NCBI GenBank assembly: GCA_902780535.1
Contig: CACZFT010000002.1
Location: forward strand, 1 to 44,604
DNA length: 44,604 bases
Source of the DNA: an uncultured Selenomonas sp.
Lineage (GTDB): Bacteria > Bacillota > Negativicutes > Selenomonadales > Selenomonadaceae
Reading direction: 5' to 3'
Shown: in pieces, positions 1 through 44,604 of the stretch
Layout of the letters: the number at the start of each line of letters is the position of its first letter
Position numbering within the stretch: the first letter of the stretch is position 1
The notes under the pieces: generated by a model
The model's input: the letters and a program-made list of their open reading frames with translations, nothing else
Told to the model about the DNA's origin: nothing
The model's database searches: none
Position numbers and translations under genes: made by a program

Positions 1-54
1 CGCATCAGCTAACATCTGGCTTTATCATGTGTTGCATGATAATCTACATTGTTT

Positions 55-69
55 AGTTTTCAAAGAACA
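55..69 (-). promoter_or_regulatory. boxA-like rRNA antitermination site
   Basis: On the minus strand this reads TGTTCTTTGAAAACT, close to the boxA/leader sequence found upstream of 16S rRNA genes in Firmicutes. It lies downstream of two tandem strong promoters that point out of the left edge. The 16S gene itself is not in the window, so the assignment is an inference from the leader. Confidence 0.6.
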
Positions 70-123
70 CCCGTGATTCTCTCTGGAAGCTTTTGGAAAG
101 CTCTTTCGTGAATCAGCTTCTAT

Positions 124-152
124 ATGATACCTCAGTGCGTCTGCTTTGTCAA
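124..152 (-). promoter_or_regulatory. Proximal promoter (P2) of a putative rRNA operon
   Basis: On the minus strand there is a perfect -35 TTGACA (147-152), a 17-bp spacer and -10 TATCAT (124-129). The bases just upstream of the -35 are A-rich (153-178), like an UP element. It reads leftwards into a leader with no ORF and a boxA-like sequence, as expected for an rRNA operon starting beyond base 1. Confidence 0.75.
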
Positions 153-249
153 GAACTTTTCGAAATTCTTTTTTCGAAGCAGCTTCGCTTCATTGGTTTC
201 ATCGCTGTCTGCGGTGCTGTGCTCTCGCTGTCTGCCGCCGACTTGCATT

Positions 250-278
250 ATATTACACGTTTTCGGTTGCGATGTCAA
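250..278 (-). promoter_or_regulatory. Distal promoter (P1) of a putative rRNA operon
   Basis: On the minus strand there is a perfect -35 TTGACA (273-278), 17 bp, then -10 TAATAT (250-255), overlapping an alternative TATAAT at 247-252. The A-rich block upstream (279-301) closely resembles the one upstream of the promoter at 124-152, so the pair looks like a duplicated promoter unit. Tandem P1/P2 promoters with UP-like elements are typical of rRNA operons. Confidence 0.75.
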
Positions 279-343
279 CACTTTTTTGAAATTCTTTTTC
301 GCACCCGCGGAAATTGCAATCCTGTTCATTGTTCTGCCGTGCA

Positions 344-398
344 GGGGACTCCCCCAGTCAGCTTCGCTGACAGCCCCCTCTGGGAAGGGGCCTTTCTC
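344..398. repeat. REP-like intergenic palindrome, copy 1
   Basis: The copy contains CAGTCAGCTTCGCTGACAG (stem-loop GTCAGC/GCTGAC) followed by a second short palindrome, CCCCTCTGGGAAGGGG. Related sequences occur at 1361-1413 and 43541-43595. All three lie between genes and share the CTCCCTC / GTCAGC...GCTGAC / GAGGGAG layout. Repeats of this kind are dispersed in many Firmicutes genomes. No coding potential was seen in 1-496, which otherwise holds the rRNA-type promoters and a terminator. Confidence 0.6.
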
Positions 399-404
399 TA
401 AAGC

Positions 405-460
405 TGCGACCATATCAAAAAGAGACTGCCGTTGCGACCATATCAAAAAGAGACTGCCGT
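405..460. repeat. Perfect 28-bp tandem direct repeat (two units)
   Basis: Two identical 28-bp units lie head to tail at 405-432 and 433-460, each beginning TGCGACCATATC and ending GACTGCCGT. Each unit holds the 3' half-stem and T-run of the terminator for the lipoprotein gene at 497-1288, so the tail of that terminator has been duplicated. Confidence 0.85.
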
Positions 461-477
461 TTTTCTGCGACAGTCTC
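445..477 (-). terminator. Rho-independent terminator of the amino-acid-binding lipoprotein gene
   Basis: On the minus strand a 10-bp stem (GAGACTGTCG paired with CGGCAGTCTC, one G-U pair) closes an 8-nt loop and is followed directly by TTTTTG. It begins about 20 bp after the stop codon at 497-499. Confidence 0.85.
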
Positions 478-496
478 GATGAAGTTCTTATGCAGT

Positions 497-1288
497 TTAC
501 TGCTTTTTCTGATTGCCGAACCATTTGGCGAAGATCTTGTCGTATTCGCCGTTGTCCTTGAGCTTCTTGAGGGCATCGTTGATCTTTGTCAGGAGCTCGG
601 TGTTGCCCTTGGCGACGGCGATGCCGTAGTCTTCGGACGTCAGGCGGTCGGGCAGCGTCTTGACGCCGGTCTGCTGGCTGGAATGGATGAAGTAGTCGTT
701 GACCGGGCGGTCGTTGACGACGGCATCAACGCCGCCGTTCTTGAGTTCCATGAAGCAGTCGGCCGGCGTGTTGAGTTCCTTGACTTCGGCACCCGGGATG
801 ACTTTCGTCTCCTTGGCGCTCGTCGTGCCGATCTGGACGGCAATCCGCTTGCCCTTGAGATCATCAAAGCTCTTGATGTTCTCTTCGTTTTCACGCACGA
901 CGATCGTCAGGCCGGACTGATAGTACGGATCAGAGAAATCGACGCTCTGCTTGCGCTCGTCATTGATCGTCATGCCCGTGATCAGGACATCGACGTTCTT
1001 CGCCTGAAGTGCCGGAATCAAACCATCAAAGCCGATGTTGCTGATTTCGACGTCATAGCCCATCTCCTTGCCGATGGCACGGATGAGATCCATGTCGAAG
1101 CCCTGATATTCTGCCTGGCCTTCATCCTGGAACTCGAACGGCGCAAAGTCAACGGAGGAACCGACCTTGAGCGTCTTGGCGCCGCTGCTGGAAGACGTCG
1201 CGGCATTGTCGCCGCCGCAGCCGGCGAAGCCAATCGTGGCCGCAAGAGCGAGTGCGCCGACAGTGAGAAGTTTTTTCCACTTGAACAT
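497..1288 (-). CDS. Polar amino acid ABC transporter, substrate-binding lipoprotein
   Basis: Extracytoplasmic solute-binding protein of the SBP_bac_3 (GlnH/ArtJ-like) family, which captures a polar amino acid and hands it to a membrane permease. The 263-aa product starts with a lipoprotein signal (MFKWKKLLTVGAL...) and a lipobox FAGC with Cys24 as the lipidated residue. The mature part has the family pattern KVGSSVDFAPFEF, GFDMDLIRAIG and DPYYQSGLTIVV. The start at 1288 was chosen over an upstream in-frame ATG because AGGGA lies about 9 bp before it and the signal peptide begins there. No permease or ATPase gene is adjacent in the window, so it is monocistronic here or its partners are elsewhere. 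The ligand is not predictable from sequence alone. It is unrelated to the glycosylation island. Confidence 0.93.
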   Translation of the reverse strand: MFKWKKLLTVGALALAATIGFAGCGGDNAATSSSSGAKTLKVGSSVDFAPFEFQDEGQAEYQGFDMDLIRAIGKEMGYDVEISNIGFDGLIPALQAKNVDVLITGMTINDERKQSVDFSDPYYQSGLTIVVRENEENIKSFDDLKGKRIAVQIGTTSAKETKVIPGAEVKELNTPADCFMELKNGGVDAVVNDRPVNDYFIHSSQQTGVKTLPDRLTSEDYGIAVAKGNTELLTKINDALKKLKDNGEYDKIFAKWFGNQKKQ

Positions 1289-1360
1289 AAATAAAATCCC
1301 TGCTTTCTGCAAAAATATTCCTCTAGACATGAAAAGGAGCAGTAGGTCGGCTTGCGTATC

Positions 1361-1413
1361 CTACTACTCCCTCAGGCCCTTCGGGCCAGCTCCCTCAGGG
1401 AGGGAGCCAGCTG
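1361..1413. repeat. REP-like intergenic palindrome, copy 2
   Basis: The copy contains CTCCCTCAGGCCCTTCGGG, i.e. a GGCCC/GGGCC stem-loop, then CTCCCTCAGGGAGGGAG, a second palindrome. It lies in the leader of the lipoprotein gene between 1288 and 1471 and is related to the copies at 344-398 and 43541-43595. An AGTAGG/CCTACT inverted repeat (about 1341-1364) is next to it. I saw no clear -35/-10 pair for the lipoprotein gene in this leader. Confidence 0.6.
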
Positions 1414-1428
1414 TTTTAGTTACTTTCA

Positions 1429-1462
1429 GCATCTATTTGCAATAATCTTATTGCACAGATGC
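1429..1462 (-). terminator. Hairpin after the zinc-ribbon gene (possible terminator)
   Basis: An interrupted inverted repeat, GCATCT...TGCAATAA tc TTATTGCA...AGATGC, begins 9 bp after the stop codon of the zinc-ribbon gene. The position fits a transcription end, but there is no T-run after it, so it may only protect the 3' end. Confidence 0.4.
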
Positions 1463-1470
1463 AACGTTTC

Positions 1471-1761
1471 TTAGTTTCTCTGTGCGCGGTGCTTGCTGAA
1501 GCAGTCACGGCAGTAGACCGGACGGTCATTCTTCGGCTCGAACGGCACTTCCGTCTCCTTGCCGCAGTCAGCGCAGATGACTTTGTACATCTGGCGCTGC
1601 TCGCCACCCTCGCGGCTGCGACGGCGCTTCTCGCGGCAGTCACGGCAGCGGACTGGCTCGTTCTCAAAACCTTTTTCCGCATAGAATTCCTGCTCGCCTG
1701 CGCTGAAGATGAACTCCTTGCCGCAGTCCTTGCATACCAACGTCTTGTCTTCGAAAGCCAT
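1471..1761 (-). CDS. Small double zinc-ribbon protein
   Basis: A 96-aa protein with two CxxC-CxxC zinc-ribbon units: Cys10/Cys13 with Cys39/Cys42, and Cys63/Cys66 with Cys84/Cys87. A basic linker rich in Arg separates them (REKRRRSREGG). This matches the probable zinc-ribbon (zf-trcl/CxxC) family of small Firmicutes proteins, whose function is not established; nucleic-acid binding is a fair guess from the charge. GGGGA lies 9 bp before the ATG. It has its own promoter (1862-1890) and is probably a separate unit rather than the last gene of the glycosylation run. Confidence 0.85.
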   Translation of the reverse strand: MAFEDKTLVCKDCGKEFIFSAGEQEFYAEKGFENEPVRCRDCREKRRRSREGGEQRQMYKVICADCGKETEVPFEPKNDRPVYCRDCFSKHRAQRN

Positions 1762-1861
1762 AATCTTTCGTCCCCTTTATGTAGTGTTAACTGTCAGATG
1801 TCCGATTCTGGCTTTCATTTGAAGAGCAAATAAAAAGCGTGCAAAAGGATATCCGCATTTG

Positions 1862-1890
1862 ATTATACTTGAAAACAATAAAAAATGCAA
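1862..1890 (-). promoter_or_regulatory. Promoter of the zinc-ribbon gene
   Basis: On the minus strand: -35 TTGCAT (1885-1890), 17-bp spacer, perfect -10 TATAAT (1862-1867), about 100 bp upstream of the ATG at 1761. It falls in the AT-rich gap after the last glycosyltransferase gene. Confidence 0.7.
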
Positions 1891-1898
1891 GCTTTCGG

Positions 1899-3692
1899 CT
1901 ATTGTTTCTTTGAGGATTTTTTCATTGCCCAGCGGTCGCCCTTCGCGCAGAACGCATGCCAGAGACTGCGGTAGATGCCCTCGACGCCCTTCATATAGCC
2001 TTTCGCATCCATGAGGCGCGAGATCTCGAGATGGCTGCGCATGCGCTGGCGGTTCAGCGCGAGCTGTTCGGGACGATGGGCGAGCGCGACGGCAATCTTG
2101 ACATACTCCATCTCGTTTTCCGCGATGAGCTCGGGGAGACCGGCTGCCGTCAGGATGCTCGCGCCGAAACGGCTGCCATGCGTGCGGCCGCGCAGCGTCA
2201 CGACGGGCACGCCCATGTAGAGCGCTTCGCATGTCGTGAGGCCGCCCGTATAGGGCGACGTGTCGAGCGCGATGTCGATGTCGGCATACTCTTCGAGATA
2301 CTGCTCGCTGAACGGACGCAGCTCGACGCGCTCGACGGGGAACTGCAATCCCTGCAGGCGTTCCGTGAAAAGCTGCCGCCCATCGGGCACGCTGAGCATC
2401 TTGCCTTTGAAGACAAGGCGCGAGCGCGGCACCCGGTCGAGGATGGCACGCCAGCAGAGCAACGTCTCGTCCGTGAGCTTCGCGAGGTTGTTGAAGCTGC
2501 CGAACGTCACATAGTTGTTGCGCGCATAGGGCGACCATCCAGAGACCGGCGGCATCTCGCGCACGGCGCCCGGCTGGTAGCAGAACAGGCTCGGCAGATG
2601 CACGGGCCGCTCGACAAAGGCGTCCTCGTCAGCACCGGGCGGCATCGTGACATCATCGACGAAGATGCCGTCGATGGCATGGAGTCCCGTCGTCGCGACA
2701 TAGCCGAGCCCCGTCAGCGTGATGGGCGCAGGGTGGAACGCCATGACAGGCAGCGCATTGTCCTGCGAATGACCCGAGAGGTCGACGAGGATGTCGATCT
2801 GGTCTTCGCCGATGATGCGCGCAGCCGTATGCGCCGAGCGCCCGCGGAAGTCCCTCCACTGCACATGGCATCGCTGGAAGCGCCGCGTGACGTCATCGAC
2901 GGCGCCCGAGGCATAGACGTAGACAGAGAAATGCTCGGGGTCGAAATCGCGCAGGAACGGCATCATGAAATATGCCATGGCATGCAGGCGGAAGTCGCGC
3001 GAAAGATAGCCGATGCGCAGGCGCTTTTCCGGCAGACGCTGGACACGGTCATGGCGATACGGCTGGACGCCCTGGAAGAACTCGCCGAACATCTCGGCAT
3101 CCATCCGCTTCTGCGCCGCTGCCTGCGTGCGGTAGTTCTCCATGAAAAGGTACTTGCTGTAGAGGTTCGCTGCCGTGCCGATGTTCGGCGCGAGCGCCGA
3201 TGCATGGCGGAGCGCCTCGGCCGCCCGCTCAGGGTCGGCCGCAAGATAGGCTGCATCCGCCTCGAAGCCGCGCGCGCGGAACAGGAAATGACGCAGATGG
3301 CGCGCCCATGATTCCTGCGCCTTCTCGCCCATGATGCCGGCTTCCTTCGCCCGCCCCGGCAAGAGAGCGGCCTCGAGCTCATGCGTGAGCGTCGCGAGAA
3401 GCGGCAGTTCGCTTGCGAGCTTGAACTGCGCGCCGAGTGCCCCTGCGAGCGCAAAGCAGCCGCGGAAGTGATGTGCGTCCTTTTCAACGGCCGACCGCGC
3501 AAGGTGCTCCGCTGTTTCCGCATCGCCGCCATAGAGCGCCGCTTCGGCCTCCATGGCATCCGCTTCGGCCGCCGCACCTGGCACCTGAAGCGAGCGCACC
3601 TCGGCCGCACACGCCCGCATGCCGCGCACGTCGCCTTCCTGCGCGAAGCGGTCGCACGTCATCTGCCAGTTGAAGAATTCCTCATTCATCAT
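1899..3692 (-). CDS. SPINDLY/OGT-type glycosyltransferase (GT41) with N-terminal TPR-like region
   Basis: Predicted cytoplasmic O-linked sugar (GlcNAc-type) transferase of family GT41, likely acting on flagellin or a protein-linked glycan. Residues 1-210 are helical and TPR-like. The two Rossmann halves of the catalytic region start at KRLRIGYLSRDFRLH (conserved His237) and VTFGSFNNLAKLTDE (Lys405, the position of the UDP-contacting Lys of OGT). Other family motifs are LSGHS (His308), ALDTSPYTGGLTTCEAL (about 476-491) and GVPVVTLRGRTHGSRFG. All expected residues are present, so it should be active. It is the last gene of the long run, 7 bp after the StrF-type transferase; GGAGG lies upstream. 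Sugar donor and acceptor are not known from sequence. Confidence 0.9.
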   Translation of the reverse strand: MMNEEFFNWQMTCDRFAQEGDVRGMRACAAEVRSLQVPGAAAEADAMEAEAALYGGDAETAEHLARSAVEKDAHHFRGCFALAGALGAQFKLASELPLLATLTHELEAALLPGRAKEAGIMGEKAQESWARHLRHFLFRARGFEADAAYLAADPERAAEALRHASALAPNIGTAANLYSKYLFMENYRTQAAAQKRMDAEMFGEFFQGVQPYRHDRVQRLPEKRLRIGYLSRDFRLHAMAYFMMPFLRDFDPEHFSVYVYASGAVDDVTRRFQRCHVQWRDFRGRSAHTAARIIGEDQIDILVDLSGHSQDNALPVMAFHPAPITLTGLGYVATTGLHAIDGIFVDDVTMPPGADEDAFVERPVHLPSLFCYQPGAVREMPPVSGWSPYARNNYVTFGSFNNLAKLTDETLLCWRAILDRVPRSRLVFKGKMLSVPDGRQLFTERLQGLQFPVERVELRPFSEQYLEEYADIDIALDTSPYTGGLTTCEALYMGVPVVTLRGRTHGSRFGASILTAAGLPELIAENEMEYVKIAVALAHRPEQLALNRQRMRSHLEISRLMDAKGYMKGVEGIYRSLWHAFCAKGDRWAMKKSSKKQ

Positions 3693-3699
3693 TCACCCT

Positions 3700-4407
3700 T
3701 TACACCTCCGGATGAAGCTCGCTTCCGTATTCGCGCAGGAAGGCCTTCTGATATTTCTTGTACGACGCGGCGAGCGGCTTCTCTTTCGGGCAGTGGATGC
3801 ACCAGAAATCCGCGCTCTGGTTCGGGATGACGACCTGTTTTCCATGGCGCCGCATCTCCATGCACTCCGACGTGTCGTAGAGATGCCAGCCCGTGAAAAG
3901 GTCTTCTCGCCAGCGCAGGTCGTACTGCGTCGCGAGAAAGAGCCCGTCGACGGCCTCGACAGCCTGATACGCACCCGCGGGCTCCATGCAGTGCGAGTCG
4001 ACGACGCTCTCAGGCTCGCAGGCATGCAGCACGCGCCCATACGTCCGCATGCCGTCCCACCAGACGCCCGAGCGCGGCAGGCTGCGGCAGCCGATGACAC
4101 CGACAAGGCCGATGCTTTCATCGGAAAACAGGGACAGCAGGTCGGCCGCAAGATGCTTGTTGACGACGAGCGTATCCTGATGCAGATAGACTTTGTACTT
4201 CGCATCGGACGCCATCATGCCCTGATTGTAGCCCGCGCACATCGACGCCGCACCGCGAACCGGCAGGTATTCGGCCGTCATGCCGTCCGGCAGTTCGAGG
4301 CTTTCGAGGTAGAGGCGGCACTCGCTGTACCAGTCCTCGCTGTTCACGCAGGTGATGAACGCAATTTTCTGCGGGTCGAGCGTCCGTTCGATGGCTTCCG
4401 TCTTCAT
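3700..4407 (-). CDS. StrF-type (GT2-like) glycosyltransferase
   Basis: A 235-aa protein of the streptomycin-biosynthesis StrF-like family, a short GT-A-fold glycosyltransferase type. Visible features are the opening strand KIAFITCVNSEDWY, a central YNQGMMASDAKYKVYLHQD where HQD stands in for the DxD metal motif, and VDGLFLAT followed by a GWHLYDTSECME segment. The ATG at 4407 overlaps the stop of the upstream methyltransferase-like gene by 4 bp (ATGA), which settles the start against a longer in-frame extension with biased Arg/Ala composition. The overlap suggests translational coupling. The sugar transferred is unknown; a role in the flagellin glycan is inferred from the neighbourhood. Confidence 0.8.
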   Translation of the reverse strand: MKTEAIERTLDPQKIAFITCVNSEDWYSECRLYLESLELPDGMTAEYLPVRGAASMCAGYNQGMMASDAKYKVYLHQDTLVVNKHLAADLLSLFSDESIGLVGVIGCRSLPRSGVWWDGMRTYGRVLHACEPESVVDSHCMEPAGAYQAVEAVDGLFLATQYDLRWREDLFTGWHLYDTSECMEMRRHGKQVVIPNQSADFWCIHCPKEKPLAASYKKYQKAFLREYGSELHPEV

Positions 4408-5360
4408 GCCTCTGCCCCCTTTTCCGAAAATTCTTCCACGAGCCGCGCGAGCATGCGCGCTTCTTCTTCCGTCGTCGCGGCCTCGCGCGCCGCATCGAGC
4501 ATCGCGCGCACCGTCCCGCGCTGCGCTGCATCCGAGGACGCGAACAGGTGACGGTAGAACCGCTCGGGATGGAAGCACGCTTCCTTCACGAAATTCGCGG
4601 CATAATCGGGAAACAGCCCGACCCGGGCATAGAATGCCCAGAACGCGGCCGTCTGCGCCGTGAGATCGACATCGTACTCGATGCGGTGCAGCAGCCGCGC
4701 GAGCTCTTTCCGCTGCTCCGCTGTATAAAACGATTTCAAAAGCGAGAGCTCCGGCATCGACCGCGCCGCAAAGACGAGCCAGTATTCCGTTTCGAGATCG
4801 TCATGCAGGTTGTCGAAGCCGGCCGCCACGAGATGATCGACGACGCCCTCGGGCGCCGCCCGCCGCTGCGGCCGCACGCGCACGTCCTTGTAATACGACG
4901 CATAGAGCAGCTTCTCGAATTCCGGCTTTGCAAAGAGCCGCGCGACGACCTGATAATAATGGCCATCCATGAGCTCCTGCACGACCGACCAGTGGCGGAT
5001 GTTGCGGAAGCTCGTGAGGAACGCGCCCGTCTGCTTGAGGAAATGCGAGAACCCCGCCGCGATGTCCTGCGGATTGCCCGCCTGCTCGAGCGTGAGATCC
5101 GAGATGATGTAGTCAAAGAACTCCGGCCCAAAAGGCAGCGGCTCCGCGAGGTAGTTGAGTTCCAGAAACTGCACGCCGAGTCCCGAAAACTCCGGCCGCT
5201 CGAACCGGTCTGCATCCGCCGCAGCTGCATAGAGCGACGCCTCCGGGAACATCGCGCGGAGCTCCGGCAGATACCCGAGGCTCTCCACGACGAGGATGCG
5301 GAGCGGCAGCTCCGACGCTGTCAGGAACGACAGCAATTCGGGACGAATCTTCTCGGCCAA
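4404..5360 (-). CDS. Class I methyltransferase-like protein
   Basis: A 318-aa protein whose first half resembles a SAM-dependent methyltransferase: LRILVVESLGYLPEL in the place of motif I, an acidic end of strand 2 (AAADADRFERPEF), FFDYIISDLTLEQ as motif IV, and a post-motif LKQTGAFLTSFRN. The glycine-rich loop is degenerate (ESLG instead of GxGxG), so SAM binding is uncertain. The C-terminal 100 residues are helical. The start is TTG at 5360 with GAGGGA about 7 bp upstream; no better ATG is present. The gene begins only about 36 bp after a strong terminator that ends the preceding gene, so it and the two genes after it may be expressed at a lower level or from a hidden promoter. Confidence 0.6.
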   Translation of the reverse strand: MAEKIRPELLSFLTASELPLRILVVESLGYLPELRAMFPEASLYAAAADADRFERPEFSGLGVQFLELNYLAEPLPFGPEFFDYIISDLTLEQAGNPQDIAAGFSHFLKQTGAFLTSFRNIRHWSVVQELMDGHYYQVVARLFAKPEFEKLLYASYYKDVRVRPQRRAAPEGVVDHLVAAGFDNLHDDLETEYWLVFAARSMPELSLLKSFYTAEQRKELARLLHRIEYDVDLTAQTAAFWAFYARVGLFPDYAANFVKEACFHPERFYRHLFASSDAAQRGTVRAMLDAAREAATTEEEARMLARLVEEFSEKGAEA

Positions 5361-5396
5361 GGCAGTTCCCTCTCTTCTTCTCCATCTGCACGCATC

Positions 5397-5436
5397 AAAA
5401 AAGACCCGTGCTATCCTTTACAGTATAGCACGAGTC
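5397..5436 (-). terminator. Strong internal rho-independent terminator
   Basis: On the minus strand GACTCGTGCTAT pairs with ATAGCACGGGTC (12 bp, one G-T/U pair) and is followed by TTTTTTG. It sits 20 bp after the stop of the GT41 gene at 5457-7028 and directly before the start of the next gene in the run, so it should reduce transcription of the last three genes. Confidence 0.88.
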
Positions 5437-5456
5437 TCATAAGATTGTCTTGTTTT

Positions 5457-7028
5457 TCAGCGCGATTTCTCCGTGACGAGCTGACGAAACAGCGCCTCGA
5501 CATCACGCACATAGCTTGCACCGTCCATGATGGGCGACTGCAGCATCTTCGGCCGCAGAACCTGCCGCAGCGCCGCGAGCGTCTGCGCGTCCTGCGCGAG
5601 ACCGGCTGCAAGCTCGGCATAGCGCTCTCTCGTATCGACGGCGAGCTCGCCGAGGCCGAGGTTCTCGAGGAAGCTCCGGCCGAACCGCGCCCCATGACGT
5701 TCGCCCACGAGCGATACGACCGGCACGCCCATCATGAGCGCTTCGCATGTCGTGAGGCCGCCGGGGTATGGGAACGTATCGAGTGCGATGTCCATGTCGC
5801 CATATTCGCGCAGATACTCGCGCGAAAGGCCGCGCATCTCGACGCGCCCGCAAAGTTCATCCGAAAAGCCGAGCCTCTGCAGACGCTTCCGCGTATACGT
5901 CCGCCCTTCCTCGCTGCCAAAGATCGCATGCTTGAGCAGCAGATGCGCTCCCGGCACGGCCATGAGGATCTGCCGCCAGAGCGCCAGCATCCCGTCCGTG
6001 ACCTTTGAGAAATTGTTGAAGCAGCCGAACGTCACAAAGCCCTTTGCAAGACACGGCGGCGGTGCCACCTCAGGGAACCGCGTAAACGGCGCATAGCAGA
6101 AATGCGATCGCGGCAGGCGCAGCAAAGGCTCCGTGAAATACGGCGACTGCGCCTCAGGCGCGCAGTGCACGTCCGAGAGAAAGCCGTCGCAAGTCTCGAG
6201 TCCCGTACTGTTGAAATACCCGATGCCCGAAATCTGCACGCGCGCAGGCCGCCAGGCAAAGACCGGCAGCGCCGTCCCGGCCGAATGGCCCGTGAGGTCG
6301 AACAGCACGTCGATCTCGTCGGCGCGAACCCGCTCGGCAATGGCCGCAGACGGCTGTCCTGCCATGCGCCGCCAGACGGCATCATCATCGCGGAGTGACG
6401 CCGTCACGGCGTCTTCGCGCTCTGCAAGAGAGTAGGCATAGACCGCGAATGCCTCGTGGTCATACTCCCGGAGCAGCGGCCGCACGAACTGAGCGATGGC
6501 ATGGTCGCGGAAATCCGGCGAGAGATACCCGATGCGGAGCTTTTCATGATGCCACGCAGGCCTCGGATACGCCGCAGGATGCAGTCCGGCGAGGAGCTTC
6601 CGGTACTGCGCGTAGAGCTGCTGGAAATCCTCCGCCCCGAACGCTTCCACGGAGTTTGCCGCAAAAATCGCATTGCTGCACTCCACGAGCTTCTGCGCAG
6701 GGCTGGGCTCCAACCGCACCGACTGCAGGAGCGCCCGGACCGCTGCTTCATTCTCCCCGAGCAGGCGGAGCGCCGAGCCCAGCAGGCTCCAGGCATCCGC
6801 GAGCAGATTCCGCTCTGGCGCATTCGGAAAAGCGGCCAGAAGCTCCCGCAGCTGACGCACTTCTGACACGGGCTTTTTTTCATCGCGCAGGATATAGGCC
6901 ATCAGCAGCATGCCGTAGATGGACCGCCCGCCCGCTTGCTTCCACGACGACAGCAGGAGCTTCCGGCTCTTTTCGAGCTGCCCCTGCTTCCAGTACGTAT
7001 AGGCTTTCTGATATGCGTTCCGCTTCAT
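5457..7028 (-). CDS. SPINDLY/OGT-type glycosyltransferase (GT41)
   Basis: A 523-aa GT41 enzyme with a short TPR-like N-terminus (1-150) and a full catalytic region. Family motifs are LRIGYLSPDFRDHAIAQF (His176), FDLTGHSAGTALPVFAW (His248), VTFGCFNNFSKVTDGML (Lys342), ALDTFPYPGGLTTCEAL and GVPVVSLVGERHGARFG. All residues expected for catalysis are there. It overlaps the TIM-barrel gene upstream by 4 bp (ATGA), which fixes the start, and is followed by a strong terminator. Predicted to add a sugar to Ser/Thr of a protein, most plausibly flagellin; the sugar is unknown. Confidence 0.9.
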   Translation of the reverse strand: MKRNAYQKAYTYWKQGQLEKSRKLLLSSWKQAGGRSIYGMLLMAYILRDEKKPVSEVRQLRELLAAFPNAPERNLLADAWSLLGSALRLLGENEAAVRALLQSVRLEPSPAQKLVECSNAIFAANSVEAFGAEDFQQLYAQYRKLLAGLHPAAYPRPAWHHEKLRIGYLSPDFRDHAIAQFVRPLLREYDHEAFAVYAYSLAEREDAVTASLRDDDAVWRRMAGQPSAAIAERVRADEIDVLFDLTGHSAGTALPVFAWRPARVQISGIGYFNSTGLETCDGFLSDVHCAPEAQSPYFTEPLLRLPRSHFCYAPFTRFPEVAPPPCLAKGFVTFGCFNNFSKVTDGMLALWRQILMAVPGAHLLLKHAIFGSEEGRTYTRKRLQRLGFSDELCGRVEMRGLSREYLREYGDMDIALDTFPYPGGLTTCEALMMGVPVVSLVGERHGARFGRSFLENLGLGELAVDTRERYAELAAGLAQDAQTLAALRQVLRPKMLQSPIMDGASYVRDVEALFRQLVTEKSR

Positions 7029-7972
7029 CCCATTGCATCCTTCTCGATTTCCGCCGCCCAGTACCGCCCGATCTTCGCGAGCATCTGCAGCGCGTCCATC
7101 TTCAAGGCATCGGGGAACGCCGTCAGCACGGGAGCCGTCTCGAAATTCAGCGTCCCCGCGAAATGGATGGCGCGCAGGCCGCGCAGCAGGCCGTCCCAGT
7201 CCGTCGATGCCCGGTTCTCGCGCGTCTTCGCGAACGTATATGGAATCTGATGCAGGTCGTGGAGGCCGTCGTTGTCATGCAGATGCAGCACTTTGAGGCG
7301 CGGGCCGAGCGCCTCGAGGAACATCTCGAAATCCAGGCCGACGAGGTTCGCATGGCCCGAGTCAAAGCAGAAGCCGAGCACCTCGGCCCCATACTTCTCG
7401 TTCATGCGGTCAATGCGCTCGGCCGCCTTGTGCGCATCACAGCACGGCCCCTCGACGAGATGGCCGCCGAGGCCGCCATAGAGATTCTCGATGCACATCG
7501 TCACGCCGCATTCCACAGCGAGCGGCGCCATCGCATCGAGGAACGCTTCCGTCTGCGCCCACTCCGCTTCCTCCGAGCCGAGATATTCCCGGAGCTTGAA
7601 GCCATGCACGACGATGTTGTGGCAGCCGAAGAACTTCGCTACGCGCAGGCTCTTTGGCGCGACTTCCTCCCAGAGGTAGCGGTTCACGCGCTCCGAGGCC
7701 TGCGGCACATAGATGGGATACGGCATGTGCATCTGGTGGATGCGCACGCCGGCCGCTTCCGCCGCCCGCTTCTGCGGCCGAAAGAACGCTTCGAGCTCCT
7801 CCATGCTCTGGCTGAAGAAGCCGTTGAGCCGCTCCTGATAGATGTCGAGATTCAGGAGGTACTGGTTCAGCGAGAAGTCCGCACACGAAAAGCCGGCCGC
7901 GCGCATCGCCTGAAAGCCTGCTTCCGGATGCGCATCTTCCACGATGTTCTTCGTCTGGACGCTCAATTCCAT
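7025..7972 (-). CDS. Sugar phosphate isomerase/epimerase-like TIM-barrel protein
   Basis: A 315-aa xylose-isomerase-like TIM barrel (PF01261 type). The metal-site pattern is intact: the strand MCIENLYGG carries a Glu, CFDSGHAN an Asp and His, LHLHDNDGLHD a His/Asp pair, and LNFETAP the final Glu. Enzymes of this fold isomerise or epimerise sugars and polyols, so a step in making a rare sugar for the glycan is likely, but the substrate cannot be read from the sequence. The start at 7972 was chosen for GGGGGTGA just upstream; it lies 4 bp after the stop of the paralogous TIM-barrel gene. It ends in an ATGA overlap with the next GT41 gene. Confidence 0.82.
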   Translation of the reverse strand: MELSVQTKNIVEDAHPEAGFQAMRAAGFSCADFSLNQYLLNLDIYQERLNGFFSQSMEELEAFFRPQKRAAEAAGVRIHQMHMPYPIYVPQASERVNRYLWEEVAPKSLRVAKFFGCHNIVVHGFKLREYLGSEEAEWAQTEAFLDAMAPLAVECGVTMCIENLYGGLGGHLVEGPCCDAHKAAERIDRMNEKYGAEVLGFCFDSGHANLVGLDFEMFLEALGPRLKVLHLHDNDGLHDLHQIPYTFAKTRENRASTDWDGLLRGLRAIHFAGTLNFETAPVLTAFPDALKMDALQMLAKIGRYWAAEIEKDAMG

Positions 7973-7976
7973 GCGC

Positions 7977-9188
7977 TCACCCCCTCTTTTCCATTTTTTC
8001 GAGCACGACGCGCGGCGGACATTCGTCATTGAAATACGCGACGGGGTTCCGGAGCCCCATCTCGCGAAGCTGTGCCTCGATGTCGCGGTAGTAGATATTA
8101 CAGATGAAGATGGCGCAGTCCTCGGGCAGCTCCCGCAATGCCTCCGGCGGCTTCACGGGCAGGCCGTCGACCTCCGTGCCCCAGGTCGCAGGATTGTTGT
8201 CGCAGGTGAAGAGCGGCGGATACGCCTTGCCATAGTTCAGGAGATAGTTCCGGCACATGCGGCCCGCGCCGAAGAGCACGCGCTGCGGGTACTTCGCGAT
8301 TTCCCGCTCCATGCCGATCTGCCATGCGAGGTATTCGCCCGTCTTCTTCGCAAACGCGAGCAGCGCCGGCCGCAGGAGCGGCGGACAGGCCGCCGCCGTA
8401 TCGCGCAGCGCGAGCACGAGCAGACCGTCAAAGCCGATGGCCCGCAGGCCGCGGATCACGCCGAGCCAGTCCGCCTCGCTCTGGCCGCGCTCCGCCAGCG
8501 TATACGGCAGCAGCTGCTTCCGCCCGTCGCCATCCGTATCCGTCAGCAGCACGGCCTGCAGGCGCGGCCCGACCTCATGGATGAAGTCGTAGAGATCCTG
8601 CCCGCAGGCCCCGGCAGCATGCATGTCAAGACAGCAGCCGAACGTCCCCGCGCCAGCCGCCTCGTTCAGCGCATCCACCATGTCCCGCATTGCGCGGCCG
8701 CTCGCGAGCAGGCCGCGCACATAGTGGCCGTTCACGCTCCGCACGTCGTTCGTGAGCAGCAGCTGGATGCCCTGCGCCCGCGCCGCTTCCGCGAGGCGCA
8801 GGAAATACGCGCGGTTTTCGTCCCAGAGCGCACCACGCGCGATGCCTGCCAACATCGGATGAAGCACGAGCTTCCGGCAGCCCGCCGCCGCACAGTCGGC
8901 AAGCGTCTCTTTCGCGAGCGCTTCGATGCGGCCGGCGAGGTCCTCCCGCTTCGTTTCCGGCAGCAGGCGCGGCGCCATCGCCAGCGGCAGACAGCAGCCG
9001 CTGTCCTTCGCCGCCGCGAGGAACGCTTTCATGCCCGGCTCCGGCTTTCCCTTTTCCAGCAGGCGCGCGGGATGGCCGAGCGACGCATCCAGCATCACAG
9101 CCGAAAATCCGGCCGCCTGCATGTCCTTCATGCCCTGCTTCGGCCACCGCGCATCCACGATGCCCGCGGGCGCACACACGAAATCCAT
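7977..9188 (-). CDS. TIM-barrel isomerase-like protein with lost metal site, fused to a Rossmann-like domain
   Basis: A 403-aa protein. Residues 1-285 are a paralogue of the next TIM-barrel gene, with matching landmarks: LLTNDVRS against CIENLYGG, CCLDMHAAG against FCFDSGHAN, LLTDTDGDG against LHLHDNDGL, and LVLALRD against LNFETAP. At these landmarks the metal-binding Glu, His and final Glu are replaced (Thr/Asn, Thr and Ala), so it is unlikely to be a normal metal-dependent isomerase. The last 110 residues form a Rossmann-like module starting VLFGAGRMCRNYLLNYG. The start is ATG 9188 with GAGGTGG upstream; a GTG nine bases earlier has no ribosome binding site. Possibly a regulatory or structural partner of its neighbour. 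Confidence 0.7.
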   Translation of the reverse strand: MDFVCAPAGIVDARWPKQGMKDMQAAGFSAVMLDASLGHPARLLEKGKPEPGMKAFLAAAKDSGCCLPLAMAPRLLPETKREDLAGRIEALAKETLADCAAAGCRKLVLHPMLAGIARGALWDENRAYFLRLAEAARAQGIQLLLTNDVRSVNGHYVRGLLASGRAMRDMVDALNEAAGAGTFGCCLDMHAAGACGQDLYDFIHEVGPRLQAVLLTDTDGDGRKQLLPYTLAERGQSEADWLGVIRGLRAIGFDGLLVLALRDTAAACPPLLRPALLAFAKKTGEYLAWQIGMEREIAKYPQRVLFGAGRMCRNYLLNYGKAYPPLFTCDNNPATWGTEVDGLPVKPPEALRELPEDCAIFICNIYYRDIEAQLREMGLRNPVAYFNDECPPRVVLEKMEKRG

Positions 9189-9198
9189 GAATGCCACC

Positions 9199-11478
9199 TC
9201 ACAACAATTTCTTCCGGATCAGCGACTTGATGCGCGTCGACGACGTCGACTGCGTATAGGGGAAGAAGACGAGGTCTGCCCCCTGCCGCTTCAGGAACTC
9301 CCGCTCCGAGAGCCACGCGGCGTTCTCCTGATAATCACTGCCCGAAAACTGCACGTCGAAATGGAAGAGATGCCAGGCATCCCGCGTCCCTGCGAAGCTC
9401 AGCGGCAGGATCTCCGCCTGATCGACATAGCGGCAGGCGCGCACGATTTCCACGCGCTCCTCCTCGGGGATGAAAGGCTCCACCTGCTTGAACTTCCGCA
9501 CGCCCTCATCCGACACCACGCCGACGATCAGAAAGTCGCACTGCTCCTTTGCCCGCCGCAGGAGATTCAGATGACCTTTGTGGAAGAGGTCGAAGACGCC
9601 CGCGATATAGCCGACATGGTACTTCTTGGCAGGTGCCGCCTCCCCGCCTGCTTCGTCCGATGCTGCCGCCTCCACGGCCTTCCTGTCCAGCACGGATTTT
9701 GCCGAAGGATAGTCGCGCAGCGGATCGAAGCACGCATACGACGTGATGCCCATCTCTTCGAGCTGCCGCGCGATGGAAAGATACCCCTTCACGCAGATGA
9801 GCACCTTGAAAGAATCCTTCGGCAGCGTGCGCAGCACGTCCGGCGATTCGATGACGTGGCCGCGGAGCTCCTGCCCCTGCCGCGACGCCTGATTGTCCAC
9901 AAGATGCGCGACCGGATAGCGGCTGCCATACCCGTCGAGGAAGCGCTCAGCCCAATGCCCCGTGCCGAACACGACGAGCTGCCGCTCCTCGAGCCCCGAA
10001 AAAATATCGACGAAGAGTTCCTGATAGCGCTTCGCCGGATACGAGCAGCGGAGCCGGTTCGCATCGACGATGGCGCCATCGCGCTCATGCGGGCTGCGCA
10101 CGGCCATCATGTCCGAGACCTGCCGCAGGTTCGTGAAATACGCCTGAATCGTCTCGTTCCACTGCTTTTCCTTCTGCGCGAGGCCGTACCGCTCCATCAG
10201 CACATCGCGCGGCAGGAACCGCTGCATGGCCGGATCGGAACAGAGGAATCCGACGACGCGCATCAGGATGACGTTCACCGGGCAGTGCTCCATTACGAAC
10301 TCCTGATCGAAGAACACGAACGCCCCATCCTGATAGAACGCATTGATGGGAACCATGTCGAGATAGCCGTGCGCGAGCACGACGCCCGTGCCATCGCCTG
10401 CATCCTCCGCCTCATGCTCCGACGACGCGAGAACAACGTCGCGGAACGCATCGAGCGCCGCGAGGAACGCCGTGCGGTCGCCCTTCTTCAGGAGCGACTG
10501 GAAATATACCTGTGCCGTCGGCGCCGTGACGTACGGCATTTCATATACGCCATCCGCGAGACGGTCTTCGACCGTCCGGATGCCATGCGCGCGGAGTGCC
10601 GCATGATGCGCCGCGATTTCCTCGAGCCGCGCCTGCCCCTCGGGAAAGGCGGCCCGCTTCTCGACGCGCTCCGCCCGTCCTTCTGTGCCATGGACGATGG
10701 TGAAAAGCGCATCCTCTTTCCGGCGGTCGAGCGACGACGTCACATGCAGCACATCGGACGATGCGCCGTCCAGCGGGCACTCGATGAAATACGCATTCGC
10801 CATCGCATGGAACATGCCCTCCTCCACGAGCGGCCGGTACAGCCGCTCCTCGAGCAGGAACACATGCTCCGGCCGGTGATACGTCGGGAATACGCGATCC
10901 ACGAGCGATTCATGCGGCAGATAGCCCTCGGCATAGAGCAGCATCGGATGCGCGAGGTCCGACACCACGGCAAAGAACTTCTGCGCTGGAAAGCCAGCGG
11001 CGGAAAGCATCTGCCGGATCTCCGCCCGGCTGTACATCCGCCCGCGGAACTTGTCGGCGCCAATCTTGTAGACCTGCTGGTAATCGTCGATGCCGTCAAA
11101 CGAGCGATCCGTATAAATATCCGCGTCGCCGCAGAAATAGCGGAGCCCGAGGCGGTTGTTCATGCCGAGCAGCAGCCGCCCGTGCGGTGCGAGCAGCGCA
11201 TGGCATGCAGAAAGGAGCCCGACCGGCTCCTCCACCCGCTCGGGCTCCGCCACCATCAAGACCACATCAAATGCGCCGCCCGCCACGTTCCCAGCGCCCG
11301 AGAACACCTCGCTGCTCGTCGCCTCCACGACCGAAAGCGAGCGCTCGCGGAGCATCTGCGCCATCCCTGGCGCCTCCCCGACGACGAGCGCGCGGCCGCC
11401 CGCTGGAAACGCTTCCCACGCCGCCAGCCCCTGCGCCATGCGCTCCAAGAATTCCTGTTCATCCTTGCTCAGCTTCAT
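9199..11478 (-). CDS. Multi-domain methyltransferase / kinase-like / Rossmann / cytidylyltransferase
   Basis: A 759-aa cytoplasmic fusion protein. Residues 25-210 look like a SAM-methyltransferase (ALVVGEAPGMAQMLRE, FDVVLMVAEPERVEE, LLAPHGRLLLGMNN). Residues about 240-450 carry a kinase-like signature, VVLAHGYLDMVPINAF then FVFFDQEF, as in some aminoglycoside/choline-kinase-fold proteins; this is weak. Residues 498-590 are a Rossmann-like module (LVVFGTGHWAERFLDGYG). Residues 620-759 are a nucleotidyltransferase of the glycerol-3-phosphate/phosphoethanolamine type with the HxGH site (VFDLFHKGHLNLL) and the closing STSSTRIK. It probably activates a phosphorylated polyol or amino alcohol as a CDP derivative. 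ATG 11478 has GGAGG 6 bp upstream. Confidence 0.75.
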   Translation of the reverse strand: MKLSKDEQEFLERMAQGLAAWEAFPAGGRALVVGEAPGMAQMLRERSLSVVEATSSEVFSGAGNVAGGAFDVVLMVAEPERVEEPVGLLSACHALLAPHGRLLLGMNNRLGLRYFCGDADIYTDRSFDGIDDYQQVYKIGADKFRGRMYSRAEIRQMLSAAGFPAQKFFAVVSDLAHPMLLYAEGYLPHESLVDRVFPTYHRPEHVFLLEERLYRPLVEEGMFHAMANAYFIECPLDGASSDVLHVTSSLDRRKEDALFTIVHGTEGRAERVEKRAAFPEGQARLEEIAAHHAALRAHGIRTVEDRLADGVYEMPYVTAPTAQVYFQSLLKKGDRTAFLAALDAFRDVVLASSEHEAEDAGDGTGVVLAHGYLDMVPINAFYQDGAFVFFDQEFVMEHCPVNVILMRVVGFLCSDPAMQRFLPRDVLMERYGLAQKEKQWNETIQAYFTNLRQVSDMMAVRSPHERDGAIVDANRLRCSYPAKRYQELFVDIFSGLEERQLVVFGTGHWAERFLDGYGSRYPVAHLVDNQASRQGQELRGHVIESPDVLRTLPKDSFKVLICVKGYLSIARQLEEMGITSYACFDPLRDYPSAKSVLDRKAVEAAASDEAGGEAAPAKKYHVGYIAGVFDLFHKGHLNLLRRAKEQCDFLIVGVVSDEGVRKFKQVEPFIPEEERVEIVRACRYVDQAEILPLSFAGTRDAWHLFHFDVQFSGSDYQENAAWLSEREFLKRQGADLVFFPYTQSTSSTRIKSLIRKKLL

Positions 11479-11498
11479 AGATTCCTCCGTACGCATGC

Positions 11499-12227
11499 TT
11501 ACCCGATATACATCTCCGGCTCATTCATCATGATGTCCGTGATGCCCTGCGCCTCAAGCGGCGCAACATCGAGCCGCTTCCCCGTCGGCCGCTCGGGATA
11601 GAGATGGCCGCCCATCCAGGCGCGGACTGCGATGCCCTGGAGCCGCGCCGGCGTCTCGTCGACGGACTGCCAGTAGGGATGGATGTCCGTCGCGCCGCAC
11701 CCGCCCGCGATGTAATAGAGGCAGTCCGACGCATGCGTCGCGAGGACGGCCAGACGAGCCGACAAGTCAAGCGCCCGAAGCCGCGCGAGCGACTTCGGGT
11801 AGAACGTAGAATAAATGACCTGATCGGCAACGCCTTTTTTGTGCACGAGATCCAGGAGCTCCTGCTCCATGCCCTCGTACGGGATGCTGCTGTTCTTGAG
11901 CTCGAGGTTCAGCAGCATCCCCGTGCGCAGGCGCGGCAGAAGCAGGTCGATGAGCTCTTCTGCCGTCAGGATGTGCTCCCTGCGCCCGTTTCCGGCATCA
12001 ATGGAAAGCTGCCTGAGCTCCTTCAGGCTGTAGTCCTTGACCCAGCCCGTACCATCCGTCGTACGGTCGACGCGCTCATCGTGGATGATGACGTGCACGC
12101 CGTCCCGCGTGCGCTGCACGTCCGTCTCGATGCCCGTGAGGCTCCTGAGGCTCATGGCCTTCTCGAACGATGTCTGCGTATTTTCCGGATAGCGCTGGCT
12201 GCAACCGCGATGCGCCCAGTATTTCAT
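11499..12227 (-). CDS. Glycerophosphodiester phosphodiesterase
   Basis: A 242-aa GDPD-family hydrolase (UgpQ-like), about the usual length for the cytoplasmic form, without a signal peptide. It hydrolyses glycerophosphodiesters to sn-glycerol-3-phosphate plus an alcohol. Signature residues are visible: WAHRGCSQRYPENTQ (HR and E-N), GIETDVQRTRDG (ExD metal site), IIHDERVDRTTDGTG (catalytic His) and LLNLELK. The gene overlaps the upstream cytidylyltransferase-oxidoreductase by 4 bp (ATGA). Between two cytidylyltransferases it may supply glycerol-3-phosphate or trim a glycerophosphate decoration. That role is inferred from context. Confidence 0.92.
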   Translation of the reverse strand: MKYWAHRGCSQRYPENTQTSFEKAMSLRSLTGIETDVQRTRDGVHVIIHDERVDRTTDGTGWVKDYSLKELRQLSIDAGNGRREHILTAEELIDLLLPRLRTGMLLNLELKNSSIPYEGMEQELLDLVHKKGVADQVIYSTFYPKSLARLRALDLSARLAVLATHASDCLYYIAGGCGATDIHPYWQSVDETPARLQGIAVRAWMGGHLYPERPTGKRLDVAPLEAQGITDIMMNEPEMYIG

Positions 12228-13609
12228 TCCTTTGTTCCCTTCTCTTCTTCCGCCGCATCGGCTTTCGGCGGATGCACTTCATTGAACTTTTCCATGAGGC
12301 CTGCCAGAGCGATGGACTCCTGATCCGACAAGCTCTTCTCCTGCGACTCAGGATGATCGTCGAGTCGGTGGAGGAACTCGCTGATCTCGTAGCGGAGGCC
12401 GGAGTCCAGATATGGCTCCGAGAATCGCTCGATGTCGTTCGGATCCTCGCGATGAATCTCGAAATAACTCATGAGCCACCACGGCGCGGGCACGACGATG
12501 TAGCCCGTCGTGCCGCTGATCAGCAGGCGGCCGTCCGACTTCACGCCGAGGCCGCACGTTGCCGTCGCGAACCCGTTCTTGTAGCGCAGGCTGACCTTCG
12601 TGAACTGGTCGATGCCATTCTCGTCATCGATGCTCTCGAAGCGGATGTCTTCATAGTCGAGCCCGAAGATCTTGAGAATCGGCATGAGGACATAGCTGCC
12701 GAGCTCGCGGAAACTGCCGCCGAAGCGCCGGTCCGTCAGTTCGCGGCTCTCGGGATTCTCGAGCTTCGTGAAGCACGCCTCGATGTTCCGCACCGTGCCG
12801 ATGCGGCCGCTCATCACGATGCCGAGCAGCTTGTGGAAGCATGGGCAGTAGCATGTCTTGATGCCCTCCATGAGCACGAGATTCTTTTTCGCCGCGAGCG
12901 CGTAAAGTTCTTCCGCCTGCGCCTTTTCGAGCACCATCGGCTTCTCGCAGAGGACGTGCTTTCCATGCTCGAGCGCCGCCTTCGCATAATCATAGTGATA
13001 CTGGTGCGGTGCAGCGACATAAACGAGGTCCACATCATCGAAGAGTTCTTCGACCGTATCGTACGCCTGGATGCCCCAGTCCTTCGCGAGGCGCTCCGCA
13101 CTCGCCTTATGCGGGTTGTAAACGCCCTGATGATTCACGCCGCTCACGCGCGTCGCCTCCAGCATGAAGCGGTTCGTGATGCGGCCCGTCCCGATGACGC
13201 CGATGCGCTGGATGTGGCGCATCTTCTCGCGCAGCATCGTGCTCGAGACATCCTTCGTGCGCTCGAGGTAGACGACCTTGCAATACTCCTTCAGATAGTC
13301 GAACTTGCCGCGCCAGTCCGAGCCGATGGCGAAGATGTCGATGCCGTACTTCTTGATGTCCGAAAACTTCTGTCCCTGGACTTCCTCGATGATGATCTTG
13401 TCAGCAAAGCCCGTCTTGCGCACATTCTCGATGCGCGTCATGAGCGGATCGACGACATTGAGCTTGCCGCGCGCCTTGTCGAAGCTCTCTGTCGTGACGC
13501 CGACGATCAGATAGTCGCCGAGCTCCTTCGCACGCTGCAAAAGGCGGTAATGACCCTCGTGAAAGAGGTCGAACGTTCCATATGTAATTACTTTCGTCAA
13601 ATCGATCAC
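12224..13609 (-). CDS. Glycerol-3-phosphate-type cytidylyltransferase fused to Gfo/Idh/MocA oxidoreductase
   Basis: A 461-aa bifunctional protein. Residues 1-130 resemble TagD (glycerol-3-phosphate cytidylyltransferase): ITYGTFDLFHEGHYRLL with the HxGH site, IGSDWRGKFDYLKEYC, and YLERTKDVSSTMLRE. Residues 135-461 are an NAD(P)-dependent oxidoreductase of the Gfo/Idh/MocA family with the dinucleotide site IGVIGTGRITNRFM and the EKPMVLEKAQAEEL motif holding the conserved Lys. A CDP-polyol is the likely product of the first domain, with the oxidoreductase making or altering its carbon skeleton; the order is unknown. The start is GTG 13609, overlapping the previous stop by 4 bp (GTGA). Confidence 0.82.
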   Translation of the reverse strand: MIDLTKVITYGTFDLFHEGHYRLLQRAKELGDYLIVGVTTESFDKARGKLNVVDPLMTRIENVRKTGFADKIIIEEVQGQKFSDIKKYGIDIFAIGSDWRGKFDYLKEYCKVVYLERTKDVSSTMLREKMRHIQRIGVIGTGRITNRFMLEATRVSGVNHQGVYNPHKASAERLAKDWGIQAYDTVEELFDDVDLVYVAAPHQYHYDYAKAALEHGKHVLCEKPMVLEKAQAEELYALAAKKNLVLMEGIKTCYCPCFHKLLGIVMSGRIGTVRNIEACFTKLENPESRELTDRRFGGSFRELGSYVLMPILKIFGLDYEDIRFESIDDENGIDQFTKVSLRYKNGFATATCGLGVKSDGRLLISGTTGYIVVPAPWWLMSYFEIHREDPNDIERFSEPYLDSGLRYEISEFLHRLDDHPESQEKSLSDQESIALAGLMEKFNEVHPPKADAAEEEKGTKE

Positions 13610-15873
13610 TTCATTTCTTCTGTTCTTCTGCCGTCCGTCTGTGCAAGATGCTGCCGGAGCCATGCGTAAATCTTTTCGCCACAGGTGCCGACATTCGCCG
13701 CACTTTCGCCATAGGCCGCGCGCTCCGCATCCGCATCATAGGGTTTGCCCGGGAGGCGGCCGTCAAGGAGTTCCGGCAGCGTATGGAGCGCATTCTCCTC
13801 GCAGCCATACTGAAGCCACTCCGTGAGGCGGTCGAAGCCGGCATCATGTGCACGGACCTCTTCCAGATCGAAGTGAAGCGGAACCTCCTGGCACGCTTTC
13901 GTCGCGACATCGACACGATAGAGACGCCGCGTATTCCAGTTCATATAGTCATACATCGTTCCGCTGACCCGGCGCGTGAAGACGCCGTGGGAACCCGTGT
14001 AAAAATAATCTCCTGCATCCGCGAGGAGCTCCTCCGGCGGCTGCCAATCCGCAGCCTTTCCTGTCTCCTTGTCAATGACGACGAAATGACTGCCCCAGTT
14101 CGGTGCAAGGACGACTTCCTTCTCCGTGAAAGCCGCACTGCTGAACGCCTGCCCGTTGCATGGCGCCTGGAAGACAGGATGGAAGCACGAGAATCCTTCG
14201 ATGGATGCATCATACGTCCGCAAGCTCCCCTTCTGCGGATTCCAGCGGAGCACCTCCGTCCCCGCGAGCGGCAGGAGATAGAGCTCATCGCCATCCGCCG
14301 CGATGGCATTGATGCCTTCCTTCCCCTGGCCGAGCCGCACGATCTGGTGGTCGAGCGTGTCCTCCGCAAGCACGAGGACCTCGGGGCGGAGAGGCGAAGC
14401 GAGATAGAGCAGGCCGTCCTTCAGCAGCGAGCCGCCGAAGAACCAGTCCACATCCGAAAGATGCGCGGCGAACCTCTGCTGGACGCCCTGAACCTGCACG
14501 ACAGCCTCCGTTTGAAGATCGATGCGGATGAGATACGGATACCGCAGAGGCAGCAGGAAGAGATAGCGGTCATCAGCGAGCGCGCCGGCGAAGCGGGTGG
14601 AATATGGCATATCGGCCTTCGGCAAATCAATATGACGCAACGTGCCATGGTCGAAGACAACGACCTCCTCCGCGTTCCCCGGGCAGACAAAAACCTTCCC
14701 ATAGCGTTCGTACGCACCGAGGAAGTAGCCGCCCGACGTATACCGCGAAAGCTGCGCGGCGAAATGGCAGGCGCCATCTGCATCCCGCTTCCAGAGCTGG
14801 TTCGTCGGCATCACGATCCAGTCCGCCGCTTCCCCCGTCGGGAACAGGACAGGGAGCATGCTCCGCCAGTCACCGGGCTTCGGCGGCTCGTGCAGCCGAT
14901 TATTGAAGAGAAAGAGAGGCTTGCCCGCTGCGCCGAACAACGCCGTCACGCTCGTACCGGAATCACCGAGATAGACATCCGAGAGCGCAATGGTCGGCTC
15001 GATTTCCGGCGTCGTGTCATAGATGCCGATGTCCTCGCGCACGAACATGTCCCGCAACGCTTCATAAGTGGGAACAACATCCGGGCGCATGCGCTGGATC
15101 GTCGATTCCAAGAGCGGATGCGGACGCCAGATCAGACAGGCATCCTGGCGGCCGCGAAACGTTTCAAACACATAGCGCATCTTCTGCAAGAACCGGCCGG
15201 TATCCGCCAGGAAGCCGCTGAGGCTCGTATTATAAAAATACACCGTGCGCCCCGCAAGCTTCGCCTTCCAGCTTTCCGGAGGCTCCGGCGGATTCTCTGC
15301 GAGGCGCACGACCTTATCGAGCTTCGGCGAACCGAGTGGCAGGAGCTTCGACTGCACCCGCTGTGCAAAATAAGGAATCGAGCTCTTTCCCTGTGCGATA
15401 ATGTAATGGAACTGGTCATACGACGGAATGTCCCGCTGAAACTCGCCCATGCCGCCCGACGTCACATAATACGGCACATAGACGAGGCAGTCCGTATACG
15501 CACGGAGCTTGTCCGAATCATACGCCGCATCGATGCGCGTCACGAGATTCGTCCCATCATAGGGATTGTGCACGAAGATGGCATCGGGATGAAGAGATGC
15601 GAGATTGACATCGCCATGCGGCACCGCATGGACATACGAAGGGAACGCATCGATTTCATCATGCCACCGGATGGGCTTTCCCTCCCCGTTGAGATCCGCA
15701 TACGGGATGGGCACGACCATCGTGCAGCAGTGCTCGCAATCCTTTGCAGCAGCCATCCAGATGCTCTCAAGGCTGTCCCACATCGATGCCTTGTACGGCA
15801 AAAAGACGACAAGCTTCTTGCCAGCCGCCCGCTCCTGCATGACTTCCTGCCATCCCTGTCCCTGTAGCTCCAT
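13606..15873 (-). CDS. CDP-glycerol-type glycerophosphotransferase with C-terminal propeller-like domain
   Basis: A 755-aa protein. The first 370 residues resemble the catalytic part of TagF-family CDP-glycerol glycerophosphotransferases, which move polyol-phosphate from CDP-polyol to a sugar: LPLGSPKLDKV (about 178-188), LIWRPHP (248-253), and YLGDSGTSVTALFGAAGKP (301-319) with the Asp/Ser site. Residues 380-650 contain repeated beta-strand blades (GKVFVCPGNAEEVVVFD, RYPYLIRIDLQ, DGLLYLASPLRPEVLVL, DGDELYLLPLAG) that look like a beta-propeller, probably a carbohydrate or protein docking platform. No transmembrane helix is seen, so it acts on a cytoplasmic acceptor. A good promoter lies at 15911-15940 and the next gene overlaps by 4 bp. 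Confidence 0.78.
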   Translation of the reverse strand: MELQGQGWQEVMQERAAGKKLVVFLPYKASMWDSLESIWMAAAKDCEHCCTMVVPIPYADLNGEGKPIRWHDEIDAFPSYVHAVPHGDVNLASLHPDAIFVHNPYDGTNLVTRIDAAYDSDKLRAYTDCLVYVPYYVTSGGMGEFQRDIPSYDQFHYIIAQGKSSIPYFAQRVQSKLLPLGSPKLDKVVRLAENPPEPPESWKAKLAGRTVYFYNTSLSGFLADTGRFLQKMRYVFETFRGRQDACLIWRPHPLLESTIQRMRPDVVPTYEALRDMFVREDIGIYDTTPEIEPTIALSDVYLGDSGTSVTALFGAAGKPLFLFNNRLHEPPKPGDWRSMLPVLFPTGEAADWIVMPTNQLWKRDADGACHFAAQLSRYTSGGYFLGAYERYGKVFVCPGNAEEVVVFDHGTLRHIDLPKADMPYSTRFAGALADDRYLFLLPLRYPYLIRIDLQTEAVVQVQGVQQRFAAHLSDVDWFFGGSLLKDGLLYLASPLRPEVLVLAEDTLDHQIVRLGQGKEGINAIAADGDELYLLPLAGTEVLRWNPQKGSLRTYDASIEGFSCFHPVFQAPCNGQAFSSAAFTEKEVVLAPNWGSHFVVIDKETGKAADWQPPEELLADAGDYFYTGSHGVFTRRVSGTMYDYMNWNTRRLYRVDVATKACQEVPLHFDLEEVRAHDAGFDRLTEWLQYGCEENALHTLPELLDGRLPGKPYDADAERAAYGESAANVGTCGEKIYAWLRQHLAQTDGRRTEEMK

Positions 15874-15910
15874 ATCACCGATGCCTCATCTTTCTCGCAA
15901 AATTTCTTCC

Positions 15911-15940
15911 ATTATATCATGCAGCGGCCATTGCCTGCAA
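15911..15940 (-). promoter_or_regulatory. Internal promoter ahead of the CDP-polyol phosphotransferase gene
   Basis: On the minus strand: -35 TTGCAG (15935-15940), 18-bp spacer and a perfect TATAAT (15911-15916) preceded by TG, i.e. an extended -10 (TGATATAAT). It lies in the largest gap of the run, 89 bp between the HAD phosphatase and the phosphotransferase gene, and could drive 15873 down to 5457 independently of the upstream genes. Confidence 0.65.
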
Positions 15941-15962
15941 CGACGCCAAAATCTCGTGCAGC

Positions 15963-16580
15963 TCAGGATAACTGACGGAGCTGTCTGCACAACGCCGCTT
16001 CATCCAGGGCGAGATCGTCCGCTACAGACAGCACGCCCGGCACGGGATCATGCGTCAGTGCCGATGCGATGGAAACATCCGCCACGCGCATCGCTTCGAC
16101 ATCGTTGTTGCCATCACCGATGAAGACCACGCGCCGGCCAAGCTCCTGATACCGTTGCACCACATCTTCCTTGCAAAGAATCTGTGTGATATCTGCCACA
16201 CGATTGTCCTCGACAACGGCTTCCGATGCATCACAGGCACATGCCAGCCTTGTCACAAGCTCCTCGATCCATGGCCGGAGATTCCCCGTCGCGATGCTGC
16301 ATTGCTCCTTGTGCGCACGGATAAACTGCACGACCCCCTCGTGGAGCTTGACATGAGCCAGCAGATGCGCAACTTCATCAACAGGAAGCGTGCCCAGGAT
16401 GCGGACACGCCAGGCGAGAGATTCTGCAAACGGAATATTCCCGAGCACCGTTTGCTGCGTCAGTGCCTTGATTTCTTCCGTCACGCCAAAGTGCTTCGCA
16501 ATGAGCGGCAGTGTTTCTTCCCGCGTGATCGTCCCGTCGAGGTCAAAGATGAAATGCGTTGGTTTGCCAAAAATATTCAA
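15963..16580 (-). CDS. HAD-family phosphatase (phosphoserine phosphatase-like)
   Basis: A 205-aa haloacid-dehalogenase-fold phosphatase close in layout to SerB. Motif I is HFIFDLDGTITREETL with the nucleophile Asp13 and acid/base Asp15; motif II lies in CSIATGNL; motif III/IV is VVFIGDGNNDVEAM. It probably removes phosphate from a small phosphorylated metabolite in the pathway. The start is TTG 16580, which overlaps the stop of the sulfatase-fold gene by 4 bp (TTGA) and has AGGAAGAGG upstream; the residues before it belong to the overlapping gene. Its place beside a cytidylyltransferase and a CDP-polyol phosphotransferase resembles the phosphate-modification genes of C. difficile flagellin (from memory). 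Confidence 0.85.
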   Translation of the reverse strand: MNIFGKPTHFIFDLDGTITREETLPLIAKHFGVTEEIKALTQQTVLGNIPFAESLAWRVRILGTLPVDEVAHLLAHVKLHEGVVQFIRAHKEQCSIATGNLRPWIEELVTRLACACDASEAVVEDNRVADITQILCKEDVVQRYQELGRRVVFIGDGNNDVEAMRVADVSIASALTHDPVPGVLSVADDLALDEAALCRQLRQLS

Positions 16581-18730
16581 GCCTCTTCCTTTCCGCCGCG
16601 GCGTTCCTTCCGCTCTGCCGTGCCAAACCACTCAGGCCGCGCTTCGCGCATCGACGGCCACTGGTCGCCGCCGCGATCGATCGCCGCCGTGTGCGCGCGC
16701 AGGACGCTGAGGAATTCTTCCTGCAGTGCCGCGTCCTCGATGCGTTCATGACCGCCAGGAGCGTCGGGACAGTTCCGCCGGTAGAGTTCCGTGTCGATGT
16801 TCCTCATGTCGATTGTCCCATCCTCATCGACAAATTCGTGCGTCTTCATCTGGAACTCATGATCGAGCGTGCGGATGGCGCAGCGGTAGACCTGCCCCGG
16901 ATAGAGCGTGTTGCTGATGGCATAGCGCCGCGCCTGTCCGCCGAGTGCCGCCGGGAGATTGCTGTCCGCCGTCTCCGGCACGTCGAATCCCGCTTCTTTG
17001 GCAAGGATCGCATAGAGGTCGAGGCTGCTCGTGATCTCGTCGCGCACGATGCCGCGCGCGGGGATGCCGGCACCGCGTGCCATGAGCGCCGCGCCGACAT
17101 GATGGTCGCTCAAGAGATACGGCGCATCGTCAAAGATCGACGCTCCGTGATCCGAATAGAGATTCACGACGTAGTCCCCCGGCGCGTAATGCGTTTCCAG
17201 ATAGTCAAACAGCACGCCGAGGCTGCGATCCGTCGCATGGATGCCCGCGAGATTCGCATCGCGATAGACATCATAGCCTGAGATATAGACGCTCGCATCC
17301 GTGCTGTTGCCGCCGGCGAGGCGCTTCTCGAGCGGGAGCTTCGTCTGCGTAGAGGGTGGCAGGTGGTACGTCCGCGCCGACCAGACATGGACATCGAGCG
17401 TGTGGAGCATCAGGAACTGGTCGCATTCGTCAAAGGCTTCCAGCTGACGGATGGCTCGCTCGACACCGAGATATATCGGCGTGCAATAGCCGTTGCCGAT
17501 GATGCGGTCGAATCCGCGCGAAGCTCCTGAGCAGAGGCCTGTGTTCATGCCGAGCAGGTTCGCGCAGTAGTAGCCGAGCTTCTTCATCTGCTCCGATATC
17601 GTCACGTACTCCGGCGCGAGCTCATACCCCGCCTGCTCGTTGAAGATCTGGTTGTGATGCGGATACATGCCCGACTCAATCGCAGCAAACGACGGGAACG
17701 TGTATTCGCTCGTCGAGAAATTCTGATCAAAGATGACGCCCTGGCTGAAAAAGCGCAAGATATTCGGCACATCGCGGTAGCCGCGATCCCGCACGAGGCT
17801 CCAGCTCAGCGTATCGACGAGGATGTTCAGGACGACGGGGTGGCGGCGCGGGCTGTGGCGGAGCTCGACGGGCGCACCGAGGACGAACGGCGTTTCCGTC
17901 GTCGCCGTAATCCGCGTCGGCTGCTCGACGCGGTAGAAATTGAAGCTCCACTTGCCGAGCGCGCTCGTGTCGTCATCGCCGAGGCCGAGCGGGCTGCCGT
18001 CCCCTTTCGCGAATCGGACGGACTGCCCTGCCGTCTTGCCCGCGAGCGGCACGAGCACGGGCGCGCCGTCCGGCTCGATCGTCACGTCGCGCACTTCCTG
18101 CGCCTTCATGGTGTCAAAGACGAACTCCGCGCCGCAGCGATTGACAAAGTCCGCGTTTCCCCTGCCCTGTTCCGCAATCCAGCTCTTCGCTTCGAGGTCC
18201 TCGCGTTCCTCATAGCAGCCGACCCAGAACCAATATTCCGACCGCGCATAGAACCGCGGCCAGAACTCTCCGACATAGAGATCGCGCCCCGACTGGAATT
18301 TCCCGTCCTCGACGCGCACGCGCGCCTTTGCAAACGGCGCATAATTGCCGATACCGAGCCCGAGTGACAGCAGGTTCATCTGCACATCTCCGACCGGCCC
18401 TTCATAAAGCTCGAGATCGAGCGGCACCTTGTAAAACTTCTTGCAGAGCCCTTCGAAATACGCAAGGCTCTGCACATCCCCGAGTGCCTTGCAGCAGCGC
18501 ACGAAGAGCCGCCAGACCTCGAAATTCAGCGGCCGCTTCGAAAATGCTTGCTGCGCATAAGCCATCGCGCGCATCGCATCGCCATGAAAGAGCTCATAGG
18601 CGCCGAGAAAGACCTCGGGCGCTTCCGAGAACGGATGCGCTTCGCCGTAGTCCCTGGCCAGCTGCACGTATTCATCATCAAATTCTTCCTGCTCCCGCTT
18701 CGCGAGAAGGCTCGCAAATGTTTTTGTCAT
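16577..18730 (-). CDS. Sulfatase-fold phosphotransferase or phosphodiesterase with TPR-like N-terminus
   Basis: A 717-aa protein. Residues 1-110 are helical and repeat-like; residues 298-640 are an alkaline-phosphatase-superfamily (sulfatase, PF00884) domain. The metal and nucleophile landmarks are VVLNILVDTLSW (Asp306), EYTFPSFAAIESGMYPHHN (Thr344 where sulfatases have Cys/Ser), NLYSDHGASI (Asp527, His528) and LSDHHVGAALMARGAGIP (His543/544). A Thr nucleophile argues against a formylglycine sulfatase and for a phosphodiesterase or phosphoglycerol/phosphoethanolamine transferase. No signal peptide or membrane helix is seen, unlike LTA synthase, so it should act in the cytoplasm. ATG 18730 overlaps the preceding GT2 stop and follows GGAGG. 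Confidence 0.75.
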   Translation of the reverse strand: MTKTFASLLAKREQEEFDDEYVQLARDYGEAHPFSEAPEVFLGAYELFHGDAMRAMAYAQQAFSKRPLNFEVWRLFVRCCKALGDVQSLAYFEGLCKKFYKVPLDLELYEGPVGDVQMNLLSLGLGIGNYAPFAKARVRVEDGKFQSGRDLYVGEFWPRFYARSEYWFWVGCYEEREDLEAKSWIAEQGRGNADFVNRCGAEFVFDTMKAQEVRDVTIEPDGAPVLVPLAGKTAGQSVRFAKGDGSPLGLGDDDTSALGKWSFNFYRVEQPTRITATTETPFVLGAPVELRHSPRRHPVVLNILVDTLSWSLVRDRGYRDVPNILRFFSQGVIFDQNFSTSEYTFPSFAAIESGMYPHHNQIFNEQAGYELAPEYVTISEQMKKLGYYCANLLGMNTGLCSGASRGFDRIIGNGYCTPIYLGVERAIRQLEAFDECDQFLMLHTLDVHVWSARTYHLPPSTQTKLPLEKRLAGGNSTDASVYISGYDVYRDANLAGIHATDRSLGVLFDYLETHYAPGDYVVNLYSDHGASIFDDAPYLLSDHHVGAALMARGAGIPARGIVRDEITSSLDLYAILAKEAGFDVPETADSNLPAALGGQARRYAISNTLYPGQVYRCAIRTLDHEFQMKTHEFVDEDGTIDMRNIDTELYRRNCPDAPGGHERIEDAALQEEFLSVLRAHTAAIDRGGDQWPSMREARPEWFGTAERKERRGGKEEA

Positions 18731-19623
18731 ACTGCCTCCGCCGATTCCCTTCGAACCCGTTCCATCCACGTCTGCGCAACGCGCAGCATAGCCGTCACCT
18801 GAATTCCCTGCACGCGACGCAGTGCCTCGGGATGCTCTTTGAAAAATGACAGCCTCCCGAGATTTTCTCCAATGCATGCGACAACGCGCGGAATTTCTTC
18901 TGCAACACGCAGAACATCCTCAAGCGTCTTCCGGCCACGCAGAATGGACGTGTCAGAAAGGCGCTGCACATAGTAAAAAAATGGCGTCCGCACATAGACG
19001 CGCGCTCGGAAAAAGCATTCTGTCAGAAAAACACTGTCCTCATGACACATGAGCTCGGGAAACTGGAGGTGCTCCCGTGCGAGGAACGCGCGGCGATACA
19101 GACGGCTGCCAACGTTGAACGGTGCCTCCTGGTACCATGGCATCCGCTCGGCCAGATTCTGAGAGAGACCATACGGCTCACTGGACTGCTTTGGATCTTC
19201 CGCCAAAGGATGCAGGACGTTCTCCCCCTCCCGTAGCAGATACCGCCCCATCGACTCGACGACATCCGCTTGCGTGACCTCCGCGAGGCGGAACATCTTT
19301 TCCAAGGCATCCACTCCGATGAAATCATCGCTGTCAAGGAACGCTGCATATTTCCCATGTGCCAGCGCGAGACCGCGGTTGCGCGCCGCACCCGCGCCCG
19401 CCTGTGCCTGCCGGACAAGATGAAAGCGCGAATCTGTCCCATACGTTTCTGTGCAGAACTCTGCCGAGCCGTCCGTCGAGCCGTCATCGATGCAGAGAAT
19501 CTCAAAATCCTGGAAGGTCTGTGCGAAAATGCTGTCGATGCATTCTTCGATATATGCCCGCCGATCATGCATCGGCACGATGACCGAGATGCTCGGGGGA
19601 TTCGTGGCGCTCCCCTGCTTCAT
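18727..19623 (-). CDS. Family 2 glycosyltransferase (GT-A)
   Basis: A 298-aa inverting GT2 enzyme: SVIVPMHDRRAYIEECIDSI at the N-terminus, EILCIDDGSTDGS, AGAGAARNRGLALAHGKYAAFLDSDDF with the DxD-like motif, and a conserved ED (CHEDSVFL) further on. The length is normal and there is no membrane segment. ATG 19623 overlaps the upstream TPR-glycosyltransferase by 4 bp (ATGA), preferred over a GTG/ATG a few codons upstream. Predicted to add one sugar of the flagellin glycan; donor and linkage cannot be told from sequence. Confidence 0.88.
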   Translation of the reverse strand: MKQGSATNPPSISVIVPMHDRRAYIEECIDSIFAQTFQDFEILCIDDGSTDGSAEFCTETYGTDSRFHLVRQAQAGAGAARNRGLALAHGKYAAFLDSDDFIGVDALEKMFRLAEVTQADVVESMGRYLLREGENVLHPLAEDPKQSSEPYGLSQNLAERMPWYQEAPFNVGSRLYRRAFLAREHLQFPELMCHEDSVFLTECFFRARVYVRTPFFYYVQRLSDTSILRGRKTLEDVLRVAEEIPRVVACIGENLGRLSFFKEHPEALRRVQGIQVTAMLRVAQTWMERVRRESAEAV

Positions 19624-20891
19624 TCCGCCACCTTCTTTTCCATCCATGCCTTTGTCGACGAGGAATCATTTGCATGCGCCAGATAATAGGATTCATCCTC
19701 GGGGAGATGATCTGAATCGTAATACCATGGCAGGTGGCGGAACGTGTACGGTCCCGCCATGCGGATAGCCGGACCACGGTGATAGAAGCGCGCATCCCGG
19801 TAGAGCGCGAACGTCGTATCGACATTCGCATAGTACGCATCGCCGCCGAGCGGCACATGGTAGAACCGGCGCTCGTTCTTTGCCTTCCGTTCCCGGTATT
19901 CATACGTGAGGTCTTCATAGGCCAGCGCCGCGCCGACCTTCGAGATGAGCGGATGCTCCTGGAGCACGCGCAGGAACGCCTGCAGGAACTGCGCAGGACA
20001 TGCTTCGGTCGGCAGGACATCCGGATCCGTGTAGACATACGGTGTCCGGATGTCCAGGAGCTCGAGCAGGCGGCTCGCCCAGAGCGCCGTATGGCCGAGG
20101 TTCGACCCGAGGCGCACGACGCGCACGCCCTCTGCGCGGATGGTTTCGTAGTAGCGGAGCAGCGGAGGATATGTCGAAGCGTTGTCGATGAGGATGATGT
20201 TGTCATAGCCGGACGTGCACAGCCATGTGACGAGGCGCGAAAGGCAGTCCACGCGGTCGCGGCAGTTGATGAAGATCGGCAGATGACGCACGGCCTCCCA
20301 GTCCTCCGCCTCGATTGTCATGGGAAACGTCAGCCCCTCATGAATCGGCGGCCGCGCCACGCCTTCCGGCGCAAGCATCTGCGCGAGCGCCACATCACGG
20401 TTCACGGCTGCCTCTGGGAGATCCGCCCGCTGCTCGAGCGCCTTCCCATAGGCGACAACGGCAGGCAGGAACGCGCCCATATGATACGCCGCATTGCCGA
20501 TGGCCAGCCAGGCTGCCGCATCGCCCGTGAACCGCGCGAGATGGTCGCCAAAGAGCTCGCGCGCCCTCCCGAAATCACCGGCGCGCAGCGCGAGGACGCC
20601 GCGGAAGAAATGGCCTTCCGGGAACCACGCGCTCTTGTAGAGCAGTCCCTGCGGAAACGCGCGCAGATAGTAGTCCGCGAGGCGGTCGTCGCCGCGCTCC
20701 ATAGCGAAGATCGCCGCCGCGAGGACGACCATCAGGCGGCCGTCTTCGAAAAACGCAAGCGCCTCCGTCTCCTCCACTTCCGGATGGGCAGAGGCTAGCT
20801 GGACGGCCGCGAGCACGCAGGCCGCGCATCCATCGAGATCTCCCGCTTTCTCAGCCTCGCGATAAGCCGCATAGATGTCTTGAGACTCCAT
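19620..20891 (-). CDS. TPR-glycosyltransferase fusion (GT-A type)
   Basis: A 423-aa protein. Residues 1-190 hold TPR-like helical repeats (for example GDFGRARELFGDHLARFTGD, followed by AAWLAIGNAAYHMGA). Residues 205-423 are a glycosyltransferase-like domain: PIFINCRDRVDCLSRLVTWL, NIILIDNASTYPPL, VVRLGSNLGHTALW and a YVYTDPDVLP segment whose DPD fits the metal-binding DxD. Such short GT-A proteins with this INCRDR opening occur in polysaccharide clusters. TPRs suggest docking onto the protein acceptor. The start (20891) lies 2 bp after the previous stop. Confidence 0.78.
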   Translation of the reverse strand: MESQDIYAAYREAEKAGDLDGCAACVLAAVQLASAHPEVEETEALAFFEDGRLMVVLAAAIFAMERGDDRLADYYLRAFPQGLLYKSAWFPEGHFFRGVLALRAGDFGRARELFGDHLARFTGDAAAWLAIGNAAYHMGAFLPAVVAYGKALEQRADLPEAAVNRDVALAQMLAPEGVARPPIHEGLTFPMTIEAEDWEAVRHLPIFINCRDRVDCLSRLVTWLCTSGYDNIILIDNASTYPPLLRYYETIRAEGVRVVRLGSNLGHTALWASRLLELLDIRTPYVYTDPDVLPTEACPAQFLQAFLRVLQEHPLISKVGAALAYEDLTYEYRERKAKNERRFYHVPLGGDAYYANVDTTFALYRDARFYHRGPAIRMAGPYTFRHLPWYYDSDHLPEDESYYLAHANDSSSTKAWMEKKVAE

Positions 20892-20893
20892 TT

Positions 20894-22246
20894 TCACTTC
20901 TCTCCCACGATAAGCCACTGGTAGGCCTCGAGATACTTCTCTTTCATATTGCCACGCAGGAGCGGCACAAGCTGCTTTTTGAGTTCCTGCAAATCTGCCG
21001 GGAGATCCGGCAGCGTCCACTCGACCTTTGCAACATGATATCCCGCCTGCGTCAGGAGTGCCATTGCCGTCTCACGCGTGAAGAACCGCAGATGCGTACG
21101 GTCGAGGATACCGGCATCCTCATAGTGCCACTGACCCTTGAGCATTTCTGCAAACACGCTGACATACGTGATGTTCGGCACGCTGATGACGATGCGCCCG
21201 CCGGGACGCGTCATGCGGTACATGTTCCGCACCGTCTGCCACGGGTCGCGCAGATGCTCGAGGATATCGCACATCAGGATGACATCGAACTTGTCATGCC
21301 AGGCCGGGTGGTCGAGCTTCTCGAGATCCATGGCCTGGACATCGGCAAAGAACCGCGCCACGGCCGCCGCACGGTCATTAAGCTCGATGCCGCAGAGCTC
21401 GGCTTTGGGGAACGCTCCCTGCAGATAGCAGAGCGTGCCGCCTGCCGCGCACCCCGCCTCCAGGACGGCCTGCGGTGCATGGCCGGAGTCGAGCTCCGAC
21501 AGGGCATCCCGGCGCACGTTCGTCGAATACGAGATGTCGAATCCATGAAGTTCGTGAAACCGCCGACTGTCCGCCACGAAATCTTCCGTGACGCCCGTCG
21601 CGTTGCGATGCACGTAGACATCATCGGCTGCGAGGACTTTCCAGCCCGCCTGCCAGAGGCGCAGCGAGAAGTCCCCCGCCATGCCCTGCGACGTCTGGAA
21701 CCCCGTGTCCGGCTGCACGTCGCGCAGCGCCGCGCGGCGCACGAGGAAGCAGCCATCATCATGAAGGAGCTCCTGCGTGACCTTCCCGCGGTACCGCTTC
21801 TCCACGCGCCGGGCAAAGTCATTCATTCCGTCGAGGTCCTGATAATCCGGCATCATGCGCACGCGGTTGTGCGACACGCCTGTCTGCACGGGCCCCACGA
21901 GCCCCGCATGAGGGTCACGGCGCAGGTCGCGCTCAAGCGCTGCAAGGCCTGACGGCTGCAGGATGAACGGGCTTTCGATATAGAGGATGCTGCCGCCATG
22001 TGCGACGCGCGCGCCCTCCGCAAACGATGCCGCCGGCCCGCGCGCATGGTCATGATGGAGAACCTGCGTTGAAGGCGACGCATCGCTGATCGACAGGACC
22101 TCGCCATCGACATCATCGACGATGATGAGTTCGGCCGGCCGTCCAGCCAGCATGCGCTCGAGTGCAATGAGATCCGACTCCAGATTCTGCCCGCTGCGCA
22201 CGACCCAGATGACGCTCAGCAGATTTTCCATTATTTTTTCTCCCAT
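20894..22246 (-). CDS. GT2 glycosyltransferase fused to SAM methyltransferase
   Basis: A 450-aa bifunctional protein. Residues 1-210 are GT2-like: LLSVIWVVRSGQNLESDL, ELIIVDDVDG, GSILYIESPFI and an acceptor loop ELLHDDGCFLVRRAAL. Residues 250-400 are a class I methyltransferase with motif I VLEAGCAAGGTLCYLQG, FDVILMCDILEHLRDPW and MTRPGGRIVISVPN. It could add a sugar and methylate it or its neighbour. Two starts are plausible: ATG 22246 (AGGG 8 bp upstream) and ATG 22231 (GGGAG 8 bp upstream, product MENLLSVI...); the first is reported because it leaves the shorter gap after the preceding gene. Confidence 0.82.
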   Translation of the reverse strand: MGEKIMENLLSVIWVVRSGQNLESDLIALERMLAGRPAELIIVDDVDGEVLSISDASPSTQVLHHDHARGPAASFAEGARVAHGGSILYIESPFILQPSGLAALERDLRRDPHAGLVGPVQTGVSHNRVRMMPDYQDLDGMNDFARRVEKRYRGKVTQELLHDDGCFLVRRAALRDVQPDTGFQTSQGMAGDFSLRLWQAGWKVLAADDVYVHRNATGVTEDFVADSRRFHELHGFDISYSTNVRRDALSELDSGHAPQAVLEAGCAAGGTLCYLQGAFPKAELCGIELNDRAAAVARFFADVQAMDLEKLDHPAWHDKFDVILMCDILEHLRDPWQTVRNMYRMTRPGGRIVISVPNITYVSVFAEMLKGQWHYEDAGILDRTHLRFFTRETAMALLTQAGYHVAKVEWTLPDLPADLQELKKQLVPLLRGNMKEKYLEAYQWLIVGEK

Positions 22247-22250
22247 GATT

Positions 22251-23372
22251 TCATCCCTCATAAAAACCGCCGCCCGGCACGAGATGGCGGCCGAGCACGT
22301 CACGCATCTGCGCGGCTTCTGGCAGGTCGCCGAGTCCGCCGGGAATCACGATGACATCGTACATTTCCTGCAGGTCGGACAGTGCGGCCGCGAGGCTCTC
22401 TGCCGTCTGCTGCGCATAGCGGATCGCGAGATCCTGCTGCGTGCGCGCAGCTGCGTCCCTGTCCCACGTCACACACGAGACTCGCAGACCCGGATGTGCC
22501 GCCCGCTGGATATAGGCGTCCGTGCAGACTGACATGCCGACGAGCAGCAAGCGCCGCCCTTCGCCCAATAGCTCGCCAGGCACCGTCGTGAGGATGCCGT
22601 GCAGCATGTTCCAGTCAGGAAACAACAGGTGCTTCTCACAAAAATATTTCGTATTCCGGCGCAGGAGCGCACGATATGCCTTTTCTTTTGCCGCTTGCTT
22701 CTGCGCGTCCTCATCCTTCCGGAACGATGCGCTGCCGAAGTGGTGGATGAACGTATCCTGGCAGAGCAGCAGCGAATATCCCGCGTCGCGCAGGCGGATG
22801 CAGAGGTCGTCATCCTCATAGTTTCCAGGCGAAAACGCTTCATCGAAGCCACCGACCTCTGCATAGGCTTTGCGGCGGACAAGCAGGCAGAATGCCGTCA
22901 GGGCATGCCATGGCTGCCAGAGCATGGACTGCGACACGTTGAAACGCTCCGCGAATGCCAGCATCTCGTCGAGATCCGCATACGAGACGGGAATCTGCTG
23001 GAAATGCGAGCAGCTGTTCGTCACGCAGCCGGCTGCGCCGATGTTTTCCGCACTGTGCAGCGCCGCCTGGAGGTTCTCGAGCCAGTGCGGCGTTACGATT
23101 GTGTCGCTGTTCAGAAGCAACAGATCATTTCGCGGCATCGCAAGCGCCATGCCCTGGTTGCAGGCGGCCGGAAAGCCGCGGTTCTCCGCATTCTCGACGA
23201 GGCGGAGATCCTTCTGCGCACGCAGGTACGCCAGCGAGCCGTCACGCGACGCATTGTCGATGACGATGAGCTCATAGCTCCCCCGCGGCGTGAAATTTCG
23301 GATGCTCTCGATGCAGAGGCGCGTGTAGTCCTCCGTATTGTAGCTCAAGAGGATGATGCTGGTCTTGTTCAC
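22251..23372 (-). CDS. Family 2 glycosyltransferase, rhamnosyltransferase-like
   Basis: A 373-aa GT2 enzyme with a C-terminal extension. Landmarks are TSIILLSYNTEDYTRLCIES, ELIVIDNASRDGSLAYL, ENRGFPAACNQGMALA, LLLLNSDTIVTPHWL (the DxD stand-in NSD) and GFDEAFSPGNYEDDDLCIR with the ED motif. This pattern is typical of rhamnosyl- and N-acetylhexosaminyl-transferases of the WcaA/RfbN kind. The last 110 residues (RRLLLVGMSVCTDAYIQRA onwards, then MYDVIVIPGGLGDLPEA) look like a small Rossmann-type domain of unknown role. The start is GTG 23372 with AAGGAG 10 bp upstream; the in-frame residues before it are biased noise. Confidence 0.85.
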   Translation of the reverse strand: MNKTSIILLSYNTEDYTRLCIESIRNFTPRGSYELIVIDNASRDGSLAYLRAQKDLRLVENAENRGFPAACNQGMALAMPRNDLLLLNSDTIVTPHWLENLQAALHSAENIGAAGCVTNSCSHFQQIPVSYADLDEMLAFAERFNVSQSMLWQPWHALTAFCLLVRRKAYAEVGGFDEAFSPGNYEDDDLCIRLRDAGYSLLLCQDTFIHHFGSASFRKDEDAQKQAAKEKAYRALLRRNTKYFCEKHLLFPDWNMLHGILTTVPGELLGEGRRLLLVGMSVCTDAYIQRAAHPGLRVSCVTWDRDAAARTQQDLAIRYAQQTAESLAAALSDLQEMYDVIVIPGGLGDLPEAAQMRDVLGRHLVPGGGFYEG

Positions 23373-23404
23373 TTCACATGTTCTCCTTTTCCGACATCTC
23401 CGCC

Positions 23405-24655
23405 TCACCGCTGACGCTCGCTGCGCAGCCGCTCGATGGCACGCAGGACGCTCTGCGGCGAGATGCGCCGCTGGCACTCTGCAAAGCGCGGGGACTTCTT
23501 TCCATGACGCGGGCAGACCGCACCGAGAAAACTATGCTCCACATCCTGGAAACAGCCCGTGCAGACGCGCGGATTCCAGACGCGGTATGCCTCGGGAAAC
23601 TCGTACCATGGCAACGAAAAGCCCGCTATCATCACGACGGGGCAGCCGACCGTCCAGGCAAGCCACGAAAGGCCGCTGCCGAGGCCGACGCAGAATGCCG
23701 CATGCGCGAGGAGCTGCGCGCGTTCCGTCAGCGGCTTGTCGCCCGTATCGTCTTCCGCGCCCGCAGGGCATCGCACTGTGATGCCATAATCGCTCTGCTC
23801 GCGCTCCTTGTCGATGCAGACGACACGGTATCCCGCTTCCTTGAGCGCCGCAACGACGACATCCCAGCCGCCCGGCCAGAGCCAGGATTTCAGAACACTC
23901 GATCCCTGCACGCTGATGCAGACATACGGCTCCACCATCAGCCGCGGCTCCTGCCGCAGGCGCTCGCCGATGGCAGCAGGCGGCGCGGGCGGTGCACCAT
24001 CCATGCCGAGGATCACGCGCGCAATCTGCTCGAGCGGGATCGTCCGCCCATCGACCGGCGTCTGGTGCGGATCGCCATTGCCGTTGCCAAGGTAAAATGC
24101 AGCATATGCATCGTCCGGCACATGCTGCGCAAGCGGAAACGACGGATAACAGAGACGCACGACGTCTTCATATCCTTCTGGCACGCAGAGCGTCACATGC
24201 GCCTGATGCACACGCTCGAACTCGACGATGCTCGGCAGGAACGCCAGCATGTCGCCGAGGCTCCGGCTCAGCACCGCGACATAAATCTCCTGTCCGTCAA
24301 GGTCGATGTCATGCGCAAAGACGAGCCCATCGTCCTGCTCCACCTCGACATGCCACGGGATATAGTATTTCTCGACCGAGACAAGCAATGTCTCCGAGAC
24401 ATCTTCGTCGAAAAACACCTTCCCCGTCTCGCCATCGGAAATGCGCACATGAAAATGCCCTTTCGGCACCTCGAGCCGCAGTCCGGCGCGGAAGTCGATC
24501 TTGAGTCCCGGAATGCCCGTCTCGCCCGCCACGGAACCGCCATACACGCAGAGCGAATGATAAAACGCGCCATCAAAGTCGCGCATGCGCTTCCACATTT
24601 TCTTCGAATAGCTCTGGCACGCAAAATCGCGCACAGGATACGGAAATGCCGACAT
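23405..24655 (-). CDS. TibC/Aah-type O-heptosyltransferase (BAHT family)
   Basis: A 416-aa protein matching the autotransporter strand-loop-strand O-heptosyltransferase family, which moves heptose from ADP-heptose to Ser hydroxyls. Family marks: an N-terminal beta-barrel region (LEVPKGHFHVRISD), SRSLGDMLAF with the putative catalytic Asp135, WPGGWDVVVAALKEAGYRVV, GLGSGLSWLAWTVGCPVVMI, and a C-terminal Cys cluster at Cys365, Cys368, Cys381 and Cys394 (VCTGCFQ...CPRH...ECQRRISP) corresponding to the iron finger of TibC. Known members sit next to autotransporters; here the nearest substrate-like gene is flagellin. ATG 24655 has AGG 8 bp upstream. An alternative would be a heptosyltransferase acting on another glycan. 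Confidence 0.88.
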   Translation of the reverse strand: MSAFPYPVRDFACQSYSKKMWKRMRDFDGAFYHSLCVYGGSVAGETGIPGLKIDFRAGLRLEVPKGHFHVRISDGETGKVFFDEDVSETLLVSVEKYYIPWHVEVEQDDGLVFAHDIDLDGQEIYVAVLSRSLGDMLAFLPSIVEFERVHQAHVTLCVPEGYEDVVRLCYPSFPLAQHVPDDAYAAFYLGNGNGDPHQTPVDGRTIPLEQIARVILGMDGAPPAPPAAIGERLRQEPRLMVEPYVCISVQGSSVLKSWLWPGGWDVVVAALKEAGYRVVCIDKEREQSDYGITVRCPAGAEDDTGDKPLTERAQLLAHAAFCVGLGSGLSWLAWTVGCPVVMIAGFSLPWYEFPEAYRVWNPRVCTGCFQDVEHSFLGAVCPRHGKKSPRFAECQRRISPQSVLRAIERLRSERQR

Positions 24656-24678
24656 GATCTCAACCTGCTTTCAAGGAA

Positions 24679-25929
24679 TCATCTTCCATAAAGTTCACAG
24701 AGCGCTTCCAGCCGCGCTCCGCCAAGGAACGTGCACCATTGTTTCGGCGTTCCCTTCGACGCAGACTGCCACTCCGGCTTTTGCAAAAGCTCCTGTATCT
24801 CCTTTTTCGACCCCGAACAGAAGATTCCTGCTGCCTCTTTCCCGATGCTCATGCAGAAGAGCGCGAACGCATCCTCCGGCACGGTCGGCCAGCGGTGCAG
24901 GCGCTTCTCCCGCGCCATCATCCGACAGAAGACCGCATGCCAGAGCTGCACCATCTCCTCCATCGAGAAATGATGTGCTGCATACGCCCGCGCACAGGCG
25001 GCAAGGCGGCGGCGGAGATCTTCCTCCTCCAGCAGCCGCCTTGCATCGCGGACATACTCCTCGAGATCGCGCGCGACCAGCCCCGTCTCGCCGTCCCGCA
25101 CGATCGAGGCTTCGCAGGGATTGCCGAGCACGACAGGCGGCACGCCTGCCGCCATCGCCTCCTGCAGCGCCTGCTCGCACGTCCCGAAATGCCTCGGATT
25201 CAGAAGATATGCGAAAATATCCATCTGCGCGAGGTACGGACGCACGTCATCCACGCGCCCCGGAAAGACGAAGCGTTCATCCGCCCCGCAGCGCACATGC
25301 GCCACATCTTCGCCGCCGACGATGAGGAACCGGTCTGCCGGCAGCTTTTCGTGCACGCGGATATAGTCTGGATGCATCTTCGCGAAATCCACCGTGCCGA
25401 CATAGCCAGCCGCAAGCCCCTCATGCGCCAGCGGCTGCAGGTCGAGCATCCGTTGGATGCCGCTCGTCGACCAGATGAATGGCACATCGCGCCCGCGAAG
25501 TGCCGGGCACGCGCGGCTGATGGGCGTTGTGAGCACGAGCTCGTCCGGCAGGCCTGCGATTTCCGGCGTGATGAGATTCGGCGGCGTGAGTCCGGCGATA
25601 TGCGTCCAGATTGCGAGGCGCGCCGCCGGATGCGGACGCGCCAGCCAGTCATAAAGCAGCGGATGGTTCCAGAAATGCACGAGCACGATATCCGCCGCCT
25701 GCACGAGGCGATCGAGCTCAGCGGCAGATGGCTGATCGTAAAGCGGGATGCCCGCCGCCCCGAGCTCCTTCTTCGACCAATCATTTGCATAATCCAGCGT
25801 CGCAATCATATGGCGGCACGCCGCATCTTCCAGCACCCACGCTCGGAGCACAGCCCCCAGCCCGCCGCCGAGATGCGGCGTGACATGGAGAATCAAGGGA
25901 TGATCAATCTCTGAAATCTTCTTCCACAT
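24679..25929 (-). CDS. Family 4 glycosyltransferase (GT-B)
   Basis: A 416-aa GT-B-fold transferase. The N-terminal half opens with ILHVTPHLGGGLGAVLRAWV (glycine-rich donor/acceptor loop). The C-terminal half has FLIVGGEDVAHV, RFVFPGRVDDVRPYLAQMDIF and CEQALQEAMAAGVPPVVLG, i.e. the E-x7-E region that binds the nucleotide sugar. About 60 C-terminal residues beyond the usual end contain no recognised motif. It lies 23 bp upstream of the heptosyltransferase gene. Predicted retaining glycosyltransferase; substrate unknown. The ribosome binding site (GAGGG) is unusually far, 12 bp, from the ATG. Confidence 0.85.
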   Translation of the reverse strand: MWKKISEIDHPLILHVTPHLGGGLGAVLRAWVLEDAACRHMIATLDYANDWSKKELGAAGIPLYDQPSAAELDRLVQAADIVLVHFWNHPLLYDWLARPHPAARLAIWTHIAGLTPPNLITPEIAGLPDELVLTTPISRACPALRGRDVPFIWSTSGIQRMLDLQPLAHEGLAAGYVGTVDFAKMHPDYIRVHEKLPADRFLIVGGEDVAHVRCGADERFVFPGRVDDVRPYLAQMDIFAYLLNPRHFGTCEQALQEAMAAGVPPVVLGNPCEASIVRDGETGLVARDLEEYVRDARRLLEEEDLRRRLAACARAYAAHHFSMEEMVQLWHAVFCRMMAREKRLHRWPTVPEDAFALFCMSIGKEAAGIFCSGSKKEIQELLQKPEWQSASKGTPKQWCTFLGGARLEALCELYGR

Positions 25930-25963
25930 GAAAAAATAAGTCCCTCTTCAAACTTGTCCCTTC

Positions 25964-27119
25964 TCACGAGAGCGCAACCACCTCGTTCTGAAAACCCATC
26001 TCCCGAATCTGACGCGCGATGGAGTCTTTGTACCAGAATGGCAGGATGACGATGGTTGCTGCGTCGTCGTGGATGTGCTCTGGCGGTTCGATGGCGAGGT
26101 CTTTTCCTGCGACATGGAATACGAGATCCTGACGAGCTGGATTGCGGTCGATGAGCATCTCGGCATCGCAATCATCGAAGTGGCCATCGAGCATCGAAGC
26201 CGTCGAGGCGCCGATGCCCCAGAGAATCAGGCGCTTCCCGCTGGCCGCGAGCGGCGCGACGAGCTCTTGCGCGCGCCGCTTTGACCGCGCGTCATATGCC
26301 GCCACGGCTGCCCGCACGCTATCGACATACTTCACAGGCTGCCGTTCCCCGCCATTCCGGAACAGTGCCCAGATGACATGATACGAATCCGCCTTGTAGA
26401 ATCCGCCCTTCTTGACGAGGCGCAAGCCGAATGCGCGCGCGAGATTGTCGAACGTATCGAGCGACAGGTGGAACGTGTGCTCATACGTGAACATCGTATA
26501 GGGTGCGTCCTCATTGTCGCAGTAGTTCTCTGCATCCGGCACCTCGACGTAAAAATACCCCGATGGCTTCAGCATCTGCTTCACGGTTTCGATGGCCTTG
26601 TCAAAAGAAAGGATGTGCTCCAACGAATGAATCATCAAGGCCATGTCATACTTTCCCGCCTCACCCGCAGGGCATGTCATGGCATCCGAAGCGATGGCGG
26701 GAATGCCGCGCTCCTTGAGAATCACGAGCGAACGCGCATCGCAGTCGAGTGCATGGACATCCGCATATCCCTGCTTGCCGAGGAACTGTGCGAAATCGCC
26801 AATCCCGCTTGCCACATCGACAATGGCGGCATCCTTGCCGATGACACCTTCGAAATTGTGCAGGATGTCCGAAAAATACGCATCGGCCGCTGCTTCTCCA
26901 TAGACTTCGTAATAGCTGAGCGAATGCGCGCTTTCCGAACGATAATACGATGTGACTTCATCCTGCGTGATGGGAAGATCCGCATAGACATTCCCGCAAT
27001 GCCTGCAGACGACGAAATCGACAGGACTCGTCGGAAAGTCCCCCCCCTAGAATACGCATGTTTGCTGCCATACGACAAACAAAAGATGTCTCATCTGAGC
27101 CACAGAGCCTGCATTTCAT
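25964..27119 (-). pseudogene. Sugar C-methyltransferase interrupted at a G8 tract (phase-variable or pseudogene)
   Basis: If one G is removed from the eight-G run at 27040-27047, the whole span reads as one 384-aa C-methyltransferase. It has an N-terminal zinc-binding region (CRLCG with VCRHCG), a SAM-binding core (IVDVASGIGDFAQFLGKQGY, MALMIHSLEHI) and a C-terminal C-methyltransferase domain (ILWGIGASTASML). Such enzymes put a methyl branch on a keto-sugar nucleotide. As sequenced, translation from ATG 27119 runs into TGA at 26958-26960 after 53 codons. The ATG is supported by GGAGGGAGGG and a 4-bp overlap with the epimerase stop. An internal GTG (26815) could give only a fragment without the zinc-binding part. 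The change may be slipped-strand phase variation, fixed decay or a homopolymer sequencing error. Confidence 0.85.
27040..27047 (-). repeat. Poly-G tract (eight G) inside the C-methyltransferase gene
   Basis: Eight consecutive G on the coding (minus) strand at codons 25-27 of the C-methyltransferase gene. Seven G, or ten, would restore the reading frame through the whole protein. Poly-G tracts early in flagellin-modification genes are the classic phase-variation switch of Campylobacter. Eight is near the short end of unstable tracts. Confidence 0.85.
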
Positions 27120-28132
27120 GAGTCCCTCCCTCCTTTCGCATAAATTTCATCCAGCGCTGCCATCTGCGCCGCGACTTTCGGCACGATGCGGCGATGCGCA
27201 TCCGTTTCATAGAGCCATGCCACCGTCATCCGGATGCCGGATGGAAAATCCACTTTCGGTGTCCAGTCCTTCGCAATCCTGCGGATTTTCGACGTGTCGA
27301 AAATCAGATGCAGCATGCGCTCCCGCATGAGGCCAGGCGCCAGCGGCAGATTGAGACGGAGCACGTCGTCAAACGGGATGTGGATGATGCGCCGGTGCTC
27401 GACATGAAGCGCGTCGAGCAAGTCTTCCGATGCCTCGTTCCAGGTACGCCACTGGTTCGTCGCGATATTGTAATCCTCGCCGATACAGGCAGGATTCCCG
27501 AGCAGGCAGCAGAACGGATCCGCGAAATCGCGCGAATGCGTAAAAGCGCAGAGATTGTTCCCTTCGCCTGCCACATAGAGCGGCTTGCCGTCGAGGCATC
27601 GCTGCGGAACAGTGAAGCAGTTGTGCCCGATGGAGACCGGCACAATCGTATCATACGTCAGCCCCGGCCGCACGATGGTCAAAGGAAATCCTGTGCGTTC
27701 CTGCGCCTCGATGAAAACCTGTTCTGCCGCGAGCTTCCCTGCAATATAGGGACTCGCCTCCGCAAGATCATATTTCGGTGCCGTTTCCGAAAACGGCAGG
27801 CTGCTCGACAAACGGCGGTAAACCGATTCCGAACTCACAAAGACATACTGCTTCGTGCGCCCCGTGAAGAGTGCGATGGCACGCCGTGCATCCTCTGCAT
27901 CATAGCAGAGGAAATCACAGACGGCATCAAACGATTCGTCCCCGAGCGCCGCCCGCGTCTGCGCCGCATCGCGGATGTCGGCGACGATGACGCGCGCCTC
28001 GTCCGGGATGGGACGCCGCGTCCGGTGCGTCTGCCCGCGATTCAGCAGGACGACCTCGTTCCCCTGCTCGATGGCACGCTTCGTGCACCACCAGCTGATA
28101 TTGCCATAGCCGCCGATGAACAAGATTTTCAT
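27116..28132 (-). CDS. NAD-dependent epimerase/dehydratase (extended SDR)
   Basis: A 338-aa extended SDR enzyme: MKILFIGGYGNISWWC carries the glycine-rich NAD(P) site (GGxGxIS form), VFVSSESVYRRL gives the Ser region and SPYIAGKLAAEQ the catalytic YxxxK. It fits UDP-glucose-4-epimerase-like or sugar-nucleotide reductase/dehydratase enzymes with atypical glycine spacing. It is flanked by 4-bp overlaps with a radical SAM gene upstream and the interrupted C-methyltransferase downstream. It probably works on the same keto-sugar nucleotide as the methyltransferase, for example reducing the ketone after methylation (inference). Full length, no defects seen. Confidence 0.87.
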   Translation of the reverse strand: MKILFIGGYGNISWWCTKRAIEQGNEVVLLNRGQTHRTRRPIPDEARVIVADIRDAAQTRAALGDESFDAVCDFLCYDAEDARRAIALFTGRTKQYVFVSSESVYRRLSSSLPFSETAPKYDLAEASPYIAGKLAAEQVFIEAQERTGFPLTIVRPGLTYDTIVPVSIGHNCFTVPQRCLDGKPLYVAGEGNNLCAFTHSRDFADPFCCLLGNPACIGEDYNIATNQWRTWNEASEDLLDALHVEHRRIIHIPFDDVLRLNLPLAPGLMRERMLHLIFDTSKIRRIAKDWTPKVDFPSGIRMTVAWLYETDAHRRIVPKVAAQMAALDEIYAKGGRDS

Positions 28133-29166
28133 TTCTCCGCCTCCATGCGTTTCAAGATCTCCTCTGCGTCTGCATCCATATCATCGAGCGTCCCGTACGT
28201 CACGACCTCGCATGCCCCGCAGAACGGAATTTCCTTGCGACGTCCCTGCAGGTGGAGCTTCTGATACTGCCGAAGCTTTTCTCCATTCCAGATGGCGCGG
28301 ACAGATGTTTTCCGCACATCGCCAACAATCTGCCCATTCGGCCAGTCGCCGATGCAGGTGCTGCACGTGCCATCTGCATTGACAACGAGGATATAGAAGA
28401 GATACGGACAGACCTTCCGCTCATAGGCATCCTGCCCATAGTTCCCCGCATGGAACTTCATCGGAACATCTACAGAAAACCGGAATGTCGGCCAGGCAGG
28501 CGAAATATGCTCAAGGACGATGCGGTCAGAAATTTCGCCAAACGTATCAAAGAATCGCTGCCGTTCCTCCTCCGACAGGATTTCTTCAATAGATTTGATG
28601 AAGATTTCGCAATGATGGCCATTTCTTTCTTCAACGGCTTTCGCATATCGGAAAAGCTCGCGAAGCTGCTCCACATACTGGCCGAAATCAACAGCCGTCC
28701 GCGTGTAAAACTCCATCTGTTCCGAACTCATGCCGTTAACAGAAATATTGATCTGGTCAATGCCTGCATCCACAATATCGTGTGACAGCTCCGGCGTCAG
28801 CAAGGCGCCATTCGTCGTCGTGTCAATGCGGAGCACATGGCCGCTCTGCCGCGCATACGCGACCATCTCTGCAAAGCGCGGATGCACGAGAGGTTCGCCG
28901 TTCTTATAGAGACGCAGCGTCTTTATGGGCGCATCAAATTCCACGAGGTCGTCGATGACTTTCTGATACACGCGGAAATCCATGATTCCCTGATACCGTC
29001 CAGTCGAGTGAATCAGGCCATGATCGCCAGTCGGGCAGAACTTGCAGCGGAAGTTGCAGGCACTCGACGGATCGAGCGCAACGACGAACGGCTGCGAGAG
29101 AGGTGCCACCTGCCCGAGCGGCACATGCTTTTCCATATGGACGCGCGGCGTCACTTCAGCTTTCAA
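28129..29166 (-). CDS. Radical SAM/SPASM enzyme 1
   Basis: A 345-aa radical SAM protein with the 4Fe-4S motif SACNFRCKFCPTGD (Cys37, Cys41, Cys44) and a C-terminal SPASM-like region (VCPYLFYILVVNADGTCSTC, later FCGACE) for an auxiliary cluster. It is a close paralogue of the next gene (29190-30194). The start is set at TTG 29166 because GGGAGG lies 9 bp before it and the N-terminus then aligns with its paralogue, placing the three cluster Cys at identical positions. An ATG two codons upstream would have a cramped ribosome binding site. Such enzymes catalyse radical epimerisation, dehydrogenation or rearrangement; here a sugar is the likely substrate. Confidence 0.86.
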   Translation of the reverse strand: MKAEVTPRVHMEKHVPLGQVAPLSQPFVVALDPSSACNFRCKFCPTGDHGLIHSTGRYQGIMDFRVYQKVIDDLVEFDAPIKTLRLYKNGEPLVHPRFAEMVAYARQSGHVLRIDTTTNGALLTPELSHDIVDAGIDQINISVNGMSSEQMEFYTRTAVDFGQYVEQLRELFRYAKAVEERNGHHCEIFIKSIEEILSEEERQRFFDTFGEISDRIVLEHISPAWPTFRFSVDVPMKFHAGNYGQDAYERKVCPYLFYILVVNADGTCSTCIGDWPNGQIVGDVRKTSVRAIWNGEKLRQYQKLHLQGRRKEIPFCGACEVVTYGTLDDMDADAEEILKRMEAEK

Positions 29167-29189
29167 GATCATGCGCCTCCCGCAGGTTC

Positions 29190-30194
29190 TCACAAGAATC
29201 TCGGCAGCAGATCTGCCGCATACGCATCAATATCATCCGGTGCGCCCTGGCGCAGCTGGCCACAAACGGCGCAGACGGGATGCTGCTTGCGCTCGCCGCG
29301 CAGGAACATGCGCTGATACTCGCGCATTGTTTCCCCCAGCCAGAGGTCTTTGAGCGGCGTCGTCTTCGCATCACCGAGCAGGAGCTTGCGCGACCAGTCG
29401 AGGAAGCAGAGACTCACCGTACCATCAGAGTTCACAGCAAAAGAATAAAAAGGATACGGGCACGTCAGGACTTCCCGGATTTCCTGCCCATAAATGCCGC
29501 GCGATTCGTTGATATCGACTTTCGTCTGCTCGAACGTCGGCCAGCAGTCCATGATGCTCTCAATGAAGATGCCGTCCGTAATGTCGCCGAAGTCGTCGAG
29601 GAACTGCTGTTTCTGCGCTTCCGTCAGGATGTCGCCATTGATCTTGACGACCATCTCGCAACCGCCGCGATGCTCATAGAAAGCTGCAACGTTCTCGCGC
29701 ATGGTCTCGTATGTCACATGTGCCTGCGAGAAATCCGCATACTGCGCATCCGTGACGCCCTCGATGGAAATATTGATGCGGTCGAGTCCGGCATCGGCGA
29801 TGCGTCGTCCGAGCTCCGGCGTCAGGAGCGAAGCATTCGTCGTCGTATCGACGCGGTCGCAATGACCAGAATCCTTTGCATAGCGAACCATGTCCGCAAA
29901 ATGCGGATTGAGGAGCGGCTCGCCGTCCTTGTAGAGGCGGATGACCTTGACGCGCTTGTCGAATGCCGCGAGATCGTCGATGAGCTTCTGGTAGAGCGCG
30001 AAATCCATCGGCCCATGACCGCGCCCCGGCGTCCGCTGCATGAGCGCGCGGTCGCCCGTCGGGCAGAACTTGCACTGGAAATTGCAGGTGTCGCATGGAT
30101 CGATGTTGATGATGAACGGCGTTTCGAGCGGCACGACCGTCTCAAGACGCGTGCGATGCTCGCGATCAATGCGAGGCTTGAAAGCAGCTTTCAT
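29190..30194 (-). CDS. Radical SAM/SPASM enzyme 2
   Basis: A 334-aa radical SAM protein. The cluster motif is DTCNFQCKFCPTGD (Cys37, Cys41, Cys44); the SAM-binding region includes RLYKDGEPLLNP; the SPASM-like tail shows TCPYPFYSFAVNSDG and later CAVCGQL. It clearly resembles the neighbouring radical SAM gene over its length, so the pair arose by duplication and may act in sequence or as a heteromer. ATG 30194 overlaps the upstream GT2 stop by 4 bp. Reaction and substrate are unknown; a role in building a modified sugar is inferred from neighbours (SDR, C-methyltransferase). Confidence 0.86.
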   Translation of the reverse strand: MKAAFKPRIDREHRTRLETVVPLETPFIINIDPCDTCNFQCKFCPTGDRALMQRTPGRGHGPMDFALYQKLIDDLAAFDKRVKVIRLYKDGEPLLNPHFADMVRYAKDSGHCDRVDTTTNASLLTPELGRRIADAGLDRINISIEGVTDAQYADFSQAHVTYETMRENVAAFYEHRGGCEMVVKINGDILTEAQKQQFLDDFGDITDGIFIESIMDCWPTFEQTKVDINESRGIYGQEIREVLTCPYPFYSFAVNSDGTVSLCFLDWSRKLLLGDAKTTPLKDLWLGETMREYQRMFLRGERKQHPVCAVCGQLRQGAPDDIDAYAADLLPRFL

Positions 30195-31168
30195 GACTTC
30201 ATTTCCTCCGATTCCGATTTCGATTCCCAGGGCCGTGAGAACAGCAGTTCTTCCTGCATGCGCAGGATTTCACGATAGCGCCCTTCCAGCGCATAGCGTT
30301 CATTCCTGCTGGCATAGTCCTCGTATTCCTTGGAAACCTGCGCCATCATGGCCGGCCACATCATCAAGATGTTGTGCTGAAACCCGAGAAACTGCATCCA
30401 GTAGTGCTCCCATGCCTCCAAATCCGTCGTACGCCCGAGTTCTTGCAAATAAATCTTGCACCATTCGCAAAGCGCGTAAAAATGGATGCGTGGATCCTGC
30501 TGATCCTGCCCTTCATGAATCCGGAAATAGCTCAGGCTCTCCGGCAGATAGATGACATCGCCCTGCTCGCAGAAACGGAGCCAGATCATAATGTCCGCAT
30601 TGGCCTCCCCATGCCTCCAGATTTCAAGAAGCATGGGCAGATTTTTCCGCTTCAGCAGAACCGTGCTCGTCTCGCCAACACGATTGAGTCCTTCCCAGAG
30701 CAGCTGGCGCCGGATATCTGCGCCCCGGTAGAGCGTCGGCTTTTCTGCCATACGCTCGGTCGAAGCAATCTCCGGGAGCTCCCGGCCCTCTGCATCGATG
30801 CGCTGCCGGTGCGATGTCACGAGTGCGACGGACGGATACTGCTCATAGCATGAGACCATCGTCGCCACTTTTTCGGGAGCGATGAGGTCATCATCCATCA
30901 GGACCGTGAAATATTCTCCTTGAAAGTGATGCAGCAGCCAGAAGATGTTTTCCGTCCCATTAAATCCTGCATTGTATACGTAATGCACGCGCGGGTCGCT
31001 GACCTCCGTCTCGACGTAGTGCCGCGTACGGTCGTCATCACTGTCATCGCTCACGACGATCTCGATGTTCGGATACGTCTGCTGCCGCGCACTCGCGAGC
31101 GCTTGCTTAAAATATTCCGGACGGTTGTGCGTCGGGATCAGGATGCTGACGAGCGGTCTCTGTTCCAT
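30191..31168 (-). CDS. Family 2 glycosyltransferase
   Basis: A 325-aa GT2 enzyme: LVSILIPTHNRPEYFKQALA, EIVVSDDSDDDRTRHYV, YFTVLMDDDLIAPEK carrying DDD as the metal motif, and VIYLPESLSYFRIH in the acceptor half. The sequence is complete, with no membrane segment, and AAAGGA 8 bp before the ATG. It lies 18 bp downstream of the very large glycosyltransferase gene. Predicted to add one residue of the flagellin glycan. The donor sugar is not predictable. Confidence 0.88.
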   Translation of the reverse strand: MEQRPLVSILIPTHNRPEYFKQALASARQQTYPNIEIVVSDDSDDDRTRHYVETEVSDPRVHYVYNAGFNGTENIFWLLHHFQGEYFTVLMDDDLIAPEKVATMVSCYEQYPSVALVTSHRQRIDAEGRELPEIASTERMAEKPTLYRGADIRRQLLWEGLNRVGETSTVLLKRKNLPMLLEIWRHGEANADIMIWLRFCEQGDVIYLPESLSYFRIHEGQDQQDPRIHFYALCEWCKIYLQELGRTTDLEAWEHYWMQFLGFQHNILMMWPAMMAQVSKEYEDYASRNERYALEGRYREILRMQEELLFSRPWESKSESEEMKS

Positions 31169-31186
31169 GCAACATTTCCTTTCTTC

Positions 31187-34147
31187 TCAAAGCTTCACGA
31201 GCATCTCCTGATATGCCGGCCAGATGCCGGACGTCATGTCGCAGCCCTTCGAGAGCGCCTGCTCGAGCAGGTAGATGCCATGCTTGCGCTGGCGGTCGAT
31301 GGCGTCCTGCCGCTCATCCGCGCGCAGGAGCGCCGCACCGTCCTTCTCGCAGAGCGCATGCCAGTCCATCTGGTGCGCCGCGAGCGCTTCCAATGAGAAA
31401 GAAGGTGCCTCGCCCGCGTAGTTGCCGCGCAGGACGCCGAAATACCTGCAGGGCTGTTCGGAAGCTGCAGAAAGCAGCGCGCGCCAGAAAGCGAGCAGGT
31501 GCGGGCGGCCGCCATCAAAAAGCCCCGGCACGCGGCTGGCTGTTTCAAAGACTTCCCGCTGCATGAGTACGCCGGCGAGACCGCGCGACGGATATTTGCC
31601 GGCGGCGAGCAAGCGCGCCCAGATGCCCGAAGCCAGCAACATCTGGAAATTCACACCCTCGGGCACATCAAAGTCGATGAATGGTGAGACGTCAGGATAC
31701 GTGCCGCCGCCATCAGAGAGAAGCAGGGGGAACGGCAGATCCTGCAGCTGCATGCAGGCGACCATGCGGCGGAGCTTTTCGCTCCGGACGGTCTCGCCCG
31801 GCAGCAGCCACTCTACATACTTGCCGTGTACGGAAGACGGCAGGGACGATGCCTCGTCGAGGATGCGGGCATGCTGCCCCGTGACCTCGCCTGTGAGCTC
31901 CGTCGAGAGATCGCCTGCGAGCACGGGAACGACGAGCTCCCGCCACGGATAGTCCTCGGCACAGGCCGAAGCGAACGATGTGCAAAACGCTGCATCCTCG
32001 CCGAGGTATGGCACGATGGTCGTCACGAGCGGCGCATCTGCGAAGGCCCGCGTTTCGGCGAGCTCCTCGGCCAGTGCCTCGCTCGCGGCCATGACATTTG
32101 CAAGCACGTTGGGCGCAAGCTCCTTGCTGTAGCGCAGCTCCGGCAGCGGCACACGGCCGCGCAGGTCGCATTTCCGCCAGTCAGGCCTTTCCTCGTTCTC
32201 GCTCGGCCCTTCCCCTCTCCGAACAGCCTCGAACCACTTGCGATAACCTCCGCCGAAGGCCGTGTGCATCGTGTACTTCGCCACGATATTCGGCCAGGCG
32301 ACGGCATATTTCGACTGGATCTGCGCAGGGCTGCGCCAGAAGAAATGCGCGATTTCGATGGCGTCCGAAAACGGTCCGTGCGTCCACGATTCTTCCGTCT
32401 CCGTCCGGCGGCCGATCTTGTGATTGCCCTGCGAGAGGCGCACATGACTGCGGCGCACGAGCGCGCCGCCGACGATGACTTTCTGCCCGTCAATCGGCAC
32501 GCTGTTGCGGTAGAGCGGCTGCGCGAGCAGGAAACGCTCCGTAGGCGCGCCATGCTTCCAGCTCGACGCATAGAGACGCCAATGGACGCTCCGCACGTCA
32601 TCTTTCGGCAGCTGCTCGAGCACGGCGCGGCAGGACGCACCGCCCGTCGGTACGAGGAATTCGTCGGCATCGAGCGGCACGACGAGATCCGCCTTCTGCA
32701 CATCGGCCGCCTCCCAGAGCAGGTGCGTCATGACGTCGGCCTGCTCATATGTGGCCGTCCGGACGTCCTCGATGATGAGTGGGAGGCCTTCGTCGCGCAA
32801 TTTTTCAAGAATCCCGCGCGTCTGATCCGTGCTCTTGTGGTCGGCGACAATCAGGAGATCGGCAAAGCCGAGCGTATGGCGCACGAAGCTCTCGATGACA
32901 TCCATCTCGTTCTTCACCATCGAGATGGCGACGATCCTGCACGCTTTCGAGCGGCGGATGCGCGGCGCCGGCGCTGGCGCCGTGCTTTCATCGAGCCGCA
33001 GGTGCGCGGCCGTCAGGATTTCGCGCAGGCGGCGATGCTCGCTTTCCGAAAGATGGAAGAACGTGAAGAGCGTTTCCGTCATGCCGACATGGTTCGGACG
33101 GAAGTCCCCCGCGAGGAAGCTGCGGCACAGCGCCTCTTCCAGAGCCCGCTGCACGAGATCCCGCAGTGCATCCTCGGGCAGATCGAGCCGCGCCATGCGC
33201 CAGAGATACATGAGATCCTCGACCTGCAGGCGCCAGACCGGCGACTTCTCCGGATACGCCGCCAGAGCCCTTCCGAGGATCGCGAGCGCTTCGCCGCCCG
33301 CACCGCGCCGCAGGGCCGCATAAATGCGGTGGACAGGAAGCGTCTTGTGCGTCTGCCAGCGAAGCTTCAGATAATACTTCCAAAACGGATCCATGTCCGG
33401 GAATTTCACGCCCGAAAGATCATAGCCCTCGGCCTCGATGAGCTTGCGCCAGAAGCCATGCTCGACACTGAGCGTCCAGGCATGGCAGCCGAACGGCCGC
33501 CAGCCCCCCTCCATGCGGCGGAAGACATGCTGCAGGTCGTCCTGCACGGCAAACGAGAGCGCCGTGCGGACATCGGGCACGCGGAACGTCTCATCGCGCA
33601 CGCCGCATGCTCCGAAGAAGGCGTCCTCGCAGGCGAGAAAAGCATCCTGCAGCACCGCACCCTCCCGGAGCCAGTCTGCATGCTGCTCGAGCATGCGCAG
33701 GCAGGCGGCCGGACGCCGGAGCGAGAGGCCGCCATTGCCGATGCGCGCGCCGAGGAGATGCCAGAGCGGGACATAGCGGCCGACGGGCGCGCCGATGTAG
33801 TCATATCCCATCGCGCAGAATTCCTGCAGGCGGTCGGAAAAGACAAAGGCATCCGTCTGATAGATGAGGATGAAGTCATAATCGAGGAACCGCCGATAGA
33901 AATCCTGCTGCAGGAGCAGGACGCTGTACGTCGTCGCGCTCTTGAAAAATTCATCGGGAAAGCGCTCGACGGAAAAGCCCCTGCCGAGCTCGCCATAATC
34001 GAACGTGAGCGATTCCGGCGCCATAAAGATTTTTGGATATGCCCCGAGCACCTTCTGAAGCTGCGCGAGCGCGACCTTGTCCGTGCGGGACAGCGTCTCC
34101 CGATAGACAGGCACGACGACGGCAGCTTGCTGTTTCTTCTGGTCCAT
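31187..34147 (-). CDS. Large multi-domain glycosyltransferase (DUF5672 + GT2/GT92-like + C-terminal domain)
   Basis: A 986-aa protein with at least three parts. Residues 1-260 match the DUF5672-type transferase region (AAVVVPVYRETLSRTDKVAL, DYDFILIYQTDAFVF, GNGGLSLRRPAACLRM). Residues about 400-640 are a GT2-like domain of the kind that opens ISMVKNEMDVIESFVRHTL with LLIVADHKSTDQT and LVVPLDADEFLVP (DAD metal motif). Residues about 720-940 again resemble a diverged GT2 (LVTTIVPYLGEDAAFCTSF, ELVVPVLAGDLST), ending in helices. Several sugars could be added by one polypeptide. No signal peptide or membrane helix. It starts 52 bp after the GT41-TPR fusion gene. Confidence 0.82.
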   Translation of the reverse strand: MDQKKQQAAVVVPVYRETLSRTDKVALAQLQKVLGAYPKIFMAPESLTFDYGELGRGFSVERFPDEFFKSATTYSVLLLQQDFYRRFLDYDFILIYQTDAFVFSDRLQEFCAMGYDYIGAPVGRYVPLWHLLGARIGNGGLSLRRPAACLRMLEQHADWLREGAVLQDAFLACEDAFFGACGVRDETFRVPDVRTALSFAVQDDLQHVFRRMEGGWRPFGCHAWTLSVEHGFWRKLIEAEGYDLSGVKFPDMDPFWKYYLKLRWQTHKTLPVHRIYAALRRGAGGEALAILGRALAAYPEKSPVWRLQVEDLMYLWRMARLDLPEDALRDLVQRALEEALCRSFLAGDFRPNHVGMTETLFTFFHLSESEHRRLREILTAAHLRLDESTAPAPAPRIRRSKACRIVAISMVKNEMDVIESFVRHTLGFADLLIVADHKSTDQTRGILEKLRDEGLPLIIEDVRTATYEQADVMTHLLWEAADVQKADLVVPLDADEFLVPTGGASCRAVLEQLPKDDVRSVHWRLYASSWKHGAPTERFLLAQPLYRNSVPIDGQKVIVGGALVRRSHVRLSQGNHKIGRRTETEESWTHGPFSDAIEIAHFFWRSPAQIQSKYAVAWPNIVAKYTMHTAFGGGYRKWFEAVRRGEGPSENEERPDWRKCDLRGRVPLPELRYSKELAPNVLANVMAASEALAEELAETRAFADAPLVTTIVPYLGEDAAFCTSFASACAEDYPWRELVVPVLAGDLSTELTGEVTGQHARILDEASSLPSSVHGKYVEWLLPGETVRSEKLRRMVACMQLQDLPFPLLLSDGGGTYPDVSPFIDFDVPEGVNFQMLLASGIWARLLAAGKYPSRGLAGVLMQREVFETASRVPGLFDGGRPHLLAFWRALLSAASEQPCRYFGVLRGNYAGEAPSFSLEALAAHQMDWHALCEKDGAALLRADERQDAIDRQRKHGIYLLEQALSKGCDMTSGIWPAYQEMLVKL

Positions 34148-34199
34148 GACCTCGTCCCTTCCAGAGCCTTTTGAAAAACGTCAAGGAATCATGCGCACA

Positions 34200-36653
34200 T
34201 CATTCCGCCGGCGTGCGCAGGTAATCGAGCAGCAGGAAATCCGTCTGCGGCAGCTTGGACGCGAGTGCGAGCGCCTGGTCATGCTTGCCGAGGCACTTCG
34301 CGAGCACGGCGAGGTTTCGGATCGTCTCGGGATCGGAGGCATCGATGTCGAGCGCGGCCGAGAGCAGGATGGCAGTCGAAGCATGCTCGGCGGCAACGAA
34401 ATGCGCGCCGGCAAACATATTCAAAAGATGCAGCTTCTGCTTGAACGGAATCGTCTTTGCGAGAACGGACTGGCGCTCCTGCTCGGCCACGGCCGTGTCC
34501 TCTGCCGCCTGCTGTGCGGCTGGCGCTGCCGGCGCGGATGCAGCTGGTGCAGCCGGTGCCTGCGCCGTGCGCTCTTCCGGAGCCGCGACTTCTGCATCCT
34601 CTTCGACCTCGATGCCGAGGAATTTCGCGACGGACGGAAAATCCTTCGCAAGGCGTTCCTGTTCCGTGCGGCCGTAGTAGTCGAGGATGTCTTCCACATC
34701 CTCGCGCTGTTCTTCGGAAAGCGCGCTTCCATAATGCTCAAGAACGAAGTCGAAGATGGCGAGGCCGTCGTCGATGCGATCCTCGAGGATGCAGATGCGG
34801 GCGAGCAGGATGCGGGCGGCCACATGCGCAGCATCATATGCAAGGACATCCGTGATCATGCCGGCCGCACGCTCATACTCGCCAAGCATGAAGTAGCTGT
34901 ACGCGCACTTGTAGAGGTCTTCCGCTTTCTGCTGTCCATCCTCGACAAGTTCTGCCGTCATATTGATGACATCGGCATACTGGCCGTTCTCATACGCCTC
35001 GTCAATCTCCTTGCGCAGGTCGCGCGTCTCCCTGCGCTCCACGCCCTGCACACGCTGCTGCTGACGCTTGTTCATTCTTCTGTTTGCTTTTCCCATGATG
35101 GTCTGCTCCTTTGCAATAGAATCTGCTATGTTATAAATACGACGTTTCTGCGTCATTTCCTGCCTTCCCGCTTCCATCCCGCGCCTCCATCGCGCGAAGA
35201 TGTCCTGATACGCCGTCTGGATGTCGTGGAGGTACATGCGCGCGTCCATGACAGGCGACGCTTTCATCATCTCGGGGATGCGCGCATGGAGCGCCGAAAG
35301 CAGTGCCGGATTGCGCGCGAGCGCGACGGCTTTCTGCACGTATTCCTCGTCATCCTGGCACGCGAGCTCGCCGAGGCCGATGTTCTCGAGCAGGCTATAG
35401 CTGAAGCGCGTGCCATGGCGCCTCCCGTAGCGCGTGACGACAGGCACGCCCATGTAGAGCGCATCGCACGTCGTGCCGCCGCCCGTGTACGGATACGTGT
35501 CGAGCAGCAGGTCGACATCCTGATAGCGCGAGAGATACTCCGCCGTGACGTCTTCGAGCTCGAATTCCTCAGGACGGAAGCCGATGTGCAGCAGGCGGCG
35601 GCGCGTCATGCGCATCGCATTGATTTTCTGCGAGCTGTTCTTGATGAGGATATGGCTCCCCGGCACGGCGCGCACGATGCGCAGCCAGAGGCGCAGCATA
35701 TGATCCGTGAGCTTCCAGAAGTTGTTGAAGCTGCCGAAGACGATGGGGCTGTGCACATGGTATTCCTTCGCTGCCCGGAGCACGCGCGTCGAAGGCGTAT
35801 AGCAGAAATGCGAGTGCGGCATCCGCAGGATGGTCTCCGCGAAGTCCTCCTCGTGGAGGCCCGGCGGATCGCAGTACGGGTCGCCGAGGAAATAGTCGAC
35901 GGCCTTCGTCCCCGAGGACGACATGTAGCCGATGCCCGCGACCTGCACAGGCGCAGGCCGGTGGCACATGACGGCCATCGTGCGGCCGCCAGCGCTGTGC
36001 ACTTCGAGGTCGAACAGGATGTCGATCTCGTCGTCCCAGATGTCCTGCGCGACGTCCCGGTAATCCACGTTGCGCGGGTACATGCGCAGCTGCTTCACCT
36101 GGCGCTCCACCTCGTCCGTATAGAGGTCGCGCGTCTCGCTGAGCTGGTACACATAGACCTCGAACGCGCTGCGGTCGTACGCCATCAGGAGCTGCGCCGT
36201 GAAGACGCTCAGCACGTTGTCCGCGAACGCGCTCGCGATATAGCCGATGCGGAGCTTTGCGTGACGGTGGCGCTCCAGAGGGTGCGGGAACGTCTCCGCG
36301 TCCTGTGCGAACTTGTCATAGAGCATCTCGAGCTCCCGCCGCTCGTCATCGCTGAGATCGTCGAAATAATGCAGGAAGAACAGGTAGTCGCTGTACTCGA
36401 TCTGCTGGATGATGCGCGGTGCGCCGCCCGGATGCGTAATCGCCTGCCATGCGTAGGCGCGGCTCTTCTGCTTGTCAAAGAGCTTGTACCAGATGAGGCT
36501 GTAGCACTCCCAGACGCGCCACATGTCGTCGGGCGCAAACGGCTCCCGCCGCACGATGTCGTCGAGGCGCTCGAGCGCTTCGCGCGGCGCTGTCTCGATG
36601 AGGTTTGCAGCCGGGACGAGGCGGTCATCAATCTCTCCGAGTGTCATGGTCAT
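34200..36653 (-). CDS. GT41-like protein with altered active site, fused to a C-terminal TPR domain
   Basis: An 817-aa protein. Residues 1-500 are GT41: LRIGYIASAFADNVLSVF, FDLEVHSAGGRTMAVM, FGSFNNFWKLTDHML (conserved Lys present) and LDTYPYTGGGTTCDAL. The His found in the first motif of the other modules here is Asn146, and the preceding Asp is Ala, so activity is doubtful. Residues 520-817 form TPR-like repeats split by an Ala/Pro-rich linker (about 690-715). A strong ribosome binding site and ATG inside the gene (35094-35111) would start a separate 298-aa TPR protein at residue 520; AT-rich sequence just before it looks like a former gene junction. The start ATG 36653 lies inside the end of the upstream gene, with GGAG 8 bp before it. 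Confidence 0.85.
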   Translation of the reverse strand: MTMTLGEIDDRLVPAANLIETAPREALERLDDIVRREPFAPDDMWRVWECYSLIWYKLFDKQKSRAYAWQAITHPGGAPRIIQQIEYSDYLFFLHYFDDLSDDERRELEMLYDKFAQDAETFPHPLERHRHAKLRIGYIASAFADNVLSVFTAQLLMAYDRSAFEVYVYQLSETRDLYTDEVERQVKQLRMYPRNVDYRDVAQDIWDDEIDILFDLEVHSAGGRTMAVMCHRPAPVQVAGIGYMSSSGTKAVDYFLGDPYCDPPGLHEEDFAETILRMPHSHFCYTPSTRVLRAAKEYHVHSPIVFGSFNNFWKLTDHMLRLWLRIVRAVPGSHILIKNSSQKINAMRMTRRRLLHIGFRPEEFELEDVTAEYLSRYQDVDLLLDTYPYTGGGTTCDALYMGVPVVTRYGRRHGTRFSYSLLENIGLGELACQDDEEYVQKAVALARNPALLSALHARIPEMMKASPVMDARMYLHDIQTAYQDIFARWRRGMEAGRQEMTQKRRIYNIADSIAKEQTIMGKANRRMNKRQQQRVQGVERRETRDLRKEIDEAYENGQYADVINMTAELVEDGQQKAEDLYKCAYSYFMLGEYERAAGMITDVLAYDAAHVAARILLARICILEDRIDDGLAIFDFVLEHYGSALSEEQREDVEDILDYYGRTEQERLAKDFPSVAKFLGIEVEEDAEVAAPEERTAQAPAAPAASAPAAPAAQQAAEDTAVAEQERQSVLAKTIPFKQKLHLLNMFAGAHFVAAEHASTAILLSAALDIDASDPETIRNLAVLAKCLGKHDQALALASKLPQTDFLLLDYLRTPAE
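35094..35111 (-). promoter_or_regulatory. Internal ribosome binding site and start codon within the GT41-TPR gene
   Basis: On the minus strand AAGGAG (35106-35111) stands 9 bp before an in-frame ATG (35094-35096) beginning MGKANRRMNKRQQQ. The sequence upstream (about 35115-35150) is AT-rich with TATTTATAACATAG, unlike the surrounding coding DNA. The TPR half may therefore also be made alone. Confidence 0.55.
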
Positions 36654-39600
36654 GCGAACCTCTCCCCCCTTTCCATTCCTTTTCCTTTTCGTCAAGCATG
36701 ATGCGGTAGGCTCGCTCGAGCTCCGCGACGTACTGGCGCGTATTCATGAGCGGCGACTGCATCATCATCGTGCGCAGGTTCCGATGCAGCACGCCGAGCA
36801 GCTCGCGGTCGCCTGCGAGTGCGACGGCGCGCGCGACATAGGCCTCGCGCGTCGCGCAGGCGAGCTCGCCGAGCCCGGCCGCCGTCAGGATGGAGAGGCC
36901 GAAGCGCGTGTCGCGCCGCCTGCCATAGAGCGAGACGACGGGCACGCCCATGTAGAGCGCGTCGCAGGTGATGCCGCCGCCCGGATATGGATACGTGTCG
37001 AGCAGCACATCGACCTCGTCGCGCATCCGCTCCATATAGTCGTCCGTCGCATCCTCGAGCAGCAGACGGCTCGCGTCGATGCCATGCGCTCCGCACCGCT
37101 CGATGGCCGCAAGCTTCGCTTCGGGCACATGGAAGAAGCCGCCCTTGAGCAGCAGCCGGCTCTCCGGCACGGCTGCAAGAATTTCGCTCCAGGCATCGAG
37201 CATCTCATCCGTGATCTTGAGGTACCGGCCGAAGACGCCGAACGTGATGACGCCCGTTTTTTCGCACGGCGCGCCTGAAGACGGCGCAAGGTCGCTGCGG
37301 CCCGTATAACAGAACTGGCTCGTGAGGAAGACGGGCTGCTCGTGGAACATCGCCCAGTCCGCGCGCTGCGCCTCGCCATCCGCCTGCGCATCCGTCAAAA
37401 AGAAGTCCACCGTAGAAAGGCCTGTCGGGTACATGTAGCCAAGGCCCGAGCACTGCACGGGGGCCGGGCGGTACGCGAGCACGGGCAGGCCGCTGCTCGT
37501 CGTATGGCCGCCGAGGTCGAAGAGGATGTCGATGCCGTCAGAGGCGATGCGCTGCGCGATGGCCGCATGCGGCTCCCCCTGCACGTCGACGAAGTGGTCG
37601 ACGGCTTTGCGGACGAGCTCCGTGTACTGGTCGTGCGTCCGCCCGAGCGAATAGGCAAAGAGCTCGAACGTATCTGCGTCGTGCGCAACGAGCATCTGAT
37701 AGCAGAACGCGAACATCACATGATGGCGGAAATCGCCCGAAAGATAGCCGATGCGGATGCGGCGATGCTCCTGCCGCCAGGCTCCCGGATCGCGCTGCGG
37801 CAGCCGTCGGACGTCCTCGAAAAGCTTGTCGTAACCGACGTGCATCCCGCCATAAGCCTGCGGCGTGAGCATGAGGTTGTGCGCGGCGAGCAGGTACGAG
37901 CTGTAGAGGCTCCGTGCCGTCTCCTGGTCGCCGCCGGCACCTGCTGCCTCCGAGGCTTCCAGGTAGCGCTTCGCAGCTTCGTCTGCTGCGCCGCATTCGA
38001 GCGCGCAGGCCGCCTCGATCGTGCAGAGATCGGCATGAAAGCCCTCAGACCCTCCGCCCGTCGCTTGAAACTGCTGGCGCGCTGTCCTGGCCGCTTCGTA
38101 TCCTTCGAGATAGCGATGCTCCTCGCGGCAGGTTCGCGCGAGCAGGCGGCCGAGCTCGACAGATTTCGCCGAGCCGCGCGCAATGGCCGCGCGGAGCCAG
38201 TACCGCGCGCGCAGACGGTTCTGCACGGCACGAAAGGCAATCGCGCCCGCCGTCCATGCTTCGGCGGCCTCAGCCGCCGTCAGCACATCGCCTCCGGCGT
38301 CTTCCTCCGCCGTGCCAGCCGTCGGCACGAGATGGCGGCCATGGTCGCGCTCCCGCGCCACGATGCGCCCGGCGAGGCGGATGGCGTCCTCCCATGCATG
38401 CGACGCCATGGCGCGCTCCAGCGCCTTGAGATCCCTGACAGCGAGCTTGCGGCGCTCCTCGTCCGGGAGCCCCGCCTCCTGCCAGTCGAGGAAGATGCGC
38501 GCATAGGCCTGCTCCATCGCGCCCATGTAGTCTACGCCCTGCACAACGGGCGACGCCTGGAATGCGAGCGGCAGCGTGCGATGAAGCCCGGCGAGCCGCG
38601 CAGGATCCTTTGCGAGCTGCACAGCAATGTCCACGTACTCGTCCGGCGTTGCGGCGCAGAGCTCCGGATGGCCCGCATTCACGAGCAGGCTGCAGCCGAA
38701 GCGCGCATTGTGACGCCGGCCGACGCGCGTCACGACAGGCACGCCCATTGAGAGCGCGTCGCACGTCGTGCCGCCGCCCGGATACGGATACGTGTCGAGC
38801 GCGATATCGACATCCTCATACGACGTCATGTACTGCTGCGTGCGCTCGCCGATGATGAGCTGTTCATCCGTGATGCCGGCCGCATGGATGCGCGCAAGCG
38901 TCCGCGCCCGGCCGACGGGATGGTTGAAGATCGACGTCTTGAGGTAGAGCCTGCTGCCGGGCACGGCCGCGAGGATGCGCGCCCAGAGCGCGAGCAGGCT
39001 GTCCGAGACCTTCGTGAAATTATTGAAGCTGCCGAACGTCACGAAGCCGTTGCGCAGGAATGCAGCCGGCCGGATGTGCTCTGGCACGTCATGCGGCAGG
39101 AAGCAGAAATGGCTCTGCGGCAGGCGCAGCAGCCGTTCCGTGAACATCGCATCGTTCTCGGGCGGGTCGGTGAAGCGGTCGGCGAGGTAGTAGTCCATGG
39201 CCGGCAGCCCCGTCGTCGCGAAGTAGCCGATGCCCGAGACCTGCACGGGCGCCGGATGATAGGCGAAGACCGGCAGGAAGTTGCGCGCCGTATGGCCCGT
39301 CGAGTCAAAGAGAATGTCGATATGGTCATCATGGATGATCTGTGCGATTTTTTCATCGGGCAGGCCGTAGACATTCTGCCAATGATCTACGAGGCCGCGG
39401 TACTCGCTGCTCACCTCGTCTTCGAGGCAGCCTGCATAGCACCAGACCTCGAAACGGCGGCGGTCGTAGTCATGGAGGAACGCCGCGAGGAACAGTGCGA
39501 CGACATGCAGGTGGAGATCCGGAGAGAGGTAGCCGATGCGGAGCTTCCGCGCGGGCCCGCCCGGATGGCGCTCGTGCGAGAACGGCTGCACATCATCGAA

Positions 39601-40137
39601 GAACGTGCCGAATTTCTTCGCCGCCGCCAGCATGTAGTCCGCGTTCTTTTCCAGATAGTGCAGATTGAACAGCATGTTGCTGTACTCCGTCGCCTTGCCG
39701 TGCGCGAGGTCCTTGTAGCTGCACGACATGCGGTAGAAGCGCGCTGCCTCCTCGGGCCGCCCCGCCTCCCGGCAGAACGTCGCGTAGATGCTGTAGGCCG
39801 CGCCGCGATACCATCCCTCGAGGTCCGGCGAAGCCAGCGCGGCCTGGAACTCGCGCTCGGCCGTCTCCCAGTCATCCTGGAGCAACGCGATGCGGCCGAG
39901 GTAGAACGACGATTTGCCGTCGTGCGGAAAATGTGCCGCATAGGCCCTGCCAGCTTCGGCGGCCTGCTCCACAGCATGGCCGTCGATATAGGCCGCGAGC
40001 ATCGCATTCCACATCTCGCGGTCGTCAGGATCCTCGGCCCGCAGGCGGTCCGAGAGCTGGATGGCCTTTTCCCAGTCCTGCTGCTCCATCGCATCCGTCA
40101 GTTTCTCAAAGAGCTGTTTCCGTTCCCGGTATGTCAT
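36628..40137 (-). CDS. Double GT41 (SPINDLY/OGT-type) glycosyltransferase
   Basis: An 1169-aa protein carrying two complete TPR-GT41 modules in tandem. Module A: TPR-like 1-190, LRIGYLSPDLHLHVVALF (His211), FDSTGHTARNFLPVFAY (His282), VTFGSFNNFTKVSD (Lys376), ALDTYPYPGGGTTCDAL. Module B: TPR-like 570-785, IRIGYLSGDFRHHVMFAF (His806), FDLGGHTTSSGLPVLAY (His878), ITFGVFGRYLKITD (Lys974; the FNN of other modules is FGR), LLDTYPYPGGGITCDAL. Most GT41 enzymes have one module of about 500-700 aa, so this is an internal duplication. It may add two sugars or one sugar processively. ATG 40137 has GGGGAAG upstream. Both modules keep the key His and Lys. Confidence 0.9.
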   Translation of the reverse strand: MTYRERKQLFEKLTDAMEQQDWEKAIQLSDRLRAEDPDDREMWNAMLAAYIDGHAVEQAAEAGRAYAAHFPHDGKSSFYLGRIALLQDDWETAEREFQAALASPDLEGWYRGAAYSIYATFCREAGRPEEAARFYRMSCSYKDLAHGKATEYSNMLFNLHYLEKNADYMLAAAKKFGTFFDDVQPFSHERHPGGPARKLRIGYLSPDLHLHVVALFLAAFLHDYDRRRFEVWCYAGCLEDEVSSEYRGLVDHWQNVYGLPDEKIAQIIHDDHIDILFDSTGHTARNFLPVFAYHPAPVQVSGIGYFATTGLPAMDYYLADRFTDPPENDAMFTERLLRLPQSHFCFLPHDVPEHIRPAAFLRNGFVTFGSFNNFTKVSDSLLALWARILAAVPGSRLYLKTSIFNHPVGRARTLARIHAAGITDEQLIIGERTQQYMTSYEDVDIALDTYPYPGGGTTCDALSMGVPVVTRVGRRHNARFGCSLLVNAGHPELCAATPDEYVDIAVQLAKDPARLAGLHRTLPLAFQASPVVQGVDYMGAMEQAYARIFLDWQEAGLPDEERRKLAVRDLKALERAMASHAWEDAIRLAGRIVARERDHGRHLVPTAGTAEEDAGGDVLTAAEAAEAWTAGAIAFRAVQNRLRARYWLRAAIARGSAKSVELGRLLARTCREEHRYLEGYEAARTARQQFQATGGGSEGFHADLCTIEAACALECGAADEAAKRYLEASEAAGAGGDQETARSLYSSYLLAAHNLMLTPQAYGGMHVGYDKLFEDVRRLPQRDPGAWRQEHRRIRIGYLSGDFRHHVMFAFCYQMLVAHDADTFELFAYSLGRTHDQYTELVRKAVDHFVDVQGEPHAAIAQRIASDGIDILFDLGGHTTSSGLPVLAYRPAPVQCSGLGYMYPTGLSTVDFFLTDAQADGEAQRADWAMFHEQPVFLTSQFCYTGRSDLAPSSGAPCEKTGVITFGVFGRYLKITDEMLDAWSEILAAVPESRLLLKGGFFHVPEAKLAAIERCGAHGIDASRLLLEDATDDYMERMRDEVDVLLDTYPYPGGGITCDALYMGVPVVSLYGRRRDTRFGLSILTAAGLGELACATREAYVARAVALAGDRELLGVLHRNLRTMMMQSPLMNTRQYVAELERAYRIMLDEKEKEWKGGRGSHDHDTRRD

Positions 40138-40159
40138 GAAACTTCCCCTTTATTCCCCT

Positions 40160-41584
40160 TCATTTCAAAACCTGCAGCAGCGCTGCCGCACCCTCGGCGC
40201 CATGGTCTTCCGCGTCGTGCGCGAGGCTGCGGACGGCGGTGAGCTCGCTTTTCGCCGTCTCGGCGGCCGCGTCCATACGGCCGGCTGCGAGGTATGCGAG
40301 CGCTGGAAATGCATGATCGCCCGCGCGTTTCCGATAATAGAGATAGACCTGCCCCGCCCGTGCGCGCCCGAGACGCTGCGCGAGGAACTGCATGTCTTCC
40401 GGCGACTGCTCGTCGTAGATGCCCCGCAGGACCGCGATGACATCGGCCGGTGCAGCCCCGATGCGGCGCAGATACGCCCAGAACGAAGTGAAAAGCCCTT
40501 CATGATGCTTCGACAGCGAAAGGCCTGCCACATAGGCATCCTGCGCCCCGGCGAAATCGCGATGCGCCTCGCGCAGGCAGCCGAGCCGCCACCAGACATT
40601 CGGCAGGAGATACGCCGCATTGTCCATGACGGCCGTGATGCTCGTCGGCTGCCCATGGTAGCGCGCATGGATCGCGAGGCCATCCTCGAGCGCCTGCTCC
40701 GCGCCGAGCCAGTCGCCCCGGTCATAGTCCCAGAGCCCCTGCATGAACGGGAACTCCGCAAGCTCCGGGCAGGCGCGGCGTGCCGCCTCGTAGCAGGCAG
40801 CCGTCTCTTCTTCTGGCGCATGCTTCTTCATGAGGCAGCTCGCCCAGGTTTCATAGGCGCGCCCTGCAAGGTCTGCCGCGAGATTTTTCATCGCGAGCAG
40901 CTTCTTTGCATACGCCTCGGCCCGGTCGTACTGGCCGAGGCCGTAGTAGATGTCCATGAAATAGCGTGCATCGACGGGCTCCTCCCTGCCGCCGTGCTCC
41001 GCGATGCGCTGCTGCAGCAACACGAGATTGCGCTCCATCTTCTTGCGGACGATGCTCGCCGAATAGCCTGTGTGCAGAATCTCGATGTCCTGCGCGAGTT
41101 CGAGGTTGCTGCCCTTCGGCAGCGTCAGCGTCTCGTGAACGCTGCCCGTATAGCGCAGATGCGGCGCCCGGCGGAACATGCGGAGCTGCACGAGCGACGT
41201 CATGCGGCGGCCGCCATCATCGAGATTGATGTTCACGAGGCGGCAGAGCACGCCGGCCGTCTGGCGGTTCTTGTGGATGCGCCGGAGGAGCGGCCGCACC
41301 TTCGCAATGGAGTCTTTCGAAAAGAACTCATCGGCATCGAGGAACAGCACCCAGTCGCCCTTCGCATGGCCGAGCGCGAAATTCTTCGCCGCAGAGAAAT
41401 CATTGCACCATGCGAAATGATAGACCGTCGCGCCGCCCTGCCGCGCGATTTCCTCCGTCGCATCCGTGCTGCCCGTATCGACGACGATCATCTCGTCGGC
41501 GATGGGCTGCACCGAAGCGAGCCAGCGGCCGAGATTCGACGCCTCGTTCTTCGCGATGACGCATGCAGAAATCTTGAGCTTCAT
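40160..41584 (-). CDS. GT2-TPR glycosyltransferase (SunS/FlgGT-like), copy 1
   Basis: A 474-aa protein. Residues 1-230 are a GT2 domain: KISACVIAKNEASNLGRWLA, MIVVDTGSTDATEEIA, NDFSAAKNFALGHAKGDWVL, FLDADEFF (DAD motif), and a conserved VHETL plus ILHTGYS segment. The C-terminal half has TPR-like repeats. This GT2-plus-TPR layout is that of SunS-like protein glycosyltransferases and flagellin-linked relatives, which attach the first sugar directly to a protein side chain. It is paralogous to the gene just upstream and overlaps it by 4 bp (ATGA). It is a leading candidate for an initiating transferase on flagellin (inference). Confidence 0.85.
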   Translation of the reverse strand: MKLKISACVIAKNEASNLGRWLASVQPIADEMIVVDTGSTDATEEIARQGGATVYHFAWCNDFSAAKNFALGHAKGDWVLFLDADEFFSKDSIAKVRPLLRRIHKNRQTAGVLCRLVNINLDDGGRRMTSLVQLRMFRRAPHLRYTGSVHETLTLPKGSNLELAQDIEILHTGYSASIVRKKMERNLVLLQQRIAEHGGREEPVDARYFMDIYYGLGQYDRAEAYAKKLLAMKNLAADLAGRAYETWASCLMKKHAPEEETAACYEAARRACPELAEFPFMQGLWDYDRGDWLGAEQALEDGLAIHARYHGQPTSITAVMDNAAYLLPNVWWRLGCLREAHRDFAGAQDAYVAGLSLSKHHEGLFTSFWAYLRRIGAAPADVIAVLRGIYDEQSPEDMQFLAQRLGRARAGQVYLYYRKRAGDHAFPALAYLAAGRMDAAAETAKSELTAVRSLAHDAEDHGAEGAAALLQVLK

Positions 41585-43470
41585 GCCTCCTGCTCCTTTC
41601 GTGCCCAGTGGAGATGAAACGCGAGCCGCGGATCCTCGCATCCTGCCGCCGACGCGCGTTCAAAGCACTCCTGCGCGCCCTCGGCGCCGAGCGCCCAGAG
41701 CACGCGCCCCGTCAGCAGCCAGAAATCAGCCGCCTGCGCATCCTCTGCGAGGAAATCCGCAGGAATGCGCTGCAGGAGCTCCCAGGCCGCCGCCTCCATG
41801 CAGCGGTCTGCCAGCCAGTGCGCCGTGCGCAGCAGCGCGGCGGGGCCGAACGACTCTGAAAGACGCGCATACGGCAACACCTGCTGCTCCGTCACAAAGC
41901 CAGAGAGCGCTTCGAGCCCCGTAAAGAATGTTGCCTCCTCCTGCGCATCCGCCGCCTGCTGCGCCCGCATGCAGTACAGCAGATGACGCAGGGCGCCGGG
42001 CAGGGCCGCCTCCCATTCGGCGGCGCGGTCCGGCTCGGCGGCGCGCCGCTCTTCCGGCAGCGCCACAAGTGCCGAAAAGAGCTCCTGGAGCGCCTCGCCC
42101 GCGAGCGTCGAAGCGCTCTGCACGAGGCCGTCCCAGTCACCAGCTGCTGCCTGCGCGAAGCACGCTGTCACGGCCGCGCGGCCCTCGCGCTCCTCCGGAG
42201 AAAAGTGCGCAGCCAGGGCGGTGCGGAGCGGCACGATCCTGTGACGCTCCGCAAAAGACGCGAGGAAAGATGCTCCCTTCTCCGGCGCCGGATAGAGCGG
42301 CAGCACGCGGCTGACCATCGCCTCAGCCTCGGGGAAGCATTCCGCCAATACGGCAAGCGCCTTCTCCTGATAAGGATTCGACGCAAGAGCCGCCATGGCC
42401 TGCTTTTCCGCTTCTTTTTGCCGGCCGAGGGAAAAGAGTGCCTGCGCATCGGCCGCCAGGATGTCGGGCAGGCCGGCTTCCGCGCCGCTGCTACCCGCCT
42501 CGCCCTCCCGCTTGGCCTTGTCTTGCAACGCGTTCAGGCATTCCGCAAGCGCATCGTGCGCTCCGGCCGCATCGCCGGCCGCGAGGCGCAGCCGCCCTTG
42601 CCAGCCGACGAACTCCGCGCGCGCCGTCCCCGTAAGATGCGCGAGTGCCTCATGGACGACATCCTGCTGCTCCGTGAGCGGGCGGCCGAGCTTCTGGAGC
42701 GAGCGCAGCAGCACATCGTAGAGATCGCGGTCTCCTGCGACCGTCGTGACGGGAGCTGCGAGCGCTTTCCGGGCCGCGCGCACGGCATCCTCATAGCGGC
42801 CGAGGCCGTAGCAGGCATCGGCGAGATAGCGCATCGTCAGCGGCTGCTCGCCATGCGCCTGCATATCTGCCTCGAGCATCGCGAGGTCGCGCAGCAGTTT
42901 CGAGCGCACGCGCGCCGAACTGTATCCCGTATGGCGCACGAGGAAGCGCTGATCGATGGCGCAGGGCTCGGGAGGACGCCCCGTGCGCGTATCGACGAGC
43001 ACCTCGTGAATTGCGCCGCGATAGCGGTAGTGCGGCCGCTGCCGCCAGAGCCGCAACGCATGGAAACGGCTGATTTCGAGTCCTTCCGCATCGTCGTCGA
43101 CATTGACGAGCGTCAGCAGCACGCCCTCGGGCGCAGGTGACGCGGCCGAGAGCCCCGCCAGCATCTCGCGAAGGCCTTCGGCGTGCGGCAGAGACTCGTC
43201 GGCATCGAGGAAGAGGATCCATCGGTCGGAGTCTTCCGGGGTCTCGGACGGCGCAGCATGGTCGAGTGCGAAATTCCGCGCAGCCGCGAAATCGTCCTGC
43301 CACGGAAACGAAAGCACCCCGGCCCCGCAGCGCCGCGCAATCTCCACCGTGTCATCCGTCGAGCCCGTATCGACGACGACGATGCGGTCGGCGATGGGCG
43401 CAACCGTCGCAAGCGATGTGGATAGATTCCTGGATTCATTCTTTGTGATGTAGCAAGCGGTCAGATACAT
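41581..43470 (-). CDS. GT2-TPR glycosyltransferase (SunS/FlgGT-like), copy 2
   Basis: A 629-aa protein and first gene of the island after flagellin. Residues 1-230: YLTACYITKNESRNLSTSLA, IVVVDTGSTDDTVEIA, QDDFAAARNFALDHA, ILFLDADESL (DAD motif), RGAIHEVL, RHTGYSSARVRSKLLRDLAM. Residues 230-629 are long helical TPR-like repeats, about 150 residues more than in its paralogue. ATG 43470 has AAGGAG 10 bp upstream; codons before it are in the leader. It is the gene nearest to flagellin and shares its orientation, but a terminator separates them. Likely protein-directed transferase; sugar unknown. Confidence 0.85.
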   Translation of the reverse strand: MYLTACYITKNESRNLSTSLATVAPIADRIVVVDTGSTDDTVEIARRCGAGVLSFPWQDDFAAARNFALDHAAPSETPEDSDRWILFLDADESLPHAEGLREMLAGLSAASPAPEGVLLTLVNVDDDAEGLEISRFHALRLWRQRPHYRYRGAIHEVLVDTRTGRPPEPCAIDQRFLVRHTGYSSARVRSKLLRDLAMLEADMQAHGEQPLTMRYLADACYGLGRYEDAVRAARKALAAPVTTVAGDRDLYDVLLRSLQKLGRPLTEQQDVVHEALAHLTGTARAEFVGWQGRLRLAAGDAAGAHDALAECLNALQDKAKREGEAGSSGAEAGLPDILAADAQALFSLGRQKEAEKQAMAALASNPYQEKALAVLAECFPEAEAMVSRVLPLYPAPEKGASFLASFAERHRIVPLRTALAAHFSPEEREGRAAVTACFAQAAAGDWDGLVQSASTLAGEALQELFSALVALPEERRAAEPDRAAEWEAALPGALRHLLYCMRAQQAADAQEEATFFTGLEALSGFVTEQQVLPYARLSESFGPAALLRTAHWLADRCMEAAAWELLQRIPADFLAEDAQAADFWLLTGRVLWALGAEGAQECFERASAAGCEDPRLAFHLHWARKEQEA

Positions 43471-43509
43471 ATGATATATGCTCCTTGAAAAAACGAAGCC
43501 CGCATAAAC

Positions 43510-43526
43510 TGCAATCGTAAATTGCA
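43510..43526. promoter_or_regulatory. Inverted repeat upstream of the first glycosylation gene
   Basis: TGCAAT-N5-ATTGCA, perfect 6-bp arms, about 40 bp upstream of the ATG at 43470. It could be an operator or part of the promoter. No convincing -35/-10 or sigma-28 sequence was found in the 209-bp gap, so the assignment is weak. Confidence 0.3.
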
Positions 43527-43540
43527 AACGTCATGCTTGT

Positions 43541-43595
43541 GAGACTCCTTCAGTCAGCCATCCGGCTGACAGCTCCCTCTGAGAGGGAGCCTTAA
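43541..43595. repeat. REP-like intergenic palindrome, copy 3
   Basis: CAGTCAGCCATCCGGCTGACAG (GTCAGCC/GGCTGAC stem) followed by CTCCCTCTGAGAGGGAG, the same two-palindrome layout as at 344-398 and, more loosely, 1361-1413. It lies between the flagellin terminator and the island's first gene. Confidence 0.65.
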
Positions 43596-43604
43596 GAGGT
43601 ATAG

Positions 43605-43633
43605 AAAAACCCTCTCCGGAGAGGGAGAGGGTT
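43605..43633 (-). terminator. Rho-independent terminator of the flagellin gene
   Basis: On the minus strand AACCCTCTC pairs perfectly with GAGAGGGTT around an 8-nt loop, followed by TTTCT. It lies about 47 bp after the restored flagellin stop codon and separates flagellin from the glycosylation run. Confidence 0.85.
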
Positions 43634-43679
43634 CTTCCTGCTAGCAATTCGCCAAACGAATCGGCGAGATGATCCAGAA

Positions 43680-44604
43680 TTACTGGAGCAGGCTGAGGAC
43701 CGAGCTGCTGCTCTGGTTCGCCTGTGCGAGCATGGACTGAGCTGCCTGGAGAAGCACGTTGTTCTTCGTGTACTCCGTCATCTCTTTTGCCATGTCGGCA
43801 TCAAGTTGCTGCTCGTGTAGGACAGGCGGCTCTGGACGGAACCAATCGTCGTCTGCTGATCGAGGGCTTTCTGGACAGCGTTGTCGAGGACGTTGACCGC
43901 AGCGTTTGCCTGTTCCTGCGTGCCGATCTGGATTGTAGCACCCGAGGAGCTCTGGAGGCCGAGAGCCTCAGCGCGCATATCCGTCAGGCCAACCTTGATG
44001 CTCTGGTTGGCCTTCGTGCCGACCTGCAGGCTGATCGCGTTGTCATCCGACTTGTTCTGTGCGCGGATGGACTCGGAGAAGTTGTCGAGCACGGCGTTGG
44101 CGCTCTTCTGCACCTGGCCCTGCGTGTTCGTGACGCTGATCGTGATGCCAGAGACCTGGTTCTTGACGCCCGTGCCGGATGCCTCGATCGTCAGAGCCTG
44201 CTTCTCGTCTGCCGTGTGGACCGTATCGCCTGCGATGTCCTTGCCGATGTAGGACGTCGAGCCGATCGTCGTCTTGAACGTGTTGGCATTCTTGCTGTTC
44301 GCATTCTCGATGAGCTTGTTGAGATTATCCGTTGCAGCAGCCGTTGCGGAATACGTCTTGCCTTCCTTGACGAAGGAAATCGTGACCGTATCCATCGAGT
44401 TGATGTTCAGGCTGTTGCCGTTGCGGTCATTCATCGCGCAGAACTTCGTCGTGCCCGTCGTAGCGGAGTCGAGGCTCTCGTTCGTCATCGCCGTCGTCGT
44501 TGCCGTGACCTTGTTGTTGTGCGAGCCATCGACGAGGTACTTGCCGTTGTACGTGACGTTCGCGTTGTCGTTGATCTGGTCGATGCTCTGGTCGAGCTCT
44601 TTCT
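43680..44604 (-). pseudogene. Flagellin (3' part, frameshifted near the C-terminus; runs off the window)
   Basis: Filament protein of the flagellum. The part in the window reads KELDQSIDQINDNANVTYNG, the end of the conserved N-terminal D1 domain, then a variable Ser/Thr/Asn-rich central region (about 44500-44100), the likely glycan-bearing part. The C-terminal D1/D0 helices follow (VLDNAVQKALDQQTTIGSVQ, SRLSYTSSNL). At about 43801 one base is missing: the frame passes into a 7-residue nonsense tail ending at 43778. Adding one G after TTG restores DADMAKEMTEYTKNN through ANQSSSSVLSLLQ to TAA at 43680-43682. Without it the C-terminal helix needed for export and polymerisation is lost. It may be an assembly error or a real defect in one of several flagellin copies. 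The 5' end is outside the window. Confidence 0.88.

What the first reader, a model, noticed from the sequence alone, without database searches (positions are those of the whole stretch)
9199..18730. Six-gene CDP/phosphate block in a flagellin glycosylation island: a possible polyol-phosphate glycan decoration
Seen: TagD-like cytidylyltransferase fused to an oxidoreductase, a second cytidylyltransferase in a multi-domain protein, a CDP-glycerol-type phosphotransferase, an HAD phosphatase, a sulfatase-fold protein with Thr nucleophile and a glycerophosphodiesterase, in six adjacent genes. Known (from memory): C. difficile type A flagellin glycan is phosphate-linked and uses a phosphatase, a nucleotidyltransferase and a CDP-glycerol-type transferase. 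Inferred: a teichoic-acid-like glycerophosphate or related unit is built on flagellin. The two extra fusions and the sulfatase-fold enzyme go beyond the known set.
Basis: partly seen in the sequence, partly recalled or inferred. Interest (0 to 1): 0.82.

Follow-up and report, generated by a model that had tools for sequence, protein, structure and literature searches.

The report
Phosphate-decorating enzymes in flagellin glycosylation island
A run of six genes in a gut Selenomonas-type bacterium very probably builds CDP-activated phospho-alcohols and hangs them on the sugars of its flagella, and its three-gene core recurs in many flagellated gut bacteria, which gives a testable and so far undescribed branch of phosphate-containing flagellin decoration.

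Summary
The six genes are real. They lie at 9199-18730, minus strand, in a cluster of glycosyltransferase genes that ends in a truncated, frameshifted flagellin gene. They are not one conserved unit. The conserved core is three overlapping genes: a GT-B enzyme with a beta-propeller (no Pfam family; fold like TagF and UDP-GlcNAc 2-epimerase), a TagD-like cytidylyltransferase fused to a Gfo/Idh/MocA oxidoreductase, and a GDPD. In 80 named loci, mostly Lachnospiraceae, the first two are adjacent in about 72; LicD or PF04464 phosphotransferases are common neighbours. Relatives of the GT-B enzyme go with flagella: 24 of 24 positive Lachnospiraceae genomes have flagellin, against 100 of 200 sampled (P=1e-8). 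The multi-domain cytidylyltransferase belongs to a second module with two TIM barrels. The SerB-like HAD gene is strain-specific. Elsewhere the sulfatase-fold protein sits beside a PEP mutase-cytidylyltransferase fusion (8 of 16 loci, one in this genome), so it is a candidate phosphonyl/phosphoryl transferase.

Best reading: a CDP-polyol (glycerol-like) phosphate is made and transferred to flagellin O-glycans. Glycerol itself is unproven. A C. difficile type A-like phospho-amino-acid decoration remains a serious rival. Verdict: partly supported; new variant of a known kind.

The parts
13606..15873 (-). CDPg: GT-B domain (about aa 18-330) plus beta-propeller (about aa 335-660); candidate CDP-alcohol phosphotransferase; core gene 1
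   Evidence: No Pfam or NCBIfam hit. AF2 model pLDDT 84, pTM 0.83. VIA-align Z about 22-23 to TagF 3l7i-m and, tied, to UDP-GlcNAc 2-epimerases; Z 21.0 to Bcs3 8a0c; propeller Z about 19-20. WRPHPL invariant in 11 homologues.
12224..13600 (-). CytGfo: TagD-like cytidylyltransferase fused to Gfo/Idh/MocA oxidoreductase (TTG start at 13600 by homology); core gene 2
   Evidence: Profile match 2.4e-38 to B. subtilis TagD 1coz over the whole domain; HxGH, GSDWxGKFD, RTxxxSST, EKP and GTGRI motifs conserved in 11 homologues; same fusion in about 75 named loci.
11499..12227 (-). GDPD: glycerophosphodiester phosphodiesterase; core gene 3
   Evidence: PF03009 1e-29; HRG, PENT and HDE motifs aligned to 2pz0 at 1.4e-27; next to CytGfo in 38-44 of 80 loci.
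9199..11496 (-). KinCyt: methyltransferase-fold domain, kinase-like middle domain (unconfirmed), Rossmann domain, C-terminal cytidylyltransferase like ECT/CCT/TagD
   Evidence: structure model and fold matches; D380-x4-N385 and D397 conserved; module KinCyt-TIM2-TIM1 in other genomes.
7977..9197 (-). TIM2: xylose-isomerase-like TIM barrel with a C-terminal Rossmann domain shared with KinCyt
   Evidence: PF01261 3.4e-8; shares aa 506-586 of KinCyt.
7025..8029 (-). TIM1: xylose-isomerase-like TIM barrel
   Evidence: PF01261 1.1e-17; co-conserved with KinCyt.
15963..16580 (-). HAD: SerB-like phosphatase (TTG start at 16580); accessory
   Evidence: TIGR00338 81 bits, under its cut-off of 144; 1f5s at 2.4e-13; found beside the core only in G006.
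16577..18730 (-). Sulf: alkaline-phosphatase-superfamily enzyme with Thr344 nucleophile, no signal peptide evident; candidate phosphoryl/phosphonyl transferase or phosphodiesterase
   Evidence: PF00884 2e-19; Thr at the formylglycine position; homologues beside PEP mutase-cytidylyltransferase fusions at 8 of 16 other loci.
18727..43527 (-). Rest of the island: GT2, GT41, GT9/TibC-like and GT1 glycosyltransferases, methyltransferases, two radical SAM/SPASM proteins, an epimerase, DUF5672
   Evidence: Pfam.
43680..44602 (-). Flagellin, C-terminal part, frameshifted near its 3' end and cut by the contig end
   Evidence: Translation in two frames, stop codon at 43680.

Best explanation
The block is a phosphate-decoration cassette of a flagellin O-glycosylation island. 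Shown: the gene content, domain folds and motifs; a conserved core CDPg-CytGfo-GDPD; a tight link of CDPg relatives to flagellated genomes; frequent neighbours that use or make CDP-alditols. Inferred, in order. (1) The Gfo/Idh/MocA half of CytGfo reduces a keto- or aldose-phosphate (or its CDP form) to a polyol phosphate, and the TagD-like half joins it to CTP, giving CDP-polyol; a glycerol-like unit is the first guess. (2) GDPD supplies or trims glycerophosphate-type diesters. (3) CDPg, a cytosolic GT-B enzyme, moves the phospho-polyol from CDP onto a sugar of the flagellin O-glycan, its propeller binding the glycoprotein. (4) KinCyt with the two TIM barrels makes a second, different CDP-alcohol. 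(5) Sulf transfers or trims a phosphoryl or phosphonyl group. Because donor and transferases look cytosolic, the unit is probably added to flagellin before export, one unit at a time, and not built as a teichoic-acid polymer.
For: CDPg and CytGfo are adjacent in about 72 of 80 named loci, with GDPD next in 38. LicD occurs in 44 loci, PF04464 in 29, and an IspD-like enzyme over the D-ribitol-5-P cytidylyltransferase cut-off in the set. CytGfo matches TagD at 2.4e-38, both active-site motifs kept. CDPg N-domain ties TagF at Z about 22.7 and reaches Bcs3 at Z 21. Flagellin co-occurrence: 24/24 against 100/200, P=1.2e-8; 40/40 named CDPg genomes; 60 positives of 136 Selenomonadaceae, none among the six without flagellin. 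Distances of 2-41 kb to flagellin on 13 contigs; FlgE-type gene beside the block in G019. TagD is known in one Geobacillus flagellin island (PMC5109656). Between window and G006 the N-terminal half of CDPg is least conserved (56-72%), as expected if it fits different acceptors.
Against: CDPg is below every Pfam/NCBIfam threshold, and its fold ties with epimerases. CytGfo is below the TIGR01518 cut-off. The WH motif that is invariant in neighbouring PF04464 enzymes was not seen in CDPg, and the profile-profile match was weak. In G012 and G033 no flagellin lies on the block's contig. Co-occurrence is not corrected for phylogeny, and most of the 24 hits are the short form; for the long form it is 7/7 (P=0.007). 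No glycan data exist for this organism in what I could read.
Confidence: 0.55

Rival explanations
1. Type A/type b-like decoration: the unit is a phospho-(N-methyl)amino acid or amino alcohol, not a polyol. KinCyt supplies methyltransferase and ECT-like cytidylyltransferase, HAD acts like CD0241, CDPg like CD0244.
For: KinCyt's cytidylyltransferase is closest to ethanolamine- and choline-phosphate enzymes and is fused to a methyltransferase-fold domain. HAD is SerB-like, as CD0241 is said to be (PMC10714395). CDPg resembles TagF as CD0244 does. Standalone KinCyt-type cytidylyltransferases lie beside PdxA in 5-6 Lachnospiraceae loci.
Against: The core that is conserved with flagella is the TagD-Gfo fusion and GDPD, absent from the C. 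difficile and PAO1 clusters as described in the papers read. HAD and KinCyt are not part of the core. Motif I of the KinCyt methyltransferase is degenerate.
Confidence: 0.2
2. The block decorates another surface glycan (LPS, capsule or cell wall) and is only lodged near flagellin.
For: In G012 and G033 the block is on contigs without flagellin, with GDP-sugar, LicD or PF04464 genes. C. jejuni uses a CDP-glycerol transferase in its capsule (PMC8949473).
Against: All 24 CDPg-positive genomes of 200 Lachnospiraceae have flagellin while only half of the family do; that family is Gram-positive, so LPS is excluded there. The window island ends in flagellin and carries TibC-like and GT41 cytosolic protein glycosyltransferases. 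No ABC exporter, flippase or polymerase was seen among the window genes scanned.
Confidence: 0.15
3. Phosphonate route: the donor is a CMP-phosphonate (AEP or HEP), with Sulf as the phosphonyl transferase.
For: Sulf homologues stand beside PEP mutase-cytidylyltransferase fusions, PhnW and NTP transferases at 8 of 16 loci, including C107 of this genome. KinCyt's cytidylyltransferase also fits the Fom1 HEP cytidylyltransferase (5x3d, Z 17.9).
Against: No PEP mutase gene in the window. The closest Sulf homologues (77-79%) are not next to PEP mutase.
Confidence: 0.07

Closest known systems
C. difficile type A flagellin glycan cluster CD0240-CD0244 (PMC10714395)
   Same: Cytidylyltransferase, TagF-like transferase, SerB-like HAD and methyltransferase in a flagellin island; phosphodiester decoration proposed through a CDP donor.
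   Different: Here the conserved core is a TagD-Gfo/Idh/MocA fusion, a GT-B-propeller enzyme and a GDPD; methyltransferase and second cytidylyltransferase are fused; a Thr-type sulfatase-fold enzyme is added. Homology to CD0242/CD0244 was not tested directly.
P. aeruginosa PAO1 b-type flagellin cluster PA1088-PA1091 (PMC11833859)
   Same: Phosphodiester-linked unit on a deoxyhexose of flagellin; transferase joined to another domain.
   Different: There the unit is N,N-dimethylthreonine; no oxidoreductase or GDPD is described.
Geobacillus thermoglucosidans DSM 2542 flagellin island with tagD and pgs (PMC5109656)
   Same: TagD-type enzyme within a flagellin glycosylation island.
   Different: Standalone TagD with Pgs; lipid modification was proposed; no Gfo fusion, GT-B-propeller or GDPD.
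TagD/TagF wall teichoic acid enzymes and Bcs3 (H. influenzae b)
   Same: CDP-alditol donor chemistry; GT-B fold of the transferase.
   Different: Those build polymers; family thresholds are not met here.
Phosphonyl tailoring (PntC and Ppm fusions, PMC6697681)
   Same: PEP mutase-cytidylyltransferase fusions beside Sulf homologues.
   Different: No such fusion in the window; sulfatase-fold partners were not mentioned in the passages read.

Membership tests
C. difficile type A / PAO1 type b clusters | Cytidylyltransferase of the phosphocholine/phosphoethanolamine type | tested here: met
   KinCyt C-terminus: ECT 8.4e-22, CCT 1.7e-10.
C. difficile type A / PAO1 type b clusters | TagF-like phosphotransferase (CD0244) | tested here: inconclusive
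   CDPg GT-B fold Z about 22.7 to TagF, tied with epimerases; no direct comparison with CD0244 was possible.
C. difficile type A / PAO1 type b clusters | SerB/ThrH-like HAD conserved with the cluster | tested here: not met
   SerB-like HAD is present but accompanies the core only in the window and G006.
C. difficile type A / PAO1 type b clusters | Phospho-N-methylthreonine on flagellin | not testable with these tools
   Needs mass spectrometry.
Glycerol-3-phosphate cytidylyltransferase (TagD, TIGR01518) | Equivalog score of 165.4 bits | tested here: not met
   112.1 bits.
Glycerol-3-phosphate cytidylyltransferase (TagD, TIGR01518) | HxGH and RTxxxSxT active-site motifs | tested here: met
   Conserved in 11 homologues.
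CDP-glycerol glycerophosphotransferase (PF04464) | Pfam gathering score | tested here: not met
   No PF04464 hit for any of 11 CDPg homologues at E up to 1.
CDP-glycerol glycerophosphotransferase (PF04464) | RxHP motif in the C-terminal Rossmann half | tested here: met
   WRPHPL invariant; aligned to RLHPQL.
Wall teichoic acid pathway | Linkage-unit, polymerase and ABC-export genes nearby | tested here: not met
   None among the 30 window ORFs scanned against Pfam.
Sulfatases (formylglycine) | Cys or Ser at the formylglycine position | tested here: not met
   Thr344.
Phosphonate biosynthesis (Ppm) | PEP mutase in the cluster | tested here: not met
   None in the window; one at G000:C107 beside a second Sulf.
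Flagellin glycosylation island | Flagellin gene next to glycosyltransferases | tested here: met
   Flagellin C-terminus at 43680-44602, truncated and frameshifted.

The most novel reading that the evidence does not exclude
Flagellated gut Firmicutes share an undescribed flagellin decoration system in which a fused oxidoreductase-cytidylyltransferase makes a new CDP-polyol, a GT-B-propeller enzyme transfers it to flagellin glycans, and a sulfatase-fold Thr enzyme, a relative of phosphonate-cluster proteins, serves as the missing transferase for CMP-phosphonate or CDP-alcohol donors.
Probability: 0.2. Interest if true: 0.85.

Novelty: new variant of a known kind. Interest (0 to 1): 0.62.

Why it matters
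Among the systems compared here, phosphodiester decorations of flagellin are known from C. difficile and P. aeruginosa; in C. difficile they are needed for normal motility. A core present across Lachnospiraceae and Selenomonadaceae would make this chemistry common in gut commensals, whose flagellins are immune ligands. It also names a concrete candidate (the Sulf family) for the unknown step after CMP-phosphonate formation.

Tried and rejected
Tried without result: Pfam, NCBIfam and PDB sequence searches for CDPg. hhalign of CDPg against neighbouring PF04464 proteins gave probability 1.7%, although the RxHP and [GT]DxxS regions are collinear. The kinase-like middle domain of KinCyt found no kinase by profile and none in the listed fold matches; its kinase reading rests only on D-x4-N and DQE motifs, and relatives L069-L071 have N in place of that D. 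The Selenomonas sputigena flagellin O-glycan paper (Rath et al., known from memory) is not held. Rejected: the six genes as one conserved unit; a plain sulfatase (Thr344); a full teichoic-acid polymer pathway.

Full report
Setting. The window is a whole 44,604-base contig (C2) of a 2.94 Mb, 223-contig Selenomonadaceae genome. About 30 genes run on the minus strand: an SBP gene, glycosyltransferases of families GT2, GT41, GT9/TibC-like and GT1, methyltransferases, two radical SAM/SPASM proteins, an epimerase, DUF5672, and at the right end the C-terminal part of a flagellin. The flagellin reads in one frame to 43778 and continues in another to a normal flagellin end with stop at 43680; the rest lies beyond the contig.

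The six genes. All named genes exist at the stated place. CytGfo (start at TTG 13600 by homology) has an N-terminal domain that matches Bacillus TagD along its whole length (2.4e-38 with the family profile) and a Gfo/Idh/MocA domain with nucleotide-binding and catalytic EKP motifs invariant in 11 homologues. It scores 112 bits for the G3P cytidylyltransferase equivalog, cut-off 165, so its substrate is open. KinCyt has a methyltransferase-fold N-terminus with degenerate motif I, a kinase-like middle, a Rossmann domain shared with TIM2, and a cytidylyltransferase closest to ethanolamine-phosphate enzymes. GDPD keeps its active-site motifs. HAD is SerB-like. Sulf has Thr at the formylglycine position and an SDHG metal motif.

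CDPg. No family model matches it. An AlphaFold2 model from 11 homologues (pLDDT 84, pTM 0.83) shows a GT-B domain and a beta-propeller. VIA-align puts TagF (Z 22.3-22.7, 320-325 residues, rmsd 3.7-5.4) level with UDP-GlcNAc 2-epimerases, and the CMP-bound Bcs3 multienzyme at Z 21.0. So the GT-B fold is firm; phosphotransferase function is inferred from the genes around it.

Conservation. A tblastn map shows the full order only in G006, whose island lacks GT2a and the 24.6-31.2 kb stretch. Other Selenomonadaceae keep CDPg-CytGfo-GDPD as one unit and KinCyt-TIM2-TIM1 as another. CDPg directly precedes CytGfo at 72 places and GDPD directly follows at 38. Frequent neighbours are LicD (44 loci), GT2, PF04464 (29 loci), IspD-like and MobA-like nucleotidyltransferases, and an FGGY kinase with an Fe-ADH. 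The IspD-like enzyme exceeds the D-ribitol-5-phosphate cytidylyltransferase cut-off. This neighbourhood is that of CDP-alditol use.

Link to flagella. In 200 evenly drawn Lachnospiraceae, 24 have CDPg relatives at E<=1e-100 and 100 have flagellin; all 24 are among the 100 (hypergeometric P=1.2e-8; for seven long forms P=0.007). In 136 Selenomonadaceae, 60 are positive and none of the six flagellin-less genomes is (P=0.03). On 13 contigs the distance to the nearest listed flagellin is 2-41 kb, median 25 kb (positive cases only). In G019 a FlgE-type gene is close by. Exceptions: G012 and G033 have no flagellin on the block's contig, with LicD and GDP-sugar genes or PF04464 instead. Relatedness among genomes was not corrected for.

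Sulf. Its family occurs in 13 of 60 relatives with a distribution of its own. At 8 of 16 other loci, including C107 of this genome, homologues lie beside a cytidylyltransferase-PEP mutase fusion (PEP mutase 400 bits, cut-off 320), often with PhnW and an NTP transferase, and in arrays of up to four. The steps after CMP-phosphonate formation are called enigmatic in PMC6697681, where LicD-like proteins are the named neighbours. A cytosolic Thr-type alkaline-phosphatase-fold enzyme is a new candidate; this is inference from neighbourhood.

Mechanism and rivals. The best-supported reading is synthesis of a CDP-polyol by CytGfo and its transfer by CDPg to flagellin glycans, with GDPD as supplier or editor, and KinCyt and Sulf adding a second kind of phosphorus group. 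The steps after gene content and association are inferred. A type A-like phospho-amino-acid (PMC10714395, PMC11833859) is the main rival because KinCyt unites methyltransferase and ECT-like cytidylyltransferase domains. Prior art for TagD in a flagellin island exists in Geobacillus (PMC5109656). No paper held links LicD and cytidylyltransferase with flagellin.

By-product. In 19 of the 80 loci a TnpB-like gene lies 230-620 bases (once 1.4 kb) upstream of CDPg; all three RuvC catalytic positions are substituted in the alignment, and most carry a conserved non-coding segment between the two genes, as expected of an RNA-guided TldR-type repressor. It is not in the window.

Noticed in passing
L135:5858-7276, L152:7979-9292, L131:7972-9285, L102:7664-8992 and 15 more loci: Nuclease-dead TnpB-like (TldR-like) proteins lie directly upstream of CDPg in 19 of 80 loci, most with a conserved non-coding segment (CGGCATTAGAAG...GGGTATGCCAAGACC...GGGAGCGAAG) between the genes. 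This suggests RNA-guided control of a flagellin-glycan operon; the TldR flagellin paper read (PMC13418256) does not mention glycosylation.
   Followed up: partly
window 43680-44602: Flagellin gene with a frameshift before its last 40 or so codons and cut by the contig end; assembly error or pseudogene not decided.
   Followed up: partly
window 13606-15873 against L028:2064-4331: CDPg is 81% identical to its G006 counterpart while its neighbours CytGfo and HAD are 99-100%; the difference is greatest at aa 51-200 of the GT-B N-terminal half (56-72%). TibC shows the same (82%).
   Followed up: partly
L097:15599-17073, L099, L101, L102, L130: A standalone KinCyt-type cytidylyltransferase is followed by a PdxA-family dehydrogenase (4-hydroxythreonine-4-phosphate dehydrogenase, over the TIGR00557 cut-off for L101) near LicD.
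   Followed up: no
L089:15107-17140 and five other loci: MobA-like nucleotidyltransferase fused to a HisC/CobD-type PLP enzyme near the core; might make a CDP-amino alcohol from an amino acid phosphate.
   Followed up: no
window 18740-19619 and 24647-31195: GT2a and a stretch with GT1, methyltransferase, epimerase, two radical SAM/SPASM genes and GT2c are missing at the same places in G006, an island otherwise about 91-96% identical in DNA.
   Followed up: partly
L162:7427-16048 (G035), L167:3976-10389 (G014): Tandem arrays of four and three Sulf-family genes next to PEP mutase-cytidylyltransferase fusions.
   Followed up: partly
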